From assembly GCF_023169965.1 (NCBI RefSeq), contig NZ_AP025592.1, positions 2,232,001-2,296,000 on the forward strand: a DNA stretch of 64,000 bases, read 5' to 3'. This stretch comes from Anaeromyxobacter paludicola. Lineage in GTDB: Bacteria; Myxococcota; Myxococcia; Myxococcales; Anaeromyxobacteraceae. Shown piece by piece: positions 1 through 64,000 of the stretch. Both the position numbers and the translations under genes were made by a program. The notes under the pieces were generated by a model. It worked only from the letters and a program-made list of their open reading frames with translations. It searched no databases and was not told the DNA's origin. Position 1 is the first letter of the stretch; every line of letters starts with the position of its first letter.

Positions 1-236
1 TCCTCTGGGCGTCCGCCTCGCCGCCGGGAGCCCTGCGCGCCATCCCGGCGGGCGAGCGCGCGGCGCTGCTGTCGCGCACGGTGGACGAGCTCCGGCGCTC
101 GTGCGCCGACGGCCGGCCCCAGGCCCTCGCGGATCACTGCCGGGAGCTCGCGACCTTCGCCTCGCGCTTCGACGAGTGCGGCGGCCCGTGCGCGGAGCTG
201 GTGCGCCGCGAGCTCGCGCCCCGGCCGACGCGGTGA
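1..236 (+). CDS. C-terminal end of an unknown protein (partial)
   Basis: An open frame enters from the left edge (first full codon at base 3) and ends with TGA at 234-236, giving the last 77 residues of a protein whose start lies outside the window. Third positions are almost all G or C, as in the neighbouring real genes. The fragment is Arg/Ala-rich with four cysteines, in the spacings C-x11-C and C-x3-C, and no recognisable domain. It converges with the minus-strand gene ending at 280, and only 43 bases separate them. Function unknown. Confidence 0.55.
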   Translation, partial: LWASASPPGALRAIPAGERAALLSRTVDELRRSCADGRPQALADHCRELATFASRFDECGGPCAELVRRELAPRPTR

Positions 237-279
237 CGCCCGGCCCGGGCCTCGGCCGGCGGCCGTCGGCGCGGCCGCC

Positions 280-996
280 CTAGAACACGAACAGCAGCCC
301 GGCGGTCAGCGTCGTGGCCGAGTCGGACATGTCCCAGCTCGACTTCGAGCCGAAGTCGTCGATGAAGCTCTTCGTGAAGTCCACGAACGCGTAGGTGTGG
401 TTGATGCCGGTGTCGCGGTCCATCTCGCGCGCCAGCGAGCGATCGAAGAAGTCGAGCATGAGCGCGACGCCGCCGGTGAGGCTGTAGCCGTTCGTCGCCC
501 CCGACTTGGAGCTGCCGCCGGAGCCGTCGGTGACCCACCACTGCATCCGGTCGAGCGAGACGCGGCCGTACGGCGCGAGCGGCACGCCGATCTGCTCCGC
601 CACCCAGTCGAAGCGGTAGGTGAGCATCAGGCTGAGCGGGATCACCTTGAGGGCGGTGCTGTCGGCGGCGACGGTCGGGTCCTTCGTGAGGTGACCGTGC
701 CCGTACATCTCCCAGTAGCCCGCCGCGGCGCCCGCCTCGAGGGTGCCGATGCCGTGGTAGAGCTCCTTCGAGACGCCGAGCTTGCCCATCCAGCCGCGCT
801 TGTCGCCGAACGAGTTCTGGTACGGGGTGAACGAGCCGGCGAACTCGCTGTCGATCTTGGGGTGGTAGCCGGAGAGGCGGATCTCGAAGCTGCCCCAGCG
901 AGGCGACTCGAGGGAGGGCGCCTCGGGCGAGGAGTCCTCGGCCCGGGCGGCGGTGGCGAGCGCCAGGACGGCGACGGCGGCGAGGAGCCTCTTCAC
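280..996 (-). CDS. Exported beta-barrel-like envelope protein, unknown function
   Basis: A protein of 238 residues beginning with GTG at 996. The N-terminus is a clear Sec signal peptide (VKRLLAAVAVLALATAARA, cleavage after ARA). The mature part is rich in alternating aromatic and glycine residues (for example SLMLTYRFDW, APYGRVSLDRMQWW) and ends in the hydrophobic residues LLFVF. A terminal aromatic F is the usual last residue of outer-membrane beta-barrels, so I infer a small outer-membrane barrel. The start codon overlaps the stop of the upstream gene by 4 nt (GTGA), so the two are translationally coupled and probably act together at the cell surface. No specific family was recognised. Confidence 0.8.
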   Translation of the reverse strand: MKRLLAAVAVLALATAARAEDSSPEAPSLESPRWGSFEIRLSGYHPKIDSEFAGSFTPYQNSFGDKRGWMGKLGVSKELYHGIGTLEAGAAAGYWEMYGHGHLTKDPTVAADSTALKVIPLSLMLTYRFDWVAEQIGVPLAPYGRVSLDRMQWWVTDGSGGSSKSGATNGYSLTGGVALMLDFFDRSLAREMDRDTGINHTYAFVDFTKSFIDDFGSKSSWDMSDSATTLTAGLLFVF

Positions 997-1859
997 GAGC
1001 GCCTCCGCTTGCGGGCGAGGAGGAGGAGCGGCGAGAGCAGGAGCGCGACCGCGCCCGCGGCCCCGCTGCTGCAGCCGCCGCTGTCGCGGCCGCCGGCGTT
1101 CTTGTAGGAGGTCCAGAAGTCGTCCACCGGGATGGGGGAGCCCTGGACCGCCGCGGAGGCCGCGCTGTAGTTGCCGCCGGCGCTGAGCGCGTAGACGTAG
1201 ACGTTGTAGGTCACGTCGTTCTGGAGGCCGCCGATGCGGACCGAGGTGCCGCTCGTCACCGTCTGCGAGTGATCTTCGCTCGTGTTCGAGGCGTTCACCG
1301 CGTGGGCCTCGTAGCTCTTGGCCGCGCCGGTGGTCCCGCCGTCGGAGCCGGTCCCGGCGGTCCAGTAGACGGTGAGCGCGGCGTTCCCCGGCGTCACCGA
1401 CTGGATGTCGGGGGCGGCCGGCCGGAGGCCGTCGAGCTGGATGCTGCCCTGGGCGACCAGCGTCGTGCTGCTGGGCGCGCCGTCGAAGAGGCAGAAGTAG
1501 ATGGGCTGGTAGGTGTTGCAGCCGCCGAGGCCGGCCAGGCTGGCGGCGTTGCTGGCGGTGGTGACCGGGTTCGTCGAGGGCCCGCTCGCGCTCGCCGAGG
1601 CGTCGATGGCCGTGCCACGCACCGTGGTGGACGAGCTCCCGGTGTCGATGCAGCCCGAGGTGTCCGAGACGTACAGGCTCAGGTTGGTCGAGGTGGAGGT
1701 GACGCCCGACCAGGCGGCGGTGAGGTTGTCGGTGCTCCCCTGGCACTCGGCGATGTTGACGTACCCGTCGCTGTCGGCCGACTCGGAGACCGAGATCGTC
1801 ACCGCGCCGAGCGCGACGGAGGGGAGGAGGAGCAGCAGAGCGGCGAGGCGCGGGACCAT
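993..1859 (-). CDS. Secreted Fn3-type protein with MYXO-CTERM-like sorting tail
   Basis: A protein of 288 residues starting at ATG 1859. A frame extends upstream, but the start at 1859 places a good signal peptide (MVPRLAALLLLLPSVALGA) at the N-terminus. The middle is Ser/Thr/Gly-rich. Residues about 150-240 have a fibronectin type III look (PDIQSVTPGNAALTVYW ... YNVYVYALSAGGNYS). The C-terminus has a GGCSSG motif, a hydrophobic stretch (AVALLLSPLLLLA) and a basic end (RKRRRS), the tripartite layout of MYXO-CTERM and related Gly-Cys sorting signals. This predicts lipid anchoring or surface retention after processing at the Cys. It is coupled by a 4-nt overlap to the barrel-like protein downstream. 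The region upstream carries a tandem operator. Confidence 0.75.
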   Translation of the reverse strand: MVPRLAALLLLLPSVALGAVTISVSESADSDGYVNIAECQGSTDNLTAAWSGVTSTSTNLSLYVSDTSGCIDTGSSSTTVRGTAIDASASASGPSTNPVTTASNAASLAGLGGCNTYQPIYFCLFDGAPSSTTLVAQGSIQLDGLRPAAPDIQSVTPGNAALTVYWTAGTGSDGGTTGAAKSYEAHAVNASNTSEDHSQTVTSGTSVRIGGLQNDVTYNVYVYALSAGGNYSAASAAVQGSPIPVDDFWTSYKNAGGRDSGGCSSGAAGAVALLLSPLLLLARKRRRS

Positions 1860-1896
1860 GCGGCCGCGATTCTGCAAGCCCGACGCCAGGGATGCA

Positions 1897-1912
1897 AGCA
1901 AGGAAGGGCCCG
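1897..1912 (-). promoter_or_regulatory. Possible sigma-54 (-24/-12) promoter, weak match
   Basis: Read on the minus strand, GG (1911-1910) and GC (1899-1898) are separated by exactly 10 bases, and the -12 box is TTGCT, as in the consensus TGGCACG-N4-TTGCW. The -24 box keeps only GG plus one further base. The predicted +1 near 1886 is 27 bases upstream of the ATG at 1859. The two palindromes at 1962-2014 would sit about 82 and 122 bases upstream of that +1, a normal place for activator sites. Confidence 0.3.
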
Positions 1913-1961
1913 GGACTATTCCGGATTGTACGGCCGCGCGCGACCGGCGCCGCCCCCGCCT

Positions 1962-2014
1962 CGCCAAATTGGCAAGGCGGGGCGGGAGGGGCGCGGCGCG
2001 GTGCCAAAATGGCA
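1962..2014. promoter_or_regulatory. Tandem palindromic operator (YGCCAWWWTGGCA, two copies)
   Basis: Two 13-base sites of the same design: CGCCAAATTGGCA at 1962-1974 and TGCCAAAATGGCA at 2002-2014. Each has 5-base arms around a 3-base A/T centre, and the centres are 40 bases apart (about four helical turns). They stand out as A/T-centred islands in a very GC-rich gap between asd and the exported-protein pair. They look like paired sites for a dimeric regulator controlling the genes at 280-1859. The regulator is not known. Confidence 0.5.
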
Positions 2015-2048
2015 GCGGGCGCCCTGGCGGGGCGCGACGCGCGGCGCG

Positions 2049-3074
2049 CTAGAGGTACTTCTCGCCCAGCAGCTCCGCGAGCTGCACCGCGTTGGTCGCC
2101 GCGCCCTTGCGCAGGTTGTCGGCGACCACGAACAGGGCGAGCCCGTGCTCCTGCGAGGCGTCCTCGCGGACCCGTCCGACCAGCACCGCGTCGTCGTTCA
2201 CCGCGAGGAGCGGCATCGGGTAGATCCGCTCCTTCAGGTCGTCCACCAGCTTCACGCCGGGCGCCTGCTTCAGCAGCTCCCGCGCCTCCCCGGCGGAGAG
2301 CTTGCGGCCGGTGGCCAGGTTCACGCTCCAGGAGTGGCCGTAGAAGATCGGCACCCGCACGGCGGTGGCGCTCACGCGGAGCCCGGGGGCGCCCAGGATC
2401 CGGCGGCTCTCGGCTGCGATGGAGCGCTCCTCCTCGGTCTCGCCGCCCTCGACGAAGGCGCCGATCTGCGGCACGAGGTTGAAGGCGATCCGGTACGGGA
2501 TCTGGTGCGGCGCGTCGGGCTCGGCGCCGTTCATGAGCGCGTGCGCCTCGCCCTCGAGCTGCTCGACCGCCTTCTGCCCGGCGCCCGAGACCGACTGGTA
2601 GGTGGAGACCACGAGCCGCTCGATGCCGGCGGCCCGGTGCAGCGGCTGGAGCGCCACGAGGAGCGGCGTCACCGCGCAGTTCGGGTTCGCGACCAGGCCC
2701 TTGGCGCGGAAGCCGGCGAGCGCCTCCGGGTTCACCTCCGGTACCACGAGCGGCACCTCGGGGTCGGCGCGGAAGGCGGAGGAGTTGTCCACCACCGCGC
2801 AGCCCTCGGCCCAGGCCTTCGGCGCCCACTCGCGCGACACGGCCGAGCCGGCCGAGAAGATGGCGACGTCGCAGCCCTGGAAGACGCCCGGCTTCAAGGG
2901 CTCGACCGGGAGCTCCTCCCCCTTGAACTCGAGGACGGTGCCCTGGGAGCGCTCGCTCGCGAGGAGCTTCAGGCTCTTCACGGGCGTGTCGCGGTCCTCG
3001 AGGACCTGGAGGACGGTGCGGCCGACGGCGCCGGTGGCGCCGAGGATGGCGAGGGAGAGGGGACGGGAGGCCAT
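2049..3074 (-). CDS. asd: Aspartate-semialdehyde dehydrogenase, bacterial type
   Basis: A 341-residue enzyme that reduces aspartyl phosphate to aspartate semialdehyde with NADPH, the second step towards lysine, threonine, methionine and diaminopimelate. The N-terminal NADP loop is visible (AILGATGAVGRTVL), as is the catalytic cysteine in NPNCAVTP (about C133), with SGAGQ and the C-terminal catalytic region (YGHSWSVN) following. Length and motifs match the USG-1/Asd family. A strong terminator lies upstream, between this gene and the second ASADH gene at 3170-4255, so it is probably transcribed separately. It forms a pathway with the aspartokinase at 19608-20774. Confidence 0.93.
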   Translation of the reverse strand: MASRPLSLAILGATGAVGRTVLQVLEDRDTPVKSLKLLASERSQGTVLEFKGEELPVEPLKPGVFQGCDVAIFSAGSAVSREWAPKAWAEGCAVVDNSSAFRADPEVPLVVPEVNPEALAGFRAKGLVANPNCAVTPLLVALQPLHRAAGIERLVVSTYQSVSGAGQKAVEQLEGEAHALMNGAEPDAPHQIPYRIAFNLVPQIGAFVEGGETEEERSIAAESRRILGAPGLRVSATAVRVPIFYGHSWSVNLATGRKLSAGEARELLKQAPGVKLVDDLKERIYPMPLLAVNDDAVLVGRVREDASQEHGLALFVVADNLRKGAATNAVQLAELLGEKYL

Positions 3075-3113
3075 CGGGTGCGGAGCTCCTGGCGTGAGGA
3101 CGAGGTGAGGGCG

Positions 3114-3165
3114 AAAAAAAGCGACGCGCGGCGCGCCCGGTCGGACCGGAGCGGCCGCGCGTCGC
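3114..3165 (-). terminator. Rho-independent terminator after the second ASADH gene
   Basis: On the minus strand a 12-bp perfect GC stem (arms 3154-3165 and 3121-3132) is followed by seven T residues (3120-3114). It starts five bases after the stop of the gene at 3170-4255 and separates the two ASADH transcription units. Confidence 0.9.
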
Positions 3166-3169
3166 GAAG

Positions 3170-4255
3170 CTACTTGGCCTGGATGTGGCCGTCGGCGGTG
3201 AGGAGCTCCGCCGTCAGCACGGCGCCGCCGGCCGCGCCGCGCACGGTGTTGTGCGAGAGGCAGACGAAGCGCCAGTCGAAGAGGCTGTCCGGCCGCAGGC
3301 GGCCGATGGTGACGCCCATGCCGTTGCCGGCGTCGCGGTCGATGCGCGTCTGGGGCCGGGCGTCGTCCTCGAAGTAGGTGAGGAACGGCGTGGGCGCCGA
3401 GGGGAGCTTGAGCTGCTGCGGGCGCCCCTCGTAGGCGCGCCAGCGGGCCAGGATCTCGTCCTTCGAGGGCTTCCTGGCGAAGGAGACCGAGAGCGCCGCC
3501 ATGTGGCCGTCGCTCACCGGCACCCGGAGGCACTGGGCGCTGATCACGGGAGAGGTCGCGGGGACGATGCGCCCGTCCTCCACCTTGCCCCAGATCTTGA
3601 GCGGCTCCTGCTCGCTCTTCTCCTCCTCGCCCTTGATGAAGGGGATGAGGTTGTCCACCATCTCCGGCCAGGTCTCGAACGTCTTCCCCGCGCCGGAGAT
3701 CGCCTGGTAGGTGCAGACCGAGATCCGCTCCGGGCCGAAGTCGAGGAGCGGGTGGATGGCCGGGACGTAGCTCTGGATGGAGCAGTTGGGCTTCACCGCG
3801 ATGAAGCCGCGCTTCGTGCCGAGCCGCCGCTTCTGCGCGTCGATGGCGGCGGCGTGCTCCGGGTTCACCTCCGGCATCATCATCGGCACGTCGGGCGTGC
3901 CGCGGTGGGCGGAGTTGTTGGAGACCACCGGCGTCTCACGGCGCGCGTAGTCGTCCTCCAGCTTGCGGGTGTCGTCCTTCGGCATGTCCACGGCGCAGAA
4001 GACGAAGTCCACCTGCTCCGCGATCTGCGGGACGCTGGAGGCGTTCTGGACGGTGAGCCCGGCCACGGCGGCGGGGACGGGGGTCTTCATCGCCCAGCGG
4101 CCCTGGACGGCGTCGGCGTAGCGCTTGCCCGCCGAGCCGGCGCTCGCGGCCACCAGCGTGACCTCGTACCAGGGGTGGTTCTCGAGCAGCGCGACGAAGC
4201 GCTGGCCGACCATGCCGGTGCCGCCGAGCACGCCGACCTTCAGCTTTCTCTTCAC
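3170..4255 (-). CDS. asd: Aspartate-semialdehyde dehydrogenase, archaeal/fungal type
   Basis: A 361-residue protein starting at GTG 4255, with GGAGGA about five bases upstream. It has the NADP loop GVLGGTGMVGQRF, the active-site cysteine in KPNCSIQS (about C158), the QAISGAGK segment and the conserved HRGTPDVPMMMPEVNP region typical of the archaeal/fungal (TIGR00978-like) ASADH branch, which is distinct from the bacterial branch encoded at 2049-3074. Both proteins keep their catalytic Cys and the HRG/SGAG motifs, so both may be active. Which one serves amino-acid or cell-wall synthesis cannot be told from sequence. It ends in a strong terminator. Confidence 0.88.
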   Translation of the reverse strand: MKRKLKVGVLGGTGMVGQRFVALLENHPWYEVTLVAASAGSAGKRYADAVQGRWAMKTPVPAAVAGLTVQNASSVPQIAEQVDFVFCAVDMPKDDTRKLEDDYARRETPVVSNNSAHRGTPDVPMMMPEVNPEHAAAIDAQKRRLGTKRGFIAVKPNCSIQSYVPAIHPLLDFGPERISVCTYQAISGAGKTFETWPEMVDNLIPFIKGEEEKSEQEPLKIWGKVEDGRIVPATSPVISAQCLRVPVSDGHMAALSVSFARKPSKDEILARWRAYEGRPQQLKLPSAPTPFLTYFEDDARPQTRIDRDAGNGMGVTIGRLRPDSLFDWRFVCLSHNTVRGAAGGAVLTAELLTADGHIQAK

Positions 4256-4360
4256 GGGCTTCCTCCAGGGGCGGGGGAAAAGGGACGGAATGCTAACACA
4301 GGAGGGGCGGGAATCATCCCGCCGCCCCGGGCAGGCGCCGCTCGATCGCCCCATGTCGCA

Positions 4361-4450
4361 CCCCCTCCCTGACCCTCCCCTGCTCCGCGGGAGAGGGGAA
4401 GAGGTGCACTCCCTCCCCGCTCGGGCGGGGAGGGCTGGGGAGGGGCCGCC
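4361..4450. repeat. GC-rich palindromic repeat pair (dispersed family)
   Basis: Two head-to-head copies of a short element built from CCCTCCC-type and GGGAGGG-type arms: 4361-4403 (ending CGCGGGAGAGGGG) and about 4410-4447 in the opposite orientation. Related copies lie at 4947-4987, 6885-6928, 6988-7032, 14607-14647 and 16366-16408. Here they fill the gap between the ASADH and thioesterase genes. Confidence 0.7.
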
Positions 4451-4463
4451 AGGGTGCCCGCCC

Positions 4464-4886
4464 CTACCCCTTCGCGGCCGCCTTCTCCGCCACCTTCTTG
4501 CGGAAGCGGGCGCCGTCGATCACGAACCGGACGTGCGTCCCCCGGCTGATGGTGTCCACGCCGTCGTGCGCCTCCGTCCGGAAGGTGACCCGCCGCCCCT
4601 CGACCGCCGCCACCTCCACGCTGACGGTGACGGACAGCCCCGGCGGGGTCGCGGCGTCGTGGCTGAAGTCCACGTGGACGCCGAGCGACTGCTCGCCCGG
4701 CTCGAGGTGCGGCGCGAGCGCCTGCATGCAGGTCCACTCGATGAGCCCGACCAGGAAGGCGGTCGCGAACACCTCGGGCATCTCGAGGAAGTCGGGGCTC
4801 TCCGGGTAGACGTGCGGCACCGTCTTCGAGGGCGGCACGACGTAGCTGAAGGTGTGGCGCAGGCCGGGGCGGAGCGTGTCTTTCAC
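4464..4886 (-). CDS. Hotdog-fold thioesterase (FlK-like)
   Basis: A 140-residue protein with the single-domain hotdog layout: a helix segment EVFATAFLVGLIEWTCMQAL with the conserved Thr/Ala...Glu pattern, then LGVHVDFSHDAATPPG and the strands VTVSVEVAAVEGRRVTFRTEAHDG. The spacing of the candidate catalytic Glu and His resembles the fluoroacetyl-CoA thioesterase FlK group, but the true acyl-CoA substrate cannot be deduced. Palindromic repeats flank it on both sides. It is probably cytoplasmic. It could have been called simply a thioesterase-superfamily protein. Confidence 0.8.
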   Translation of the reverse strand: MKDTLRPGLRHTFSYVVPPSKTVPHVYPESPDFLEMPEVFATAFLVGLIEWTCMQALAPHLEPGEQSLGVHVDFSHDAATPPGLSVTVSVEVAAVEGRRVTFRTEAHDGVDTISRGTHVRFVIDGARFRKKVAEKAAAKG

Positions 4887-4946
4887 GTCGGATCTCCTGG
4901 GACCGGGGGTCGGATGCCGCTGGGCGTCGTGGGCCGTGCCCAGGGG

Positions 4947-4987
4947 CGCTCCCTCCCCCGCCGGGCGCAGAGGGCTGGGGAGGGGCG
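4947..4987. repeat. GC-rich palindromic repeat copy
   Basis: A single copy of the CCCTCCC ... GGGGAGGGG element in the gap between the thioesterase and the epimerase gene. Its right arm (GGGCTGGGGAGGGGC) matches that of the second copy at about 4430-4447. Confidence 0.65.
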
Positions 4988-4999
4988 GCCAGGGGTTCC

Positions 5000-5917
5000 C
5001 TAACCCGCCGGCCGCTCCCGCGCCGCCAGCAGGTCGCGCAACGCCGGCTCAAGCTCGGGGAAGCGGAACCGGTACCCGAGCGCCAGCGCCTTCGCCGGCA
5101 CCACCCGCTGGCCGGTGACCGCGATCTCCGCCATCTCTCCGAGCGCGAGCTTCACCGCGCCGGCCGGGGTGGGGAGCGCGCTCGGCCGCCGCATCACCCG
5201 CCCGAGCGTCCGGGCGAAGTCGCGGTTCGTCACCGGCGCCGGCGCGGTCGCGTTGAGCGGTCCCTCGGCGGCGCCGTCCTCGAGCGCGAAGCGGACCAGC
5301 CCGACCTCGTCGTCGAGGTGGATCCAGGGCTGCCAGAAGGCCCCGTCCCCGACCGGCCCGCCCACGAAGAACCGGAACGGCAGCATGAGCTGCTCGAGCG
5401 CCCCGCCGCGCGGCGCGAGCACGATGCCGGTGCGCAGGAGCACCACCCGGGCCCGGGCCGCGGCCGGCTTCGCCGCCTCCTCCCAGTCGTGCACCACGCC
5501 GGCGAGGAACCCGGTCCCGCCGGCCGCGCCCTCGTCGAGCGGCTCGTCGCCGCGCGGGCCGTAGAACCCGACGGCGCTCCCGTTCACCAGCACCGCGGGG
5601 CCGCCCCGCGCGACCACCTCGGCGACGTTCCGCGTCGCGAGCACGCGGCTGTCGCGGATGCGCGCCTTGCGCTCGGGCGTCCAGCGCCCCGCCGCGACCG
5701 GCTCGCCGGCCAGGTTCACGCAGGCGTCGCAGCGGGCCAGCTCCTCCTGCCAGGGGCCCCGCTCCGCCGGATCGCCCCGGAGCGCCCTCGCCCCGGCCGG
5801 CAGGCCGCGCGGTGAAGGCGCGCGCGAGAGCGCCACGACCTCGTGCCCGGCCGAGAGGAGCGCGGCGCAGAGCGGCCGGCCGATGAGCCCGGTGGCGCCC
5901 GCGACGAAGATGCGCAT
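5000..5917 (-). CDS. TIGR01777-family NAD-dependent epimerase
   Basis: A 305-residue Rossmann-fold protein of the extended/atypical SDR class (TIGR01777, E. coli YfcH and human SDR39U1 relatives). It begins with the NAD loop MRIFVAGATGLIGRPL. It has VNLAGEPVA and the family-typical segment RWTPERKARIRDSRV, NGSAVGFYG in place of the usual YxxxK active site, and a C-terminal DUF1731-like part (NATAPAPVTNRDFARTLG ... LGYRFRFPELEPAL). Substrate unknown. It lies 12 bases downstream of the M50 protease gene on the same strand and is probably co-transcribed with it. Confidence 0.9.
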   Translation of the reverse strand: MRIFVAGATGLIGRPLCAALLSAGHEVVALSRAPSPRGLPAGARALRGDPAERGPWQEELARCDACVNLAGEPVAAGRWTPERKARIRDSRVLATRNVAEVVARGGPAVLVNGSAVGFYGPRGDEPLDEGAAGGTGFLAGVVHDWEEAAKPAAARARVVLLRTGIVLAPRGGALEQLMLPFRFFVGGPVGDGAFWQPWIHLDDEVGLVRFALEDGAAEGPLNATAPAPVTNRDFARTLGRVMRRPSALPTPAGAVKLALGEMAEIAVTGQRVVPAKALALGYRFRFPELEPALRDLLAARERPAG

Positions 5918-5929
5918 CGGGACCTCCCT

Positions 5930-7570
5930 CTACTCGAGGAGGCGCGACGCGGCCTCGGCGCCGGGCGCGCTCCGCAGCAGGTAGACGAGCAGGATCAGCG
6001 CCGCGGCGAGCCCGGCGTAGGCGAGCCCCCAGGCGAGCAGCTCGAGCGGGCGCAGCGGCGCGGCGCGCGCGGCCTGCTGCTGCCGCTCGAGCGCCTTGAG
6101 GAAGAGCGGCTCCGAGGAGCCGCCCGGCGCCGGGCCGGCCACCGCGCGCAGGTAGAGGTAGTGGCGCGGGCCGAAGCGGGCCGGCTCGGGCAGGAGCCGC
6201 AGCGCCCGGGCCCCGGCGCGCGCCTGCGACTCGGCCACGAGCTCCATCAGGCCGAGGAGCGCCACGAGGTAGATGAGCGAGAAGCCGAGCGAGGCGCCGA
6301 GGGCGACCGCGCCGGCGAGCCCGAGCGCCGAGACGGCGAGGCCGAGGCTCGAGGAGTAGGAGTAGGCGAAGGCCTGCATCACCCGGCCGCCGTCGAGCGG
6401 GGCGATGGGGAGCAGGTTGAAGAGGTTGAGCAGCGCCCACCAGGACGCGACGGCGGCGAAGATGGGCTGGTGCGTCCAGGCGTACAGGCCGGCCGGGACG
6501 AGCGCGAGGAGCGAGCCCCAGAGCGGGCCGTTCAAGGCCACGTAGGCCTGGGCGCGGCGGGAGGGGAAGGCGTCCTCGGTGACCGCCATGGCGCCGAGGA
6601 GCGGCACGAAGTAGAGGCCGCGCACCTTCATGCCCGCGCGGCGCATGGCGTGGACGTGGCCGTACTCGTGCACGAAGAGCTGGATCATGATCGCGACCGC
6701 GAACTTCCAGCTGAAGAGCACCGACCAGGTGGCCACCGACGCGGCGGCCCAGCCGACGTTGGCGGTCTTGGCCGCCTTGAGCGCGGTGGCGCCCACCTTC
6801 CCGAGCGACGCGGTGAGCTTGGTGCCGAGCTTGGCGAGGAGGGCGACGAGCCCGAAGCGCTGGCGGCGGCCGGAATGCTCCTGGCCGCCCCTCCCCTGCC
6901 CTCCCCGCACGAGCGGGGAGGGAGAGGCTTCGGGGCTCACCGGCGGATCGCCTGGAAGTGCAGCATCACTCGCGGGACCCGTCGCGGCTCCCCCCTCTCC
7001 CGCGACGCGGGGGAGGGCCGGGGAGGGGGCGGCGGCCTCCGCGAAGCCGGCCGCGAGGTCCAGCGGCGCCACCCGCAGCGGCTCGGGGAGCACCTCCCAG
7101 CGCCCGGCGCGCTGCACCAGGAGCGCGAGGAGCAGCGCCGCCTCGCGCAGCTCCACCACCGGCACCGGCCGCCCGTCGGCGCCGCTCACCTGCTGGCACG
7201 GCGCGGCGCTCACCGGCTCGGCGAAAGCGAAGCTGCGGCCCCGCGCGTCGGCGACCACGGCGTACCGCTGCACCGACCCGTCCTCCCGCTGGGCCAGCCC
7301 GAAGCCGAGCCGCAGCTCGCTCCAGGGGGCGCGGAAGGGCGCCTCCGGGCGCGAGACCTCCAGCCCCTCCTCCCCGGCCACGACCTTCAGCCCCGACAGC
7401 TGCCGCAGCGAGACCGCGATGGCCGAGGCGGCCGCGCCGAAGAGCGCCGCGACGAGGACCGGGACGCCCGCGAGGAGCCCCACCGCCGCCCCGCCGAGCG
7501 CGCCGAGCAGGAGCGGAAGTCCCACGCCGGTCAGGGGCGGGCGGAACGTCGCCGGCTCCTGGCGGCTCAT
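5930..7570 (-). CDS. M50-family intramembrane metalloprotease
   Basis: A 546-residue multi-pass membrane protein. The zinc motif HEYGH is at about residues 301-305 inside a hydrophobic segment, and the second metal site is NLLPIAPLDGG, both hallmarks of site-2-type M50 peptidases. The N-terminal ~200 residues carry two membrane segments and a soluble domain, and the C-terminus adds further membrane helices. The linker at about residues 180-230 is encoded by two palindromic repeat copies (6885-6928 and 6988-7032), giving the sequences APSPALPRVAGEGG and SPSPLVRGGQGRGG. The start overlaps the tsaB stop by 4 nt. The substrate is unknown. It is not RseP, which is encoded at 8358-10031. Confidence 0.85.
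   Translation of the reverse strand: MSRQEPATFRPPLTGVGLPLLLGALGGAAVGLLAGVPVLVAALFGAAASAIAVSLRQLSGLKVVAGEEGLEVSRPEAPFRAPWSELRLGFGLAQREDGSVQRYAVVADARGRSFAFAEPVSAAPCQQVSGADGRPVPVVELREAALLLALLVQRAGRWEVLPEPLRVAPLDLAAGFAEAAAPSPALPRVAGEGGAATGPASDAALPGDPPVSPEASPSPLVRGGQGRGGQEHSGRRQRFGLVALLAKLGTKLTASLGKVGATALKAAKTANVGWAAASVATWSVLFSWKFAVAIMIQLFVHEYGHVHAMRRAGMKVRGLYFVPLLGAMAVTEDAFPSRRAQAYVALNGPLWGSLLALVPAGLYAWTHQPIFAAVASWWALLNLFNLLPIAPLDGGRVMQAFAYSYSSSLGLAVSALGLAGAVALGASLGFSLIYLVALLGLMELVAESQARAGARALRLLPEPARFGPRHYLYLRAVAGPAPGGSSEPLFLKALERQQQAARAAPLRPLELLAWGLAYAGLAAALILLVYLLRSAPGAEAASRLLE
6885..7032. repeat. Two palindromic repeat copies inside the M50 protease gene
   Basis: Copies at 6885-6928 (CCCTCCCCGCACGAGCGGGG core) and 6988-7032 (CCCTCTCCCGCGACGCGGGG core) lie within the protease coding frame without breaking it. 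Together with the 59 bases between them they encode a Pro/Gly/Ser-rich linker. The second copy is translated as APSPALPRVAGEGG, matching the peptides at 14607-14647 and 16366-16408. Confidence 0.75.
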
Positions 7571-8346
7571 CGCGCCCCCGGCGGCACCGCGCCCGGGCCG
7601 AGCCCGTGCGGGAACTTCACCTCGGCCTCGCTCGCCCGGACGTAGTGCGGCTCGAGGGCGAAGAGCGCCTGCGGGTCGAAGGGGCGCGCGGCGAGCCGCT
7701 CCGCCGCGAGCCGCAGCACCGACAGGGCCGACGGCGCCGCCCGGACGCGCGACAGGGCCGGGAAGGCGGCCGAGAAGACGGCGTCGTAGGTGGCGTAGCC
7801 CTCCCCCACCCCGCAGGCCTCCCCCGACGGCGCGAGCTCGGCCACCCGGCCGCAGAGCGCGGCGGGCGGGAGCGCCGCCTCGGGCGCGATCGGCTCCACC
7901 CGATCCGGCCCCGTCGCCCGGTAGAACCCGGCGTACACCTCGCCCTTCTTCGCGTCGAAGAGCGGCACGAGGAGCGCGCCCGGCGGCGCGAACGGCGCGG
8001 CGTCGAGCGCGAGCGCGGCGAGGCTGGAGGCGCCGGCGATGGGGCGGCGCGCCGCGTAGGCGAGCCCCTTCCACGTGGCGAGCCCGATCCGCAGCCCGGT
8101 GAACGAGCCCGGGCCGATGCCGACGGCGTACCCCTCCACCTCGGCGAGCCTCCGCCCGGCGCGGGCCAGGAGCTCGAGCAGCGCCGCCGGGAGCCGCGCC
8201 CCGTGGCCGCCCGCCGGGGCGCCGGCGCCGGAGCGGGGGGCGGCGCGCTCGTCGTGCTCCGCGAGCACGCGGACGCCGTCCGGCTCCACGAGCCCGAGGG
8301 CGACCGAGAGGTTGAGGGTGGCGGTGTCTACGGCGGCGACCAGCAT
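7567..8346 (-). CDS. tsaB: tRNA threonylcarbamoyladenosine synthesis protein TsaB
   Basis: A 259-residue ASKHA-fold protein of the TsaB/YeaZ family, the scaffold that pairs with TsaD in making t6A at position 37 of ANN-decoding tRNAs. The N-terminus AAVDTATLNLSVAL and the segment VGIGPGSFTGLRIGLATWKGLAYA are diagnostic. LFDAKKGEVYAGFY follows, as in other TsaB proteins. A Gly/Ala/Arg-rich insert (residues about 33-50) and a long tail make it slightly longer than E. coli TsaB. Stop and start overlap by 4 nt with the downstream protease gene. The rseP gene ends 11 bases upstream, consistent with one operon. Confidence 0.93.
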   Translation of the reverse strand: MLVAAVDTATLNLSVALGLVEPDGVRVLAEHDERAAPRSGAGAPAGGHGARLPAALLELLARAGRRLAEVEGYAVGIGPGSFTGLRIGLATWKGLAYAARRPIAGASSLAALALDAAPFAPPGALLVPLFDAKKGEVYAGFYRATGPDRVEPIAPEAALPPAALCGRVAELAPSGEACGVGEGYATYDAVFSAAFPALSRVRAAPSALSVLRLAAERLAARPFDPQALFALEPHYVRASEAEVKFPHGLGPGAVPPGAR

Positions 8347-8357
8347 GGCCCCGGTGC

Positions 8358-10031
8358 TTACCCCATCAGCCGCATGATGTCGTTCTTGAACACGGCGATC
8401 ATGAGCATGGCCAGCAGGACGATCCCGACCAGGTTGGCGATCTCGCGGGCCCGCACGCTGATCCGGCGGCGCGTCACCGCCTCCACGAGGCAGGTCATGA
8501 TGTGCCCGCCGTCGAGCACCGGGATCGGCAGGAGGTTCATGAGCCCGAGGTTCACGCTGATGAGCGCCATCTTGAAGAGGAAGCTCTCGATCCCCTCCTG
8601 CGCCGCCTGCGCGGCGATGGAGAAGAGCATGATGGGCCCGCCCACGGTCTTGAAGCTGATCTGGCCTTGCACGATGCGGGCGATCCCGAGCACGGTCACC
8701 CGCACCACCTCGCCGAGGTGCGAGGCGGCGTTGCCGGCCGCCTCGCCCGGGCCGATCCGGATGCGGACCTGCTCGGCCAGCAGCGCGTTCGGGTCGGGGA
8801 GCTGGAGCTGCTCCGGCTGGAACCCGAGCACGACCCGCTTCTGCCGCTCGCGGGTGAGCTCGTCCACGTAGCTCTGCTCCTGGGGCTCGAGGGTGACGCT
8901 GCGGCCCCCGGCCAGGTCCACCTTCACCGCAACGCCCGCCTTGAACTCGCCGGCGAGGGCGTTGAGGTCGCGGTAGGAGTGGATGGGCTTCCCGTTCACC
9001 GCCACGATGGCGTCGCCGCGGCGCAGCCCCGCCCGCGCGGCCGGGCCGCCCGCCGCCACGCCGCCCACGAAGGCCGCCACCGACGGGTCCGCCAGGGTGA
9101 AGGACGGCTTGCCGCCGGCGCAGCTCGGCACCTGGGCCAGCTGCAGCGTGGCGTGGCGCGCGAGCGGCGCGCCGGGATCGTCCGCGGGCGCGCGGCGCAC
9201 GAGGAGGTCCACCGGGCGGCAGGCGGCCGACGCGAGCGCGGCCTCGAGATCGCCGGCGTGCGCCACCGGGGCGCCGTTCACGCGGGTGACGAGGTCGAAG
9301 GGGCGCAGGCCGTCGGCGGCGCCGGGGACCACCGGCGCCACCACGGCCGGAGGGTAGGCCGGCGAGACGCCGATCACGCCGCGCGTGGTCACCTCGATCG
9401 GGTTCTGCTCCTGCTCGCGGTCGGGCGTGATGGTGAGGTCGAAGCGGCGGTCGCCGCGCTGCACCTCGAAGCGGAGCGGCTCGCCGCCGTGCGGGGAGAC
9501 GAGGTCGCGCAGGTCGGCGAAGTAGCGGACCGGCTGCGGCCCCTCGGGCCCGGTGGCGGTGACGCTGAGGATGCGATCGCCGGGCCGGAGGCCCGCCGCC
9601 TGGGCCGGCAGGCCCGGCGTGACCGTGCCCACCATCGGGCCCGGCGCGAGCTTGCCGTTCTGGCCGAGGGACATGGCCAGGTAGAGGAAGAACGGGAACA
9701 CCAGGTTCATGCCCGGGCCGGCGGCGGCGATGATGAAGCGGCGCCAGGGCTTCTGCTCGAGGAACCCGCGGCCCACGTCCTCCGGCGCGACCTCCTCGTG
9801 CGGATCGTCGCCGGCCATCTTCACGTACCCGCCGAGCGGCAGGAGCGCGAGCTGGTACTCGGTCTCGCCGCGCACGAGCCCGAAGAGCTTCGGCCCGAAG
9901 CCGACGGAGAAGCGGAGGACCTTCACCCCGAGGAGCTTCGCCGCCAGGAAGTGTCCCAGCTCGTGGACGAAGATGAGCCCGCCGAGCAGGAGCACGATCG
10001 AGCCGATCTTCAGGAGGAGGTCGGAGGCCAT
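8358..10031 (-). CDS. rseP: RIP metalloprotease RseP
   Basis: A 557-residue inner-membrane site-2 protease. HELGH (about residues 23-27) lies in the first membrane helix and NLLPIPVLDGGHI near the C-terminus supplies the second zinc ligand. Two PDZ domains lie between (one around APGPMVGTVTPGLPAQAAGLRPGD, the other around VAAGGPAARAGLRRGDAIVAVNG). In E. coli this enzyme cleaves anti-sigma factor RseA. Its target here is not known. The RBS is GAGG about five bases before ATG 10031. It belongs to the classic uppS-cdsA-dxr-rseP cluster. It is about 100 residues longer than E. coli RseP, mainly in the PDZ region. Confidence 0.95.
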   Translation of the reverse strand: MASDLLLKIGSIVLLLGGLIFVHELGHFLAAKLLGVKVLRFSVGFGPKLFGLVRGETEYQLALLPLGGYVKMAGDDPHEEVAPEDVGRGFLEQKPWRRFIIAAAGPGMNLVFPFFLYLAMSLGQNGKLAPGPMVGTVTPGLPAQAAGLRPGDRILSVTATGPEGPQPVRYFADLRDLVSPHGGEPLRFEVQRGDRRFDLTITPDREQEQNPIEVTTRGVIGVSPAYPPAVVAPVVPGAADGLRPFDLVTRVNGAPVAHAGDLEAALASAACRPVDLLVRRAPADDPGAPLARHATLQLAQVPSCAGGKPSFTLADPSVAAFVGGVAAGGPAARAGLRRGDAIVAVNGKPIHSYRDLNALAGEFKAGVAVKVDLAGGRSVTLEPQEQSYVDELTRERQKRVVLGFQPEQLQLPDPNALLAEQVRIRIGPGEAAGNAASHLGEVVRVTVLGIARIVQGQISFKTVGGPIMLFSIAAQAAQEGIESFLFKMALISVNLGLMNLLPIPVLDGGHIMTCLVEAVTRRRISVRAREIANLVGIVLLAMLMIAVFKNDIMRLMG

Positions 10032-10166
10032 CAGTACCTCGTACGGGGCAAAATCTGGACCAGAGCGCTCGGTCTTATACCGCCGCCCCGTCGGACGCGC
10101 AGCCAGCCTGCCCGGTTCGGCGGCGGGCCGATAGACCCGAACGGGTCTGAGGTGGCGGGAGCGACG
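10032..10166. other. Gap between dxr and rseP
   Basis: 135 bases with no coding potential that I can support. It probably holds the rseP leader, because rseP has its own RBS. No terminator or repeat was seen. Confidence 0.4.
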
Positions 10167-11315
10167 CTAGAGCCCGACCCGGCGCTCGACCGCGCGACGG
10201 CCCGCGTCGCTCGCCGCGAGGGCCTGGGCGATGGAGGTCACCTTCTCCGGAACGTGCGCGTCGAGGACGTCGGCGCAGAGGTCGGCGATGTCGGTGAAGC
10301 GGCACTTGCCGGCGAGGAAGGCAGCCACCGCTCCCTCGTCGGCGCCGGAGAGCGCCGCCGGGGCGGTGCCGCCGAGCTCGAGGGCGCGGTAGGCGAGCGT
10401 GAAGGCGGGGAAGCGGGCCGCGTCGGGCGTCTCGAACTGGAGCTGGCCGAGCCGCGTGAGATCGAGCGGGGGCAGGTCGAGCGGGAGCCGGTCGGGCCAG
10501 GCGAGCGCGTAGCTGATCGGGCCGCGCATGTCCGAGACGCCGAGCTGCGCCACCACCGAGCCGTCGATGTACTCGACCATCGAGTGCACGATCGACTGCG
10601 GATGGACGAGGATGTCGATGCGCCGCGGGTCCACGTCGAAGAGCCAGCGGGCCTCGATCACCTCGAGCCCCTTGTTCATGAGCGTGGCGGAGTCCACGGT
10701 GATCTTGGCGCCCATCGACCAGTTGGGGTGCTTGAGCGCGCGGGCCGGGGTGACCTCCGGCAGCTCGGCCTGCGGCACCGCGCGGAGCGGCCCGCCGGAG
10801 GCGGTGAGGATGAGCCGACGCACCTCCGGCCGGTTGTGGCCGGCGAGCGACTGGAAGATGGCGCTGTGCTCGGAGTCCACCGGCAGGATGGGCACGCCGT
10901 GGCGGGCCGCCTCGCCCATGAGCAGCTCGCCCGCGAGGACCATCGACTCCTTGTTCGCGAGCCCGACCGGCTTCCTCGCCCGCACCGCCGCGGCGGTGGA
11001 GTGGAGCCCGGCGCCGCCGGAGATGGCCGCGAGCACGAAGTCGGCCTCGGGGAGCGAGGCCACCGCCTCCGAGCCGGCGTCGCCCACCAGGATCTCGACC
11101 GCGCCGCCGACGAGGGCCGCCAGCCCCCGGGCCGCCTCGTCGCTCGCCACCGACACGACCCGCGGACGGAACCGGCGCACCTGCTCGGCGAGGACGGCGA
11201 CGTTCCGCCCGGCCGCGAGCCCCACCACCTCGAACTGCTCCGGGAAGCGGGAGACGACGTCCAGCGCCTGGACGCCGATCGAGCCGGTAGAGCCGCAGAT
11301 GGAGACGCGCTTCAT
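10167..11315 (-). CDS. dxr: 1-deoxy-D-xylulose 5-phosphate reductoisomerase
   Basis: A 382-residue enzyme of the MEP pathway that converts DXP to MEP with NADPH, committing carbon to isoprenoids. The N-terminal NADPH motif is SICGSTGSIGVQALDV. The family motif LANKESMVLAG, the metal and substrate residues PVDSEHSAIFQ, and TASGGPLR, HPNWSMGAKITVDSATLMNKGLEVIEA are all intact. It lies 11 bases after cdsA and is part of the lipid precursor operon with uppS, whose product uses isopentenyl units. Confidence 0.96.
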   Translation of the reverse strand: MKRVSICGSTGSIGVQALDVVSRFPEQFEVVGLAAGRNVAVLAEQVRRFRPRVVSVASDEAARGLAALVGGAVEILVGDAGSEAVASLPEADFVLAAISGGAGLHSTAAAVRARKPVGLANKESMVLAGELLMGEAARHGVPILPVDSEHSAIFQSLAGHNRPEVRRLILTASGGPLRAVPQAELPEVTPARALKHPNWSMGAKITVDSATLMNKGLEVIEARWLFDVDPRRIDILVHPQSIVHSMVEYIDGSVVAQLGVSDMRGPISYALAWPDRLPLDLPPLDLTRLGQLQFETPDAARFPAFTLAYRALELGGTAPAALSGADEGAVAAFLAGKCRFTDIADLCADVLDAHVPEKVTSIAQALAASDAGRRAVERRVGL

Positions 11316-11326
11316 GGCGCGGGAGC

Positions 11327-12166
11327 CTACCGCAACCAGGCGGCGAAGGCGTAGATCCAGGGCGCCACGAACAGGAGGGCGTCGATGCGATCGAGGAGCC
11401 CGCCGTGGCCCGGGATGAGCTTCCCCGAGTCCTTGATGCCGGCCGCCCGCTTGAGGAGCGACTCGGCGAGATCCCCCGCCGGCCCCAGCAGGGCGCCGCC
11501 GAGCCCGAGCACGACGCAGCCGAGCGGCGTGATCTCCGGCGCGAGGAACGGGAGCTTCGCCAGGAAGGCCGTGAGCACGCTGCCCACCACGCCCCCGGCG
11601 TAGCCCTCCCAGGTCTTCTTGGGGCTCACCCGCGGGTACATGGGGTGCTTCCCGAAGGCGCGCCCGGCGAAGTAGGCGAAGGTGTCGTTCCCCCAGGTCA
11701 CCACGAAGGCGAGGATGACCCAGGGCCAGCCGAAGCGGAGCCGGAGCGCCACCAGCGTGGCGAGGAGCAGGCCGCAGTAGAGCCAGGCGAGCGTCACCGC
11801 CGAGATGGCGCGCGGCGCCTCCTCCAGCGGCCGGTCCCGGAAGGTGTTGAGCGCCATCACCAGCACGAGGGCGAAGGCGAGCCCGATGCCGGCGCCGGCC
11901 GGGAAGAGCATCGGCCCGCCCTGCGCCGCCTCGCAGGCGCGCCAGGCGGCGAGGGGGATGGCGCCGGCGACGGCCACGCCGAACGCCTCGGCGGCGCCCA
12001 CCCTCGGCGCGAGCATGCCGACGAGCTCCCAGGCGGCGAGCCCGGCCGCCCCCGCGGCCAGGAGCGCGAAGGGGAGCCCGCCCACCACGGTGAGCGCCAC
12101 CGCGCTCGGGAACAGGAGGAGCGCCGAGACGACGCGCAGGGCGAGGTTCCGGTTCTTCTCGTTCAT
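11327..12166 (-). CDS. cdsA: Phosphatidate cytidylyltransferase
   Basis: A 279-residue integral membrane enzyme that makes CDP-diacylglycerol from CTP and phosphatidic acid for phospholipid synthesis. Around eight hydrophobic helices are visible. The C-terminal family signature is complete (LLKRAAGIKDSGKLIPGHGG followed by LLDRIDAL), preceded by KKTWEGYAGG. Its start overlaps the uppS stop by 4 nt (ATGA), so translation is coupled. Confidence 0.95.
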   Translation of the reverse strand: MNEKNRNLALRVVSALLLFPSAVALTVVGGLPFALLAAGAAGLAAWELVGMLAPRVGAAEAFGVAVAGAIPLAAWRACEAAQGGPMLFPAGAGIGLAFALVLVMALNTFRDRPLEEAPRAISAVTLAWLYCGLLLATLVALRLRFGWPWVILAFVVTWGNDTFAYFAGRAFGKHPMYPRVSPKKTWEGYAGGVVGSVLTAFLAKLPFLAPEITPLGCVVLGLGGALLGPAGDLAESLLKRAAGIKDSGKLIPGHGGLLDRIDALLFVAPWIYAFAAWLR

Positions 12167-12936
12167 GGCCCTCGCGCGCCCTCGGCGAGCTGCGCGCCGG
12201 TGAGGCCGAAGCGGCGCTCGCGGGTCTGGAAGTCGCCCACGGCCTGCAGGAGCGCCAGCTCGCGGAAGTCCGGCCAGAGGATGTCGCTGAAGGAGAGCTC
12301 GGCGTAGGCGCACTGCCAGAGCAGGAAGTTCGAGATGCGCCGCTCGCCGCTGGTGCGCACGAGGAGGTCGAGCGGGGGGAGCCGGGCGTCGCTCGTCCAG
12401 AGCTCGCGCTCGAGCGCCTCCTCGGTGATGCCCTCGGGGCCGCCGCCGCGCCGCGCGAGCCGCTGGGCGGCCTGCACGATCTCCTCGCGGCCGCCGTACG
12501 AGAGCGCGAGGGTGAGGGCCATGCCGCCGTTGCCCCGCGAGTCGGCGCGGAGCCGTTCGAGCCGCTCGCGCACGAAGGAGGGGAGCCGGTCGAGGTCGCC
12601 AACCGCCTCGAGCCGGATGGCGTTGTCCATGATCTCGGCCCGCTCGGAGTCGAGGTACTCGGCGAGGAGCTGCATGAGCCCGCCCACCTCCTCGTCCGGG
12701 CGAGCCCAGTTCTGGGCGCTGAAGGCGTAGAGGGTGAGCGCCTCGACGCCCAGGCTGCGCGCCTCGCGGGTAACGGCGCGGACCGCCTCCGAGCCGGCGC
12801 GGTGGCCCTCCAGCCGGGGCAGTCCGCGCAGCTCGGCCCAGCGGCCGTTGCCGTCCATGATGATCGCGACGTGCCGCGGGAGGGGGCTCCTGCGGACCCT
12901 GTCCCGGAGCTCGTCGATGAGGGCCTTTTCCGACAC
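12163..12936 (-). CDS. uppS: Isoprenyl (undecaprenyl) diphosphate synthase
   Basis: A 257-residue cis-prenyltransferase that makes the C55 carrier lipid for peptidoglycan and O-antigen. The diagnostic N-terminal sequence IIMDGNGRWAE (Asp for pyrophosphate-Mg), LTLYAFSAQNWARP, ALSYGGREEI and the C-terminal RTSGERRISNFLLWQ with YAELSF are present. The start is GTG 12936, and a TATAAG hexamer begins exactly 12 bases upstream of it, so the transcript is probably leaderless. Divergent from the kinase gene. Confidence 0.95.
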   Translation of the reverse strand: MSEKALIDELRDRVRRSPLPRHVAIIMDGNGRWAELRGLPRLEGHRAGSEAVRAVTREARSLGVEALTLYAFSAQNWARPDEEVGGLMQLLAEYLDSERAEIMDNAIRLEAVGDLDRLPSFVRERLERLRADSRGNGGMALTLALSYGGREEIVQAAQRLARRGGGPEGITEEALERELWTSDARLPPLDLLVRTSGERRISNFLLWQCAYAELSFSDILWPDFRELALLQAVGDFQTRERRFGLTGAQLAEGARGP

Positions 12937-12942
12937 GGGCGG

Positions 12943-12948
12943 CTTATA
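12943..12948 (-). promoter_or_regulatory. uppS operon -10 box (leaderless start)
   Basis: TATAAG on the minus strand ends seven bases before the GTG start at 12936, which places +1 at or next to the start codon. There is no Shine-Dalgarno sequence. The -35 region is weak. Confidence 0.5.
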
Positions 12949-12982
12949 GCACGGTCGAAGCGACCGGTCCCCGCCGAGTCGT

Positions 12983-13012
12983 TTGACCGCGGGAGCGCGC
13001 GACTCTTATGCT
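12983..13012 (+). promoter_or_regulatory. Kinase gene promoter
   Basis: TTGACC (12983-12988), an 18-base spacer and TATGCT (13007-13012). The predicted +1 coincides with the GTG at 13019. This decides the start: an in-frame TTG at 12983 is the -35 box itself and cannot be the initiation codon. Confidence 0.6.
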
Positions 13013-13018
13013 CTCGGG

Positions 13019-14143
13019 GTGCCCCCCCGCAGCGTCGGCCCCTACCAGATCTTCTCGGTCATCGGCCGGGGGGGGATCGGCACCGTCTACCTGGGCCGCA
13101 AGCACGACACCGGGCAGGCGGTGGCGGTGAAGCTGCTCGGCCCCTCCCCCGCGGTGGACGCCCTGGCGGCCCGCCGGCTGGCGCGGGAGTACGAGGTGCT
13201 CCTCACCCTCGACCACCCGAACGTGGTCCACGTGCTCGACGCCGGCGTGGCCGAGGGCTACTCGTTCGTCGCCATGGAGCTGGTGGAGGGGCTCGATCTC
13301 CGCAGCTACCTCTCGACCTCCATCGACGAGCCCGCCGGGGAGAAGGCGGCCGCGGGCGCGACCCCGGGATGCGCCGAGGAGGGCTTCGACGTCCGCTCCC
13401 TGCTGGGCGAGCCCGACACCGAGAGCCTCGAGCCGCCCGGCGGCTACGAGCGCGGCCCGGACGCCATCCGGGCCTTCGCCGCGGTGATCGGCGAGCCGGA
13501 GACCGAGACCGTCACCCGCAGCGGCCTGCCCTCCTTCTCGACCGGCGACCCGCCCTGGCCCGAGGCGCCGCGGACCGAGCCGCGGCCGCTCGACGCCCGC
13601 GGCGCCGCCGCCCTCAACCGGCCCACGCGCGTGCGCCGGCTCCGCGAGGCGATGGAGCAGGTCTGCGCGGCGCTCTCCTACGTGCACGCCCACGGGCTCG
13701 TCCACCGGGACCTCAAGCCGGGCAACATCATGGTGGACGACCAGCGCCGGGCCCGGCTCATGGACTTCGGGCTCGTGGCGCTGGTGGACGAGCGCGGCTC
13801 CGCCCACCTCGGCGGCAAGGTGGCGGGGACCTACCGCTACATGTCGCCGGAGCAGGCGCGCGGCGGCGTGGTGGACGCGCGGAGCGACCTCTACAGCCTG
13901 GGCGTCATCCTCTACGAGCTGATCTGCGGCCGGCCGCCCTTCTCCGCCCAGCGCCCCGGCGAGCTCTGGCACGACATCCTGGCCCGGCGCCCGACGCCGG
14001 TGCTGGCGGTCAACCCCGGCGCCGATCCGCGGCTCGCGGCCATCGCCGAGCGGCTCCTCGAGAAGGACCCGGCGCTGCGGTTCCCGTCGGCCGACGCGCT
14101 CCTCGCGGCGCTGCGCGAGGCGTGGCCGGACACGCACCACTAG
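13019..14143 (+). CDS. Ser/Thr protein kinase with a large inter-lobe insert
   Basis: A 374-residue eukaryotic-type (Hanks) kinase with no membrane segment, so cytoplasmic. The Gly loop is GRGGIGTVYLG, the ATP lysine is in AVAVKLL (about K38), the catalytic loop is HRDLKPGN (about 229-236), DFG is in MDFGLVAL, and the activation segment ends GTYRYMSPEQA. Between the N-lobe helices (GLDLRSYL) and the segment RLREAMEQVCAALSYVH lies about 95 extra residues, rich in Pro, Glu and Gly, so Lys-to-HRD distance is nearly twice the normal length. There is no sensor domain after the kinase core. Targets unknown. The gene is divergent from uppS. Confidence 0.9.
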   Translation: MPPRSVGPYQIFSVIGRGGIGTVYLGRKHDTGQAVAVKLLGPSPAVDALAARRLAREYEVLLTLDHPNVVHVLDAGVAEGYSFVAMELVEGLDLRSYLSTSIDEPAGEKAAAGATPGCAEEGFDVRSLLGEPDTESLEPPGGYERGPDAIRAFAAVIGEPETETVTRSGLPSFSTGDPPWPEAPRTEPRPLDARGAAALNRPTRVRRLREAMEQVCAALSYVHAHGLVHRDLKPGNIMVDDQRRARLMDFGLVALVDERGSAHLGGKVAGTYRYMSPEQARGGVVDARSDLYSLGVILYELICGRPPFSAQRPGELWHDILARRPTPVLAVNPGADPRLAAIAERLLEKDPALRFPSADALLAALREAWPDTHH

Positions 14144-14185
14144 CCGCGGCGCCGGGCGTCGGTCCCTTCCGGTAGACTGCGCGCG

Positions 14186-14908
14186 GTGTCGGACCTCCCG
14201 GACAGCGCCCTCGGCTACGCCACCGTGGTGACCGAGTTCTTCCTCGCGCTGCGCGGGACGGGGCTCCTCGTGTCGCCGCTCGACCTCTCGCTCGTGGCCG
14301 AGTGGGAGGCGCGCGGCGTCCCGGTGCCGGTGGTCTGCCGCGGGCTGCGGCGCGCCGCGGAGACCTCGCTCGAGCGGCGCCGCCACGCCGGACCGCTCCG
14401 CTCGATCCGGGCCTGCCGGCAGGCGGTGGAGGACGAGTGGCGGGCCTTCCGCGAGGCCCGGGTCGGCGACGCCCCGGCTCCCGGCGAGGAGGCGCCCGCC
14501 GCCCAGGGCCGGCTCGCGGCCGCCCGGGAGCTCCTCGCCGAGCGGACCCGCGCCGCCGCGCCGCACCTCGCCCAGGCGTACGCCGCGGCGCTCGCGGCGC
14601 TCGCCGCCCCCTCCCTGGCCCTCCCCCGCTGCGCGGGAGAGGGGGAATGCCTCACGGAGCCCGCGGCCACCGGTGACCGGCTCGCGGACACCGAGGCGCT
14701 CATCGCCCGGGCCGACGCGGCGCTCCAGTCCGCCTACCTGCGCGCCCTCCCCCGCGCCGAGCGCGCCGCCCTGGGCCGCCGCTGCGCGCTCGTGGCCGGG
14801 GCGCGGCCGCCCGCGGTCCGGCGCCGCGCCTGGCGCGACACGCTCGCGAGCCACCTCGCCGACCAGCTCCGGGCGGCCGGCCTCGTCCCGCTCCGCGGGT
14901 CGGTGTAG
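14186..14908 (+). CDS. Unknown protein paired with a DnaC-like ATPase
   Basis: A 240-residue protein starting at GTG 14186, with TAGACT 13 bases upstream and no Shine-Dalgarno. It is Ala/Arg/Leu-rich and helical. It starts with a region (SALGYATVVTEFFLALRGTG) followed by a winged-helix-like segment (LVAEWEARGVPVPVVCRGLRRA) of the sort seen in replication accessory proteins, but I do not recognise a family. The centre contains the repeat-encoded peptide APSLALPRCAGEGE. Its stop codon sits inside the -10 box of the downstream helicase-loader gene, 16 bases before that ATG. The context suggests a role in replication restart or DnaB loading, which is only an inference. Confidence 0.7.
   Translation: MSDLPDSALGYATVVTEFFLALRGTGLLVSPLDLSLVAEWEARGVPVPVVCRGLRRAAETSLERRRHAGPLRSIRACRQAVEDEWRAFREARVGDAPAPGEEAPAAQGRLAAARELLAERTRAAAPHLAQAYAAALAALAAPSLALPRCAGEGECLTEPAATGDRLADTEALIARADAALQSAYLRALPRAERAALGRRCALVAGARPPAVRRRAWRDTLASHLADQLRAAGLVPLRGSV
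14607..14647. repeat. Palindromic repeat copy inside an unknown gene
   Basis: CCCCTCCCTGGCCCTCCCCC followed by GCTGCGCGGGAGAGGGGGA, nearly identical to the copies at 16366-16408 and 4361-4403. It is in frame and encodes APSLALPRCAGEGE. Confidence 0.75.
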
Positions 14909-14924
14909 ACTGCGCGCCCTCGCC

Positions 14925-15809
14925 ATGCCCGACCAGCCGAAGAGCTCCTGCCCCCTCTGCGACGGCGCCGGCTACGTGGTGGACCAGGTGCTGGGCTCGA
15001 CCGCCCGCGCCCGCCGCTGCACCTGCCAGAGCGTCTGCCCCCGCTGCAAGGGGACCGGCTACACGCTCGTCCCGTCCGGCGAGACCGCGCTCGCGCAGGA
15101 GTGCGCCTGCCGCCACACCGACGCCCGGCTCGCGATCTTCAACCAGATCGGGATCCCGGCCGCGGTCGCCACCGCCTCCTTCGAGAGCTTCCGCAACTGG
15201 TCGCAGGACCACGCCGCCGCGCGCGCCGTCGCCGAGGACTTCGCCCGCAAGTTCCGGCAGGACCGGCCCACCAAGGGCTTCCTCCTCTACGGCCGCCCCG
15301 GCGCCGGCAAGACCCACCTCCTCGCCGCCACCCTGCGCTACCTCGCGCTCGAGAAGGGGATCGCGAGCCGCTACGTCGAGTTCATGCTGCTCCTCTCCGA
15401 CATGAAGGCCGGCTTCTCGGCCAACCGGAGCCACATGGAGATCCTCGGGCCGCTCATCCGCGTCCCGGTGCTGGTCATCGACGAGCTCGGCAAGGAGCGC
15501 GGCACCGACTGGGAGCGGTCGATGCTCGACGAGCTCATCAGCCGCCGCTTCAACTCCGGCCTCTCCACCCTCTTCGCCACCAACTACTTCATCGAGCGCA
15601 AGGCGCAGAAGCCCGCGCCGGGCACGCGCGTGGACCCCCGCTCGCCCGAGTTCCTGCGCGAGCAGGAGAGCCTCACCCTCTCCGAGCGCGTCGGCGACCG
15701 CATCTACTCGCGCCTCAACGAGATGTGCGCGTTCGTGAAGCTCGACCCCGGCACCGACTTCCGCAAGGACCGGTTCGGCAGCGGCTCGGGCGACAAGAAG
15801 TTCTGGTGA
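14925..15809 (+). CDS. DnaC/IstB-like ATP-binding protein with zinc knuckles
   Basis: A 294-residue AAA+ protein of the DnaC helicase-loader type. The N-terminal 62 residues hold two CXXC...CXC sets (C9, C12, C32, C34, and C38, C41, C60, C62), predicting two zinc sites. The ATPase core follows, with Walker A LLYGRPGAGKTHLL, Walker B VLVIDELGKERG, a sensor region LFATNYF and SERVGDRIYSRLNEM near the arginine finger. The C-terminus is basic. It is not next to a transposase, so helicase loading is more likely than an IstB role. The start ATG 14925 has a TAGACT box at 14906-14911 overlapping the upstream stop codon. Confidence 0.85.
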   Translation: MPDQPKSSCPLCDGAGYVVDQVLGSTARARRCTCQSVCPRCKGTGYTLVPSGETALAQECACRHTDARLAIFNQIGIPAAVATASFESFRNWSQDHAAARAVAEDFARKFRQDRPTKGFLLYGRPGAGKTHLLAATLRYLALEKGIASRYVEFMLLLSDMKAGFSANRSHMEILGPLIRVPVLVIDELGKERGTDWERSMLDELISRRFNSGLSTLFATNYFIERKAQKPAPGTRVDPRSPEFLREQESLTLSERVGDRIYSRLNEMCAFVKLDPGTDFRKDRFGSGSGDKKFW

Positions 15810-15873
15810 GCGGGCGCGGGGACGGCCCCGGCCCGGTGCGGCGCCGCCCCGGCGCGGCGGCTATCCGAGCAGG

Positions 15874-16392
15874 ATGGCCCCGATGCAGAAGCTCGCCGAC
15901 CTCCTCGGCCCGCCGCGGTTCCTGAAGCTCCTCTCCCTCTACCCGCCCTACCTCGGCGCCGGCGTGCGCGTGCTGCAGGCCGAGGCCGACCTCTCGCGGG
16001 TGGAGGTGGAGATGCGGCTCACCCGCTGGAACCGGAACTTCGTCGGCACCCACTTCGGCGGCTCGCTCTACTCGATGTGCGACCCGTTCTTCATGATCAT
16101 GCTGATGAGCCGCATCGGCCCGCGCTACGTGGTCTGGGACAAGGCGGCCGAGGTGGAGTTCGTCCGGCCCGGGCGCGGCACGGTGCGCGCGGTCTTCGAG
16201 CTCCCCGCGCAGCGGGTGGAGGAGATCCGGCGCGGCGCCGACGAGGGGCGCAAGGTGCTGCCCCGCTTCACGGTGGTGGTGCGCGACCTCGAGGGGCAGC
16301 CGGTGGCCCGGGTGGAGAAGACGCTCTACGTGCGGCTCAGGGATCGGGCGGCGGCGACGGCGGACGCCCCCTCCCCCGCCCTCCCCCGCTGA
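15874..16392 (+). CDS. DUF4442 hotdog-fold protein
   Basis: A 172-residue predicted thioesterase-like protein of the DUF4442 (PF14539) type, marked by LTRWNRNFVGTHFGGSLYSM followed by DPFFMIMLMSRIG and DKAAEVEFVRPG. It has neither a signal peptide nor membrane helices. The last eight residues (APSPALPR) come from a palindromic repeat that also supplies the stop codon, so the natural C-terminus has been replaced or extended by the repeat. A TATCCG box begins 12 bases before ATG 15874, suggesting a leaderless mRNA. The physiological substrate is unknown. Confidence 0.8.
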   Translation: MAPMQKLADLLGPPRFLKLLSLYPPYLGAGVRVLQAEADLSRVEVEMRLTRWNRNFVGTHFGGSLYSMCDPFFMIMLMSRIGPRYVVWDKAAEVEFVRPGRGTVRAVFELPAQRVEEIRRGADEGRKVLPRFTVVVRDLEGQPVARVEKTLYVRLRDRAAATADAPSPALPR

Positions 16393-16408
16393 CGCGGGAG
16401 AGGGGGAC
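16366..16408. repeat. Palindromic repeat copy forming the end of the DUF4442 gene
   Basis: CCCCTCCCCCGCCCTCCCCC then GCTGACGCGGGAGAGGGGGA. The TGA in its loop is the stop codon of the DUF4442 gene. The copy thus extends the protein by APSPALPR and then terminates it. Confidence 0.75.
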
Positions 16409-16431
16409 GCCTCGGGGAACCGACAGCCGGC

Positions 16432-18081
16432 TCAGTGGATCCGCTTCCGGTGCCCCGCCCACTCCTTCTCGCGGAGCTTGAACTTCTGCACCTTGCCGGT
16501 GGAGGTCTTGGGCAGCGGCCCGAACTCCACGCGCTTGGGGCACTTGAAGTGGGCGAGGTGCTCGCGGCAGTAGCCGATGAGCTCCTTCTCGCTCGCCTCG
16601 CGGCCGGAGCGCAGGGTCACGAAGGCCTTCGGCACCTCGCCCCACTTCTCGTCGGGGATGCCGATCACCGCCGCCTCGAGCACCGCCGGGTGGAAGTAGA
16701 GGACCTTCTCCACCTCGACCGTGGAGATGTTCTCGCCACCGCTGATGATGACGTCCTTCTTCCGGTCGCGCAGCTCGACGTAGCCGTCGGGGTGCATGAC
16801 CCCGAGGTCGCCGGAGTGGAACCAGCCGCCGCGGAAGGCGACGGCGGTCCCCTCGGGATCGCGGAAGTAGCCCTTGGTCACGTTGTTGCCGCGCATCACG
16901 ATCTCGCCCAGGGTCTCGCCGTCCGCGGGGACGTCGCGCAGCTCCTCGTCCACCACCCGCAGCTCGGGCGAGGTGAGGTAGCCCACGCCCTGGCGCGCCT
17001 TCAGCGCGGCCCGCTGCTCCAGCCCCTCGGCGTTCCACTCCGCCTTCCACTTGCAGACGGCGTGGGGGCCGTAGGTCTCGGTGAGGCCGTAGACGTGGGT
17101 GATCACCGCCCCGAGCGACTCCATGCGCGCGATCACCGACGGCGGCGGCGGGGCGCCGGCGGTGACCGCCCGGAGCGGGCGCGGGAACCGGTAGTCGGGC
17201 GACGGCGCCTCGGCCTGGATCATGACGAGCACGGTCGGCGCGCCGCAGAGGTGCGTCACGCCCTCTCCGGCCACGAGCTCGAACACGCGCGCCGGCTCGA
17301 CCTTGGGGACGACCACGTGGCGCGCGCCGGCCGCGGTGACCGCCCAGGTGAAGCACCAGCCGTTGCAGTGGAACATGGGCAGCGTCCAGAGGTAGACGCT
17401 CTCCGGCTCGAGCCCGGCCTCGACGATCTCGCCGAGCGCGTTCAGGTAGGCGCCGCGGTGCGTGTACATCACGCCCTTCGGCTGCCCGGTGGTGCCGCTC
17501 GTGTAGTTGATGGAGATCGTCTGGTCCTCGTCGTCCACCGCCGGGGTGAACGGCTCGGGCGAGCCGGTGGCGAGGAGCCGCTCGTAGCCGATCTCGCCCC
17601 ACGCCGGGTCGCGCGCGCCGCCCTCGCCGGTCCAGACCAGGAGCGACAGGTCGGCCTCGCGCCGCGCCGCCGCCACCTGCTCCTCGAGCGCGGGGTCGGC
17701 GAGGAGCACGCGCGCGCCGCTGTGGCGCAGGATCGCCACCACCTCGGACGGCGAGAGCCGCACGTTGATGGCCACGAGCACCGCCCCGAGCTGCGGGACG
17801 CCGTAGTGGGCCTCGAGCACCTCGGTCGCGTTGGGCGAGAGCACCGCCACGCGATCGCCCTTGCGCACGCCGGCCCGCTGCAGCGCGGTGGCGAGCCGGT
17901 ACACGCGCTCGCCCAGCTCGCGGTAGGTGAACCGGCGCGCGCCGTCCACCACCGCGAGCTTGTCCGGGAAGACGTGCAGGCTGTGCTCGAGGAAGGAGAG
18001 CGGGGTCAGGAGGGCGCGGTGGACGGGCTGGGCCGCCGGCTCCGGCCGGGCCCAGAGCTTCTGGAAGAGGGGCAGTTCCAT
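16432..18081 (-). CDS. AMP-forming acyl-CoA synthetase
   Basis: A 549-residue ANL-superfamily enzyme that activates a carboxylic acid through an acyl-adenylate and transfers it to CoA. Motifs include the P-loop YTSGTTGQPKGVMYTHRG, the A5 motif YGLTETYGP, GWFHSGDLGVMHPDGYVEL (A7) and DRKKDVIISGGENIS with the C-terminal lysine in PKTSTGKVQKFKLR. The segment FHCNGWCFTWAVTAAGARHV is typical of the medium-chain/DmdB-like branch, not the classical long-chain FadD branch. Convergent with the thioesterase gene ending at 16392. The chain length it accepts is not determined. Confidence 0.92.
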   Translation of the reverse strand: MELPLFQKLWARPEPAAQPVHRALLTPLSFLEHSLHVFPDKLAVVDGARRFTYRELGERVYRLATALQRAGVRKGDRVAVLSPNATEVLEAHYGVPQLGAVLVAINVRLSPSEVVAILRHSGARVLLADPALEEQVAAARREADLSLLVWTGEGGARDPAWGEIGYERLLATGSPEPFTPAVDDEDQTISINYTSGTTGQPKGVMYTHRGAYLNALGEIVEAGLEPESVYLWTLPMFHCNGWCFTWAVTAAGARHVVVPKVEPARVFELVAGEGVTHLCGAPTVLVMIQAEAPSPDYRFPRPLRAVTAGAPPPPSVIARMESLGAVITHVYGLTETYGPHAVCKWKAEWNAEGLEQRAALKARQGVGYLTSPELRVVDEELRDVPADGETLGEIVMRGNNVTKGYFRDPEGTAVAFRGGWFHSGDLGVMHPDGYVELRDRKKDVIISGGENISTVEVEKVLYFHPAVLEAAVIGIPDEKWGEVPKAFVTLRSGREASEKELIGYCREHLAHFKCPKRVEFGPLPKTSTGKVQKFKLREKEWAGHRKRIH

Positions 18082-18184
18082 GCGCCCCCTTCTAGCAGGG
18101 TTCGGGCGCCGCCCGAGGCCCGTGCCCCTCCGGGAGCCGTGCCGCGCCGCGGCATGGCGGCGCGGGTCCGGCTAGGAACGAGCG

Positions 18185-19021
18185 GTGCCCATCGCCACCC
18201 TGCCCGCCTCGCCCCACGCGCCCGCGGCGCGGCCCGCGCGGATCGCCTACCGGAGCGTCGGCGAGGGGCCGCCGGTGCTGTTCCTGCACGGGGGCTGGGG
18301 CGCCGGCGCCTACCCGCTCGACGGCGCCCTCGAGGCGCTCGCGCCGTCGTTCCGGGTGATCGTCCCCGACCGGACCGGCTTCGGCGGCTCGACGCCCACG
18401 CCGGGGCTGGTGGACGGCTTCCACCGCGCCGCCGCCGGGGAGACCGCGCTCCTGCTCGACGCGCTGGAGCTGCCGGAGGTGGCGGTCTGGGGCCACAGCG
18501 ACGGCGCGGTGATCGCGGCCTGGCTCGCCATCGACCGCCCGGAGCGGGTGCGCGCGGTGGTCCTCGAGGCCGGCCACTTCACCGGCCACAAGCCGGGCTC
18601 GCTCGAGTTCTTCCGCGCCGGCCTCGAGCCGGAGGGGCTGCCGGAGTCCTTGCAGGCCGCGCTGGCCCGCGACCACGGCGAGGCGCGCTGGCGCAAGGTG
18701 GTCCGCGCGGGGGCCGAGGCCTGGCTGCGGATCCTGGAGCGCGGCCGGGCCGGGGACGCCGACCTCTTCGGCGGGCGCCTCCCGGAGGTGGGGGCGCCGG
18801 CGCTCCTCCTCCACGGCGACGCCGACCCGCGCACCGAGCCGGGCGAGCTCGCGCGGGCGCAGGCGGCCCTCCCCGCCGCCGAGGTGAAGCTCCTCGCCGG
18901 CGTGGGCCACGCGCCGCACTGCAGCCGCAGGGGGAGCGTGGAGGCGATCGCCGCGCTCTCGGGCTTCCTCGCGAGGGCCTCCGGAGGGGCCGGACGGAGC
19001 CCCGCTCCCGACCCGCGCTAG
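18185..19021 (+). CDS. Alpha/beta hydrolase
   Basis: A 278-residue hydrolase. The oxyanion region is LFLHGGWGAG, and the nucleophile elbow is GHSDG (Ser). LLLHGDADPRTEP supplies the catalytic Asp and GVGHAPHCS the His, so the triad is complete. It has no signal peptide or membrane segment, so it is cytoplasmic, and its substrate is unknown. It starts at GTG 18185 with TAGGAA 12 bases upstream and no RBS, another leaderless candidate. Its TAG stop overlaps the -10 box of the macrodomain gene. Confidence 0.88.
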   Translation: MPIATLPASPHAPAARPARIAYRSVGEGPPVLFLHGGWGAGAYPLDGALEALAPSFRVIVPDRTGFGGSTPTPGLVDGFHRAAAGETALLLDALELPEVAVWGHSDGAVIAAWLAIDRPERVRAVVLEAGHFTGHKPGSLEFFRAGLEPEGLPESLQAALARDHGEARWRKVVRAGAEAWLRILERGRAGDADLFGGRLPEVGAPALLLHGDADPRTEPGELARAQAALPAAEVKLLAGVGHAPHCSRRGSVEAIAALSGFLARASGGAGRSPAPDPR

Positions 19022-19030
19022 ATTGCGACC

Positions 19031-19588
19031 ATGCCCAGCTTCCTCGACGGCCGCCTCGAGATCCTGCACGCCGACATCACCCGCCTCGAGGTGGACGCCA
19101 TCGTGAACGCCGCCAACCCGACGCTGCTCGGCGGCGGCGGCGTGGACGGCGCCATCCACCGGGCCGCCGGCCCGGAGCTGCTGGCCGAGTGCCGCACGCT
19201 CGGCGGGGCGCGCCCGGGCGAGGTGAAGGTGACGGGCGGCTACCGGCTCCCGGCCCGCTTCGTCTTCCACGCCGTCGGCCCGGTCTGGCGGCGGGAGGAG
19301 GAGCCCGCGCCGGGCGAGGAGGCGCCGGAGGATCGGATCCTCGCCCGCTGCTACGGCGAGAGCCTGCGGCTCGCGGCCGAGCGCGAGCTCGCGAGCCTCG
19401 CGTTTCCCGCCATCTCGACCGGCGTCTACGGGTTCCCGAAGGCGCGCGCCGCCCGGATCGCGCTCGCCCAGGTGCGGGAGGGGCTCTCGCGCCTCGAGCC
19501 CCTGCGCCGGGTGATCCTCTGCTGCTTCTCCGAGGCCGACCAGGCGCTGCAGGAGCGCGAGGCGGCGGCGCTGCTGGCCCTCCGGTGA
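19031..19588 (+). CDS. Macrodomain (ADP-ribose-binding) protein
   Basis: A 185-residue stand-alone macrodomain of the YmdB/MacroD type, which removes O-acetyl from ADP-ribose or ADP-ribose from proteins. The typical features are present: [37 protein letters not shown], cited in parts as [17 protein letters not shown] and [16 protein letters not shown], then FHAVGPVW and the phosphate loop [18 protein letters not shown] box sits 12 bases upstream of ATG 19031, overlapping the stop of the hydrolase gene. Convergent with lysC. Confidence 0.93.
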
Positions 19589-19607
19589 GCGCGCCCGCGC
19601 CCGGCCG

Positions 19608-20774
19608 CTAGCCGATGAGCCGCACGTGCAGCCCGCGCACGAGCACCGGCAGCGCCGCGGCGTCGCACCAGGCGGTCACGCGCAGGGGCGTGGCGACGAG
19701 CGCGCGGGGGGCGGCCTTGAGCTCGGCGAGCGCGTTCGCCACCTCCCGCAGCACCCGGTGGCTCCCGCCGAGCCCGGTGCCGACCACCGACACCGCGCCG
19801 AGCCCCTCGGCGTCGAGCCGCGCCTCGGGCAGCTCGCGCGCGAGCTCGTCGGCGAGCGCCTGGAACCCGTGCACGTTCTCCTTCGAGAGCGCCAGGAGGG
19901 CCCGGTCCCGCTGGAGGTGCACCTCGGCGGCGACGGCGCCGTGCCGCTCCAGCAGCGCCAGCGCCTGCGGCATCCGCGCCGGCGGGAGGCTCACGAGGGC
20001 GAGGTCGGCCTGGGAGGCGACGCCGGCGATCCGCTCGGCCGAGGCGCCCGGGCCGACCACCGTCTCCTCCGGCCCGCCGAAGGTGGAGCGGGCGTGGATG
20101 GCGATCCCCTTCTCCTTGGCGAACTCCACCGCCTGCGCGTTCAGCACCTTCGCGCCGGCCGCGGCGAGCTCCTGCATCTCCTCGTAGCCGAGCCGCTCGA
20201 GCCGCCGCGCCTCGGGCACCACCCGCGGGTCGGCCGAGTAGACGCCGGCCACGTCGGAGTAGATCTCGCAGTCGGCCGAGAGCGCCGCCGCGAGCGCCAC
20301 CGCGGTGGTGTCCGAGCCGCCGCGCCCGAGGGTGGTCACCTCCTTGGTCTCGCGCGACACGCCCTGGAAGCCGGCCACGATGACCACCTTGCCCTGCGCG
20401 AGCGCCTGCTCCACCCGGAACGGCCGCACCTCGAGCACCCGGGCGCTGGCGTGGTCGGCGGTGGTGAGGATCCCGGACTGGCTCCCGGTGAAGCTGATGG
20501 CCGGCACCCCGCGCTCCTGGAGCGCCATGGAGAGGAGCGCCATCGAGATCCGCTCGCCGGCGGTGAGGAGCATGTCGAGCTCGCGCCGCGGCGGCGCGCC
20601 CGACACCTGCTTCGCCAGCGAGAGGAGCTCGTCGGTGGTGTCGCCCATGGCGGAGACCACCACGCAGACCCGCGTCCCGTCGGCCGCCCGCGCCGCCACC
20701 CGCTCCGCCACCTTCCGGATCTTCTCGACGTCCGCCACCGACGAGCCGCCGTACTTCTGCACCACCGTGGGCAT
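19608..20774 (-). CDS. lysC: Aspartate kinase
   Basis: A 388-residue enzyme phosphorylating aspartate, the first step of lysine, threonine and methionine synthesis. It starts [16 protein letters not shown], with [55 protein letters not shown] and [18 protein letters not shown], all characteristic. The C-terminal ~130 residues contain two ACT-type regulatory repeats, so feedback inhibition is expected. The RBS is GGGAGG before ATG 20774. It works with the two ASADH genes at 2049-4255. Confidence 0.95.
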
Positions 20775-20848
20775 GCCGCACCTCCCGAGTGGCCGGAGGA
20801 TGCCGCAAACGGCGCCGCACCGGAAGCCGGACGGCGGCGCCGCCCCGC

Positions 20849-20876
20849 TTGACTGCCCGGCGCCCCGGCTTATCTT
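20849..20876 (+). promoter_or_regulatory. Promoter of the ABC exporter operon
   Basis: TTGACT (20849-20854), a 16-base spacer and TATCTT (20871-20876). The predicted +1 is near 20883, 33 bases before the ATG at 20916. Confidence 0.5.
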
Positions 20877-20915
20877 CGCGCGGTCCCGTCCCCATCGCCG
20901 CGAAGCCGGATCCCC

Positions 20916-21689
20916 ATGATCGAAGTCTCGAACCTGACGAAGCGCTACCGCGACCTCACCGCGGTCGACGGCCTCTCGTTCACCGTCGGCAAGGGCGAGG
21001 TGGTCGGCTTCCTCGGCCCCAACGGCGCCGGGAAGTCCACCACCATGCGGATCCTCACCGGCTTCCTGCCGGCCACGAGCGGCACCGCCCGCGTCGCCGG
21101 CTTCGACGTCTTCGAGGAGCCGCTCGAGGTGAAGCGGCGGATCGGCTACCTGCCGGAGAGCCCGCCCGTGTACGTGGACCTCACCGTCCGCGCCTACCTG
21201 CGCTTCTGCGCCGAGCTGAAGCAGCTCCCGCGCGCGAGGGTGCCGGGCGAGGTGGACCGGGTGGCCGCCCGCACCGGCGTGGACGGGGTGATGGACCGGG
21301 TGATCGGCAACCTCTCCAAGGGCTACCGCCAGCGCGTGGGGCTGGCGCAGGCGCTGCTGGGCGACCCGGAGGTGCTGGTGCTCGACGAGCCGACCGTGGG
21401 GCTCGACCCCCTGCAGATCCGGGAGGTGCGGACCCTCATCCGCTCGCTGGCCGGGAAGCACACCGTGATCCTCTCCACGCACATCCTCCCGGAGGTGGCG
21501 ATGACCTGCGAGAAGGTGCTGGTGGTGAACCGGGGGCGGCTCGTGGACTACGACACCCTCGGCGGCCTCATCGAGAAGCACCTCCCCGGCCGGAAGGTGA
21601 CGCTCGACGACATCGCCTTCCTCGAGGAGATCTACGGGAAGCTGGTGGAGGCCCCGCCGGCGGGCGCCGCCGGGGAGGTGCGGCCGTGA
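20916..21689 (+). CDS. ABC transporter ATP-binding protein (GldA-like)
   Basis: A 257-residue ATPase with Walker [12 protein letters not shown], the signature [15 protein letters not shown], Walker [16 protein letters not shown] and the switch His in [10 protein letters not shown]. It is the first of four genes organised like the gldA-gldF-gldG set of Bacteroidetes gliding bacteria and related loci in Deltaproteobacteria/Myxococcota. The permease start overlaps this stop by 4 nt (GTGA). The C-terminal tail after residue 210 is typical of this export subfamily. Confidence 0.9.
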
Positions 21690-22480
21690 AGGGGGCGCTC
21701 GCGGTGGCGAGGAAGGAGCTCGCCGTCTACTTCTCCACCCCGCTCGCCTGGGTGGTGTTCATGGTGGTGGCGTTCTTCGCCGCCCAGTTCTTCGTCGGCT
21801 CGCTCGACGCCTGGCGCTACCTCTCGCTCCGGGCGATGGAGGCGCAGGAGCCGGGCGTCCTCGAGCGGATGAACGTCACCGACCTGGTCGTCGCCCGCGT
21901 GCTCGGCTCCACCGGCGTCTTCGTGGTGGTGGCCGCCCCGTTCCTCTCGATGCGGCTCATCGCCGAGGAGAAGCGGGCCCGCACCTTCGAGCTGCTCCTC
22001 ACCGCGCCGGTCCGCCCCTTCGCCATCGTGCTCGGCAAGTACCTCGCCGCGCTCGGCGTCCTCACCGCCGCGCTCGCCATCGTGGCCGTCTTCCCCGGCC
22101 TGCTGGCGCTCTTCGCGCGGGGCGCCCAGGGCGGGTCCGGGATCGAGTGGGCCACCGTCGCCACCGGCTTCCTCGGGCTCTTCCTGCTCGGGGCGATGGC
22201 CCTCGCCGTCGGGATGTTCGTCTCGTCGCTCACCGAGTCGGTGGTGGTGGCGGCGCTGGTCTCGCTCCTCCTGCTCCTGGCGCTCTGGGTGGTGACCCTC
22301 TTCGGCGTCGGCGCCGAGGGGCCGGTCCGCGAGCTCACCCTCGCCCTCTCCGCCTCCGAGCACCTCACGCCCTTCCTGCAGGGGCGGATCGAGCTCAAGG
22401 ATCTCACCTACTACCTGTCCTTCGTGGCGCTCGGGCTCTACCTCACCGACCGCGCCGTCGAGGCGCAGCGCTGGGCCTAG
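21686..22480 (+). CDS. ABC-2 type permease (GldF-like)
   Basis: A 264-residue integral membrane protein with six hydrophobic helices, starting from the GTG overlapped with the ATPase stop. It has the ABC-2 permease pattern ([46 protein letters not shown]) as in the gliding-type GldF and NosY permeases. With the ATPase it would form the exporter core. The substrate is unknown. Confidence 0.87.
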
Positions 22481-22493
22481 CGGAGGCGCTCCC

Positions 22494-24044
22494 GTGAAGA
22501 AGAACGTCTGGTCGCGGGTGCTGTCGGCGCTGGGGCTCATGCTGCTCCTCAGCACCTTCGTCACCTTCCTCTTCGGCAACACCCAGCTCGTGGCGGCGAA
22601 GGCGCTGCTCGGGCTCGCCGGCATCGCCGCCGGCCTGGCGCTCTCGGAGTCGGGCGGCGCGCGCCGGTTCTTCACCGGCCGGGCGGCGCACTTCGGCTTC
22701 TTCACCGGCGTCTCGGCGCTGTGCGTGGTGGCCCTCCTCGGCACCGCCAACTGGCTCGCCTACAGGCGCCCGCACACCTGGGACCTCACGAAGAACCAGC
22801 TCTTCACGCTCTCCGAGGACACCGTCCGCACCCTGCGCGGGCTGCCGGTGGAGGTCTCGGCGCTCGCCTTCTACCGGCAGGACGAGCCCGACTACCCCGC
22901 CGCCCAGGACCTGCTGCGCCGGTACGCCGCCCTGTCGCCGCGCTTCACCTGGCGGCTCGTCGACCCGTACCGCAGCCCCGAGCTCGTGAAGCAGTACGGC
23001 ATCACCGACACCGGCCCGCGCCTCGTCGTGACCGCCCAGGGGGCCAAGGGCGACGCGCGGGTGCGCCAGCCCACCGAGCAGGAGCTGACCAACGCCGTGG
23101 TGAAGCTCACCCGCGGGGGCGAGAAGAAGCTCTACTTCGTGCAGGGGCACGGCGAGCCCGACCCGCGCGACGAGGGGCAGAAGGGGTACGGCGTCGCCAC
23201 CCGCTCCCTCGAGAGCGAGGGGATCGAGGTCGGGACCCTGGTGCTCCTCGAGCGGGCGCAGGTCCCCGCCGACGCCGCCGCCGTGATCGTCGCCGGGGCG
23301 AAGAAGCCGCTGCTCGCCCCGGAGCTGAAGGCGCTCCAGGACTACGCGGCGCGGGGCGGCCACCTGGGCGTCTTCCTCGAGCCGGCCGTGGACGCCGGGC
23401 TCGGCCCGCTCCTCGCCTCCTTCGGCGTGGAGGCCGACGACGACATCGTGCTCGACCCCTCGCCGGTGGCGCAGCTCTTCGGCGGCACCGCCCTCACGCC
23501 GATGGTGCAGCCCACGCAGCGCCACCCCATCACCCGCGACATCGCCCAGACCGCGCTCGCCTTCCCCACCACCCGGTCGCTCGTCGCGCTCACCGGCGCG
23601 AGGTCCGCGCCCACGCCGCTCGCGCTCTCCGGCCGCGAGTCCTGGGGCGAGACCGATCTCAAGGGGCTCTTCTCCACCGGCGCCGAGCAGGACGAGGGGG
23701 AGAAGCGCGGGCCGCTCCCCGTCGCCATGGCCGCCGCGAGGCCGCCCGAGGCGCAGGACGGCCGGCGCTCCGCCGAGGCGCGCCTCGTGGTCGCCGGCAG
23801 CTCCGCCTTCTTCGCGAACCAGTACCAGCAGCTCCTCGGCAACCTCGACTTCTTCCTCAACGCCGCGAGCTGGCTCGCAGAGCGCGAGGACCGGATCACC
23901 ATCCGGCCCAAGGGGCGCGAGGCGACCACCCTCTTCCTCACCGAGGCGCAGGTCACGATGCTGAAGTTCCTCACCATCGACGTCCTGCCGGTCTCCCTGC
24001 TCGGCCTCGGCCTCGCCGTCTGGCTCGTCCGCCGGGGGAAGTAG
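22494..24044 (+). CDS. GldG-like ABC auxiliary membrane protein
   Basis: A 516-residue protein starting at GTG 22494. Two N-terminal membrane helices and a third at about residues 70-88 are followed by a long periplasmic domain beginning RRPHTWDLTKNQLFTLSEDT, the hallmark of the GldG / ABC_transp_aux (PF09822) family, and by a final anchoring helix near the C-terminus (LTIDVLPVSLLGLGLAVWLVRR). GldG proteins act with GldA and GldF. Here the locus also has a DUF4340 protein. There is no other gliding gene in the window, so gliding function is not shown. Confidence 0.87.
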   Translation: MKKNVWSRVLSALGLMLLLSTFVTFLFGNTQLVAAKALLGLAGIAAGLALSESGGARRFFTGRAAHFGFFTGVSALCVVALLGTANWLAYRRPHTWDLTKNQLFTLSEDTVRTLRGLPVEVSALAFYRQDEPDYPAAQDLLRRYAALSPRFTWRLVDPYRSPELVKQYGITDTGPRLVVTAQGAKGDARVRQPTEQELTNAVVKLTRGGEKKLYFVQGHGEPDPRDEGQKGYGVATRSLESEGIEVGTLVLLERAQVPADAAAVIVAGAKKPLLAPELKALQDYAARGGHLGVFLEPAVDAGLGPLLASFGVEADDDIVLDPSPVAQLFGGTALTPMVQPTQRHPITRDIAQTALAFPTTRSLVALTGARSAPTPLALSGRESWGETDLKGLFSTGAEQDEGEKRGPLPVAMAAARPPEAQDGRRSAEARLVVAGSSAFFANQYQQLLGNLDFFLNAASWLAEREDRITIRPKGREATTLFLTEAQVTMLKFLTIDVLPVSLLGLGLAVWLVRRGK

Positions 24045-24629
24045 ATGAAGGCCCGCGCCCGCTCCGCCGCGCTCACCCTGGCGCTCGCCGCGGTCGCCGC
24101 GGCCCTGATCGCCGCCGCCGTGCTGATCGTCGGCCGGGAGGACCGCGCCGAGCAGGCCCGCAAGGACGCCGCCGAGCGGCTCTTCCCGTTCGCGCCGGCG
24201 GAGGTGGAGGAGGTGGCGCTCGCCTCGGAGCGCGGCGAGGTGGCGGTGGCCCGCGCCGGCCAGGGCTGGAGGGTGCTGCGACCCGTCCCCGGCCCCGCCG
24301 ACGACGGCGCGGTGGACCTGCTGGTGGAGCGGCTCGCCACCCTCCGCCGCAAGGCCGAGGTGGCGCCCGGCGCCGAGGCCGACGCGGCCCCCGCCCGCTT
24401 CGGCCTGGACCACCCCTTCCTCACCGTCACCGCCCGGCTGCGCGGCGGGCGCACCGAGACGCTGGCCGTGGGCCGCGAGAACGGCTTCGACGGCAGCCAC
24501 TTCGCCCGCGTCGCGAAGGGGCCGGTGGTGCTCATCGCGCCCTCCGACCGGCACCTCCTCGACCGGAGCCCCGAGGAGCTGGCCGCGAAGCGGCCGGTCC
24601 CGGCCCCGACGCCCCCCTCCCACCAATAG
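24045..24629 (+). CDS. DUF4340 domain protein
   Basis: A 194-residue membrane-anchored protein (one N-terminal helix, AALTLALAAVAAALIAAAVLIV). The rest resembles DUF4340 proteins that accompany GldG-like genes: repeated beta elements, RFGLDHPFLTVTARL and the end LLDRSPEELAAKR. The start ATG directly abuts the TAG stop of the upstream gene. It is shorter than most DUF4340 proteins and carries only one repeat. Predicted periplasmic. Role unknown. Confidence 0.8.
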   Translation: MKARARSAALTLALAAVAAALIAAAVLIVGREDRAEQARKDAAERLFPFAPAEVEEVALASERGEVAVARAGQGWRVLRPVPGPADDGAVDLLVERLATLRRKAEVAPGAEADAAPARFGLDHPFLTVTARLRGGRTETLAVGRENGFDGSHFARVAKGPVVLIAPSDRHLLDRSPEELAAKRPVPAPTPPSHQ

Positions 24630-24634
24630 AGGGG

Positions 24635-24663
24635 TTGATCTCCCCGCCCCCCGCCGCTATCTT
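24635..24663 (+). promoter_or_regulatory. rpoZ promoter
   Basis: TTGATC (24635-24640), a 17-base spacer and TATCTT (24658-24663). +1 is near 24670. An RBS (AGGAGAAGG) follows before the rpoZ ATG. Confidence 0.6.
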
Positions 24664-24695
24664 CCCGCCCTCGCTCTCCAGGAGAAGGAATCGCC

Positions 24696-24962
24696 ATGGC
24701 CCGCGTCACCGTCGAAGACTGCCTCCCGCTGGTGGACAACCGCTTCGCGCTCGTCCTGCTCGCCACCAAGCGGACCCGCCAGCTCATGGCCGGCGCGCGC
24801 CCCCTCCTGCCGCAGACCAAGAACAAGCCCTCGGTCCTCTCGCTGCGCGAGATCGCGACCGGCAAGGTCCGCTTCGACCGCTCCGTCCGCGACGCCCTCT
24901 CCGGCAAGTTCGACGAGGAGAAGGTGAGCATCGGGGCCGGCCAGACCCGCACGCTGAAGTAG
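24696..24962 (+). CDS. rpoZ: RNA polymerase omega subunit
   Basis: An 88-residue protein with the omega fold motif: [30 protein letters not shown], cited as [20 protein letters not shown], then [16 protein letters not shown], corresponding to the conserved PVxALREIAxG region. It stabilises the beta-prime subunit and RNAP assembly. It has its own promoter and a strong terminator, forming a single-gene unit between the ABC operon and a lipoprotein gene. The context is unusual, as omega is often next to gmk or spoT. Confidence 0.93.
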
Positions 24963-24988
24963 CCGCGAGCGCCGCGTCACCGGATCGA

Positions 24989-25020
24989 GGGGCGCCCGGG
25001 TGGCGCCCCTTTCCTTTTCC
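24989..25020 (+). terminator. Rho-independent terminator after rpoZ
   Basis: An 8-bp GC stem (24989-24996 with 25002-25009, loop 24997-25001) is followed by a T-rich tract TTTCCTTTTCC. Confidence 0.88.
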
Positions 25021-25051
25021 GGAGCCCACGCCGTGCGATGATGGCGGCGGC

Positions 25052-25684
25052 ATGCCCACCTCCCGCGCGCTCATCCTGCCCCTCGTCGCCGTCCTCGCCC
25101 TCGCCTGCGGCCCGAAGCGGCTCGCCTACCGGCCCGCCGAGGGCGGCTTCCCCAAGGCCTCGTACGAGGAGAACTGGCAGCGGGCCCTGGACGCCCTCGA
25201 GGCCCGCGGCTACAGCATCCAGATCTCGGACCGCTCGCGCGGGATCCTCGGCACGCAGGAGGTGGAGCTGCAGGTGCCCTGCCGCGGCGAGCAGTCCTGC
25301 CTCGCGCGGCAGTCGATCCAGATGCGGATCCGGCCCGACGGCAAGGCGAGCGTCTCCATCGCCCGCAAGCTCTGGAGCAGCGTCACCCGCCAGTTCGCGC
25401 CGCCCGCCGAGACCGACGTCGCCGGCATGGCGTCGCTCGAGCGCGACCAGGAGCTCCTGCTGAAGGAGATCCTCGGCGAGAAGACCGCGGGCAGCCGCGG
25501 CGCCGACGGCGACCTCTGCGAGAAGGACGACCAGTGCGCCGAGGGGCGCGTCTGCGCCCAGCGCCGGTGCTACCGCGGCTGCAGCGACGAGAGCCCCTGC
25601 CCGCCCCTCTTCGCCTGCACCGACCACGAGGACGGCGTCTGCCGGCCGGTGGCGCAGGGCGCGAGCGACGCCGCCGCGGAGTAG
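25052..25684 (+). CDS. Cys-rich lipoprotein of unknown function
   Basis: A 210-residue protein with a lipoprotein signal peptide (MPTSRALILPLVAVLALAC, lipobox LALAC). Residues about 30-150 form a compact domain with no obvious family. The C-terminal ~50 residues are Cys-rich with Cys spacing resembling small EGF/dickkopf-like knots (DLCEKDDQCAEGRVC, then CYRGCSDESPC). Such Cys-rich tails are common in surface lipoproteins of Myxococcota. It is likely in the outer membrane. It lies downstream of the rpoZ terminator and converges with the unknown gene at 25687. Confidence 0.8.
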   Translation: MPTSRALILPLVAVLALACGPKRLAYRPAEGGFPKASYEENWQRALDALEARGYSIQISDRSRGILGTQEVELQVPCRGEQSCLARQSIQMRIRPDGKASVSIARKLWSSVTRQFAPPAETDVAGMASLERDQELLLKEILGEKTAGSRGADGDLCEKDDQCAEGRVCAQRRCYRGCSDESPCPPLFACTDHEDGVCRPVAQGASDAAAE

Positions 25685-25686
25685 CG

Positions 25687-26361
25687 CTACCCGGCCGCGC
25701 GCGCCGCCAGGTGGCGCAGCTTGGCCGGCCCCGAGAGCCGGTAGCTCGCGCGCAGCTCGCGCAGCAGCCCCTCGGCGTCGCCGCGCCGCACGAACCGGGC
25801 CTCGAGCCAGCCCGCGTACCCGGCCGCCAGCCGGTTGGCGGTGCGGTACCGCTCGAGCTCCGGGCCGTCGAGGTGCGGCCGGTAGCGGACGCGCTCGTAG
25901 AGCCGGTGCCGCAGGGCCCGGCTGGCGCGGCGCCGCCCCCGGCGCCAGAGGTGGAGGACGAGGAGCGCGAACTTGTCCACCTCCGCCTGCACCTCGAGCT
26001 CGAGCAGCGAGACCTGCCGGCCCGCGAGCGCGCGGCTCGAGAGGTAGACGAAGTGGCTCACGCCCTCGGCCACGCAGGCGAGCTGCCCGAGCTGCCGGCG
26101 CGCCGTGAGCCGCGAGCGCCGCAGGTGCGGCCGCGCCCGCAGCGCCGCCGCGAGGAGCGGCTCGTCGAGGAAGAGCCCCAGCGCGGCCCCGCCCTCCTCC
26201 TCGCGCACCAGGAGCAGCTCCGGGGCGTCGAGCCGGCCAACGGCCGCCAGCGCCGCGTCCCGATCCACGAGGTAGTCGCCCACCGGCGGCGCGGCGACGC
26301 CGTAGATCTCCTCGAGCTCCTCCTGGAACCAGGCCAGGGCGGCCGGGGCGGCGGCGCGCAC
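25687..26361 (-). CDS. Conserved unknown protein (first of a pair)
   Basis: A 224-residue protein from GTG 26361. It begins MRAAAPAALAWFQEELEEIYGV and is strongly helical and Arg/Leu-rich, with no signal peptide, no membrane segment and no motif that I recognise. It reads as a soluble all-alpha protein. A gap of only nine bases separates it from the gene upstream on the same strand (26371-26988). The pair is divergent from groES. Coding status is supported by codon bias and the tight spacing, not by homology. Confidence 0.6.
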   Translation of the reverse strand: MRAAAPAALAWFQEELEEIYGVAAPPVGDYLVDRDAALAAVGRLDAPELLLVREEEGGAALGLFLDEPLLAAALRARPHLRRSRLTARRQLGQLACVAEGVSHFVYLSSRALAGRQVSLLELEVQAEVDKFALLVLHLWRRGRRRASRALRHRLYERVRYRPHLDGPELERYRTANRLAAGYAGWLEARFVRRGDAEGLLRELRASYRLSGPAKLRHLAARAAG

Positions 26362-26370
26362 CCTCGCCCC

Positions 26371-26988
26371 CTAGTGCACGTCCCCGCGGCGCGGCCGCGG
26401 CGGCCCGGCGAACAGGGCCACGCCCCGCTCCTCGAGCCGGCGCGCCACCCGGCGCGAGCCGGTCACGAGGAAGCGCTCGTAGAGCCGGACCAGGCCGCGG
26501 TTCGAGGAGAGGTCGGAGAGCTCGGCGATCTCGGCGTAGAGGTCCACGAACTGCTCGAACCGCGCCGAGAGCTCGGCGTAGAGCGCCGTCATGCCGGCCG
26601 GCGCGATCGCCGCGTCGCCGAGCGCGCCGTAGGCCCGGCCGCCCATGGCGATGTAGTAGCTCACGTCCACCGCCGCGCGGGCCAGCGAGTCGCCGAAGAA
26701 GCCGGAGACGAAGAGCGAGGTGTCGCCGAGCCGCTTCAGCCCCTGGTAGCGGCGGGCGCGGTCGGCGGCGAGGGCGCGCATGAGGATGAGCGCGAGCGGC
26801 TCGGCCTCGGCCCCGCCCCCCGGCGCCTCGACGAAGAGCTGCTCCCGCTCCAGGAACCGGGCGAGGAGGTTCACGAGGTAGAACTCGGTCTCCTCCTGCA
26901 CCTTGAGCCGCCGGCTCGCGAGGGCGTCGCCCACCAGCTCGCGGAAGTACTCCTCGGCGCTCTTGCCCACCACGATCGAGCCGCTCAC
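26371..26988 (-). CDS. Conserved unknown protein (second of a pair)
   Basis: A 205-residue protein with no signal peptide. The N-terminal part is MSGSIVVGKSAEEYFRELVG, followed by LKVQEETEFYLVNLLARFLE. It is helical, contains the segment SGFFGDSLARAAVDVSYYIAMGG and ends with a basic, Pro-rich tail. No family was recognised. It sits upstream of, and almost in contact with, the unknown gene at 25687-26361, and divergent from groES across 353 bases of regulatory DNA. Confidence 0.6.
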   Translation of the reverse strand: MSGSIVVGKSAEEYFRELVGDALASRRLKVQEETEFYLVNLLARFLEREQLFVEAPGGGAEAEPLALILMRALAADRARRYQGLKRLGDTSLFVSGFFGDSLARAAVDVSYYIAMGGRAYGALGDAAIAPAGMTALYAELSARFEQFVDLYAEIAELSDLSSNRGLVRLYERFLVTGSRRVARRLEERGVALFAGPPRPRRGDVH

Positions 26989-27207
26989 GCGCGACCTCCG
27001 GAGCCGCCGCCCCCTCCTCCCGCGGGGCGGCCCGGCCTCTCCCCCACAAGGTACTGATCCAGATCAAGCGAAGCAACCGGCCGCCCGGCCTCTGCTTTCG
27101 GGCAGAGCCGAGGGCCCGCGCCCCGGGCGAGCACTCGAACGGGCACACTGCCAGTATCGAGCCAGAACAGCCCTGATTTCGCGACCCTAGAAAATCGACA
27201 GGCTCGC
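26989..27207. promoter_or_regulatory. Divergent intergenic region upstream of groES (left half)
   Basis: Between the unknown gene (start 26988) and the groES promoter. It is somewhat richer in A/T than the flanks. A degenerate element resembling a CIRCE pair (CGAGCACTC then, nine bases later, CACTGCCAG) spans about 27129-27155, but its right arm matches poorly. No gene is seen here. Confidence 0.3.
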
Positions 27208-27235
27208 TTGACAGGGTGGAGTCGGTGGTTACGAT
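27208..27235 (+). promoter_or_regulatory. groESL promoter
   Basis: A perfect TTGACA (27208-27213), a 16-base spacer and TACGAT (27230-27235). The predicted +1 near 27242 lies just before the CIRCE-like operator. Confidence 0.75.
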
Positions 27236-27246
27236 ACCGCGCGTCC

Positions 27247-27273
27247 TTGGCAGTCCTACACTGCGACTGCCAG
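27247..27273 (+). promoter_or_regulatory. CIRCE-like operator (variant arms)
   Basis: Arms TTGGCAGTC (27247-27255) and GACTGCCAG (27265-27273), separated by exactly nine bases; eight of nine arm positions pair. The consensus CIRCE is TTAGCACTC-N9-GAGTGCTAA, so the geometry is identical and the deviations are mostly paired on both arms. It is the expected binding site for the heat-shock repressor HrcA, just downstream of the predicted +1, as in other groESL operons. The repressor gene is not in the window. Confidence 0.7.
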
Positions 27274-27341
27274 GGACGTCCGCGTTCTTGAACCCCGCGC
27301 CCCCACCGTCGGCGGGCGCACCCAACGCAAGGAGCAACCGT

Positions 27342-27632
27342 ATGAAGATCCGGCCGCTGCAGGACCGCGTCATCGTGAAGCGGGTCGAGGAGGAGGAGAA
27401 GACCAAGGGCGGGATCATCATCCCCGACTCGGCCAAGGAGAAGCCGATCGAGGGCAAGGTGATCGCCGTCGGCAACGGCAAGGTGCTCGAGGACGGCAAG
27501 GTCCGCCCGCTCGACATCAAGGCCGGCGACCGCGTCCTCTTCTCCAAGTACGCCGGCACCGAGATCAAGATCGACGGCGAGGAGCACCTCATGATGCGCG
27601 AGGAGGACATCCTCGGCGTCATCGAGAAGTAA
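27342..27632 (+). CDS. groES: Co-chaperonin GroES
   Basis: A 96-residue co-chaperonin that caps Gro[37 protein letters not shown] is cited in parts as [19 protein letters not shown] and [13 protein letters not shown] (mobile loop), with [19 protein letters not shown] and [11 protein letters not shown] at the C-terminus. The RBS AAGGAG precedes ATG 27342. A gap of 36 bases separates it from groEL in one operon. Confidence 0.97.
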
Positions 27633-29306
<1,674 letters not shown>

Positions 29307-29349
29307 TCCTTCGCCCCCACGCGACCGCGAGGGGCGATTGGCAGCACCT

Positions 29350-29384
29350 GGGGCCGCCGGGAGACCGGCGGCCCCTCTTCTTTT
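29350..29384 (+). terminator. groESL operon terminator
   Basis: An 11-bp perfect stem (29350-29360 with 29365-29375, GAGA loop) is followed by TCTTCTTTT. It overlaps the very end of the gene on the other strand. Confidence 0.92.
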
Positions 29385-29800
29385 CAGCGGGCGAAGAGCG
29401 CGCCGACCAGCTCTCCCAGCGCGGCCACCAGCGCGCCCGGGAAGCAGAGCACCGGCAGGGCCGCGCAGAGCCCCGCGGCGAGCGCCCAGGCGCGCGGCCG
29501 CCGGCTGTCCGTCTGGGTGGCCATGAAGACGTAGGCCCCGAAGAGCAGCAGGGTGAGCGAGCCCCCGGCGAGGACGGCCGCCGGCCAGGGGAACCCGTAG
29601 AGCCGGAGCGCCCCGGCGAGCGCCGCGAACCCGGCGGCGTTCAGCACGTCTCGCCCGGTGCCAGCCCACCACGCCCGCTGCTCGTCGCGGCGGAGCCGGA
29701 GGCCGACCTCCTGGAGGAGCACGAAGAGCGCCACCGCGCCGAGGTAGGCCGCCCAGGCGAGGCCCCGCGCCAACGCGCCCCTGTCCGCGAGCGTCCACAC
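29384..29800 (-). CDS. Small polytopic membrane protein, unknown
   Basis: A 138-residue protein with four hydrophobic helices: ARGLAWAAYLGAVALFVLLQEV, VLNAAGFAALAGALRLYG, AAVLAGGSLTLLLFGAYVF and LAAGLCAALPVLCFPGALVA, joined by short Arg-rich loops. No family was recognised. It lies between groEL and the glycosyltransferase gene on the opposite strand. It could belong with glycan lipid metabolism, but nothing in the sequence shows that. Confidence 0.6.
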   Translation of the reverse strand: MWTLADRGALARGLAWAAYLGAVALFVLLQEVGLRLRRDEQRAWWAGTGRDVLNAAGFAALAGALRLYGFPWPAAVLAGGSLTLLLFGAYVFMATQTDSRRPRAWALAAGLCAALPVLCFPGALVAALGELVGALFAR

Positions 29801-29842
29801 GGGCGGATGGTACCGCAGCCCCGGTGTCGGAGGAGGTCGGAG

Positions 29843-29872
29843 TTGACCCGTGGCCCCGAAGGCGCGTAGAAA
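29843..29872 (+). promoter_or_regulatory. Glycosyltransferase gene promoter
   Basis: TTGACC (29843-29848), an 18-base spacer and TAGAAA (29867-29872), with +1 predicted at about 29880. This makes TTG 29881 the likely start. An in-frame GTG at 29824 lies upstream of the promoter and is not used. Confidence 0.5.
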
Positions 29873-29880
29873 GCGGCCAC

Positions 29881-30681
29881 TTGACCCCTCCCTACCTCAC
29901 CCTGGTGATCCCGGCCTTCAACGAGGGGCGGCGGCTGCCGCAGTTCCTCGAGCAGCTCGCCGCGTTCGCCGCGCTGCCAGGCCGGCCGCCGACCGAGCTC
30001 CTGGTGGTGGACGACGGGAGCGCCCCCGAGCACGCCGCGCTGCAGCGCGCCGCGGCCGAGCAGGCGGCCGCCCGGCTGGCGCACGGGGGCCGGCACCGGC
30101 TGCGCTACCTCGCCGCGCCGCGCAACCAGGGGAAGGGCGCCGCCATCCGGCTGGGCTGGCGCGAGGCCCACGCGGGCTCGGCCTGGCTCGGGTTCGTGGA
30201 CGCCGACGGGGCGGTCGGCGCCTCGGAGCTCTGGCGCATGGCCGGGATGCTGGAGCAGGCCGAGCACGACCTGCTCGCCGGGGCCCGCGTCCTCATGGCC
30301 GGCCGCCACATCGAGCGGAGCCTGTTCCGGCACCTGCAGGGGCGGGTCTTCGCGACGCTCACCGAGCGGGCGCTCGGGCTCGGCTTCTACGACACCCAGT
30401 GCGGCGTGAAGTTCGCTCGCGCCGACCTGCTGCGCCCGCGGCTCGACGAGCTGCGAGAGGAGCGCTGGCTGCTCGACGTGGAGCTCATCGCCGTGCTCCA
30501 GCGCGACGGCGCCCGCTGCCTCGAGGTGCCCATCGACTGGGCCGACCAGGGCGAGTCGAAGGTGGTCTTCGGGCTCGACGCGCTGCGGATGTTCCGCGGC
30601 CTGGGCCGGCTGGCGCGCCGCCTCGAGCGGCTGCCGCCGCTCCCCCCGGCCGAGGTGCGCCGCACCGGCTCGGGCGAGTAG
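29881..30681 (+). CDS. Family 2 glycosyltransferase (ALG5/DPM-like)
   Basis: A 266-residue GT2 enzyme. The fold starts at once with PYLTLVIPAFNEGRRLPQFL, as in dolichyl-phosphate glucosyltransferase-like proteins. Metal/nucleotide-sugar motifs include LLVVDDGS and AWLGFVDADGAVGASEL (DAD), plus NQGKGAAIRLG and FYDTQCGVKF. No C-terminal membrane segment is present, so it is probably peripheral. It likely transfers a sugar from a nucleotide donor to a polyprenyl phosphate. The start is TTG 29881, judged from the promoter position. Convergent with the RND efflux gene. Confidence 0.88.
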   Translation: MTPPYLTLVIPAFNEGRRLPQFLEQLAAFAALPGRPPTELLVVDDGSAPEHAALQRAAAEQAAARLAHGGRHRLRYLAAPRNQGKGAAIRLGWREAHAGSAWLGFVDADGAVGASELWRMAGMLEQAEHDLLAGARVLMAGRHIERSLFRHLQGRVFATLTERALGLGFYDTQCGVKFARADLLRPRLDELREERWLLDVELIAVLQRDGARCLEVPIDWADQGESKVVFGLDALRMFRGLGRLARRLERLPPLPPAEVRRTGSGE

Positions 30682-30728
30682 CCCGCGCGCTCCGGCCGTC
30701 CGCTCGCCCGGCCTCCCCTCGACCTCGC

Positions 30729-33828
<3,100 letters not shown>

Positions 33829-33839
<11 letters not shown>

Positions 33840-34950
33840 CGCCGGCCTCCAGCTCCGCCTTGAGGTACAGGCCGCCGTCCACCACCACCTGGTCGCCGGG
33901 CGAGAGCCCGGAGAGGACGCGGATCCGGCCGTCCTGCTCCGGCCCGAGCGCGACCGGGCGCTTCTGGAACCGCCCGGGGGACACGGCCACGATCACCGCG
34001 CTCGCCTGCCCGTCCGACAGGATGGCGTCGGCCGGGACGGTGAGCCCCGCCGGCGCGCCGGGCCGGCCGATGAGGGTCACCCGCGCGAACATCTCCGGCT
34101 TGAGCCGCTGGCTCGGGTTCTCCACCTCCACCCGCACCTTCACGGTCCGGGTCTGCGGGTCCACCAGATCGCCGATGTGGGTCACCGTCCCGGCGAAGGT
34201 CTCGCCCGGGAAGGCGGGCACCGTCACCGCGGCGCGCTGCCCCACCGAGGCGAGCCCGAGATCGCGCTCGTAGACGTCGGCCTGCACCCAGAGCCGGCGC
34301 AGGTCGGCCACGGTGACGAGCGGCGCGCCCGAGTCGGCCCGCACCTCCATCCCCGGCATCGCCGCCCGCTCCACCACCACGCCGTCGAGCGGCGCGCGGA
34401 GCACGAAGCGCGAGCGGTGCGCCCCCACGGCCGGGTCGATCCCGAGCACCTCGAGCCGGCTGCGGGCGCGGCTCCGCGCCGCCTCCGCCTTGGTGGCGTC
34501 GGTCTCGGCCTGGAGCACGTCCTTGTACGGCACGGCCTGGTCGGCGAAGAGGCGGCGGCTGCGCTCCAGGTTCTTGCGGGCCGCGGTCAGGTCGGCCTCG
34601 GCGGCGACGAGGTCGGCCACCGCGCTCTCGGCGTCGGGCGAGGCGATGGCGAGGAGCGGCTGGCCGCGGCGCACCCGGTCGCCCGGGCGCGCCTGCAGCT
34701 CCACCACCCGGCCCGACAGCGGCGAGCCGACGCGGCTCGTGTGGTCCTCGTCGAAGCCGACGCGGCCGGTGGCGGTGGCGAGGCCGCCGTCGCGGGAGAC
34801 CTCCACCGGCGCGACGCGGACGTAGGCGGGCACGGCGCGCAGCTCGAGCACGCCGGGGCCCGGCGGCGGCGGCGCTCCCGCGGGCGCCGAGGCGGCACGG
34901 GAGCAGGCGGAGAGGGTCGCGGCGAGCGCGAGCAGGCTCTGGCGGGTCAT
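33829..34950 (-). CDS. czcB: RND periplasmic adaptor, CzcB type
   Basis: A 373-residue membrane-fusion protein with a lipoprotein-type signal (MTRQSLLALAATLSACS). It has the order barrel-sandwich/hairpin/barrel: GSPLSGRVVELQARPGDRVRRGQPL, a helical hairpin (residues about 115-175), APLDGVVVERAAMPGMEV and PAFPGETFAGTVTHIGDLVDPQTRT. It bridges CzcA and the TolC-like channel. No HxxxH metal-chelating extension is obvious. Its start overlaps the stop of the outer-membrane gene by 4 nt. Confidence 0.92.
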
Positions 34951-36251
34951 GACGAGGTCTCCAGGGCGGCGGCGCCGGTCGCGCGCGCCAGCTCGAGCCG
35001 CGCCACGCGCAGCTCGTACAGGGTGTCGAGGTAGTCGGCGCGCACGGCGATGAAGGTGCGCTCGGCCTCGAGGAAGGTGAGGAGGCTGGTGGCGCCCTCG
35101 CGCCAGGACTTCTCGGCGGCGCGCAGGGACCGCTCGGCCCGCTCCAGGGCGCCGCCCTCGTAGCGGGTCACCTTCTCCACCGCCGCCTCGTGGCGCGCCA
35201 CCGCCTGCTGCACCTCGCGCCCGGCGCGGGCGCTGAGCGCGGCGAGCGCGCGCTCCGCGCCGGCGAGCGCCACGCGCGCCTTCGCCACCTCCCCCTGGTT
35301 GCGGTGGAAGAGCGGGAGGGGGAGCGACAGCGTGGCGGCGAGCGTGTCGGGGTTGTCCCCGGCCGCGACCGCCTGCGAGTGGGCGTAGCTCAGCCCGGCG
35401 GTGAGGTCGGGGACGGCCTGCGCCTCCGCGAGCGCCACGCCGGCCCGGGCCGACTCCACCCGGGCCCGCGCCTCGGCGAGGTCGGGCCGCTCGCGCCCGG
35501 CGCGCGCCACGAGCGCCGCCGCGTCCACCGCGAGCCGGGGCGCCGGGAGCGTCCCCTTCACCGTCACCCAGGCCGGCGCGCCCGCGCCGACGAGCCGGAG
35601 CAGCTCGGCCACCGCCGCGTGCTCGGCGGCGCGCGCGTCGGCGAGATCGTTCTCCTGCCGCGCCCCCTCCAGCACCACGCGATCGAGGTCGCTCGCCGCG
35701 ATGTCGTCCGCCTCGAAGCGCGCGCGGGAGATGCGGATGGTCTCGGCGTGCCGGGCGCGGACCTCCTCGGCGAGCTTGCGGTGCTCGGCCGCCGACACGG
35801 CGGCCCAGAAGGCCTTCTCGAGCTCGAAGCGGGCCAGGCGCAGCGCGTCCGAGCGGGCCGAGCGGGACTCGGCGAGCGCGCCCTCGGCGGCGTCCACGCG
35901 CTTCCCGCGCTTCCCGCCGAGCTCGAAGGTCTGCGAGAGGCCCGCCCCGTAGACGGCGTTCCGGCCGAGCCCGGAGCCGTTGCCGGCCGGGGTGGTGTTG
36001 GCGCGGAGCGGAATGTTGCCGAGCGAGAGGCTCAGCTCGGGGTTGGGGCGCAGGCCGGCCTGGAGCACATCCGCCCGCGCCGCCTCCTCCCGCTCTTCGG
36101 CCTCGCGCAACTCGGGGCTCGACGAGAGGAAGGCGGCGCGGGCGTCCTCCAGACCCCAGACCGGAACGCCCTGCTCGTCGCCCCGTGCTAGGCCACCAGG
36201 GAGGGGAGCGGTCGCGAGGAGCGCGAGCAGGGCGAGGATCCGGAGCGACAT
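34947..36251 (-). CDS. czcC: TolC-family outer-membrane efflux protein, CzcC type
   Basis: A 434-residue outer-membrane channel with a signal peptide (MSLRILALLALLATAPLPGG). Long alternating helices repeat (SPELREAEEREEAARADVLQAGLRPNPEL in parts, then VYGAGLSQTFELGGKRGKRV), as in CzcC/TolC trimers. There is no Shine-Dalgarno before ATG 36251. The predicted sigma-54 +1 falls at about 36253, so the mRNA may be leaderless. Confidence 0.9.
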   Translation of the reverse strand: MSLRILALLALLATAPLPGGLARGDEQGVPVWGLEDARAAFLSSSPELREAEEREEAARADVLQAGLRPNPELSLSLGNIPLRANTTPAGNGSGLGRNAVYGAGLSQTFELGGKRGKRVDAAEGALAESRSARSDALRLARFELEKAFWAAVSAAEHRKLAEEVRARHAETIRISRARFEADDIAASDLDRVVLEGARQENDLADARAAEHAAVAELLRLVGAGAPAWVTVKGTLPAPRLAVDAAALVARAGRERPDLAEARARVESARAGVALAEAQAVPDLTAGLSYAHSQAVAAGDNPDTLAATLSLPLPLFHRNQGEVAKARVALAGAERALAALSARAGREVQQAVARHEAAVEKVTRYEGGALERAERSLRAAEKSWREGATSLLTFLEAERTFIAVRADYLDTLYELRVARLELARATGAAALETSS

Positions 36252-36263
36252 GGAGCTGCGCGT

Positions 36264-36279
36264 AGCAACGCGCGTGCCG
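36264..36279 (-). promoter_or_regulatory. Sigma-54 promoter of the czcCBA operon
   Basis: On the minus strand CGGCACG-N4-TTGCT matches TGGCACG-N4-TTGCW at all positions except the first. +1 is expected at about 36253, two bases before the czcC ATG. A sigma-54 activator gene ends 75 bases upstream of the promoter. Confidence 0.65.
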
Positions 36280-36282
36280 CGA

Positions 36283-36303
36283 CCGGAACCTGCCGAATTC
36301 CGG
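36283..36303. promoter_or_regulatory. Inverted repeat near the czcCBA promoter
   Basis: CCGGAA (36283-36288) and TTCCGG (36298-36303) with a 9-base spacer, centred about 40 bases upstream of the predicted +1. Possibly a proximal site for the activator or for another regulator. Confidence 0.4.
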
Positions 36304-36341
36304 GCGAGCGCGGGGGTCGCGCGCCCCCACTCCCGAACCGA

Positions 36342-36358
36342 CTGAAAGATCCTTTCAG
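36342..36358. promoter_or_regulatory. Candidate upstream activating sequence for the czc promoter
   Basis: A perfect palindrome CTGAAAG-ATC-CTTTCAG centred at 36350, about 97 bases upstream of the predicted +1. It covers the stop codon of the activator gene. Its distance from the promoter fits NtrC-type activators. Confidence 0.5.
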
Positions 36359-37821
36359 CTCTTCCAGCGACCCAGGTCGATCCCGTAGTCGGTGATCTTC
36401 TTCATCACCGTCGGATACGAGACCCCCATCCAGCGGGCGACCTGGCTGCGGTTGCCGCCGGCCCGCTCGAGCAGGTCGAGGAGGTAGGCGCGCTCCACCT
36501 GCTCGAGCGTGGGCGGCGCCGCCCCCTCCTGGCCGGGCGGCCGCCAGGCGCCCTGCGGCTCGGCCGGGCCGGCGATCCCCGGCGACGCCGCGGCGGGCGC
36601 CGGCGGGTGCGGCGCCGGCGCGGGCGGCGCGCTGGCGACGGGCGCGGCGTGGAGCATCACCTCGCCCGGCCCCAGCACGGGGCCGCTCGCCAGGATGACC
36701 GCCCGCTCGACCACGTTCCGGAGCTCGCGGACGTTCCCGGGGAACGGGTAGGCGAGCAGCCGCTCCTCGGCCGCCCGCGAGAAGCCGGTGAGGGCGCGCC
36801 CCGCGCGCGCGGCGTACCGGGCCAGGAAGAAGCGCGCCAGCGGGAGGATGTCGTCGGGCCGCTCGCGGAGCGGCGGCACCTGCAGGTGGAAGACGTCGAG
36901 CCGGTGGTACAGGTCGAGGCGGAAGGCTCCCGAAGCCACCGCCGCCGAGAGATCGCGGTGGGTGGCGGCGATGAAGCGGACGTCGGCGCGCAGGTCGCGC
37001 GTCCCGCCCAGGCGGCGGAAGGTCTGGGTCTCGAGCACCTTCAGGAGCTTCGCCTGCGTGGCGAGCGGCATGTCGCCGATCTCGTCGAGGAAGAGGGTCC
37101 CGCCCTCGGCCTGCTCCAGCAGCCCGGGCTTGGTGCGCTTGGCGTCGGTGAAGGCGCCCTTCTCGTACCCGAAGAGCTCGCTCTCGAGCAGCGTCTCGGG
37201 GATGGCGGCGCAGTTGAGCTCCACGAACGGCGCCTCGCTCCGCCCCGGCGTGCGCACGTGGACGAGGTGCGCCAGGATCTCCTTGCCGGTGCCGCTCTCC
37301 CCCTGGATGAGGACGGTGGTGTCGGGCGAGGTGCCCACCTTCTCGGCGAGCTCGAGCGCGCGCCGCATCGCCGCCGACTCGCCGACGCACAGGTCCTGCT
37401 CGAGCTTGCGTCGGCCGGCGTCGGAGAAGCCGGCGTTGCGGCGCCGCAGGCGGCGCGCCTCCACCGCCTTGCCCACCGTGTTCACGAGCTCGGCGAGCTG
37501 GATGGGCTTGGTGAGGTAGTCGAAGGCGCCCGACTTGAGGGCGGTGACCGCGTTCTCCACCTCGCCGTAGGCGGTCGCCATCACCACGAGCGGCGCCGCG
37601 TCGCCCCCCTCGGCGCGGAGCGCCTCGAGGACCGAGAGCCCGTCGGCGTCGGGGAGGTTGCGGTCGAGCACCACCACCTCGGGCTGGAAGCTGCGCGCGA
37701 GCTCGAGCCCCTCGCCGGCCGAGGCCGCCGAGCGGGCCTCGTACCCCTCCCCGCCCAGCGCCGCCTCGGCGACGACCCGGAACGTCCGCTCGTCGTCGAT
37801 GATCAGCACCTTGCCGTTCAT
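36355..37821 (-). CDS. Sigma-54-dependent response regulator (NtrC family)
   Basis: A 488-residue activator. The receiver domain has LIIDDERTF and VVVLDRNLPDADG (phosphorylated Asp about 53), with K in YLTKPI. The AAA+ domain has Walker A LIQGESGTGKE, Walker B FLDEIGDM and the loop GYEKGAFTDAKR. This loop is GAFTDA, not the usual GAFTGA, so the last Gly of the sigma-54-contact motif is Asp. After a Pro-rich linker, the end has a Fis-type HTH (LLERAGGNRSQVARWMGVSYPTVMKKI). The stop codon lies within the palindromic candidate site for the adjacent efflux operon. Start ATG 37821 overlaps the histidine kinase stop by 4 nt. Confidence 0.93.
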   Translation of the reverse strand: MNGKVLIIDDERTFRVVAEAALGGEGYEARSAASAGEGLELARSFQPEVVVLDRNLPDADGLSVLEALRAEGGDAAPLVVMATAYGEVENAVTALKSGAFDYLTKPIQLAELVNTVGKAVEARRLRRRNAGFSDAGRRKLEQDLCVGESAAMRRALELAEKVGTSPDTTVLIQGESGTGKEILAHLVHVRTPGRSEAPFVELNCAAIPETLLESELFGYEKGAFTDAKRTKPGLLEQAEGGTLFLDEIGDMPLATQAKLLKVLETQTFRRLGGTRDLRADVRFIAATHRDLSAAVASGAFRLDLYHRLDVFHLQVPPLRERPDDILPLARFFLARYAARAGRALTGFSRAAEERLLAYPFPGNVRELRNVVERAVILASGPVLGPGEVMLHAAPVASAPPAPAPHPPAPAAASPGIAGPAEPQGAWRPPGQEGAAPPTLEQVERAYLLDLLERAGGNRSQVARWMGVSYPTVMKKITDYGIDLGRWKS

Positions 37822-39503
37822 GGAGCCTCCGAGGCGGAGCCGTCGCCGCCGGCGGGCCGCGCCGAGGCGGCCCGCAGCGGCGCGGCCCCGGGGAGCCGTA
37901 CCGCGATGCGCGTGCCGCCGCCAGCGCGATCCTGCGCCTCGATCGTGCCGCCGTGCGCCTCGACCACGCGGCGCGAGATGGCGAGCCCGAGCCCGGTGCC
38001 GGTCCGCTTGGTGGTGACGAACGGCTCGAAGACCCGCCCCCGGACCTCCGCCGGGATCCCGGCGCCGGTGTCGTCCACGACGATCCGCACCTCGTCCCCG
38101 GCGCGGGCGGTGGCGAGCGTGAGGGTCCGCTGCCGCGGCGCCGGGCGGGTGCCGAGCGGCTCGCCCCAGGCGCCCGGGCCCATGGCCTCGATCCCGTTCC
38201 GGAGCAGGTTGGAGAGCACCGCCATGAGCTTGTGGCCGTCGCCCGGCACCTCGACGGCGGCCTCGAGCCGGAGCGCCACCTCCACCTGGCACTCGCGGGC
38301 GAGCTCGGCGACGTTCGCCGCCGCGAGCCGGCAGAGCGCGTCCACGTCCACCGGCGCGGGCTCGAGCCTGGGCGGCGCGGCGAAGAGGGTCAGATCCTCG
38401 GCCACCGAGCGCAGCCGGTCGATCTCGCTGCGGGCCTGGGCGTGGACCGTCCGCGCCGCCGGAGCCGGGGCGCGGCCGGAGGCGAGCAGGTCGAGCGCCA
38501 CCGAGAGCCCGTTGAGCGAGTTCTTCACCTCGTGGGCGATGGCGGCCGCGGTCTTGCCCATGGCCGAGAGCTCGCGCGAGCGCTGCACCTCGAGCTCCGC
38601 CCGCTCGAGGCGGCGCACCGCGTAGGCGAGGAGCGCGCCGCCGGCGAGCGCGAGCACGAGCGCGCCGCCGACGATGGTCTCGAGCGTCCGCACCGGCCGG
38701 CGCGCCTCGGCCTCCAGCACCCCCGCCGACTGCACGAGCCGCAGCGTGAAGGGCGTCCCGTCCACGCCGGCCTCGGTCACGAGGAAGCGCCGGCCCCCCG
38801 GGTCGGACCGCCAGCCCTGCCCGTCGCTCCCGAGCCGCAGCCCCGCGACCGCCTCGCCGCGGCTGAAGAGCGGGAGCTCGGCGGGGCCGGGGACCGCGCC
38901 CGCGCCGGGCGGGTTCTCCGTCCGCTGCAGCAGGGCGACCTCGCCCCCGCCCTGCACGGCGCGCCGCAGCCCCTCGCCAAAGAGGTCGTGCCCGCGCTCG
39001 GCGCTCACCGTGCCCACGATGGCCCCGCTCCCGGCCACCGGCGCGACGAGGTCCACCTCGCCCGGGATGGCGACCAGCACCGGCCGCCGCCGCCCCTGGG
39101 CCACCTCCACCTCCGGCTGGCCGACCGCCCGGGCGCTCGCCCCCTGCGGCTCCGACCAGACCGGCACGCCGCGCGCGTCCACGATGGTGATCGAGACCGC
39201 GAAGAGGAGCGAGTCGCGCCGGGCGATCCGGAGCACCCGCTTCTCCGGCTCCATGTTGCCGTCGGCGAGGTCCACCTCGGCGAGCTGGGAGAGCCGGGTC
39301 ATCTCGCCGCCGAGCCGGAAGAGCTCGTCGGAGAGGAGGCGGGCCCGCTGGCCGAGGAGGAGCGCGGAGCGGTCGGCCGAGGCGTCGAGCGCGGCCCGGC
39401 GGGCGCGCGAGATGAGCACCCCGCCGGTGGCGCCGACGGCCACGGCCGCGAAGAGGGTCACGGCGAGGATGACGAGGCCGGCGCGCGGGCGGGGGACGGT
39501 CAT
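37818..39503 (-). CDS. Sensor histidine kinase
   Basis: A 561-residue membrane kinase. Helix one (residues about 8-32) and helix two (about 280-305, TIVGGALVLALAGGALLAYAV) enclose a ~245-residue periplasmic sensor. The H-box is MGKTAAAIAHEVKNSLNGL, the N-box LSNLLRNGIEAMG and the G1/G2 boxes DDTGAGIPAEV and GTGLGLAI. The sensor contains a likely dCACHE/PAS-like fold, but there are no obvious metal-ligand clusters. It phosphorylates the adjacent regulator and probably senses metal or envelope stress relieved by the efflux pump. Confidence 0.92.
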   Translation of the reverse strand: MTVPRPRAGLVILAVTLFAAVAVGATGGVLISRARRAALDASADRSALLLGQRARLLSDELFRLGGEMTRLSQLAEVDLADGNMEPEKRVLRIARRDSLLFAVSITIVDARGVPVWSEPQGASARAVGQPEVEVAQGRRRPVLVAIPGEVDLVAPVAGSGAIVGTVSAERGHDLFGEGLRRAVQGGGEVALLQRTENPPGAGAVPGPAELPLFSRGEAVAGLRLGSDGQGWRSDPGGRRFLVTEAGVDGTPFTLRLVQSAGVLEAEARRPVRTLETIVGGALVLALAGGALLAYAVRRLERAELEVQRSRELSAMGKTAAAIAHEVKNSLNGLSVALDLLASGRAPAPAARTVHAQARSEIDRLRSVAEDLTLFAAPPRLEPAPVDVDALCRLAAANVAELARECQVEVALRLEAAVEVPGDGHKLMAVLSNLLRNGIEAMGPGAWGEPLGTRPAPRQRTLTLATARAGDEVRIVVDDTGAGIPAEVRGRVFEPFVTTKRTGTGLGLAISRRVVEAHGGTIEAQDRAGGGTRIAVRLPGAAPLRAASARPAGGDGSASEAP

Positions 39504-39791
39504 GGCGTGGCCCCGCGCCCGGCGGGGGGGCGTGCGCGAGGTGGGGTGAATATACGCCCGAAGGCGCCCCGGCTCCCGCGCCGGCGCTCAGGGTGCCCGG
39601 CGCGCAGCCGGCGGGGCGGGCCGGAAAGACGAAGGCGCCCCCGGTGACCAGACCGGAAGCGCCCTCGCGACCAAGGAGACATCCACCCTCAGTCACCATG
39701 TGGACGCCCGGGGCCCGGAGGAAGGACCTCGCGGGGTGCTGCGCGGGGGACCCGGGGCCAAGCGCCCACCATTCCGGAGCGGGGCACCCGG
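39504..39791. other. Gap between TcmP gene and histidine kinase gene
   Basis: 288 bases between two minus-strand genes. It holds the kinase operon promoter region, but I see no confident -35/-10 pair, terminator or repeat. GC-rich on the kinase side, with a gradual shift to the A/T-richer character of the neighbouring segment. Confidence 0.35.
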
Positions 39792-40706
39792 TCAGCGCCG
39801 ATCGTGCCCCGTTTCACTACTCGCCCTGGGCCGCGCCGGCCCGAGGACGTAGCTCGCGATCTTCGCTCCGGTCGGGTTCGGGCCCGCGAACACGAGATAA
39901 TAGAGGTGCCCGCCCTTCGAGTTCGTGATGAGGCGCGCCGTTGAGACGTGCCCGAAAGCTGTCTTGAGCCGCCCGCGATACCAGTTCAGCAGCCGGTCCC
40001 CGGCGTCGGTTCGTTTCCGGACCCCAGGCTCGAACAGCCCAGGTTCCGACACGTAGACCTCGTCGTACCAGCTCGGATCCCCGAAGTAGAGATCGAGCTT
40101 CGCTCGGGCATTCTTGGTGAACTGCGCGCTCCGCGGCAGCAGCCGCTGGATCGCCATCCCGACTGGGAAGTTGATGAATACCTCCACCTGCTTCGTGTCG
40201 GCCAGTCGCTTGATGGTAGTCCACGGCACCTGCATGCCGAACGGGTCGAGGAACACGACCCCGCGCCACCGCGAATCCGACCCGAGGACCGTCAGAAGCT
40301 TCGTCGTGAGATACGTATTGCAGTCCCCTGAGCGAACGGCGATCTTCCGCGTGGCCCCGTACTGCGCCTCTAGCTCCTTGAGCTCCGCGAGACGGCGTTC
40401 GTCGGTCTCGATGAACACGTAGTGCTCGAACGGCGGGTCGATCTCGAGCGCGACGCGCGGCGAGCCGTCGATGACCTCGCGCGAGTCCTCGTCGCGCGCC
40501 TCGTCACCGAGGTCGAGATGAATCGTGGGGTCGTCGTGCTCCTTCTTCCGGACGACCGCACGACCGGCTGCGGCAAAGGCATCGACGTACACGGTCTTGA
40601 GCGGGGCGTGCTTGCTCAGGATAGTCATGTACGCGGACAGGTACGCCCGGAGCCCGTTCAGCTTCTCACGCGCCCACGGCCCAACCTCGGGCAGGTCCTG
40701 AGTCAT
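39792..40706 (-). CDS. tcmP: Three-Cys-motif partner protein TcmP
   Basis: A 304-residue protein of the TcmP family (TIGR04474), named for its regular pairing with three-Cys-motif Gp37/Gp68 proteins. [14 protein letters not shown] (residues about 39-52) and [15 protein letters not shown] (about 165-180) look like motifs I and IV of a Rossmann-fold methyltransferase. Between them lie [21 protein letters not shown] and [10 protein letters not shown]. The function is not established. It is divergent from the Gp37-like gene at 40824 across 117 bases. Codon use is less extreme in GC than flanking genes, suggesting acquisition. RBS GAAGGGGGA before ATG 40706. Confidence 0.87.
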
Positions 40707-40783
40707 GTCTGGATGTCCCCCTTCGTCCGCTTCGCACGGGTCGCGAAAGTTTCGCTTACGTGCTGGGGAACAGTGTACGACGC

Positions 40784-40789
40784 TATACT
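40784..40789 (+). promoter_or_regulatory. -10 box before the Gp37-like gene
   Basis: TATACT, close to the consensus TATAAT, 35 bases before ATG 40824, in the gap divergent from tcmP. The -35 region is weak. Confidence 0.5.
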
Positions 40790-40823
40790 GACGTTCAGGA
40801 TCTTGGGCGGGCAGGAGCCGGGA

Positions 40824-41543
40824 ATGAGCGACCACAGCACCATCGAGTGGACGGACGCGACGTGGAACCCCATGCGCGGCTGTACCAAGATCTCGCCGGG
40901 CTGCGCCCACTGCTATGCCGAGACGTTCGCCGAGCGGTTCCGTGGCGTGCCGGGTCACCCGTTCGAACAGGGCTTCGAACTCCGCCTCGTGCCGGAGGCT
41001 CTCGATCTTCCGCTCCGCTGGAAGAAGAGCCGCCTCATTTTCGTCAACTCCATGAGCGACCTCTTCCACGAGAAGGTGCCCGACTCGTACATCGAACAGG
41101 TGTTCGCGGTGATGCGGCAGGCCGCGCAGCATCGGTTCCAGGTCCTGACGAAACGCGCGGAGCGACTCGAATCGTTCACGCAGCGCCACGCCCCGTCACC
41201 GAACGTCTGGCTTGGCGTGAGCGTCGAGAACGCAGACTACACTTGGCGGATAGACCACCTTCGTCGCGCGCAGGCTCGCGTCCGCTTCCTGTCCATCGAG
41301 CCGCTGCTCGGGCCGATCCCCGATCTGGACGTCCGGGGGATCGACTGGGTGATCGTAGGCGGAGAGAGCGGCGGCAAGTGCCGCCCCATGAACGCGGCGT
41401 GGGTGCGGGAGATACGTGATCGCTGTCGGTCCCGTCGGGTCCCGTTCTTCTTCAAGCAGTGGGGCGGGTTCCAGAAGAAAAAGAACGGTCGCGAGCTCGA
41501 CGGGCGCACGTGGAACGAGATGCCCCGCGCCGCGGCTGGGTAG
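40824..41543 (+). CDS. Gp37/Gp68 (DUF5131) three-Cys-motif protein
   Basis: A 239-residue protein of the phage Gp37/Gp68 family (PF07505, DUF5131). The N-terminus has the diagnostic CX6CX2C motif [16 protein letters not shown] (Cys 20, 27, 30), preceded by [11 protein letters not shown], resembling iron-sulfur/SAM-type clusters. [13 protein letters not shown] and [15 protein letters not shown] follow. It is paired and divergent with tcmP. The pair is known to co-occur on phages and mobile DNA; its function is unknown. A/T-richer than its neighbours. Confidence 0.88.
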
Positions 41544-41589
41544 CTGGGCCGCGTGCCGCAACGGCCGCATTCTTGGAGTGGGGGGAGAT

Positions 41590-42330
41590 TTGAACCATCA
41601 CTCGCGACCGCCCGGGCGGCTACTATTCGTCCCGGTCGCTCTGGCCGTCCTGATTGCCGGCGGGTGGCTCTTCTACAAGCACGGCCGGAGCGTGTGGGTT
41701 GCAAGGCTGCGGCCGTTCACCGGAACCCACTCCGTCGAGGGCGTGGTCCGCGCGCTCGACGAAACAGCGGGCGTCCGCGTGCGGGAGGCACTCTCGCGGG
41801 CGGGCGTCCCGCCCCGCCCCGAACGGTTATGGCTGCTCGCGGTGAAGGACGAACGGCGCCTGGAGTTATGGGCCGAGAAGTCGTCGGGCGAGCGTGTGCG
41901 CGTGACCACCTGGCACGTGCTCGCAGAGAGCGGCGGCGAGGGTCCGAAGTTGCGTGAGGGCGACCGCCAAGTACCCGAGGGCATCTACCAGATCGAAGGA
42001 CTCAACCCGAACAGCGCGTACCACCTCTCACTCAAGGTGGGCTACCCGAACGCCAGCGACAAATCCTGGGCCGCGCGTGACGGTAGGACTCGCCTGGGCG
42101 GCGACATCTTCATTCACGGCAAGGACGTGAGCATCGGCTGCCTGGCCATCGGGGACCCCGCCATCGAAGAGCTGTTCTGGCTCGCTGGAACCGTGGGCCG
42201 CGACGCGTTCCAGGTGGTGATCGTGCCCACGGATCTTCGGGTCAAGCCGGCACCGAGGGTGGCCGTTGCGTGGGCGCCCGAGTTGTACGGCAGGCTCAAG
42301 GCCGAGCTCACTCAGTTCCCGATGCCTTGA
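41590..42330 (+). CDS. YafK/DpaA-type L,D-transpeptidase-fold protein
   Basis: A 246-residue protein with one N-terminal membrane helix (LLFVPVALAVLIAGGWLFY), so anchored and facing the periplasm. The YkuD-fold domain has the catalytic motif FIHGKDVSIGCLAIGD (His about 176, Cys about 184), as in E. coli YafK/DpaA, which cleaves the Braun lipoprotein link. EGIYQIEGLNPNSAYHLSLKVGYPNASD resembles the same family. The start is TTG 41590, supported by a GGGGGAG RBS. A longer frame goes back to 41416, but it lies in overlap with the gene upstream. Confidence 0.82.
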   Translation: MNHHSRPPGRLLFVPVALAVLIAGGWLFYKHGRSVWVARLRPFTGTHSVEGVVRALDETAGVRVREALSRAGVPPRPERLWLLAVKDERRLELWAEKSSGERVRVTTWHVLAESGGEGPKLREGDRQVPEGIYQIEGLNPNSAYHLSLKVGYPNASDKSWAARDGRTRLGGDIFIHGKDVSIGCLAIGDPAIEELFWLAGTVGRDAFQVVIVPTDLRVKPAPRVAVAWAPELYGRLKAELTQFPMP

Positions 42331-42469
42331 GGGGAGCGCATCGGGGAGCCGCCAAGTCCGGTGCTAGGGTTCGCGCCTTCCGTGGAAACGCCGGCCCCCC
42401 GCTTAGGCAGGGTTTGGGCAGGCCCGCTTCATCCTGGGTGCAAGTAGCTGATGCAGAAGATGAAATGCC
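42331..42469. other. Gap between the YafK-type gene and rnpB
   Basis: 139 bases, convergent transcription ends. No repeat, attachment site or terminator that I can support, although an element boundary could lie here. Confidence 0.3.
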
Positions 42470-42878
42470 GGAGCCGTCCTGTAAGCCGGGTTCTGTCCCG
42501 CGCCCTCTCGGACGCGGCGGCGAACATTCCTCTCGGACGCGCGTTGCCGCGCGCCTCCAGCGAGCCGTACCCGGAGGCTTCGGGCGGGCCGCCCTTTCCA
42601 CGCGGGACCTCGCGGCCCCGGTGACGCCTCCCTATTTGCTCTTGCACCAGGTGGGGTTTGCCGTGCCGCTCCGGTCACCCGGAGCGCGGTGCGCTCTTGC
42701 CGCACCGTTTCACCCTTGCCACGCGCCCTCTCGCGAGGGCCGTTCGGCGGTCTGTTCTCTGTTGCACTTTCCTGCGGGTCACCCCGACCGGCCGTTGGCC
42801 GGCACCCTGCCCTGTGGTGCCCGGACTTTCCTCGGCGACTGCAACCCTGCCAGCCGACGCGTTCGCCCGGACGGCTCC
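42470..42878 (-). ncRNA. rnpB: RNase P RNA (type A)
   Basis: Read on the minus strand, this holds the signature GAGGAAAGTCCGGGC (about residues 50-65 of the RNA), the CCACAGGGCAGGGTGCC region, and the 3' CGGCTTACAGGACGGCTCC. The outer P1 helix pairs 42870-42878 with 42470-42478 (GGAGCCGTC / GACGGCTCC), which defines both ends. Length of about 409 nt fits bacterial type A RNase P RNA, which trims tRNA 5' ends with the protein RnpA. Apparent reading frames across it are not genes. Confidence 0.95.
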
Positions 42879-42888
42879 AGCGTGGTGC

Positions 42889-42917
42889 GAGATAGCACGG
42901 GGGCCGGCCTGCCGCAA
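42889..42917 (-). promoter_or_regulatory. rnpB promoter
   Basis: On the minus strand TTGCGG (42917-42912), a 17-base spacer and TATCTC (42894-42889), placing +1 at about 42882, just before the P1 helix of the RNA. Confidence 0.55.
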
Positions 42918-43317
42918 TGGGCCGCCCCGACCCGGCGAGCGGGCCCGGCGGGGCGCCCTCCGCCGCGCCGCCGTCCCGTACCCGGGTGACGCTCGGCTCG
43001 CGGGCGAGACCGTCACCCTGCACGCCGTCGAGCAGCCTCACCGTCGCGAGCGGCCAGAGCGCCTCCCGCGTCTCGCTCGATCCCGTCTCGCTCGTCACGG
43101 CCAGCAACGCGAGTGGCGCGTCCCCGGAGCGCGTGACGATCGCTCGCGGACGCGGGGCCATGTAGGTGCTGGAAATGGCCCAAGATGGGCCATCTACCCC
43201 ATTAGCCGGATTGCGGTAGGCAAACGGCGCCGCATGTGGGATGCCCGGACACAACGCAAAATCAGGGACTTGAATCGCCCTCTCCGCGCCCCGCGCAATT
43301 TCGACCAATAGTCACTC
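42895..43317. other. Long gap between rnpB and the multiheme cytochrome gene
   Basis: About 420 bases without a convincing gene. Frames exist on both strands, but they lack family resemblance, an RBS and a consistent codon bias. A palindrome (ATGGCCCA-AGA-TGGGCCAT, 43175-43193) is the only clear structure, centred 159 bases before the predicted cytochrome +1. Confidence 0.4.
43175..43193. promoter_or_regulatory. Palindrome upstream of the cytochrome operon
   Basis: 8-base arms ATGGCCCA and TGGGCCAT around AGA. Its distance of about 159 bases from the predicted sigma-54 +1 allows a role as an activator site. No other evidence. Confidence 0.35.
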
Positions 43318-43332
43318 GGAACGAACCTTGCT
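43318..43332 (+). promoter_or_regulatory. Sigma-54-like promoter of the cytochrome operon
   Basis: GGAACG-A-ACC-TTGCT matches GGCACG-R-N3-TTGCW with one mismatch and exact -24/-12 spacing. +1 is expected at about 43343, then GGGGGGAA (43349-43356) and the TTG start at 43361: a short normal leader. Confidence 0.5.
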
Positions 43333-43360
43333 TTGGCATCCTCCCCCTGGGGGGAACGCA

Positions 43361-46300
43361 TTGCAAACGGTCGAGCGGACTCGAGGCGAATCGGAGCGGA
43401 ACGGTCGGCAGGCGCGGCGCTCGCCGGGGCCGGGCCGCGCCCGCCGCGGCGCTGCGGGCCGGGCCCCGCGCGTCCTGCTCGCGCTCCTGCTGGCCACCGC
43501 TCCGGTCGCCGGGCGCGCCGCGAACACCACGCTCCTCGGCGACTACCTCGGCTCCGAGGCGACCAGCGTTGCCCAGGCCTGCCCGGCCAGCCCGCTCGCC
43601 GACGTGGACCACTTCAGCCTCGCGACCTCGCTGGGGACCGACTCGGTCACCTCGGTCACGCTCACGCTCACCGGGACGGGCGGGATCCAGCGCGTGGACG
43701 TCACCAGCGACGACGGCCTGACCACCTACGGCCAGCTCGCGTCGCCGGGGACCTCGGCCACGGTCTCGCTCACCACGCCCATCCCGGTCACCATCACGCC
43801 GACCCAGTACCGGGTGAAGGTGCTGCCCAAGGGCTACGGCATCACCGCGAGCTACAGCGTCACCGCCCGCGTGAGCAGCCTCGTCGCCACCAACGCGGTC
43901 AGCGGCACCGACGCGGGCAGCGGCACGGTGGTCGTGGACGGCGCGCCGCCCGACTACGTCTCCGGGGCCCAGCTCACGACCTCTGGGCAGCAGGCGAGCT
44001 TCTCCTGGACCAACCCCACCACCGACTTCGACCACGTGGTGGTGCTCCGCAGTGGGGCCGGGAAGAGCGTCCAGAACTACCAGCTCACGAGCGGCACCAC
44101 CTACACCGCCGGGACCCAGGTCGGCACCGACACCGTCCTCTACGTCGGGACGCTCACCTCCTTCACCGACACCCTCAACGCACAGTACACCTACGGCATC
44201 GCGACCGCCGATCGCTGCAACAACTACAAGTACGCGACCCTCCTGACTCCCGCCTACGTCACCGTCGGCGAGTTCTACAACCTCGAGCCGGGCAACAACC
44301 GGGTCTGCCCCGGCGCGGCGGCCCTCAGCGCCGACATGTTCACGATGGGGGCCACGAACTACACCGCCAACGGCTACGCGGTGACCGCCGTGACGGTCGC
44401 CCTCACCAACCCGCAGGCGGTGCAGAGCGTCCGCATCGTCATGAGCGGCACGGTGCTCGGCCAGCTCGCCAACCCGGGGAGCACGGCCGTCATCCCCCTG
44501 AGCCCGCCGATCCAGGCCAACAGCACCTTCGGCATCTACAACGTGCAGATCGCGCCCGCGCCCTACGCCTCGCTCACGAGCGGCCAGGCGTATCCGGTCA
44601 CGGCCAAGGTCATCGGCGTCACCACCTCGATCCCGATCCTCGTCAACGACTCCAACCCGAGCGCCGTGATCACGGTGGACTGGAGCACCCCGACGGCGGT
44701 GTCCGGCCTGACCGGCGCCGCCTCGGCCCCGAGGATGATCCACCTCGCCTGGACCAACCCCTCGGGCACCCTGCCCCCGCCCAACTTCGGCGGGGTGGTG
44801 GTGCTCCGGAGCCAGCCGGGCGCCGCGATCCAGACCACCGCGCTCGCCGACGGCGCGACCTACGCCGCAGGCTCGCAGGTCGGCGCCGACACCGTCGTCT
44901 ACACCGGCACGGGAACCGCGCTCGACGACGTGGTGACGGGCGGGCTCACGTACCAGTACGCGGTCTTCAGCGTGAACCCCTGCTCCGGGACCGGCACCAA
45001 GTACTCGGCGCCGGTCCTCGCGGGCCCGATCACGGCCACGGTGCCGAGCCACTTCCTCGCCGGCGGGGCGGCGGTGAACGAGGGCGTGGACGGCACCGTC
45101 ACCACCTTCCTCCAGGCGGCGGCGCCGACGAGCGCGGGGGCGTGGAGCGGGTGGACCGCCACCGCCGGCCCCTTCGTGCCGGTGGCGCGCTTCTACGGCC
45201 CCACCTACGCGGATCAGCGGCTCGTCGCCGCCAACGCCACCGCGTCGCTCTGGCTCACCAGCTCGAACCCCTCCCCTGCCGACCCGGAGTGCGGGGGCCC
45301 CTTCCCCGCCGACAGCTTCCGGGCCGACCTGCTCGACCACGATCCGGACGGCCCGGCCGGGAACGGGACGCTCATCGGCTCGGGGACCGTCACGAGCCCC
45401 GGCGGCACCGCCGCGCTCGTCCCGGTCGCCTTCGCCAACGCGCCCTACACCATCGCGCCGGGCCACCGGCTCGTCCTCCAGCTCAACTACTCGGCCTCCA
45501 CCGCCGACAGCTACTGCAGCTCCAACGGGCTCGTCTACGGCAGCCCCGCGATGTCGAGCGGCGTCGCGATCTCCGACGCCGTGACCTGCACGCCCTCGAG
45601 CGCGCTCGCCATGCCGGCCGGCCAGGGCGCCGGCGGCGTGTCGCTCGATCCGGCCGCGCTCGTCACCGCGACCGGGGTGAGCGGGCTCCGCTTCCGGGTG
45701 GGGCTCGCGCCGAGCGACGGGTTCGCCGCCCTCGATCCGAAGTGGACCAGCACCAACATCGGCTCGGGCGTCACGGCCGGCGCCGCGCTCACCGCGAGCG
45801 GCGGGCAGCTGCGCGTGCAGAGCCCGAACGGCACCGGCGCCTTCGGGACCACCGACTACTTCCGGTTCGTCTCGCAGCCCGTCGCCCTGAGCGGCGACTT
45901 CACGGTGGACGTCCGGGTGGACGAGATCGACGGCTCGGCCAGCAGCCCGCGCGCCGGCCTCATGGTCCGGCAGGACCTCTCGGCGACGGCCGTCAACGCG
46001 GCCCTGTTCGTGGCGCCGGGCGCAGGGGCGGTGTTCCAGGCCCGGAGCACGACCGGCGGCGCCACCGCTTCGACCACCGTCGCGGGGGTCACGCCGGCCG
46101 CGTGGATCCGGCTCAGCCGCGCCGGCGGCACGCTCACCGGCTACTACTCGAGCGACGGCGTGTCGTGGACCCAGGCCGGCTCGCAGGCCGTCTCGCTCAC
46201 CGGCACCTTCTACGTCGGCGTGGCGGTCGGCGCCGGGTCCTTCGTCTACCCGTACACCGCCTCCTTCTCGCGCTTCCTCCTGACCCAGCCCTACGTCCCG

Positions 46301-49300
46301 AGCGACTGGTCCACCGGCACCTACGCGACGGCGGCCTGGCCGCGCGGCACCTACTGGCTCCTCGCCCAGGGCACGACCAACTGCGGGAACCCCCTCCCGC
46401 CGGTGATGGGCGCGTTCCACTTCTCGGTCGGGACCACCACGCTCGGCGATCACCTCGCCTCGGAGCCGCCCGACGTCCCGCAGGCCTGCCCCGCGCCCGG
46501 CGCCAGCGGCGCCACCTACGACGCCGACGCCTTCACCCTCTCGACCTCCGTCTTCACCGACAGCGTCACCGCGCTCACGCTGGCGCTCACCGGCACCCCC
46601 TCGGCCGCCCAGTCCATCCTGGTCACGAGCGACGACGGCGCGACCGTCTACGGCCAGGTGACCCCGTCGAGCCTCACGCCGACCGTGGCGCTCGCGACGC
46701 CGATCCCGGTGACCACCACGCCGCGCCAGTTCCGGCTCAAGATCCTGCCGGCCGCCTACGCCGCCCTGGCCTCGGGGCAGAGCTACCCGCTCACCGCCCG
46801 GGTGACGACGCTCACGTCGAACAACGACGTCGCCGGCGCCGACGCCAGCGGCGCCACGGTGACGGTGGACCGCGCGCCGCCGACGCCCCCCGCGTCGTGG
46901 AGCGCCGCCGCGACCGCCACCCCGAACCAGATCGCGCTCTCCTGGCAGAACCCCGCGACCGACTTCACCCGGGCGGTGATCCTGCGCAGCGCCGGGGGCG
47001 CGAGCGTGCAGACCACCCGCCTCACCGACGGGACGAGCTACGTGATGGGCGGCACGCTCGGCACCGACACGGCCGCCTACGTCGGCGCGGCGCAGGCCTA
47101 CTCGGACCAGGCGCAGGGCGGGCTCGCCTACCGCTACCTCGCCTTCTTCGGCGACGCCTGCGGCAACTACTCCGCCGGCGTGCCGGCCGGCCCGGCCACG
47201 CCGGTGGTCCCGCCCTACGCGACGACGGTGGGGGCGCTCACGGCCACGCCCGGCTTCTGCTCCCAGGTGAGCCTGTCGGCCGCCTTCAGCGGCGACGGCG
47301 ACCTCGACAACGCGGCCACTTTCGCCCGCGGCAGCTCGCCCTTCGGGCCGTTCACCCCGGCCTCCTGCGCCTCGGCCCCGTCGCGTGGGCTCACCACCTG
47401 GTCGTGCGTGGACGACAGCCCGACCACCGGAGGGCTCTGGTACTACCAGGTCACCTTCACCGACGGCGACGGCGTGAACGGCCAGAGCACCGCCCTCACC
47501 GGACCGGTCGTCGTCTCGGCCTGCGCCGACGGCACGGGCGCGCTCACGGTGATCCCCCTCGGGGCGACCCCCGACGTGGCGGCGGCCCCGCCCGGCTCGG
47601 TCAACGTCACCGCCGGCAAGTTCCGCCTGAACGTGGCCAACGGCTCGGTGCAGGTGACCGGCATCACCCTCGCCAACACCGCCGCCAAGGCGGCCCCGCC
47701 GGGCGAGCTCCAGTCGGTGAGCCTCTACGAGGACCTGGGCACGACGCCGGGGGCCTGGGACGCGGGCGACGCCAAGGTCGCCACCGCCGTCTACGACCCC
47801 GGCCGGATGGCCTGGGTCCTGCCCGGCTTCGCCGTGACCGCGGGGAACCACGACTACGTCCTCACGGTGGCGGTGACCCTCGGCGCCGACCCCACCGCCG
47901 GCGAGCAGTTCCGGCCGTCATTCGGCACCGCGGACGTGAGCGTCATCTCCGGCGCCCGCATCCTCAACACCGCGACGGTGACCGGCGGCACGGTCACGAT
48001 CGCCGGGGCGCTCGCCGGCGCGGCGGTGGGCGACCCCACCCCGCAGAGCCTCGTCCCGATGGTCTCGATCCTGAACCCCGGGCACGCCGCCACCGTGAGC
48101 ACGGACGCGAGCAGCCGGATCCGGGTGCAGGTGCAGGTCTACGACCCGAGCGGCAGCGGGGTCTCGAGCGTGAAGCTCTCGCGCGCCGCCGGCGCGAGCG
48201 GCACCTTCACCGACACGCTCGCCCCCAACGCGGCCTACGCGTCGGTGGCCGGCGCGAAGGCGGGCGTGTACCAGGCGGACCTCGCGTTCACGCCGGGCGC
48301 GTACGTGCTGCAGGCCCAGGCGGTGAGCGCGAGCGGCAACACCGGCTACTCGTCCCCGGCGGTGATCACGGTGAACGCGAAGCGGACCGGGGACGGCAAC
48401 CTCCTCGCCCGCGCCAACTCGAGCCAGCTCTGCGTGGATTGCCACAACGTCAAGACCCACTCGAGCCAGAGCACCGCCGACCCGGCGACCGGCCTCTCCA
48501 AGTACGGCTCCTGGTCCACCACCTGCCGCGACTGCCACACCCCGCACAACACCCACAACGCCCAGCTCCTGCGCGAGAGCATCGTGCCGCCCTCGTACGG
48601 CGGCTACGTGCCCGCCAAGACCGTGGTGTTCCAGGACCGGATCACCGGCGACTCGGGCGCCACCTCCACCGCGGTCTCCTTCGTGACGAGCAACGCGAGC
48701 CTCGTCGCGGCCCGGACCACCGGGCCGTGCCAGGCCTGCCACACGCGCACCGCGAGCCCGGCCGGCGTGGCGCGCTGGCGCGGTGCGGGCAACCAGGACC
48801 CGGCCCACTACGCCGGGACCGACACCACCGCCTGCACCGGCTGTCACTCCCACCAGAACGGCTTCCGCGGGCGCGAGGCCCAGGGCGGCGAGTCCTGCGC
48901 GAAGTGCCACGGCGCCAAGCTCGCGGGGATGCAGGCCGGGGCGCGCGCCTCGGCCCACGCCCTCGGCGCGGCGGGCGCGAGCGACGCGCCGCAGGACAAC
49001 GCCACCGCCTGGGGTAATCCCCTCGCGGCCAACGCGCCGGCCGCGCGCTCCTGCGTGGACATGTGCCACCCGGACCACGTCCACAACGATCCCTCGGCCT
49101 GGCCGGCGGCCGTCCACGCGAGCAATCTCCACCGGTCGCCCCTGACGGCGGCCTCGCGCGCGCTCACCCGCGACACCACTCCGTCGAGCGCCACCTACGG
49201 GCAGGCCACCGCGGCGAGCGGCGCCGGCGTGCTGCGCGCCGACCACGTGCCGGGTCAGGTCCAGGGCTGCATGGCCTGCCACCAGAACCCGGTGGACGCG

Positions 49301-50650
49301 AGCCGGCCCTACATCGACGCGACCCGCTACGATCTCTCGGCCCACAACACCACCTCGGCGGGCGGGACGGCGTGGGAGTACGTGATGCACGACGACGCCC
49401 CCGGGGCGACGCCGAGCGTGAGCTCGCGGCTGCAGCGCAACTGCACCAAGTGCCACGCCGGCCGCCAGAGCGAGGGGCAGACGCCGAGCTGGAGCGTGCA
49501 GGGCAACGGGCCGGTCCAGGGGCCGCACTGGTCCGACAATCCGGCCCTGCTCGCGGGGGCCCTCGCGCCCGCGGGCGATCCGACGCGGAACGTCTGCTAC
49601 AACTGCCACGGCGGCGGGACCGGCGCCGGCAAGGACTTCTCGGGCAAGAACGTGGCCCAGGCGGTGGCCCGCGGGGCCGCCGGCGCGCGCCACCCGGTGG
49701 ACGCGGTCTCGCAGCACTCGACCGCCGTGGAGTCGGCCGCGACGTACGGGACGCGGCTCGGGGGCGCTCCCCGCCACGCCGGCTGCGCCGACTGCCACGA
49801 CGCCCACCAGGCCCGGTCGGGCGCGCACACCACCGGCAGCCCCCTCGCCGGCCCCACGCTGCAGGGCGCCTACGGCGCGACGCTGTCCACCTACCCGCCG
49901 GGCTGGAACCCGCCGGCGAGCCCGTCCTACTGGACCGCCGGCCGCCTCCAGGCGGGCGTCGACCTCGAGGCGGCGCTCTGCTTCAAGTGCCACTCGGCCT
50001 GGTACTGGGGCAGCGGCACGCCGCCCACCTCGCCCGACCTCGGCGCCGCGGCGACCGACCAGGCGCGCGAGTTCAACCCGAACAACCTCTCGTTCCACCC
50101 GGTGCTCTCCGACTGCTCGAAGAACATCGGCCGCATCGACCCGCGGAACCTCCTCGGGAGCTGGAACAAGACGGCCAACGTCAACCGGATGACCTGCACC
50201 GACTGCCACGCCTCCGACTCGACGAGCGACCCCGCCGGCCCGCACGGCGCCGGCTCGCGCTTCCTGCTCAAGGGTCCCAACACCGCCTGGGACGCCAGCG
50301 TGAACTGGGCGGGCAACTACGGCAAGACCGGCAGCCAGGGCATCTTCTGCTTCAACTGCCACGACCCGAGCTTCGCCTACACCCGCAACCCGATGCACAC
50401 CGACACCGGCTTCGAGTACCACGGCGGGATGCCCTGCCAGACCTGCCACGCCGCGGTGCCGCACGGCGGGCCCCAGGTCGGGCTGCTGGTGGCGGGGGCG
50501 GGCAGCGGCGCGGCGACGTGGGCCGGCGACTACGACGGCTCGCCGACGTACGCCGCCAGCCAGTGGCTGTACATCGCCGGCTACCCGGGAGCGGGGAACA
50601 CCTGGCAGCAGGGCAACTGCGGCTGCGGCGGGCCAAGCCACAGTGAGTGA
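43361..50650 (+). CDS. Giant secreted 14-heme cytochrome with adhesin-like repeats
   Basis: A protein of about 2,429 residues from TTG 43361 (good GGGGGGAA RBS five bases before). A long basic n-region precedes the hydrophobic signal core (VLLALLLATAPVAGRA), so it is exported. Residues about 54-1690 are beta-sandwich/Ig/Fn3-type modules. One module type (VTSDDGxTxYGQ, ATPIPVT, FRLKILP or YRVKVLP) appears near residues 54, 305 and 1025. A DUF1349-like jelly roll (YYSSDGVSWTQAGS) lies around 785-960. From 1691 to 2363 there are 13 CXXCH motifs (for example CVDCH, CRDCH, CYNCH) plus one CX3CH (CVDMCH at 1898). It has no C-terminal membrane segment. It is likely extracellular or surface-bound for electron transfer or metal reduction. 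The stop overlaps resB. Confidence 0.93.
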   Translation: MQTVERTRGESERNGRQARRSPGPGRARRGAAGRAPRVLLALLLATAPVAGRAANTTLLGDYLGSEATSVAQACPASPLADVDHFSLATSLGTDSVTSVTLTLTGTGGIQRVDVTSDDGLTTYGQLASPGTSATVSLTTPIPVTITPTQYRVKVLPKGYGITASYSVTARVSSLVATNAVSGTDAGSGTVVVDGAPPDYVSGAQLTTSGQQASFSWTNPTTDFDHVVVLRSGAGKSVQNYQLTSGTTYTAGTQVGTDTVLYVGTLTSFTDTLNAQYTYGIATADRCNNYKYATLLTPAYVTVGEFYNLEPGNNRVCPGAAALSADMFTMGATNYTANGYAVTAVTVALTNPQAVQSVRIVMSGTVLGQLANPGSTAVIPLSPPIQANSTFGIYNVQIAPAPYASLTSGQAYPVTAKVIGVTTSIPILVNDSNPSAVITVDWSTPTAVSGLTGAASAPRMIHLAWTNPSGTLPPPNFGGVVVLRSQPGAAIQTTALADGATYAAGSQVGADTVVYTGTGTALDDVVTGGLTYQYAVFSVNPCSGTGTKYSAPVLAGPITATVPSHFLAGGAAVNEGVDGTVTTFLQAAAPTSAGAWSGWTATAGPFVPVARFYGPTYADQRLVAANATASLWLTSSNPSPADPECGGPFPADSFRADLLDHDPDGPAGNGTLIGSGTVTSPGGTAALVPVAFANAPYTIAPGHRLVLQLNYSASTADSYCSSNGLVYGSPAMSSGVAISDAVTCTPSSALAMPAGQGAGGVSLDPAALVTATGVSGLRFRVGLAPSDGFAALDPKWTSTNIGSGVTAGAALTASGGQLRVQSPNGTGAFGTTDYFRFVSQPVALSGDFTVDVRVDEIDGSASSPRAGLMVRQDLSATAVNAALFVAPGAGAVFQARSTTGGATASTTVAGVTPAAWIRLSRAGGTLTGYYSSDGVSWTQAGSQAVSLTGTFYVGVAVGAGSFVYPYTASFSRFLLTQPYVPSDWSTGTYATAAWPRGTYWLLAQGTTNCGNPLPPVMGAFHFSVGTTTLGDHLASEPPDVPQACPAPGASGATYDADAFTLSTSVFTDSVTALTLALTGTPSAAQSILVTSDDGATVYGQVTPSSLTPTVALATPIPVTTTPRQFRLKILPAAYAALASGQSYPLTARVTTLTSNNDVAGADASGATVTVDRAPPTPPASWSAAATATPNQIALSWQNPATDFTRAVILRSAGGASVQTTRLTDGTSYVMGGTLGTDTAAYVGAAQAYSDQAQGGLAYRYLAFFGDACGNYSAGVPAGPATPVVPPYATTVGALTATPGFCSQVSLSAAFSGDGDLDNAATFARGSSPFGPFTPASCASAPSRGLTTWSCVDDSPTTGGLWYYQVTFTDGDGVNGQSTALTGPVVVSACADGTGALTVIPLGATPDVAAAPPGSVNVTAGKFRLNVANGSVQVTGITLANTAAKAAPPGELQSVSLYEDLGTTPGAWDAGDAKVATAVYDPGRMAWVLPGFAVTAGNHDYVLTVAVTLGADPTAGEQFRPSFGTADVSVISGARILNTATVTGGTVTIAGALAGAAVGDPTPQSLVPMVSILNPGHAATVSTDASSRIRVQVQVYDPSGSGVSSVKLSRAAGASGTFTDTLAPNAAYASVAGAKAGVYQADLAFTPGAYVLQAQAVSASGNTGYSSPAVITVNAKRTGDGNLLARANSSQLCVDCHNVKTHSSQSTADPATGLSKYGSWSTTCRDCHTPHNTHNAQLLRESIVPPSYGGYVPAKTVVFQDRITGDSGATSTAVSFVTSNASLVAARTTGPCQACHTRTASPAGVARWRGAGNQDPAHYAGTDTTACTGCHSHQNGFRGREAQGGESCAKCHGAKLAGMQAGARASAHALGAAGASDAPQDNATAWGNPLAANAPAARSCVDMCHPDHVHNDPSAWPAAVHASNLHRSPLTAASRALTRDTTPSSATYGQATAASGAGVLRADHVPGQVQGCMACHQNPVDASRPYIDATRYDLSAHNTTSAGGTAWEYVMHDDAPGATPSVSSRLQRNCTKCHAGRQSEGQTPSWSVQGNGPVQGPHWSDNPALLAGALAPAGDPTRNVCYNCHGGGTGAGKDFSGKNVAQAVARGAAGARHPVDAVSQHSTAVESAATYGTRLGGAPRHAGCADCHDAHQARSGAHTTGSPLAGPTLQGAYGATLSTYPPGWNPPASPSYWTAGRLQAGVDLEAALCFKCHSAWYWGSGTPPTSPDLGAAATDQAREFNPNNLSFHPVLSDCSKNIGRIDPRNLLGSWNKTANVNRMTCTDCHASDSTSDPAGPHGAGSRFLLKGPNTAWDASVNWAGNYGKTGSQGIFCFNCHDPSFAYTRNPMHTDTGFEYHGGMPCQTCHAAVPHGGPQVGLLVAGAGSGAATWAGDYDGSPTYAASQWLYIAGYPGAGNTWQQGNCGCGGPSHSE

Positions 50651-51962
50651 CGGCGAGCCCGGACCGGTCGGCCGGCGGAGCCGGCTCGGCCGACTGAAGC
50701 GCGCGCTGCGCACGCCCGCCATCATCCTCGCGGAGGTGCTCGGGCTCGCGGCCGCCGGCGCTCTGCTCGCGACCGTGCCCCAGGCCGGCGCGGGCGGGGA
50801 GCTCGAGGCGGGGCCGCTCGGGACGCCGCTCCGGCTGCTCGGCGCCGACCGGGTGCTGCGCACGCCCTGGTTCGCGGGGCTCGTCCTCGCCACCGCGGCG
50901 TCGCTCCTCGTCATCGTCTGGGATCAGTGGCGGCAGCTCCTGCGCACCTGGCGCGCGCCGCCGTCCCTCTACCGGCTGCGCGGAGCCCACTACCGCCGCG
51001 AGCTCGAGCGCCCCGCCACGCCCGGCGGGCCGCCGCCGCCCGTCGTGCGCCGCGAGCACCGGCTCGGGCTCGCCGGCTCGCCGCTGCTGCACCTCGGGCT
51101 CTTGCTGGTGGTGCTGGCGGGCCTGCTCCGCGCCACCCTGGCGCGCGAGGCCCTGGTGGACCTCGTGGAGGGGCAGCCGCTCGACCCCGCGCCGTCGGCC
51201 TACGGGCTGCAGCGCGGTGGGCTCCTGGCGAGCCCCTTCGCACTGCCGGAGCGGCTCCGGATCGAGCGCTTCCACCTGGAGCGGTACCCGAGCGGCGCGC
51301 TCAGCGCGCTCTCCGTGGACGTGCGGCTCGGCGCCGAGCAGCGGCCGGCGCGCGTCGCCATCAACGCCCCGCTGGAGCTGGGCTTCGACCGGCTCTACGT
51401 CACGCAGACGATGGGGCCGGCGGCGTTCCTGGTCCTGTCCCGGCCCGGCGCGGCGCCGGTCCGGGCGGCGATGTTCCTCCGCGAGGAGCGTCCGGGCGGC
51501 AGGCGCCTCCTCTCGGAGCACGGCTTCCCCGGCGGGACGACGCTGCGGGTCGAGACCCTCCCGGCCGCGGCCGGCACCGGAGCTGGGGCCCGCCGGGCGC
51601 TGTGGGTCACCGCGCTCCGGGGCGGGGCGCCGGCCGGCGCGGCGGCGCTCGCGCCCGGGGAGGCCCTCGACCTGCCGGGGGGCGAGCAGGTGCGGCTGCT
51701 CGAGGTGCGCCGCTGGATCCGGTTCGCCGGCGCGCGCGACCCGTTCACCGCGCTCGCCTACCTGGGGTTCGTGCTCGTGGTCGCCGGCGCGGCGCTGCTC
51801 TTCTTCCTCGTCGAGGTGGAGTGGGCGGTGGTCCCGGAGCCGGGAGATCGGCCCGAGGTGGAGCGGGTGACGGTGCTGCTCCGGGCGCGGCGCTTCGCGC
51901 CCCTGCAGCGGGAGCGGTTCGAGCGGCTGGTCGAGGCGGCGGGGCGAGGGGGCGAGGGGTGA
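50643..51962 (+). CDS. resB: ResB-family cytochrome c biogenesis protein
   Basis: A 439-residue membrane protein starting at GTG 50643, overlapping the cytochrome stop by 8 nt. Three hydrophobic helices (AIILAEVLGLAAAGALLATV; FAGLVLATAASLLVIVW; LLHLGLLLVVLAGLL) precede a large periplasmic domain, and a fourth helix (GFVLVVAGAALLFFLVEVEW) is near the end, as in ResB/Ccs1. With CcsA it forms the system II synthase that carries heme out and ligates it to cytochrome c. The tight coupling suggests it serves the adjacent cytochrome. It is shorter than some ResB proteins but has the right topology. Confidence 0.88.
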   Translation: MSDGEPGPVGRRSRLGRLKRALRTPAIILAEVLGLAAAGALLATVPQAGAGGELEAGPLGTPLRLLGADRVLRTPWFAGLVLATAASLLVIVWDQWRQLLRTWRAPPSLYRLRGAHYRRELERPATPGGPPPPVVRREHRLGLAGSPLLHLGLLLVVLAGLLRATLAREALVDLVEGQPLDPAPSAYGLQRGGLLASPFALPERLRIERFHLERYPSGALSALSVDVRLGAEQRPARVAINAPLELGFDRLYVTQTMGPAAFLVLSRPGAAPVRAAMFLREERPGGRRLLSEHGFPGGTTLRVETLPAAAGTGAGARRALWVTALRGGAPAGAAALAPGEALDLPGGEQVRLLEVRRWIRFAGARDPFTALAYLGFVLVVAGAALLFFLVEVEWAVVPEPGDRPEVERVTVLLRARRFAPLQRERFERLVEAAGRGGEG

Positions 51963-51964
51963 CG

Positions 51965-52786
51965 ATGGCGTGGGACGGGTTCCGGACGCAGGTGGTGCTG
52001 CAGTGGGGCGCGGTAGCCTGCGACGTCGCGGCCGCGGCCCTCTTCACGAGCGCGGCGCTCTTCGCCCGCCCGGCGCGGGCGCGCTGGGCGCGGTGGTGCG
52101 CGGCGCTGGGGCTCGCGCCGCACGGCGTCGCGATCGCGCTGCGCTGGCTCGAGGTGGGGCACGGCCCCTACATGATGAAGTACGAGGTGCTCACCTCGAT
52201 CTCCTTCACCGCCGTCGCCCTGCTGCTCGTCTTCCTGTGGCGCCGGCCGGACTGGAGCGCGCTCGCGGTGGTGGTGATGCCGGTCGCGATCCTGCTGCTC
52301 GGGCTCGGCCTCTTCGCCCACCCCGCCGCGCGGGACCTCCCGCCGACGCTGCGCTCGGCCTGGCTCGTCTTCCACGTCATCTTCGCGAAGCTGTCGGCGG
52401 GGGCCTTCATCCTCTCCCTCGCCACCGCGATCTGCCTGCTGCGCCAGGAGCGCCGGCCGAGCCCGCGCATCCCCCCGGCCGACGCGCTCGACGCCTACAC
52501 GGTCCGGTTCGTCGGCTTCGGGTTCGTGTTCTGGAGCGTCACCATCGCCGCCGGGGCCATCTGGGCCAACCAGTCCTGGGGCCGGTACTGGGGCTGGGAT
52601 CCCATCGAGACCTGGTCGCTCGTGAGCTGGCTCGTCTACGCGGCCTACCTCCACGCGCGGCTCTTCTTCCGGATGGCGCGCGCAGCCGCGGCGTGGCTCG
52701 CCATCGCCTGCTTCGCCCTCTTCATCCTCACCTTCCTGGTGCTCACCTTCGTCGTGCCGTCGCTCCACTCGGCCTACCTGCAGTGA
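51965..52786 (+). CDS. ccsA: CcsA/ResC-type cytochrome c synthase subunit
   Basis: A 273-residue membrane protein with eight hydrophobic helices. It has the heme-handling WWD signature (WGRYWGWDPIETWSLVSW) between helices and conserved histidines (VFHVIFAKLSAGAF; a later HARLFF). It is the partner of ResB in system II heme ligation. The start is ATG 51965. An in-frame GTG at 51959 would overlap the ResB stop by 4 nt and is possible. It is the last gene of the cytochrome operon. Confidence 0.92.
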   Translation: MAWDGFRTQVVLQWGAVACDVAAAALFTSAALFARPARARWARWCAALGLAPHGVAIALRWLEVGHGPYMMKYEVLTSISFTAVALLLVFLWRRPDWSALAVVVMPVAILLLGLGLFAHPAARDLPPTLRSAWLVFHVIFAKLSAGAFILSLATAICLLRQERRPSPRIPPADALDAYTVRFVGFGFVFWSVTIAAGAIWANQSWGRYWGWDPIETWSLVSWLVYAAYLHARLFFRMARAAAAWLAIACFALFILTFLVLTFVVPSLHSAYLQ

Positions 52787-52823
52787 CCGCGCCCGCGGTT
52801 GACTGACCGCGCCCGCGGTTGAC
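52784..52823 (+). repeat. 20-bp perfect tandem duplication
   Basis: TGACCGCGCCCGCGGTTGAC occurs twice in direct succession (52784-52803 and 52804-52823). The first copy supplies the ccsA stop codon. Each copy ends in TTGAC, which resembles a -35 box. Confidence 0.9.
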
Positions 52824-52853
52824 TTCCCGGCGCGGGCCGCGGAAGAAGGAGAC

Positions 52854-54575
52854 ATGCCTCCCCGCTGGGGTCGTCGCGCCCCGGAGCTCGCCGCGGCCGC
52901 CGCCGGACTCGCCCTCTTCCTCTGCCTCGGTGGCGGGGCGGTGATCCGGCCCGGGAACGTGGCGTGGATGGGCGCGGGCGACTGGGCCTCGCACCTCCTC
53001 GGCTGGCTCCACTTCCGCAACGCCGCCTGGGCGCTGCCGCTCGGGCGCATCGACGGCGAGCTCTACCCGGTCGGCACCACCGTCGGCTTCACCGACTCGA
53101 TCCCGCTCCTGGCGATCCCGCTCAAGCTCGCCTCGCCGCTCCTGCCCGGCACCTTCCAGTACTTCGGCGCCTGGCTCGCCCTCTGCTTCGCCCTGCAGGG
53201 CTGGGCCGGCGCCCGGCTCACCGCCGTCCTCTCGGATCGCCCGCTGCACCGGGCCCTGGGCGGCGCCCTCTTCGCCCTCGCGCCGCCGCTCGCGGCCCGC
53301 GCGGTGCTCTTCCGGCACCCCAGCCTCTGCGCCACCTGGCTCCTGGTGGGGCTCCTCGCGCTCGCCCTCGCGCCGGCCGCCGCCGCGCCGGGTCCGGCGC
53401 GGCGGGCCCTCGGCGCGCTCGGGCTCGTGCTCCTCGCCGCCGCGATCCACCCGACGCTCTGCGCCCTGGCGCTCGGCCTCGCGCTGGCGCTGCTCGCCCG
53501 GAGCGCGCTCGAGGGCGCCCTCTCCTGGACCCGCGCCGCCGCCTGGAGCGCGGCCGTCGCCGCGCTCGCCGCGGCGCTCCTGGCGCTCCTCGGGTACGCC
53601 GGCGGCACCCCCTCCGGCGCCGCCGGGTTCGGCGAGTTCTCGGCCGACCTGCTCTGGCCCCTGAACGGCTTCGGCGCCTCCCGCCTGCTCCCGGCCCTGC
53701 CCGCCGGGCCGGGTCAGTACGAGGGGATGGGCGCCCCCGGCCTCGGCGCGCTCGCGGCGGGCGCGGCCGGGCTCGCGCTCCTCGCCGCCCAGCGCCGGCT
53801 CCGGCCCGCCCCCGGGCGGCTGCGGGCGCTCTCGCCGCTGCTCGGGGTCAGCCTCGCCTGCGCCGCCTTCGCGCTCGCCACCCCGATCACGCTCGCCGGC
53901 CGGCCGCTCCTCTCCCTCGACGCGATCTACGCGCGGCTCGGGCCGCTCACCGGCGCCTTCCGCGCCTCGGGCCGGTTCGTCTGGCCGCTGTCGCTCCTCC
54001 TCACCGCCGGCGCCCTCGCGGCGCTGCTCGCCGCGCTCCGGGATCGGCCCCGCCTCGCCACCGCCGCGCTCGCGGGCGCGGTGGCGCTCCAGGCGGCGGA
54101 CCTCTCGGCCCTCCCCGCCCGCGACCTCTTCCCGGCGCGGGCCTGGCGGCTCGCGTCGCCGGCGTGGGAGGCGGCGCGCGGCGTCCGCCACGTGGCGATG
54201 CTGCCGCCGGAGATCAAGAACGGCGGGCCGTCCTGCAACGGCGACTACGCCTGGGACGACTACGTGCCGCTCTCCGAGCTCGCCTACCGGCTCGGCGCCA
54301 CCTTCAACAGCGGCTGGACGGCGCGGCTCGACGCCGGGGCCTCGGAGGCGGCCTGCCGCGCGCTCCTGGCCGAGGCGCTCGCCGGCGCGCTCCGCCCCGA
54401 CACCCTCTACGTGCTCCACCCGCGCATGCGCCGCCACCTGCCGCCCGGCAGCGCCCGGTGCGGCGAGGTGGAGGGCCACACGGTCTGCGTGGCGCCGGGG
54501 ACCGCCGGCCCCCTGGCGACGCTCGCGGCGGCCTGGACGCCCTTCCCGGATCCGTCGCGCCTGGACGGGAGGTAG
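52854..54575 (+). CDS. Large polytopic membrane protein (GT-C like)
   Basis: A 573-residue membrane protein with about 10-11 hydrophobic helices, a short N-terminal basic cap and a soluble C-terminal part (after residue about 440, MLPPEIKNGGPSCNGDYAWDDY onward). GAGDWASHLLGWLHFRNAAW resembles the Asp-containing luminal loop of polyprenol-dependent GT-C glycosyltransferases and DUF6311 proteins, but no firm family call was made. RBS GGAAGAAGGAG before ATG 52854. It may be transcribed with the cytochrome operon, because only 67 bases separate them. Confidence 0.7.
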   Translation: MPPRWGRRAPELAAAAAGLALFLCLGGGAVIRPGNVAWMGAGDWASHLLGWLHFRNAAWALPLGRIDGELYPVGTTVGFTDSIPLLAIPLKLASPLLPGTFQYFGAWLALCFALQGWAGARLTAVLSDRPLHRALGGALFALAPPLAARAVLFRHPSLCATWLLVGLLALALAPAAAAPGPARRALGALGLVLLAAAIHPTLCALALGLALALLARSALEGALSWTRAAAWSAAVAALAAALLALLGYAGGTPSGAAGFGEFSADLLWPLNGFGASRLLPALPAGPGQYEGMGAPGLGALAAGAAGLALLAAQRRLRPAPGRLRALSPLLGVSLACAAFALATPITLAGRPLLSLDAIYARLGPLTGAFRASGRFVWPLSLLLTAGALAALLAALRDRPRLATAALAGAVALQAADLSALPARDLFPARAWRLASPAWEAARGVRHVAMLPPEIKNGGPSCNGDYAWDDYVPLSELAYRLGATFNSGWTARLDAGASEAACRALLAEALAGALRPDTLYVLHPRMRRHLPPGSARCGEVEGHTVCVAPGTAGPLATLAAAWTPFPDPSRLDGR

Positions 54576-54704
54576 TGCGGCTCAACAGGGCGCGCCAGCG
54601 CCGAGCGAGAACGGCGCACGAGGAGCGCGCAGCGCAGGCGTACTTCTTGGTACGCCGAGCAGCGAAAGCGACGAGTCCGCCGTTCGCAGCCGGCGATCGC
54701 GCGC
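54576..54704. other. Gap with a hairpin after the GT-C-like gene
   Basis: 129 bases. GGCGTAC (54637-54643) and GTACGCC (54650-54656) form a 7-bp stem with a 6-base loop. No T-run follows, so it is not a clear terminator. Otherwise nothing seen. Confidence 0.45.
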
Positions 54705-55463
54705 CTAGAGGCGCTCGTCGATGGCGCGGTTGGACATCTCGTCCGCCGCCGCGTTCTGCTCGCGCGGGATGTGGCGGACGCTCACCTGCGGGAACGCGGC
54801 GAGGAGCGCCTTGGCCTCGGCGTGGAGCGGGGCGAGGTGCTCGGCCTTGACGGCGTAGGTGCCGTCGAGCTGGCGGACGAGGAGCTCCGAGTCGGCGAGG
54901 ACCTCGAGCTCCTTGATGCCCATGGCCCGGGCGCGCTTGAGCCCGAGGATGAGCCCCATGTACTCGGCGACGTTGTTGGTGCTCTCGCCGAGGAACTTGC
55001 CCACCTTGGCGACGATGTGGCCGGCCGGGTTGACGATGACCGCGCCCGCGCCGGCAGGGCCGGGGTTGCCGCGGGCCGCGCCGTCGGTGAAGAGGCGCGT
55101 GCACGGCGGCGGGGCGGCCGCCTCGGTGGCGGCCCGCTCCCGCTCCTCGGCGGCGGCGGCGGCGCGGGCCTTCTTCTTCTGCTCGCGCTCCGCCTTCGAC
55201 TCGTTCATCGCCGCCTCGAGCTCCTCGGCGGAGGCGCGCGCGGCCTTCTCGACCTCGCTCGCCTTGCGGACCTTCATCGCGCCGGACTTCCCGCCGGAGG
55301 CCGGGGCCTGGGCGGCCTCGGCCTCCTCGATGCGGTCGGCGGCGGCGGCGAGGAACTTGCCGAGGGTGTCCCGGTCCCAGCCCTTGTAGCGGGCGAGGGT
55401 GCGCGGGAGCTCCTCGTTGGCCGCGATGAACCGGAGCAGCTCGGCGAGGACCTGCTTCGCCAC
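54705..55463 (-). CDS. rnhA: RNase HI with N-terminal extension
   Basis: A 252-residue protein starting at GTG 55463. The C-terminal ~130 residues are RNase HI, with all four carboxylates: Asp in LFTDGAARGNPGPAG, Glu in NNVAEYMGLILGLKRA, Asp in VLADSELLVRQLDG and Asp in QNAAADEMSNRAI. It cleaves the RNA strand of RNA-DNA hybrids. The first ~120 residues are a charged alpha-helical extension (VAKQVLAELLRFIAANEELP, then a Glu/Lys/Ala coiled coil), not the Cys-type hybrid-binding domain, so its role is unclear. A 2-nt gap to the preceding zinc-ribbon gene. Confidence 0.88.
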   Translation of the reverse strand: MAKQVLAELLRFIAANEELPRTLARYKGWDRDTLGKFLAAAADRIEEAEAAQAPASGGKSGAMKVRKASEVEKAARASAEELEAAMNESKAEREQKKKARAAAAAEERERAATEAAAPPPCTRLFTDGAARGNPGPAGAGAVIVNPAGHIVAKVGKFLGESTNNVAEYMGLILGLKRARAMGIKELEVLADSELLVRQLDGTYAVKAEHLAPLHAEAKALLAAFPQVSVRHIPREQNAAADEMSNRAIDERL

Positions 55464-55465
55464 GG

Positions 55466-56206
55466 CTAGGCCGGGTCGGGCGCCGGCGGGTTGACCGCGG
55501 CGGCCGAGTAGATGATGCGGTTGCAGCTCGGGCAGGTCTCGACCGAGTCGGCCCGCTGCAGCACGATGGAGAGCTGCGGCGGGATGTTCCGGTTGCACCC
55601 GGTGCACGTCGCGCCCACCACCGGCGAGACCGCGATCCCGGCGCGGCGGCGCCGGATGTTCTCGTAGCGGGAGAGGAGCGAGGCGTCCACGCGGGTCACC
55701 GCCTCGGCGCGGCGGGCGTCGAGCTCGCCCAGGCGGCGGGTCATCTCGGCCTCCGCCTGCTCGAGCCCCTGCCGGTCGCTCTGGGTCGCCATCTCGCGCT
55801 CGGAGAGCTCCTCGGCGCGCTGGTCCACCGCGGCGCGGAGGGTGCCCGCGGCCGCCGCGAGCGTCTTCAGCTGCTCCGACTGGGTCTCGTTGGTCTTCTT
55901 GGCGATGTCGATCTCGCGCGAGAGGGCGGCGTACTCGCGCGGCGTCTTGATCTCGCCGAGCCGGCCCTCCCACTTCTTCACCTTGTCGCGCTCCATGGCG
56001 AGCAGCGACTCGACCTGGCGGCGCTCCCGCTCGTTGTCCTCCAGGCGCCCCTTCTCGGCCTCGTAGGCGCGCTGCGCCTCCGACACCTTGGCCTCCAGCT
56101 CGGCGCGGCGGGCCGGCAGGCCCTCCGCCTCGGCGCGGACGGCGTTCATCTCGAGATCGATCTGCTGCAGCTCTTCCAGCGCTTTCAGCTTCTCACGCAA
56201 CGACAA
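55466..56206 (-). CDS. Coiled-coil C4 zinc-ribbon protein (CT398-like)
   Basis: A 246-residue protein. The first ~170 residues are a long coiled coil (LEAKVSEAQRAYEAEKGRLE pattern), and the C-terminal part is a C4 zinc ribbon (GATCTGCNRNIPPQL ... VETCPSCNRIIYS) of the PF02591/CT398 type. CT398 has been linked to sigma-54 and secretion in Chlamydia, but the function in other bacteria is unknown. It is co-transcribed with RNase HI and precedes tRNA-Met on the same strand. Cytoplasmic. Confidence 0.88.
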   Translation of the reverse strand: MSLREKLKALEELQQIDLEMNAVRAEAEGLPARRAELEAKVSEAQRAYEAEKGRLEDNERERRQVESLLAMERDKVKKWEGRLGEIKTPREYAALSREIDIAKKTNETQSEQLKTLAAAAGTLRAAVDQRAEELSEREMATQSDRQGLEQAEAEMTRRLGELDARRAEAVTRVDASLLSRYENIRRRRAGIAVSPVVGATCTGCNRNIPPQLSIVLQRADSVETCPSCNRIIYSAAAVNPPAPDPA

Positions 56207-56241
56207 AGCGACTTCCTCCTAGGTATCCCCGCCACGAAATG

Positions 56242-56313
56242 TAGGCCCACCAGGATTCGAACCTGGATCGGATCGGTTATGAGCCGACGGCTCTGCCGTT
56301 GAGCTATGGGCCC
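56242..56313 (-). tRNA. tRNA-Met (anticodon CAU)
   Basis: A 72-nt cloverleaf on the minus strand: acceptor GGGCCCA/TGGGCCT (one G-U pair), D-stem GCTC/GAGC, anticodon stem GTCGG with loop CTCATAA (anticodon CAT), T-arm CCAGG-TTCGAAT-CCTGG and discriminator A at 56242. CCA is not encoded. CAU tRNAs may be elongator Met or lysidine-modified Ile2; I call it elongator Met because the G1-U72 pair and initiator C1-A mismatch features do not suggest fMet. Certainty between Met and Ile2 is moderate. Confidence 0.85.
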
Positions 56314-56333
56314 GCCTCGGCGGGAGAGCCCGC

Positions 56334-56339
56334 ATCATA
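56334..56339 (-). promoter_or_regulatory. tRNA-Met -10 box
   Basis: TATGAT on the minus strand, about 14 bases upstream of the predicted RNA +1 region and 21 bases before the tRNA 5' end. The -35 is poor. Confidence 0.35.
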
Positions 56340-56355
56340 CACGGCCGGCCGCCGG

Positions 56356-58788
<2,433 letters not shown>

Positions 58789-58886
58789 GTGGCTGGGGTC
58801 CTCCGCCTTCTCGCGAACGGCAGTAGTAACGGGGTCGCGGCGGGTGAGCCCGCCCAACTTCCCAAGAATGCTTCGGAACGCGCCTT

Positions 58887-60773
58887 TCATCCTCGCTCCA
58901 GGGCGGACAGGCGCTTCTTCATGTCCTTGAGCCGGGCGGCGAGCTCGAGCCCTTCCGAGACCAGCTCCGCCGGCGAGGGGGAGCCGGCGCGGGCCACCTG
59001 GGCCTGGGCCTCGAGCAGGCGTCGCTCGAGCTGCGCCACCTTGGACTTCACCACCGCCCGGCGGAGCTCGCGCTCGGCCGCCGCCGCCTCGGGGCGGGCC
59101 GGGCCGAGCAGCTGGCGCACCCGGTTGAGCTGGGAGGGCGAGAGCAGCCCCTCGAGCCGCGCCGGCGCCTGCTCGCCCCGCAGGTCGCCGCGGACGAGCG
59201 CCCGGACCACCTCGGCCGGCCCGGGCGGCAGCAGATCGGCGAGCGCCTCCTCGTCGGCGACGCCGGCGAGGTCGGGGAACGAGGCGAGGAGGCCGAGGGC
59301 GTCCACCGCCGGCGTGGTGAGCACCCGGGCGCCGGGGCGGCGCGGCGGCTCCGGAGGAGGGAGGACCGGGCGCGACGGCGCCTCGCTCGTCGCGTGGGGC
59401 GCGGGGGCGGCGGCGGCGGCCGGGGCGGGCCGCCCGCGGCCGGACTGGGCCGGTCGCTCCACCTCGGCGGCGAGGAGGCCGGGGTCGATGGCGAGCCGCT
59501 TCGCGGCCCGCTCCTCGAACACCGAGCGCCCCAGGCCGGCCGGCATGGCGGCGAAGAACGGGCGGAGCTCGCGGACCGCGGCGAGCTTCTGCTCCACCGC
59601 GGCGTCGGCGCCGGCCCCGCCGCAGTGGGCGGCCACGGCGCGGTCGATGAGGAAGTCGGTGAGGGGCGTCGCCTGCGCCAGCAGCGCCTCCACGCCCTGG
59701 CGGCCGTTGGCGCGGGCGAACTCGTCGGGGTCGACCTTCCCGCGCTCGGCGGGGAGCACGGCCACCTTCCCCGACAGGCCCGAGGGCAGGATGGCCTGGG
59801 CCGCCTTGGCCGGCGCGGCGGCGCCCGCGGCGTCGCCGTCGAAGAGCGCCACCACCTCGCGGCAGTCGCAGCGGGCGAGCAGCTCGAGGTGCTCGGGCGT
59901 GAGCGCGGTGCCGCACACGGCGACGGCGTTCTTGACGCCCACCTGGTGCAGCCCGATCACGTCGAAGTAGCCCTCCACGAGTACGGCGCTCCGGGTCTTG
60001 CGGATGGCCTCGCGCGCGAGGTCGATCCCGTAGAGGACCCTGCTCTTCTTGTAGACCGGCGACTCGGGCGAGTTGATGTACTTCGCCAGCCGGTCGCCGT
60101 CCTGGCCCGGCAGCACCCGGCCGCCGAACCCGATCACCTCTCCGTCCAGGCCGGCGATGGGGAACATGAGCCGTCCCCGGAACCGGTCGTACGTCCTCCC
60201 CCCGTCCCGCTCGGCCACCAGGCCGGCGAGCTTCAGCGCCCCCTCGCCCACTCCCTTCGAAACCATCCGCGGCGTGAGATCGTTCCAGCCGCCCGCGGCG
60301 ACGCCGAGCCGGAAGGCCCGGACCATCTCCTCGGACGTGCCGCGCGCCTCGAGGTACCGCCGCGCCGCCGCGCCGTGCTCGCTCGCGAGCCTGGCGGCGA
60401 AGTAGCGCGCCGACGCGTCGCAGGCGAGCAGCGCCTCCTTGCGCTCCCGCCGCCGCTCCCGCTGCTCCGCCCCGTCCTCCTCGCGGTCGGGGATCTCGAC
60501 TCCCACCTCCGCCGCGAGCTGTCGCACCACCTCCGGGAACTCCTTGCCCTGCAGCTTCTGCAGGAACTTGAAGACGTCGCCCGCCTCCCCGCACCCGTAG
60601 CACTTGAAGTGCTTGTCCTCCGGGTAGACGTTGAAGCTCGGCGTCCGCTCCCCGTGGAAGGGACAGCACCCCTTCCACGTCCTTCCCGACCTCTTCAGCT
60701 CGACCGAGCGGCCGATCACCGCCACCGCGTCCACGCGTGCGCGGATCTCCTCGATGACGGCGTCCGGGATCAT
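58887..60773 (-). CDS. dnaG: DNA primase
   Basis: A 628-residue primase. N-terminal zinc-binding domain with [11 protein letters not shown] and [17 protein letters not shown] (CHC2 type), then the RNAP core ([52 protein letters not shown], a TOPRIM motif) and a Pro/Ala-rich region before the helicase-binding C-terminus. It synthesises the RNA primers at the fork. It lies between yqeY and rpoD in the macromolecular synthesis operon; its stop overlaps an upstream ATG by 4 nt. Confidence 0.95.
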
Positions 60774-60795
60774 CCGGGCTCGGGCGTGACCTCCG

Positions 60796-61254
60796 CTACT
60801 TCCCGGCGAGCTTCTGCTTCACGAGGTCGCTCACCGCCTTCCCCTCGGCCCGGCCCTGCACCTCGGGGAGGAGCGCCTTCATGACCGCGCCCATGTCCTT
60901 CGGGCCCTTGGCGCCGGTCGCGGCGATGGCGGCATCGACCTTCTGGGCCAGCTCCTCCGGCGTGAGCTGCTGGGGGAGGTAGGCCTGGAGGATCACGATC
61001 TCGGCGTCCTCCTTGTCGGCGAGGTCGGCGCGGTTGCCGGCCCGGTACTGCTCCACCGAGTCGCGGCGCCGCTTGATCTCGGAGGCGATCACCTGCAGCA
61101 CGCCGGCGTCGTCGAGCGACGCGCCGGCGCCGCCCACCTCGATCTCGCGGTACTTGATGGCGCTCTTCAGCATGCGCAGGACGCTCTTGCGGAGCTCGTC
61201 CTTCGCCTGCATGGCCGTCTTGAGATCCGCGTCCAGCTGCTGCTTGAGCGCCAC
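60796..61254 (-). CDS. yqeY: GatB/YqeY domain protein
   Basis: A 152-residue protein of the YqeY family, related to the tail domain of the amidotransferase subunit GatB. LKQQLDADLKTAMQAKDELR begins it, with LRMLKSAIKYREIE and ASEIKRRRDSVEQYRAGNR, then the C-terminal GatB-like domain YLPQQLTPEELAQ and GAKGPKDMGAVMKALLPE. It starts at GTG 61254 with GGAAGAGAGGG before it. It is in the order rpsU-yqeY-dnaG-rpoD seen in many bacteria. The molecular role is not established. Confidence 0.9.
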   Translation of the reverse strand: MALKQQLDADLKTAMQAKDELRKSVLRMLKSAIKYREIEVGGAGASLDDAGVLQVIASEIKRRRDSVEQYRAGNRADLADKEDAEIVILQAYLPQQLTPEELAQKVDAAIAATGAKGPKDMGAVMKALLPEVQGRAEGKAVSDLVKQKLAGK

Positions 61255-61271
61255 GGCGCCCTCTCTTCCGG

Positions 61272-61466
61272 CTAGTAGGACTTGCGCGCCTTCTTCATCG
61301 CCCGCTTCTTCGCCGCGAGCGCCTTCTTCTTGCGCTTCACGCTGGGCTTCTCGTAGTGCTCGCGCTTGCGGATCTCCGAGAGGATGCCGGCCTTCTCGCA
61401 CTGCTTCTTGAAACGCTTCATGGCGTTCTCGAAGGACTCGCCATCCTTGACTCGCACTCCGGTCAT
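61272..61466 (-). CDS. rpsU: 30S ribosomal protein S21
   Basis: A 64-residue basic protein with the S21 pattern [36 protein letters not shown] and a Lys/Arg-rich end. S21 binds the 30S head near the Shine-Dalgarno helix. It is the first gene of the rpsU-yqeY-dnaG-rpoD operon. RBS GAGGAAA before ATG 61466. Confidence 0.95.
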
Positions 61467-61492
61467 TCAGTTTCCTCGCTCGGCGGTGATGG

Positions 61493-61532
61493 GCTGCAAA
61501 AGGCAAGGAGCCGGGCGGGAAGCGCCCGGCTC
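61493..61532 (-). terminator. Hairpin with T-rich tract in the rpsU leader
   Basis: On the minus strand a 10-bp perfect stem (61532-61523 with 61517-61508, loop CTTCC) is followed by CTTGCCTTTTGC. It lies between the rpsU promoter and rpsU, so it may end read-through from the his operon and also attenuate the ribosomal operon. Confidence 0.65.
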
Positions 61533-61555
61533 TCGTTGGGTGGACAGACGCGCCC

Positions 61556-61584
61556 GTTTAACGGACAAGGGCCCGCCCTGTCAA
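61556..61584 (-). promoter_or_regulatory. rpsU operon promoter
   Basis: On the minus strand a perfect TTGACA (61584-61579), a 17-base spacer and TTAAAC (61561-61556); +1 near 61549. It overlaps the end of hisE and drives the rpsU-rpoD operon. Confidence 0.75.
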
Positions 61585-61931
61585 GGGTTCTTCCCCCCGG
61601 CAGAGGGGCCGCTCGCACCCGGAGAGGCGGGGGCGTGGCGCCGCTCCAGGATCGCGTAGACCTCGGACGGCGTCACGTCGGCCGACGCGAGGAGCACGAA
61701 CAGGTGGTAGAGCAGGTCGGCGGCCTCGTGGGCGAGGTGGTCCTTGGAGTCCTTCCCGTCGACGAGCCCCTGGTGGGCCTCGTTGACCTCGTAGGCCTCC
61801 TCCGCGATCTTCCGCCGGATCTTGGCGGGGTTGGCGAGCAGCTGCCGGGTGTAGCTCGTCCCCGCGCCATCGTCGGCCTTGCGCGACTCGATGGTGGCCC
61901 AGAGCTTCGCCAGGAATCGTTCGTCTGCCAT
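61581..61931 (-). CDS. hisE: Phosphoribosyl-ATP pyrophosphatase
   Basis: A 116-residue MazG-like enzyme converting phosphoribosyl-ATP to phosphoribosyl-AMP, the second step of histidine synthesis. AKLWATIESRKADDGAGTSYTRQLL and the metal motif EEAYEVNEAHQGL (ExxE...) with LAHEAADLLYHLFVLL are typical. It is the last his gene of the block. The rpsU promoter overlaps its stop codon. The gap to hisI is 16 bases. Confidence 0.93.
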   Translation of the reverse strand: MADERFLAKLWATIESRKADDGAGTSYTRQLLANPAKIRRKIAEEAYEVNEAHQGLVDGKDSKDHLAHEAADLLYHLFVLLASADVTPSEVYAILERRHAPASPGASGPSAGGKNP

Positions 61932-61947
61932 GTCGGGGTCTCTCCGT

Positions 61948-62261
61948 TCAGGAAAAGCAGCTGCGGCTGCCGGTGTGGCAGGCCGGTCCGGTCTGCCGCA
62001 CGAGGTAGAGGACGGCGTCGGCGTCGCAGTCCACCTTCACCGCGACGACCTCCTGCAGGTGGCCGCTCGTGGCCCCCTTCTTCCACAGCTCGCGGCGGCT
62101 GCGCGACCAGTAGTGCGCATAACCGGTGGCGACGGTGGCGTCGAGCGCCTCGCGGCTGGCCCAGGCGAGCATGAGGACGGTGCCGTCCTCCTCCTGGGCG
62201 ATCACCGGGACGAGGCCGCGCTCGTCGTACTTGAGGCCGTCGAGAACGCCGGGGGCGAGCG

Positions 62262-62268
<7 letters not shown>
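61948..62268 (-). CDS. hisI: Phosphoribosyl-AMP cyclohydrolase
   Basis: A 106-residue enzyme opening the purine ring of phosphoribosyl-AMP (third step). [19 protein letters not shown] and [20 protein letters not shown] with the zinc/magnesium ligands [11 protein letters not shown] and [12 protein letters not shown] are complete. It starts at GTG 62268, overlapping the hisF stop by 7 nt, with GAGG upstream. It is separate from hisE, not fused. Confidence 0.94.
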
Positions 62269-63023
<755 letters not shown>

Positions 63024-63743
63024 CTAGGTCGTCTCCCCGGAGAGGCGCAGCGCGTCGGCGAGCTCGAGCCGCCGCTCGTACAGCGCCTTCCCGATTATCA
63101 CGCCGGCGAGGCCGGCCTCCACGCAGGCGCGCACGTCGTCGAGGCTCGCCACGCCGCCCGACGCCACCACCGGCACCCCGGCGTCGCGCTGCAGCGCCGC
63201 CGCGCCGGCGGCGTCCACCCCGGTGAACATGCCGTCGCGGGCGACGTCGGTGTACTCGACGAGCGACACCCCGGCGTCGCGCACCCGCTTCGCGACCTCC
63301 ACCGCCTGGAGCCCGCTCCCCGACTCCCAGCCCTGCACCGCCACCTCGCCCCCCTTGGCGTCGATGGCGGCGTAGACGCGGCCCGGGAAGGCCCGGCAGG
63401 CCTGCTGCACCAGCTCGAGCCGCGACACCGCCGCGGTGCCGACGACGGCCGCCCGGGCCCCGGCGGCGAGCACCGCCTCGATGGCCTCGAGGCTGCGCAG
63501 CCCGCCGCCCACCTCCACCTCGACCTCCACGGCGGCGATGGCCTTCACGGCGGCGGTGTTGACCGGCCGCCCGGCCCGGGCGCCGTCGAGGTCCACCACG
63601 TGGATGCGCCGGGCGCCGGCCTTGCGGAAGCCTTCGGCCACCTCGGCCGGATCGGCGGAGTAGACGGTCTGGGTGTCGAAGTCGCCCTTCTGGAGCCGCA
63701 CCACGCGGCCGCCCATCAGGTCGATGGCGGGGAGCACGATCAT
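63024..63743 (-). CDS. hisA: ProFAR isomerase HisA
   Basis: A 239-residue TIM-barrel isomerase that opens the ribose of Pro[22 protein letters not shown] (Asp 8), [17 protein letters not shown] and [15 protein letters not shown] (second Asp) with [13 protein letters not shown] match the family. It is paralogous to HisF with the same half-barrel repeat. Six bases downstream of hisH. Confidence 0.95.
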
Positions 63744-63749
63744 GGATCC

Positions 63750-64000
63750 CTACAGGCGCACGAAGCGCTCGAGGAGCGCGAGCCCGACCTTCTGGCTCTT
63801 CTCGGGGTGGAACTGGACGGCGAAGACGTTGCCCCGCGCCAGGGCGGCGCAGTAGTCGCGGCCGTGGGTGGCGAGGAGCGCGGTGCCCTCCGCCCCGGCG
63901 GGCGCCGCGTAGGAGTGGGCGAAGTAGACGTACTGCCCGTCGAGCGGGCGGAAGAGCGGGTGGCAGGCCGCCGTGGCCCGCACCGGGCTCCAGCCGATGT
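63750..64000 (-). CDS. hisH: Imidazole glycerol phosphate synthase subunit HisH (partial)
   Basis: The C-terminal ~83 residues of a class I glutamine amidotransferase, running off the right edge. GWSPVRA, the tyrosine-rich [11 protein letters not shown] and the catalytic His-Glu in [16 protein letters not shown] are diagnostic of HisH, which supplies ammonia to HisF. The catalytic Cys region lies outside the window. It is the first visible gene of hisHAFIE. Confidence 0.93.

Follow-up and report, generated by a model that had tools for sequence, protein, structure and literature searches.

The 64-kb window (the whole stretch of Anaeromyxobacter paludicola DNA analysed here, 74% GC, from a genome that is a single contig of 4.59 Mb) contains an operon in which the gene for a giant exported cytochrome, bearing repeated beta-sandwich modules towards its N-terminus and 14 heme motifs towards its C-terminus, overlaps resB, which in turn overlaps ccsA; these two genes encode a System II cytochrome c synthase that falls in another clade than the cytochrome. 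The interpretation that we favour, with a probability of about 0.6, is that the product is an exported 14-heme electron carrier held in a glycan matrix, and that the co-expressed synthase is exchangeable and non-exclusive and adds heme-loading capacity. The arm of glycan-binding-type and Fn3 modules would hold the cytochrome at the cell surface or in the extracellular polysaccharide, and electrons would be carried or stored by the heme array at the C-terminal end. The overlapping resB-ccsA genes would be co-translated with the cytochrome through translational coupling, and ResB-CcsA, by exporting and attaching heme, would supply extra System II capacity exactly when the 14-heme apoprotein is made. 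It counts against this explanation that the called genes of the operon include none recognised as coding for an outer-membrane conduit.

Organisation of the operon

The features of the operon and of the gene that follows it are:

43361..50650, + strand: giant multiheme cytochrome, 2,429 aa, TTG start, a single ORF without internal stop
43361..43522, + strand: signal peptide, with long basic n-region, hydrophobic core and AxA-type cleavage near aa 54
43526..44230, + strand: module copy 1, beta-sandwich (sialidase N-terminal-domain-like) plus Fn3, modelled with AlphaFold2
44261..45040, + strand: module copy 2, 34% identical to copy 1 in the alignment
45797..46285, + strand: DUF1349-like region between copies 2 and 3 (PF07081, E 2.7e-6, sub-threshold: 27.6 bits, cut-off 32.4)
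46493..47203, + strand: module copy 3, 46% identical to copy 1 in the alignment
48431..50449, + strand: heme region with 14 motifs, 673 residues (aa 1691-2363)
49052..49069, + strand: CX3CH site CVDMCH, the sixth heme, from alignment with relatives
50450..50647, + strand: C-terminal tail following the heme region, with ...NCGC..S..H at its end and a single Cys that is invariant in the alignment
50643..51962, + strand: resB (CcsB-type System II subunit), 439 aa, GTG start, Pfam ResB PF05140 E 3e-16
51959..52786, + strand: ccsA (System II synthase subunit), 275 aa, GTG start, Pfam Cytochrom_C_asm E 1e-37
52854..54575, + strand: DUF6311 membrane protein (PF19830, E 2e-29), 67 nt 3' of ccsA

A preliminary description of this DNA had proposed an exported fusion protein of some 2,430 residues that joins beta modules to hemes, with a stop codon overlapping the start of resB, and with resB and ccsA contiguous. 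All of this is upheld by the present analysis: the fusion is encoded by one ORF that begins with a signal peptide, the cytochrome TGA (50648-50650) lies within an 8-nt overlap that starts at the resB GTG (50643), and the ccsA GTG (51959) lies over the resB stop in an overlap of 4 nt. GC3 is 0.90-0.99 over the whole cytochrome ORF, which is coding-like. The sole other candidate start is an in-frame TTG at 43328, and a GGGGGG tract is found immediately 5' of the start at 43361. The product has both the many CXXCH motifs and the signal peptide by which multiheme c-type cytochromes are recognised, and it matches Pfam Cytochrome_C7 (E 2e-12) and Paired_CXXCH (E 3e-10). The signal peptide, LLALLLATAPVAGRAA, was recognised by eye; inspection of its sequence showed no lipobox, and beyond it there is no further transmembrane stretch in the giant cytochrome. 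It is followed by beta-rich modules, some 1,630 residues in all, then by the 14-heme region, and finally by the Cys-containing tail.

The joining of two separate genes through an assembly error, which had been raised as a possible objection, is excluded in practice because seven paralogues show the same fusion of modules to hemes, and so do independent genomes, among them those of two isolates, A. terrae and A. oryzisoli. No report of a fusion between glycan-type modules and a multiheme cytochrome was found in a literature search that took in few subscription papers.

In the related operons that were inspected, no DUF6311 gene follows. About 2 kb 5' of the operon lies an adjacent divergent pair of genes, at 39792-40706 (-) and 40773-41543 (+), which PADLOC marks as candidate defence genes PDC-M41A (E 8e-72) and PDC-M41B / PDC-M30B (E 1e-112; Pfam DUF5131), and which have low codon-usage scores.

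The N-terminal modules

The repeated module is a unit of about 240 aa, and its three copies in the window's cytochrome agree with the earlier count of at least three copies of a beta-sandwich module accompanied by Fn3-like domains. Nearly all of the related giant cytochromes carry the unit, one to three times each. Structure prediction with AlphaFold2 was confident (pLDDT 93.4) and gave a sialidase-type beta-sandwich followed by a second domain that aligns to Fn3. On structure comparison the sandwich superimposed on the N-terminal domain of bacterial sialidases (6myv/4q6k/7qxo) with a Z-score of 11.9 (129 residues, 2.7 A). Sialidases accounted for nine entries with Z-scores of 10.9-11.9, against 8.7 for the best non-sialidase match. 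In the matched sialidase entry 8t24 the corresponding region is named as a CBM and has fructose bound. A search of the giant cytochrome against Pfam produced no adhesin match. The modules had originally been described as adhesion modules: N-terminal beta modules are indeed present, their identity as adhesins is unproven, and since the first domain of the module matches a carbohydrate-binding domain of sialidases, a probable glycan-binding arm is the better reading. For the modelled domain, such a match establishes a fold and not a ligand. The combination of glycan-binding-type modules with a heme array, if borne out, would allow electron carriers to be retained in exopolysaccharide with no need of a membrane anchor.

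The heme region

The 14 heme motifs initially counted in the C-terminal region were confirmed, as 13 CXXCH and one CX3CH; shuffles of the cytochrome that preserve its composition contained a mean of 0.07 CXXCH motifs and a maximum of two. All 14 align across six full-length paralogues. The sixth-heme site is CX3CH in the window's cytochrome and in those of loci L036, L020, L040, L041, L042, L097 and L098, and is CXXCH (CLMCH) in L018 and L038. In the alignment of the heme region, 12 of the 25 non-motif His residues are invariant, compared to 64 of the 663 residues that remain (Fisher p 2e-6), which suggests that these 12 are likely to be distal ligands, nearly one per heme. With 12 invariant non-motif His for 14 hemes, it is suggested that the hemes of the giant cytochrome are bis-His and low-spin, and this would fit a role in electron transfer. 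A profile search of PDB sequences with the heme region, made to look for a relation to solved structures such as the nanowires OmcS, OmcE and OmcZ or MtrC-type cytochromes, returned nothing better than E 0.31, and AlphaFold2 modelling of a 759-aa heme region from 12 sequences gave a pLDDT of 31, so the model was discarded. The tail that follows the last heme has the pattern LYI.S.P..G...Q..NCGC, conserved in the cytochrome family together with the invariant Cys, and it could be either structural or a sorting signal.

The linked ResB-CcsA synthase

ResB has four predicted transmembrane segments, and its TM-His1 (H150) is aligned with the transmembrane His of canonical ResB homologues. CcsA has at least six predicted transmembrane segments and (numbered from the ATG at 51965) a WGRYWGWDP motif, P-His1 at H137, TM-His2 at H230 and P-His2 at H268; against the TIGR03144 model for CcsB it scores E 1e-47, slightly below the model cut-off. 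The residues required for CcsBA function are TM-His1/2, P-His1/2 and the WWD motif (PMC6299221), and all of these His and WWD residues are kept in the window's ResB and CcsA. The pair is therefore an intact-looking System II synthase, for which heme ligation is predicted.

Paralogues and other synthases in the genome

With the heme region as query, seven further giant paralogues were found in the same genome, making eight giants altogether. Linked resB/ccsA genes accompany four of them: the giant in the window; that of L018; that of L019, where resB adjoins the giant and ccsA is divergent at the opposite end; and that of L020/L021, a single giant (G000:2188324-2196630) lying between two resB-ccsA pairs, one on each side. 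These two flanking pairs (L020 9489-11620 and L021 4722-6756) belong to different clades. The other four giants (L036, L037, L038 and L039) have no linked synthase, and among them is the nearest paralogue of the window's cytochrome (L036), 76% identical in the heme region and 55% in the arm over 1,100 residues. Within its own genome, then, the architecture is not the unusual one that it had been taken to be. The System II genes of this genome amount to seven ResB and eight CcsA-type loci, and include a canonical ResBC fusion (L017) and a second resB+ccsA pair (L022); in L023 there is a HemX-like gene without TM-His2. A search of the genome revealed no CcmF, so other System II synthases are those available to serve the orphan giants.

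Recurrence in other genomes

About two dozen loci were found outside this genome (duplicates were removed by eye) where a giant cytochrome adjoins ResB, and usually CcsA as well. They are found in Anaeromyxobacteraceae, in other Myxococcota and in Geothrix. Genes outside the window were called with a home-made codon-usage caller, so that start sites there are approximate, and several of the related loci are on contigs of metagenome-assembled genomes (MAGs) that end near the operon. At E<=1e-15 the heme family is present in 22 of 195 sampled Myxococcota genomes. The isolate Geothrix sp. SG200 (L063), which lies outside the Myxococcota, has the cytochrome followed by resB, lipoprotein and ccsA genes, and the arrangement therefore crosses phyla; in the Acidobacteriota it is represented by one isolate, plus a weak unlinked match in a Thermoanaerobaculia MAG. 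Locus L041 was considered as a third phylum and set aside, as the contig, from a 'Victivallales' MAG and of 69% GC, may be mis-binned. A single 653-aa ORF of L041 joins ResB to the lipoprotein, and there is no ccsA on the stretch examined.

The fullest gene order is a PKD/NHL-type exported protein, a 5-heme cytochrome, the giant cytochrome, resB, ccsA and a lipoprotein, and in operons of the L018/Geothrix type the last three genes run resB, lipoprotein, ccsA. Among cultivated relatives, A. terrae SG22 (L040) has the complete operon. The operon in the window is a reduced form, with three of the usual six genes, and a six-frame HMM search found the PKD protein, the 5-heme cytochrome and the lipoprotein to be absent from it. 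The lipoprotein is small and NTF2-like, with a weak match to Pfam TcaA_5th; it adjoins resB/ccsA in most relatives (for example L018 11289-11843, L040 14248-14763 and L063 11996-12454) and may belong to the linked System II as a third component. Radical SAM genes are found beside operons of the L018/Geothrix type (L018 14235-15569 (-), L063 13350-14756 and L041 2-1141), two of them with a B12-binding domain.

The related giants differ in the number of their heme motifs: the range is 12 to over 60, with 90 in an ORF of L100. This ORF (8366-19558, G014:C28, - strand) encodes 3,730 aa with 74 CXXCH, 2 CX3CH and 14 CX4CH motifs, about equal in number to the 86 of an ANME protein (PMC9012536).

Clade mismatch and the role of the synthase

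In phylogenetic trees the window's ResB-CcsA groups with those of L018, Geothrix and L124 (100/100), here called clade I, and its cytochrome groups with those of L036, L020 and the rest of the other clade (100/99), clade II. A clade II synthase pair is also encoded in this genome, at L021. AU tests reject the alternative placements with p 1.2e-5 for the cytochrome and 8e-8 for the synthase, values that are somewhat optimistic, as the grouping was decided on with the identity matrix already known. The identities themselves are stark: CcsA of the window is 58% identical to that of Geothrix and 39% to that of A. terrae, whereas its heme region is 31% identical to that of Geothrix and 47% to that of A. 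terrae. The cytochrome and the synthase thus have their origins in different clades and were brought together; the synthase seems to be a replacement that came from a different branch of the operon family. With a clade I ResB-CcsA behind a clade II cytochrome, the synthase would be operon-linked and yet exchangeable.

It is tempting to go further, and to see in ResB, CcsA and the conserved NTF2-like lipoprotein a distinct and mobile variant of System II, a machine that loads heme onto very long apocytochromes with between 14 and some 90 hemes. On this view the window presents a natural swap, by which the synthase would prove to be generic, and linkage rather than recognition would be what matters. 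This broader proposal is tentative and rather doubtful.

The mismatch bears most directly on the idea that the linked ResB-CcsA is substrate-specific, either recognising only cytochromes of this type or being needed for the CX3CH site. Conservation of the linkage across loci speaks for such specificity, as do the proposal made for ANME CcmF2 (PMC9012536) and the Wolinella precedent of NrfI and CcsA1, which serve odd motifs (PMC6976685). For loci outside this genome, distances between cytochromes are also correlated with those between their ResB (0.91) and CcsA (0.92) partners, as would fit specific pairing; common descent by itself produces one too. A dedicated lyase should be both linked to its substrate and co-inherited with it, and this holds in the other loci (r 0.91), but the window's synthase is linked and not co-inherited. 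Because cytochrome and synthase there come from different clades, fine tuning of the one to the other is not evident. Nor does the CX3CH site account for the linkage. It occurs together with clade I ResB in the window and in L041, with clade II synthases elsewhere, and without any linked synthase in L036 and L037, while L018 has a linked clade I synthase and CXXCH only. The odd heme motif, previously offered as the reason for a private synthase, thus tracks neither the clade nor the presence of the synthase, and was rejected as a general reason for linkage. What stands of the private synthase is the linkage, conserved in many related loci; exclusivity is unlikely, since the nearest paralogue (L036) has no adjoining synthase and further System II synthases are encoded elsewhere in the genome, and the clade mismatch also tells against it. 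Substrate specificity of the linked pair is accordingly considered improbable.

A somewhat poorer prospect is that the synthase genes are passengers, there through shared regulation or through shared transfer of an electron-transfer island, with heme loaded by a common System II pool to which this pair brings nothing special. Half of the giants in the genome (4/8) manage without a linked synthase, and several other synthases are encoded there, as passengers would lead one to expect; but the immediate overlap and the complete set of catalytic residues are repeatedly conserved in divergent lineages, which implies selection for linkage. Least probable is an enzyme, or a metal- or heme-binding scaffold, in place of an electron conduit, with the beta modules targeting a polysaccharide-bound substrate: no porin-cytochrome conduit adjoins among the operon's called genes, the modules are of glycan-binding type and one site is odd-spaced (CX3CH), odd heme sites being catalytic in MccA-type reductases, but with an invariant extra His for almost every heme an open coordination site is hardly indicated, and the arrays of 40-90 motifs in relatives look more like wiring or storage than catalysis.

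Comparison with known systems

Geobacter genomes contain several System II ResB / ResC-HemX pairs each, co-transcribed with multiheme cytochromes and proposed, without functional test, to be dedicated to the neighbouring cytochromes (Aklujkar 2009, PMC2700814). The likeness lies in the placing of System II pairs beside multiheme cytochromes several times per genome; the difference is that the Geobacter neighbours are separate cytochromes without glycan-type modules, and in an indirect comparison, through a scan of genomes, no homology between these pair-linked cytochromes and the window's family came to light. The tested cases are NrfI and CcsA1 of Wolinella succinogenes, System II synthases on which particular multiheme cytochromes, encoded in linkage with them, depend (PMC6976685); they are fused single polypeptides specialised for CXXCK or CX15CH, whereas the window has split ResB and CcsA and only CX3CH. 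An operon for 16-heme and 26-heme cytochromes is known from SEEP-SRB1 and Geobacter, with homologues reported in Anaeromyxobacter (Skennerton 2017, PMC5539420). It resembles the present family in its large exported multiheme cytochromes and has a beta-propeller neighbour, but its core, as described, consists of a beta-propeller protein, two cytochromes and a PPIase, without ResB-CcsA or cytochrome-fused modules.

ANME archaea have giant modular cytochromes with up to 86 hemes, of which MHC-C has a pectin-lyase-like domain, and a paralogous synthase, CcmF2, which adjoins MHC-B and has been proposed to serve giant apoproteins or modified motifs (Chadwick 2022, PMC9012536). Giant cytochromes with surface- or sugar-related non-heme domains and an adjoining paralogous synthase are thus common to both. 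The ANME proteins, however, are archaeal, depend on System I (CcmF), and have S-layer domains and transmembrane anchors; the window offers System II in a Gram-negative lineage, with modules of beta-sandwich and Fn3 and no transmembrane anchor.

The idea of dedication through linkage of the synthase has already been proposed, for Geobacter in 2009 (PMC2700814) and, in a System I counterpart, for ANME MHC-B in 2022 (PMC9012536), and with it the question of why so many System II synthases are kept beside giant cytochromes, as posed for Geobacter and in turn for CcmF2. What is added here is a family of cytochromes joining glycan-type modules to 14 hemes, its multi-gene operon with a conserved lipoprotein, the spread of that operon, and a mismatch through which dedication can be put to the test. 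With four giants linked to a synthase, four that are not, and a mismatched pair, all in a background free of System I, this genome provides natural controls by which substrate recognition may be told apart from heme-loading capacity.
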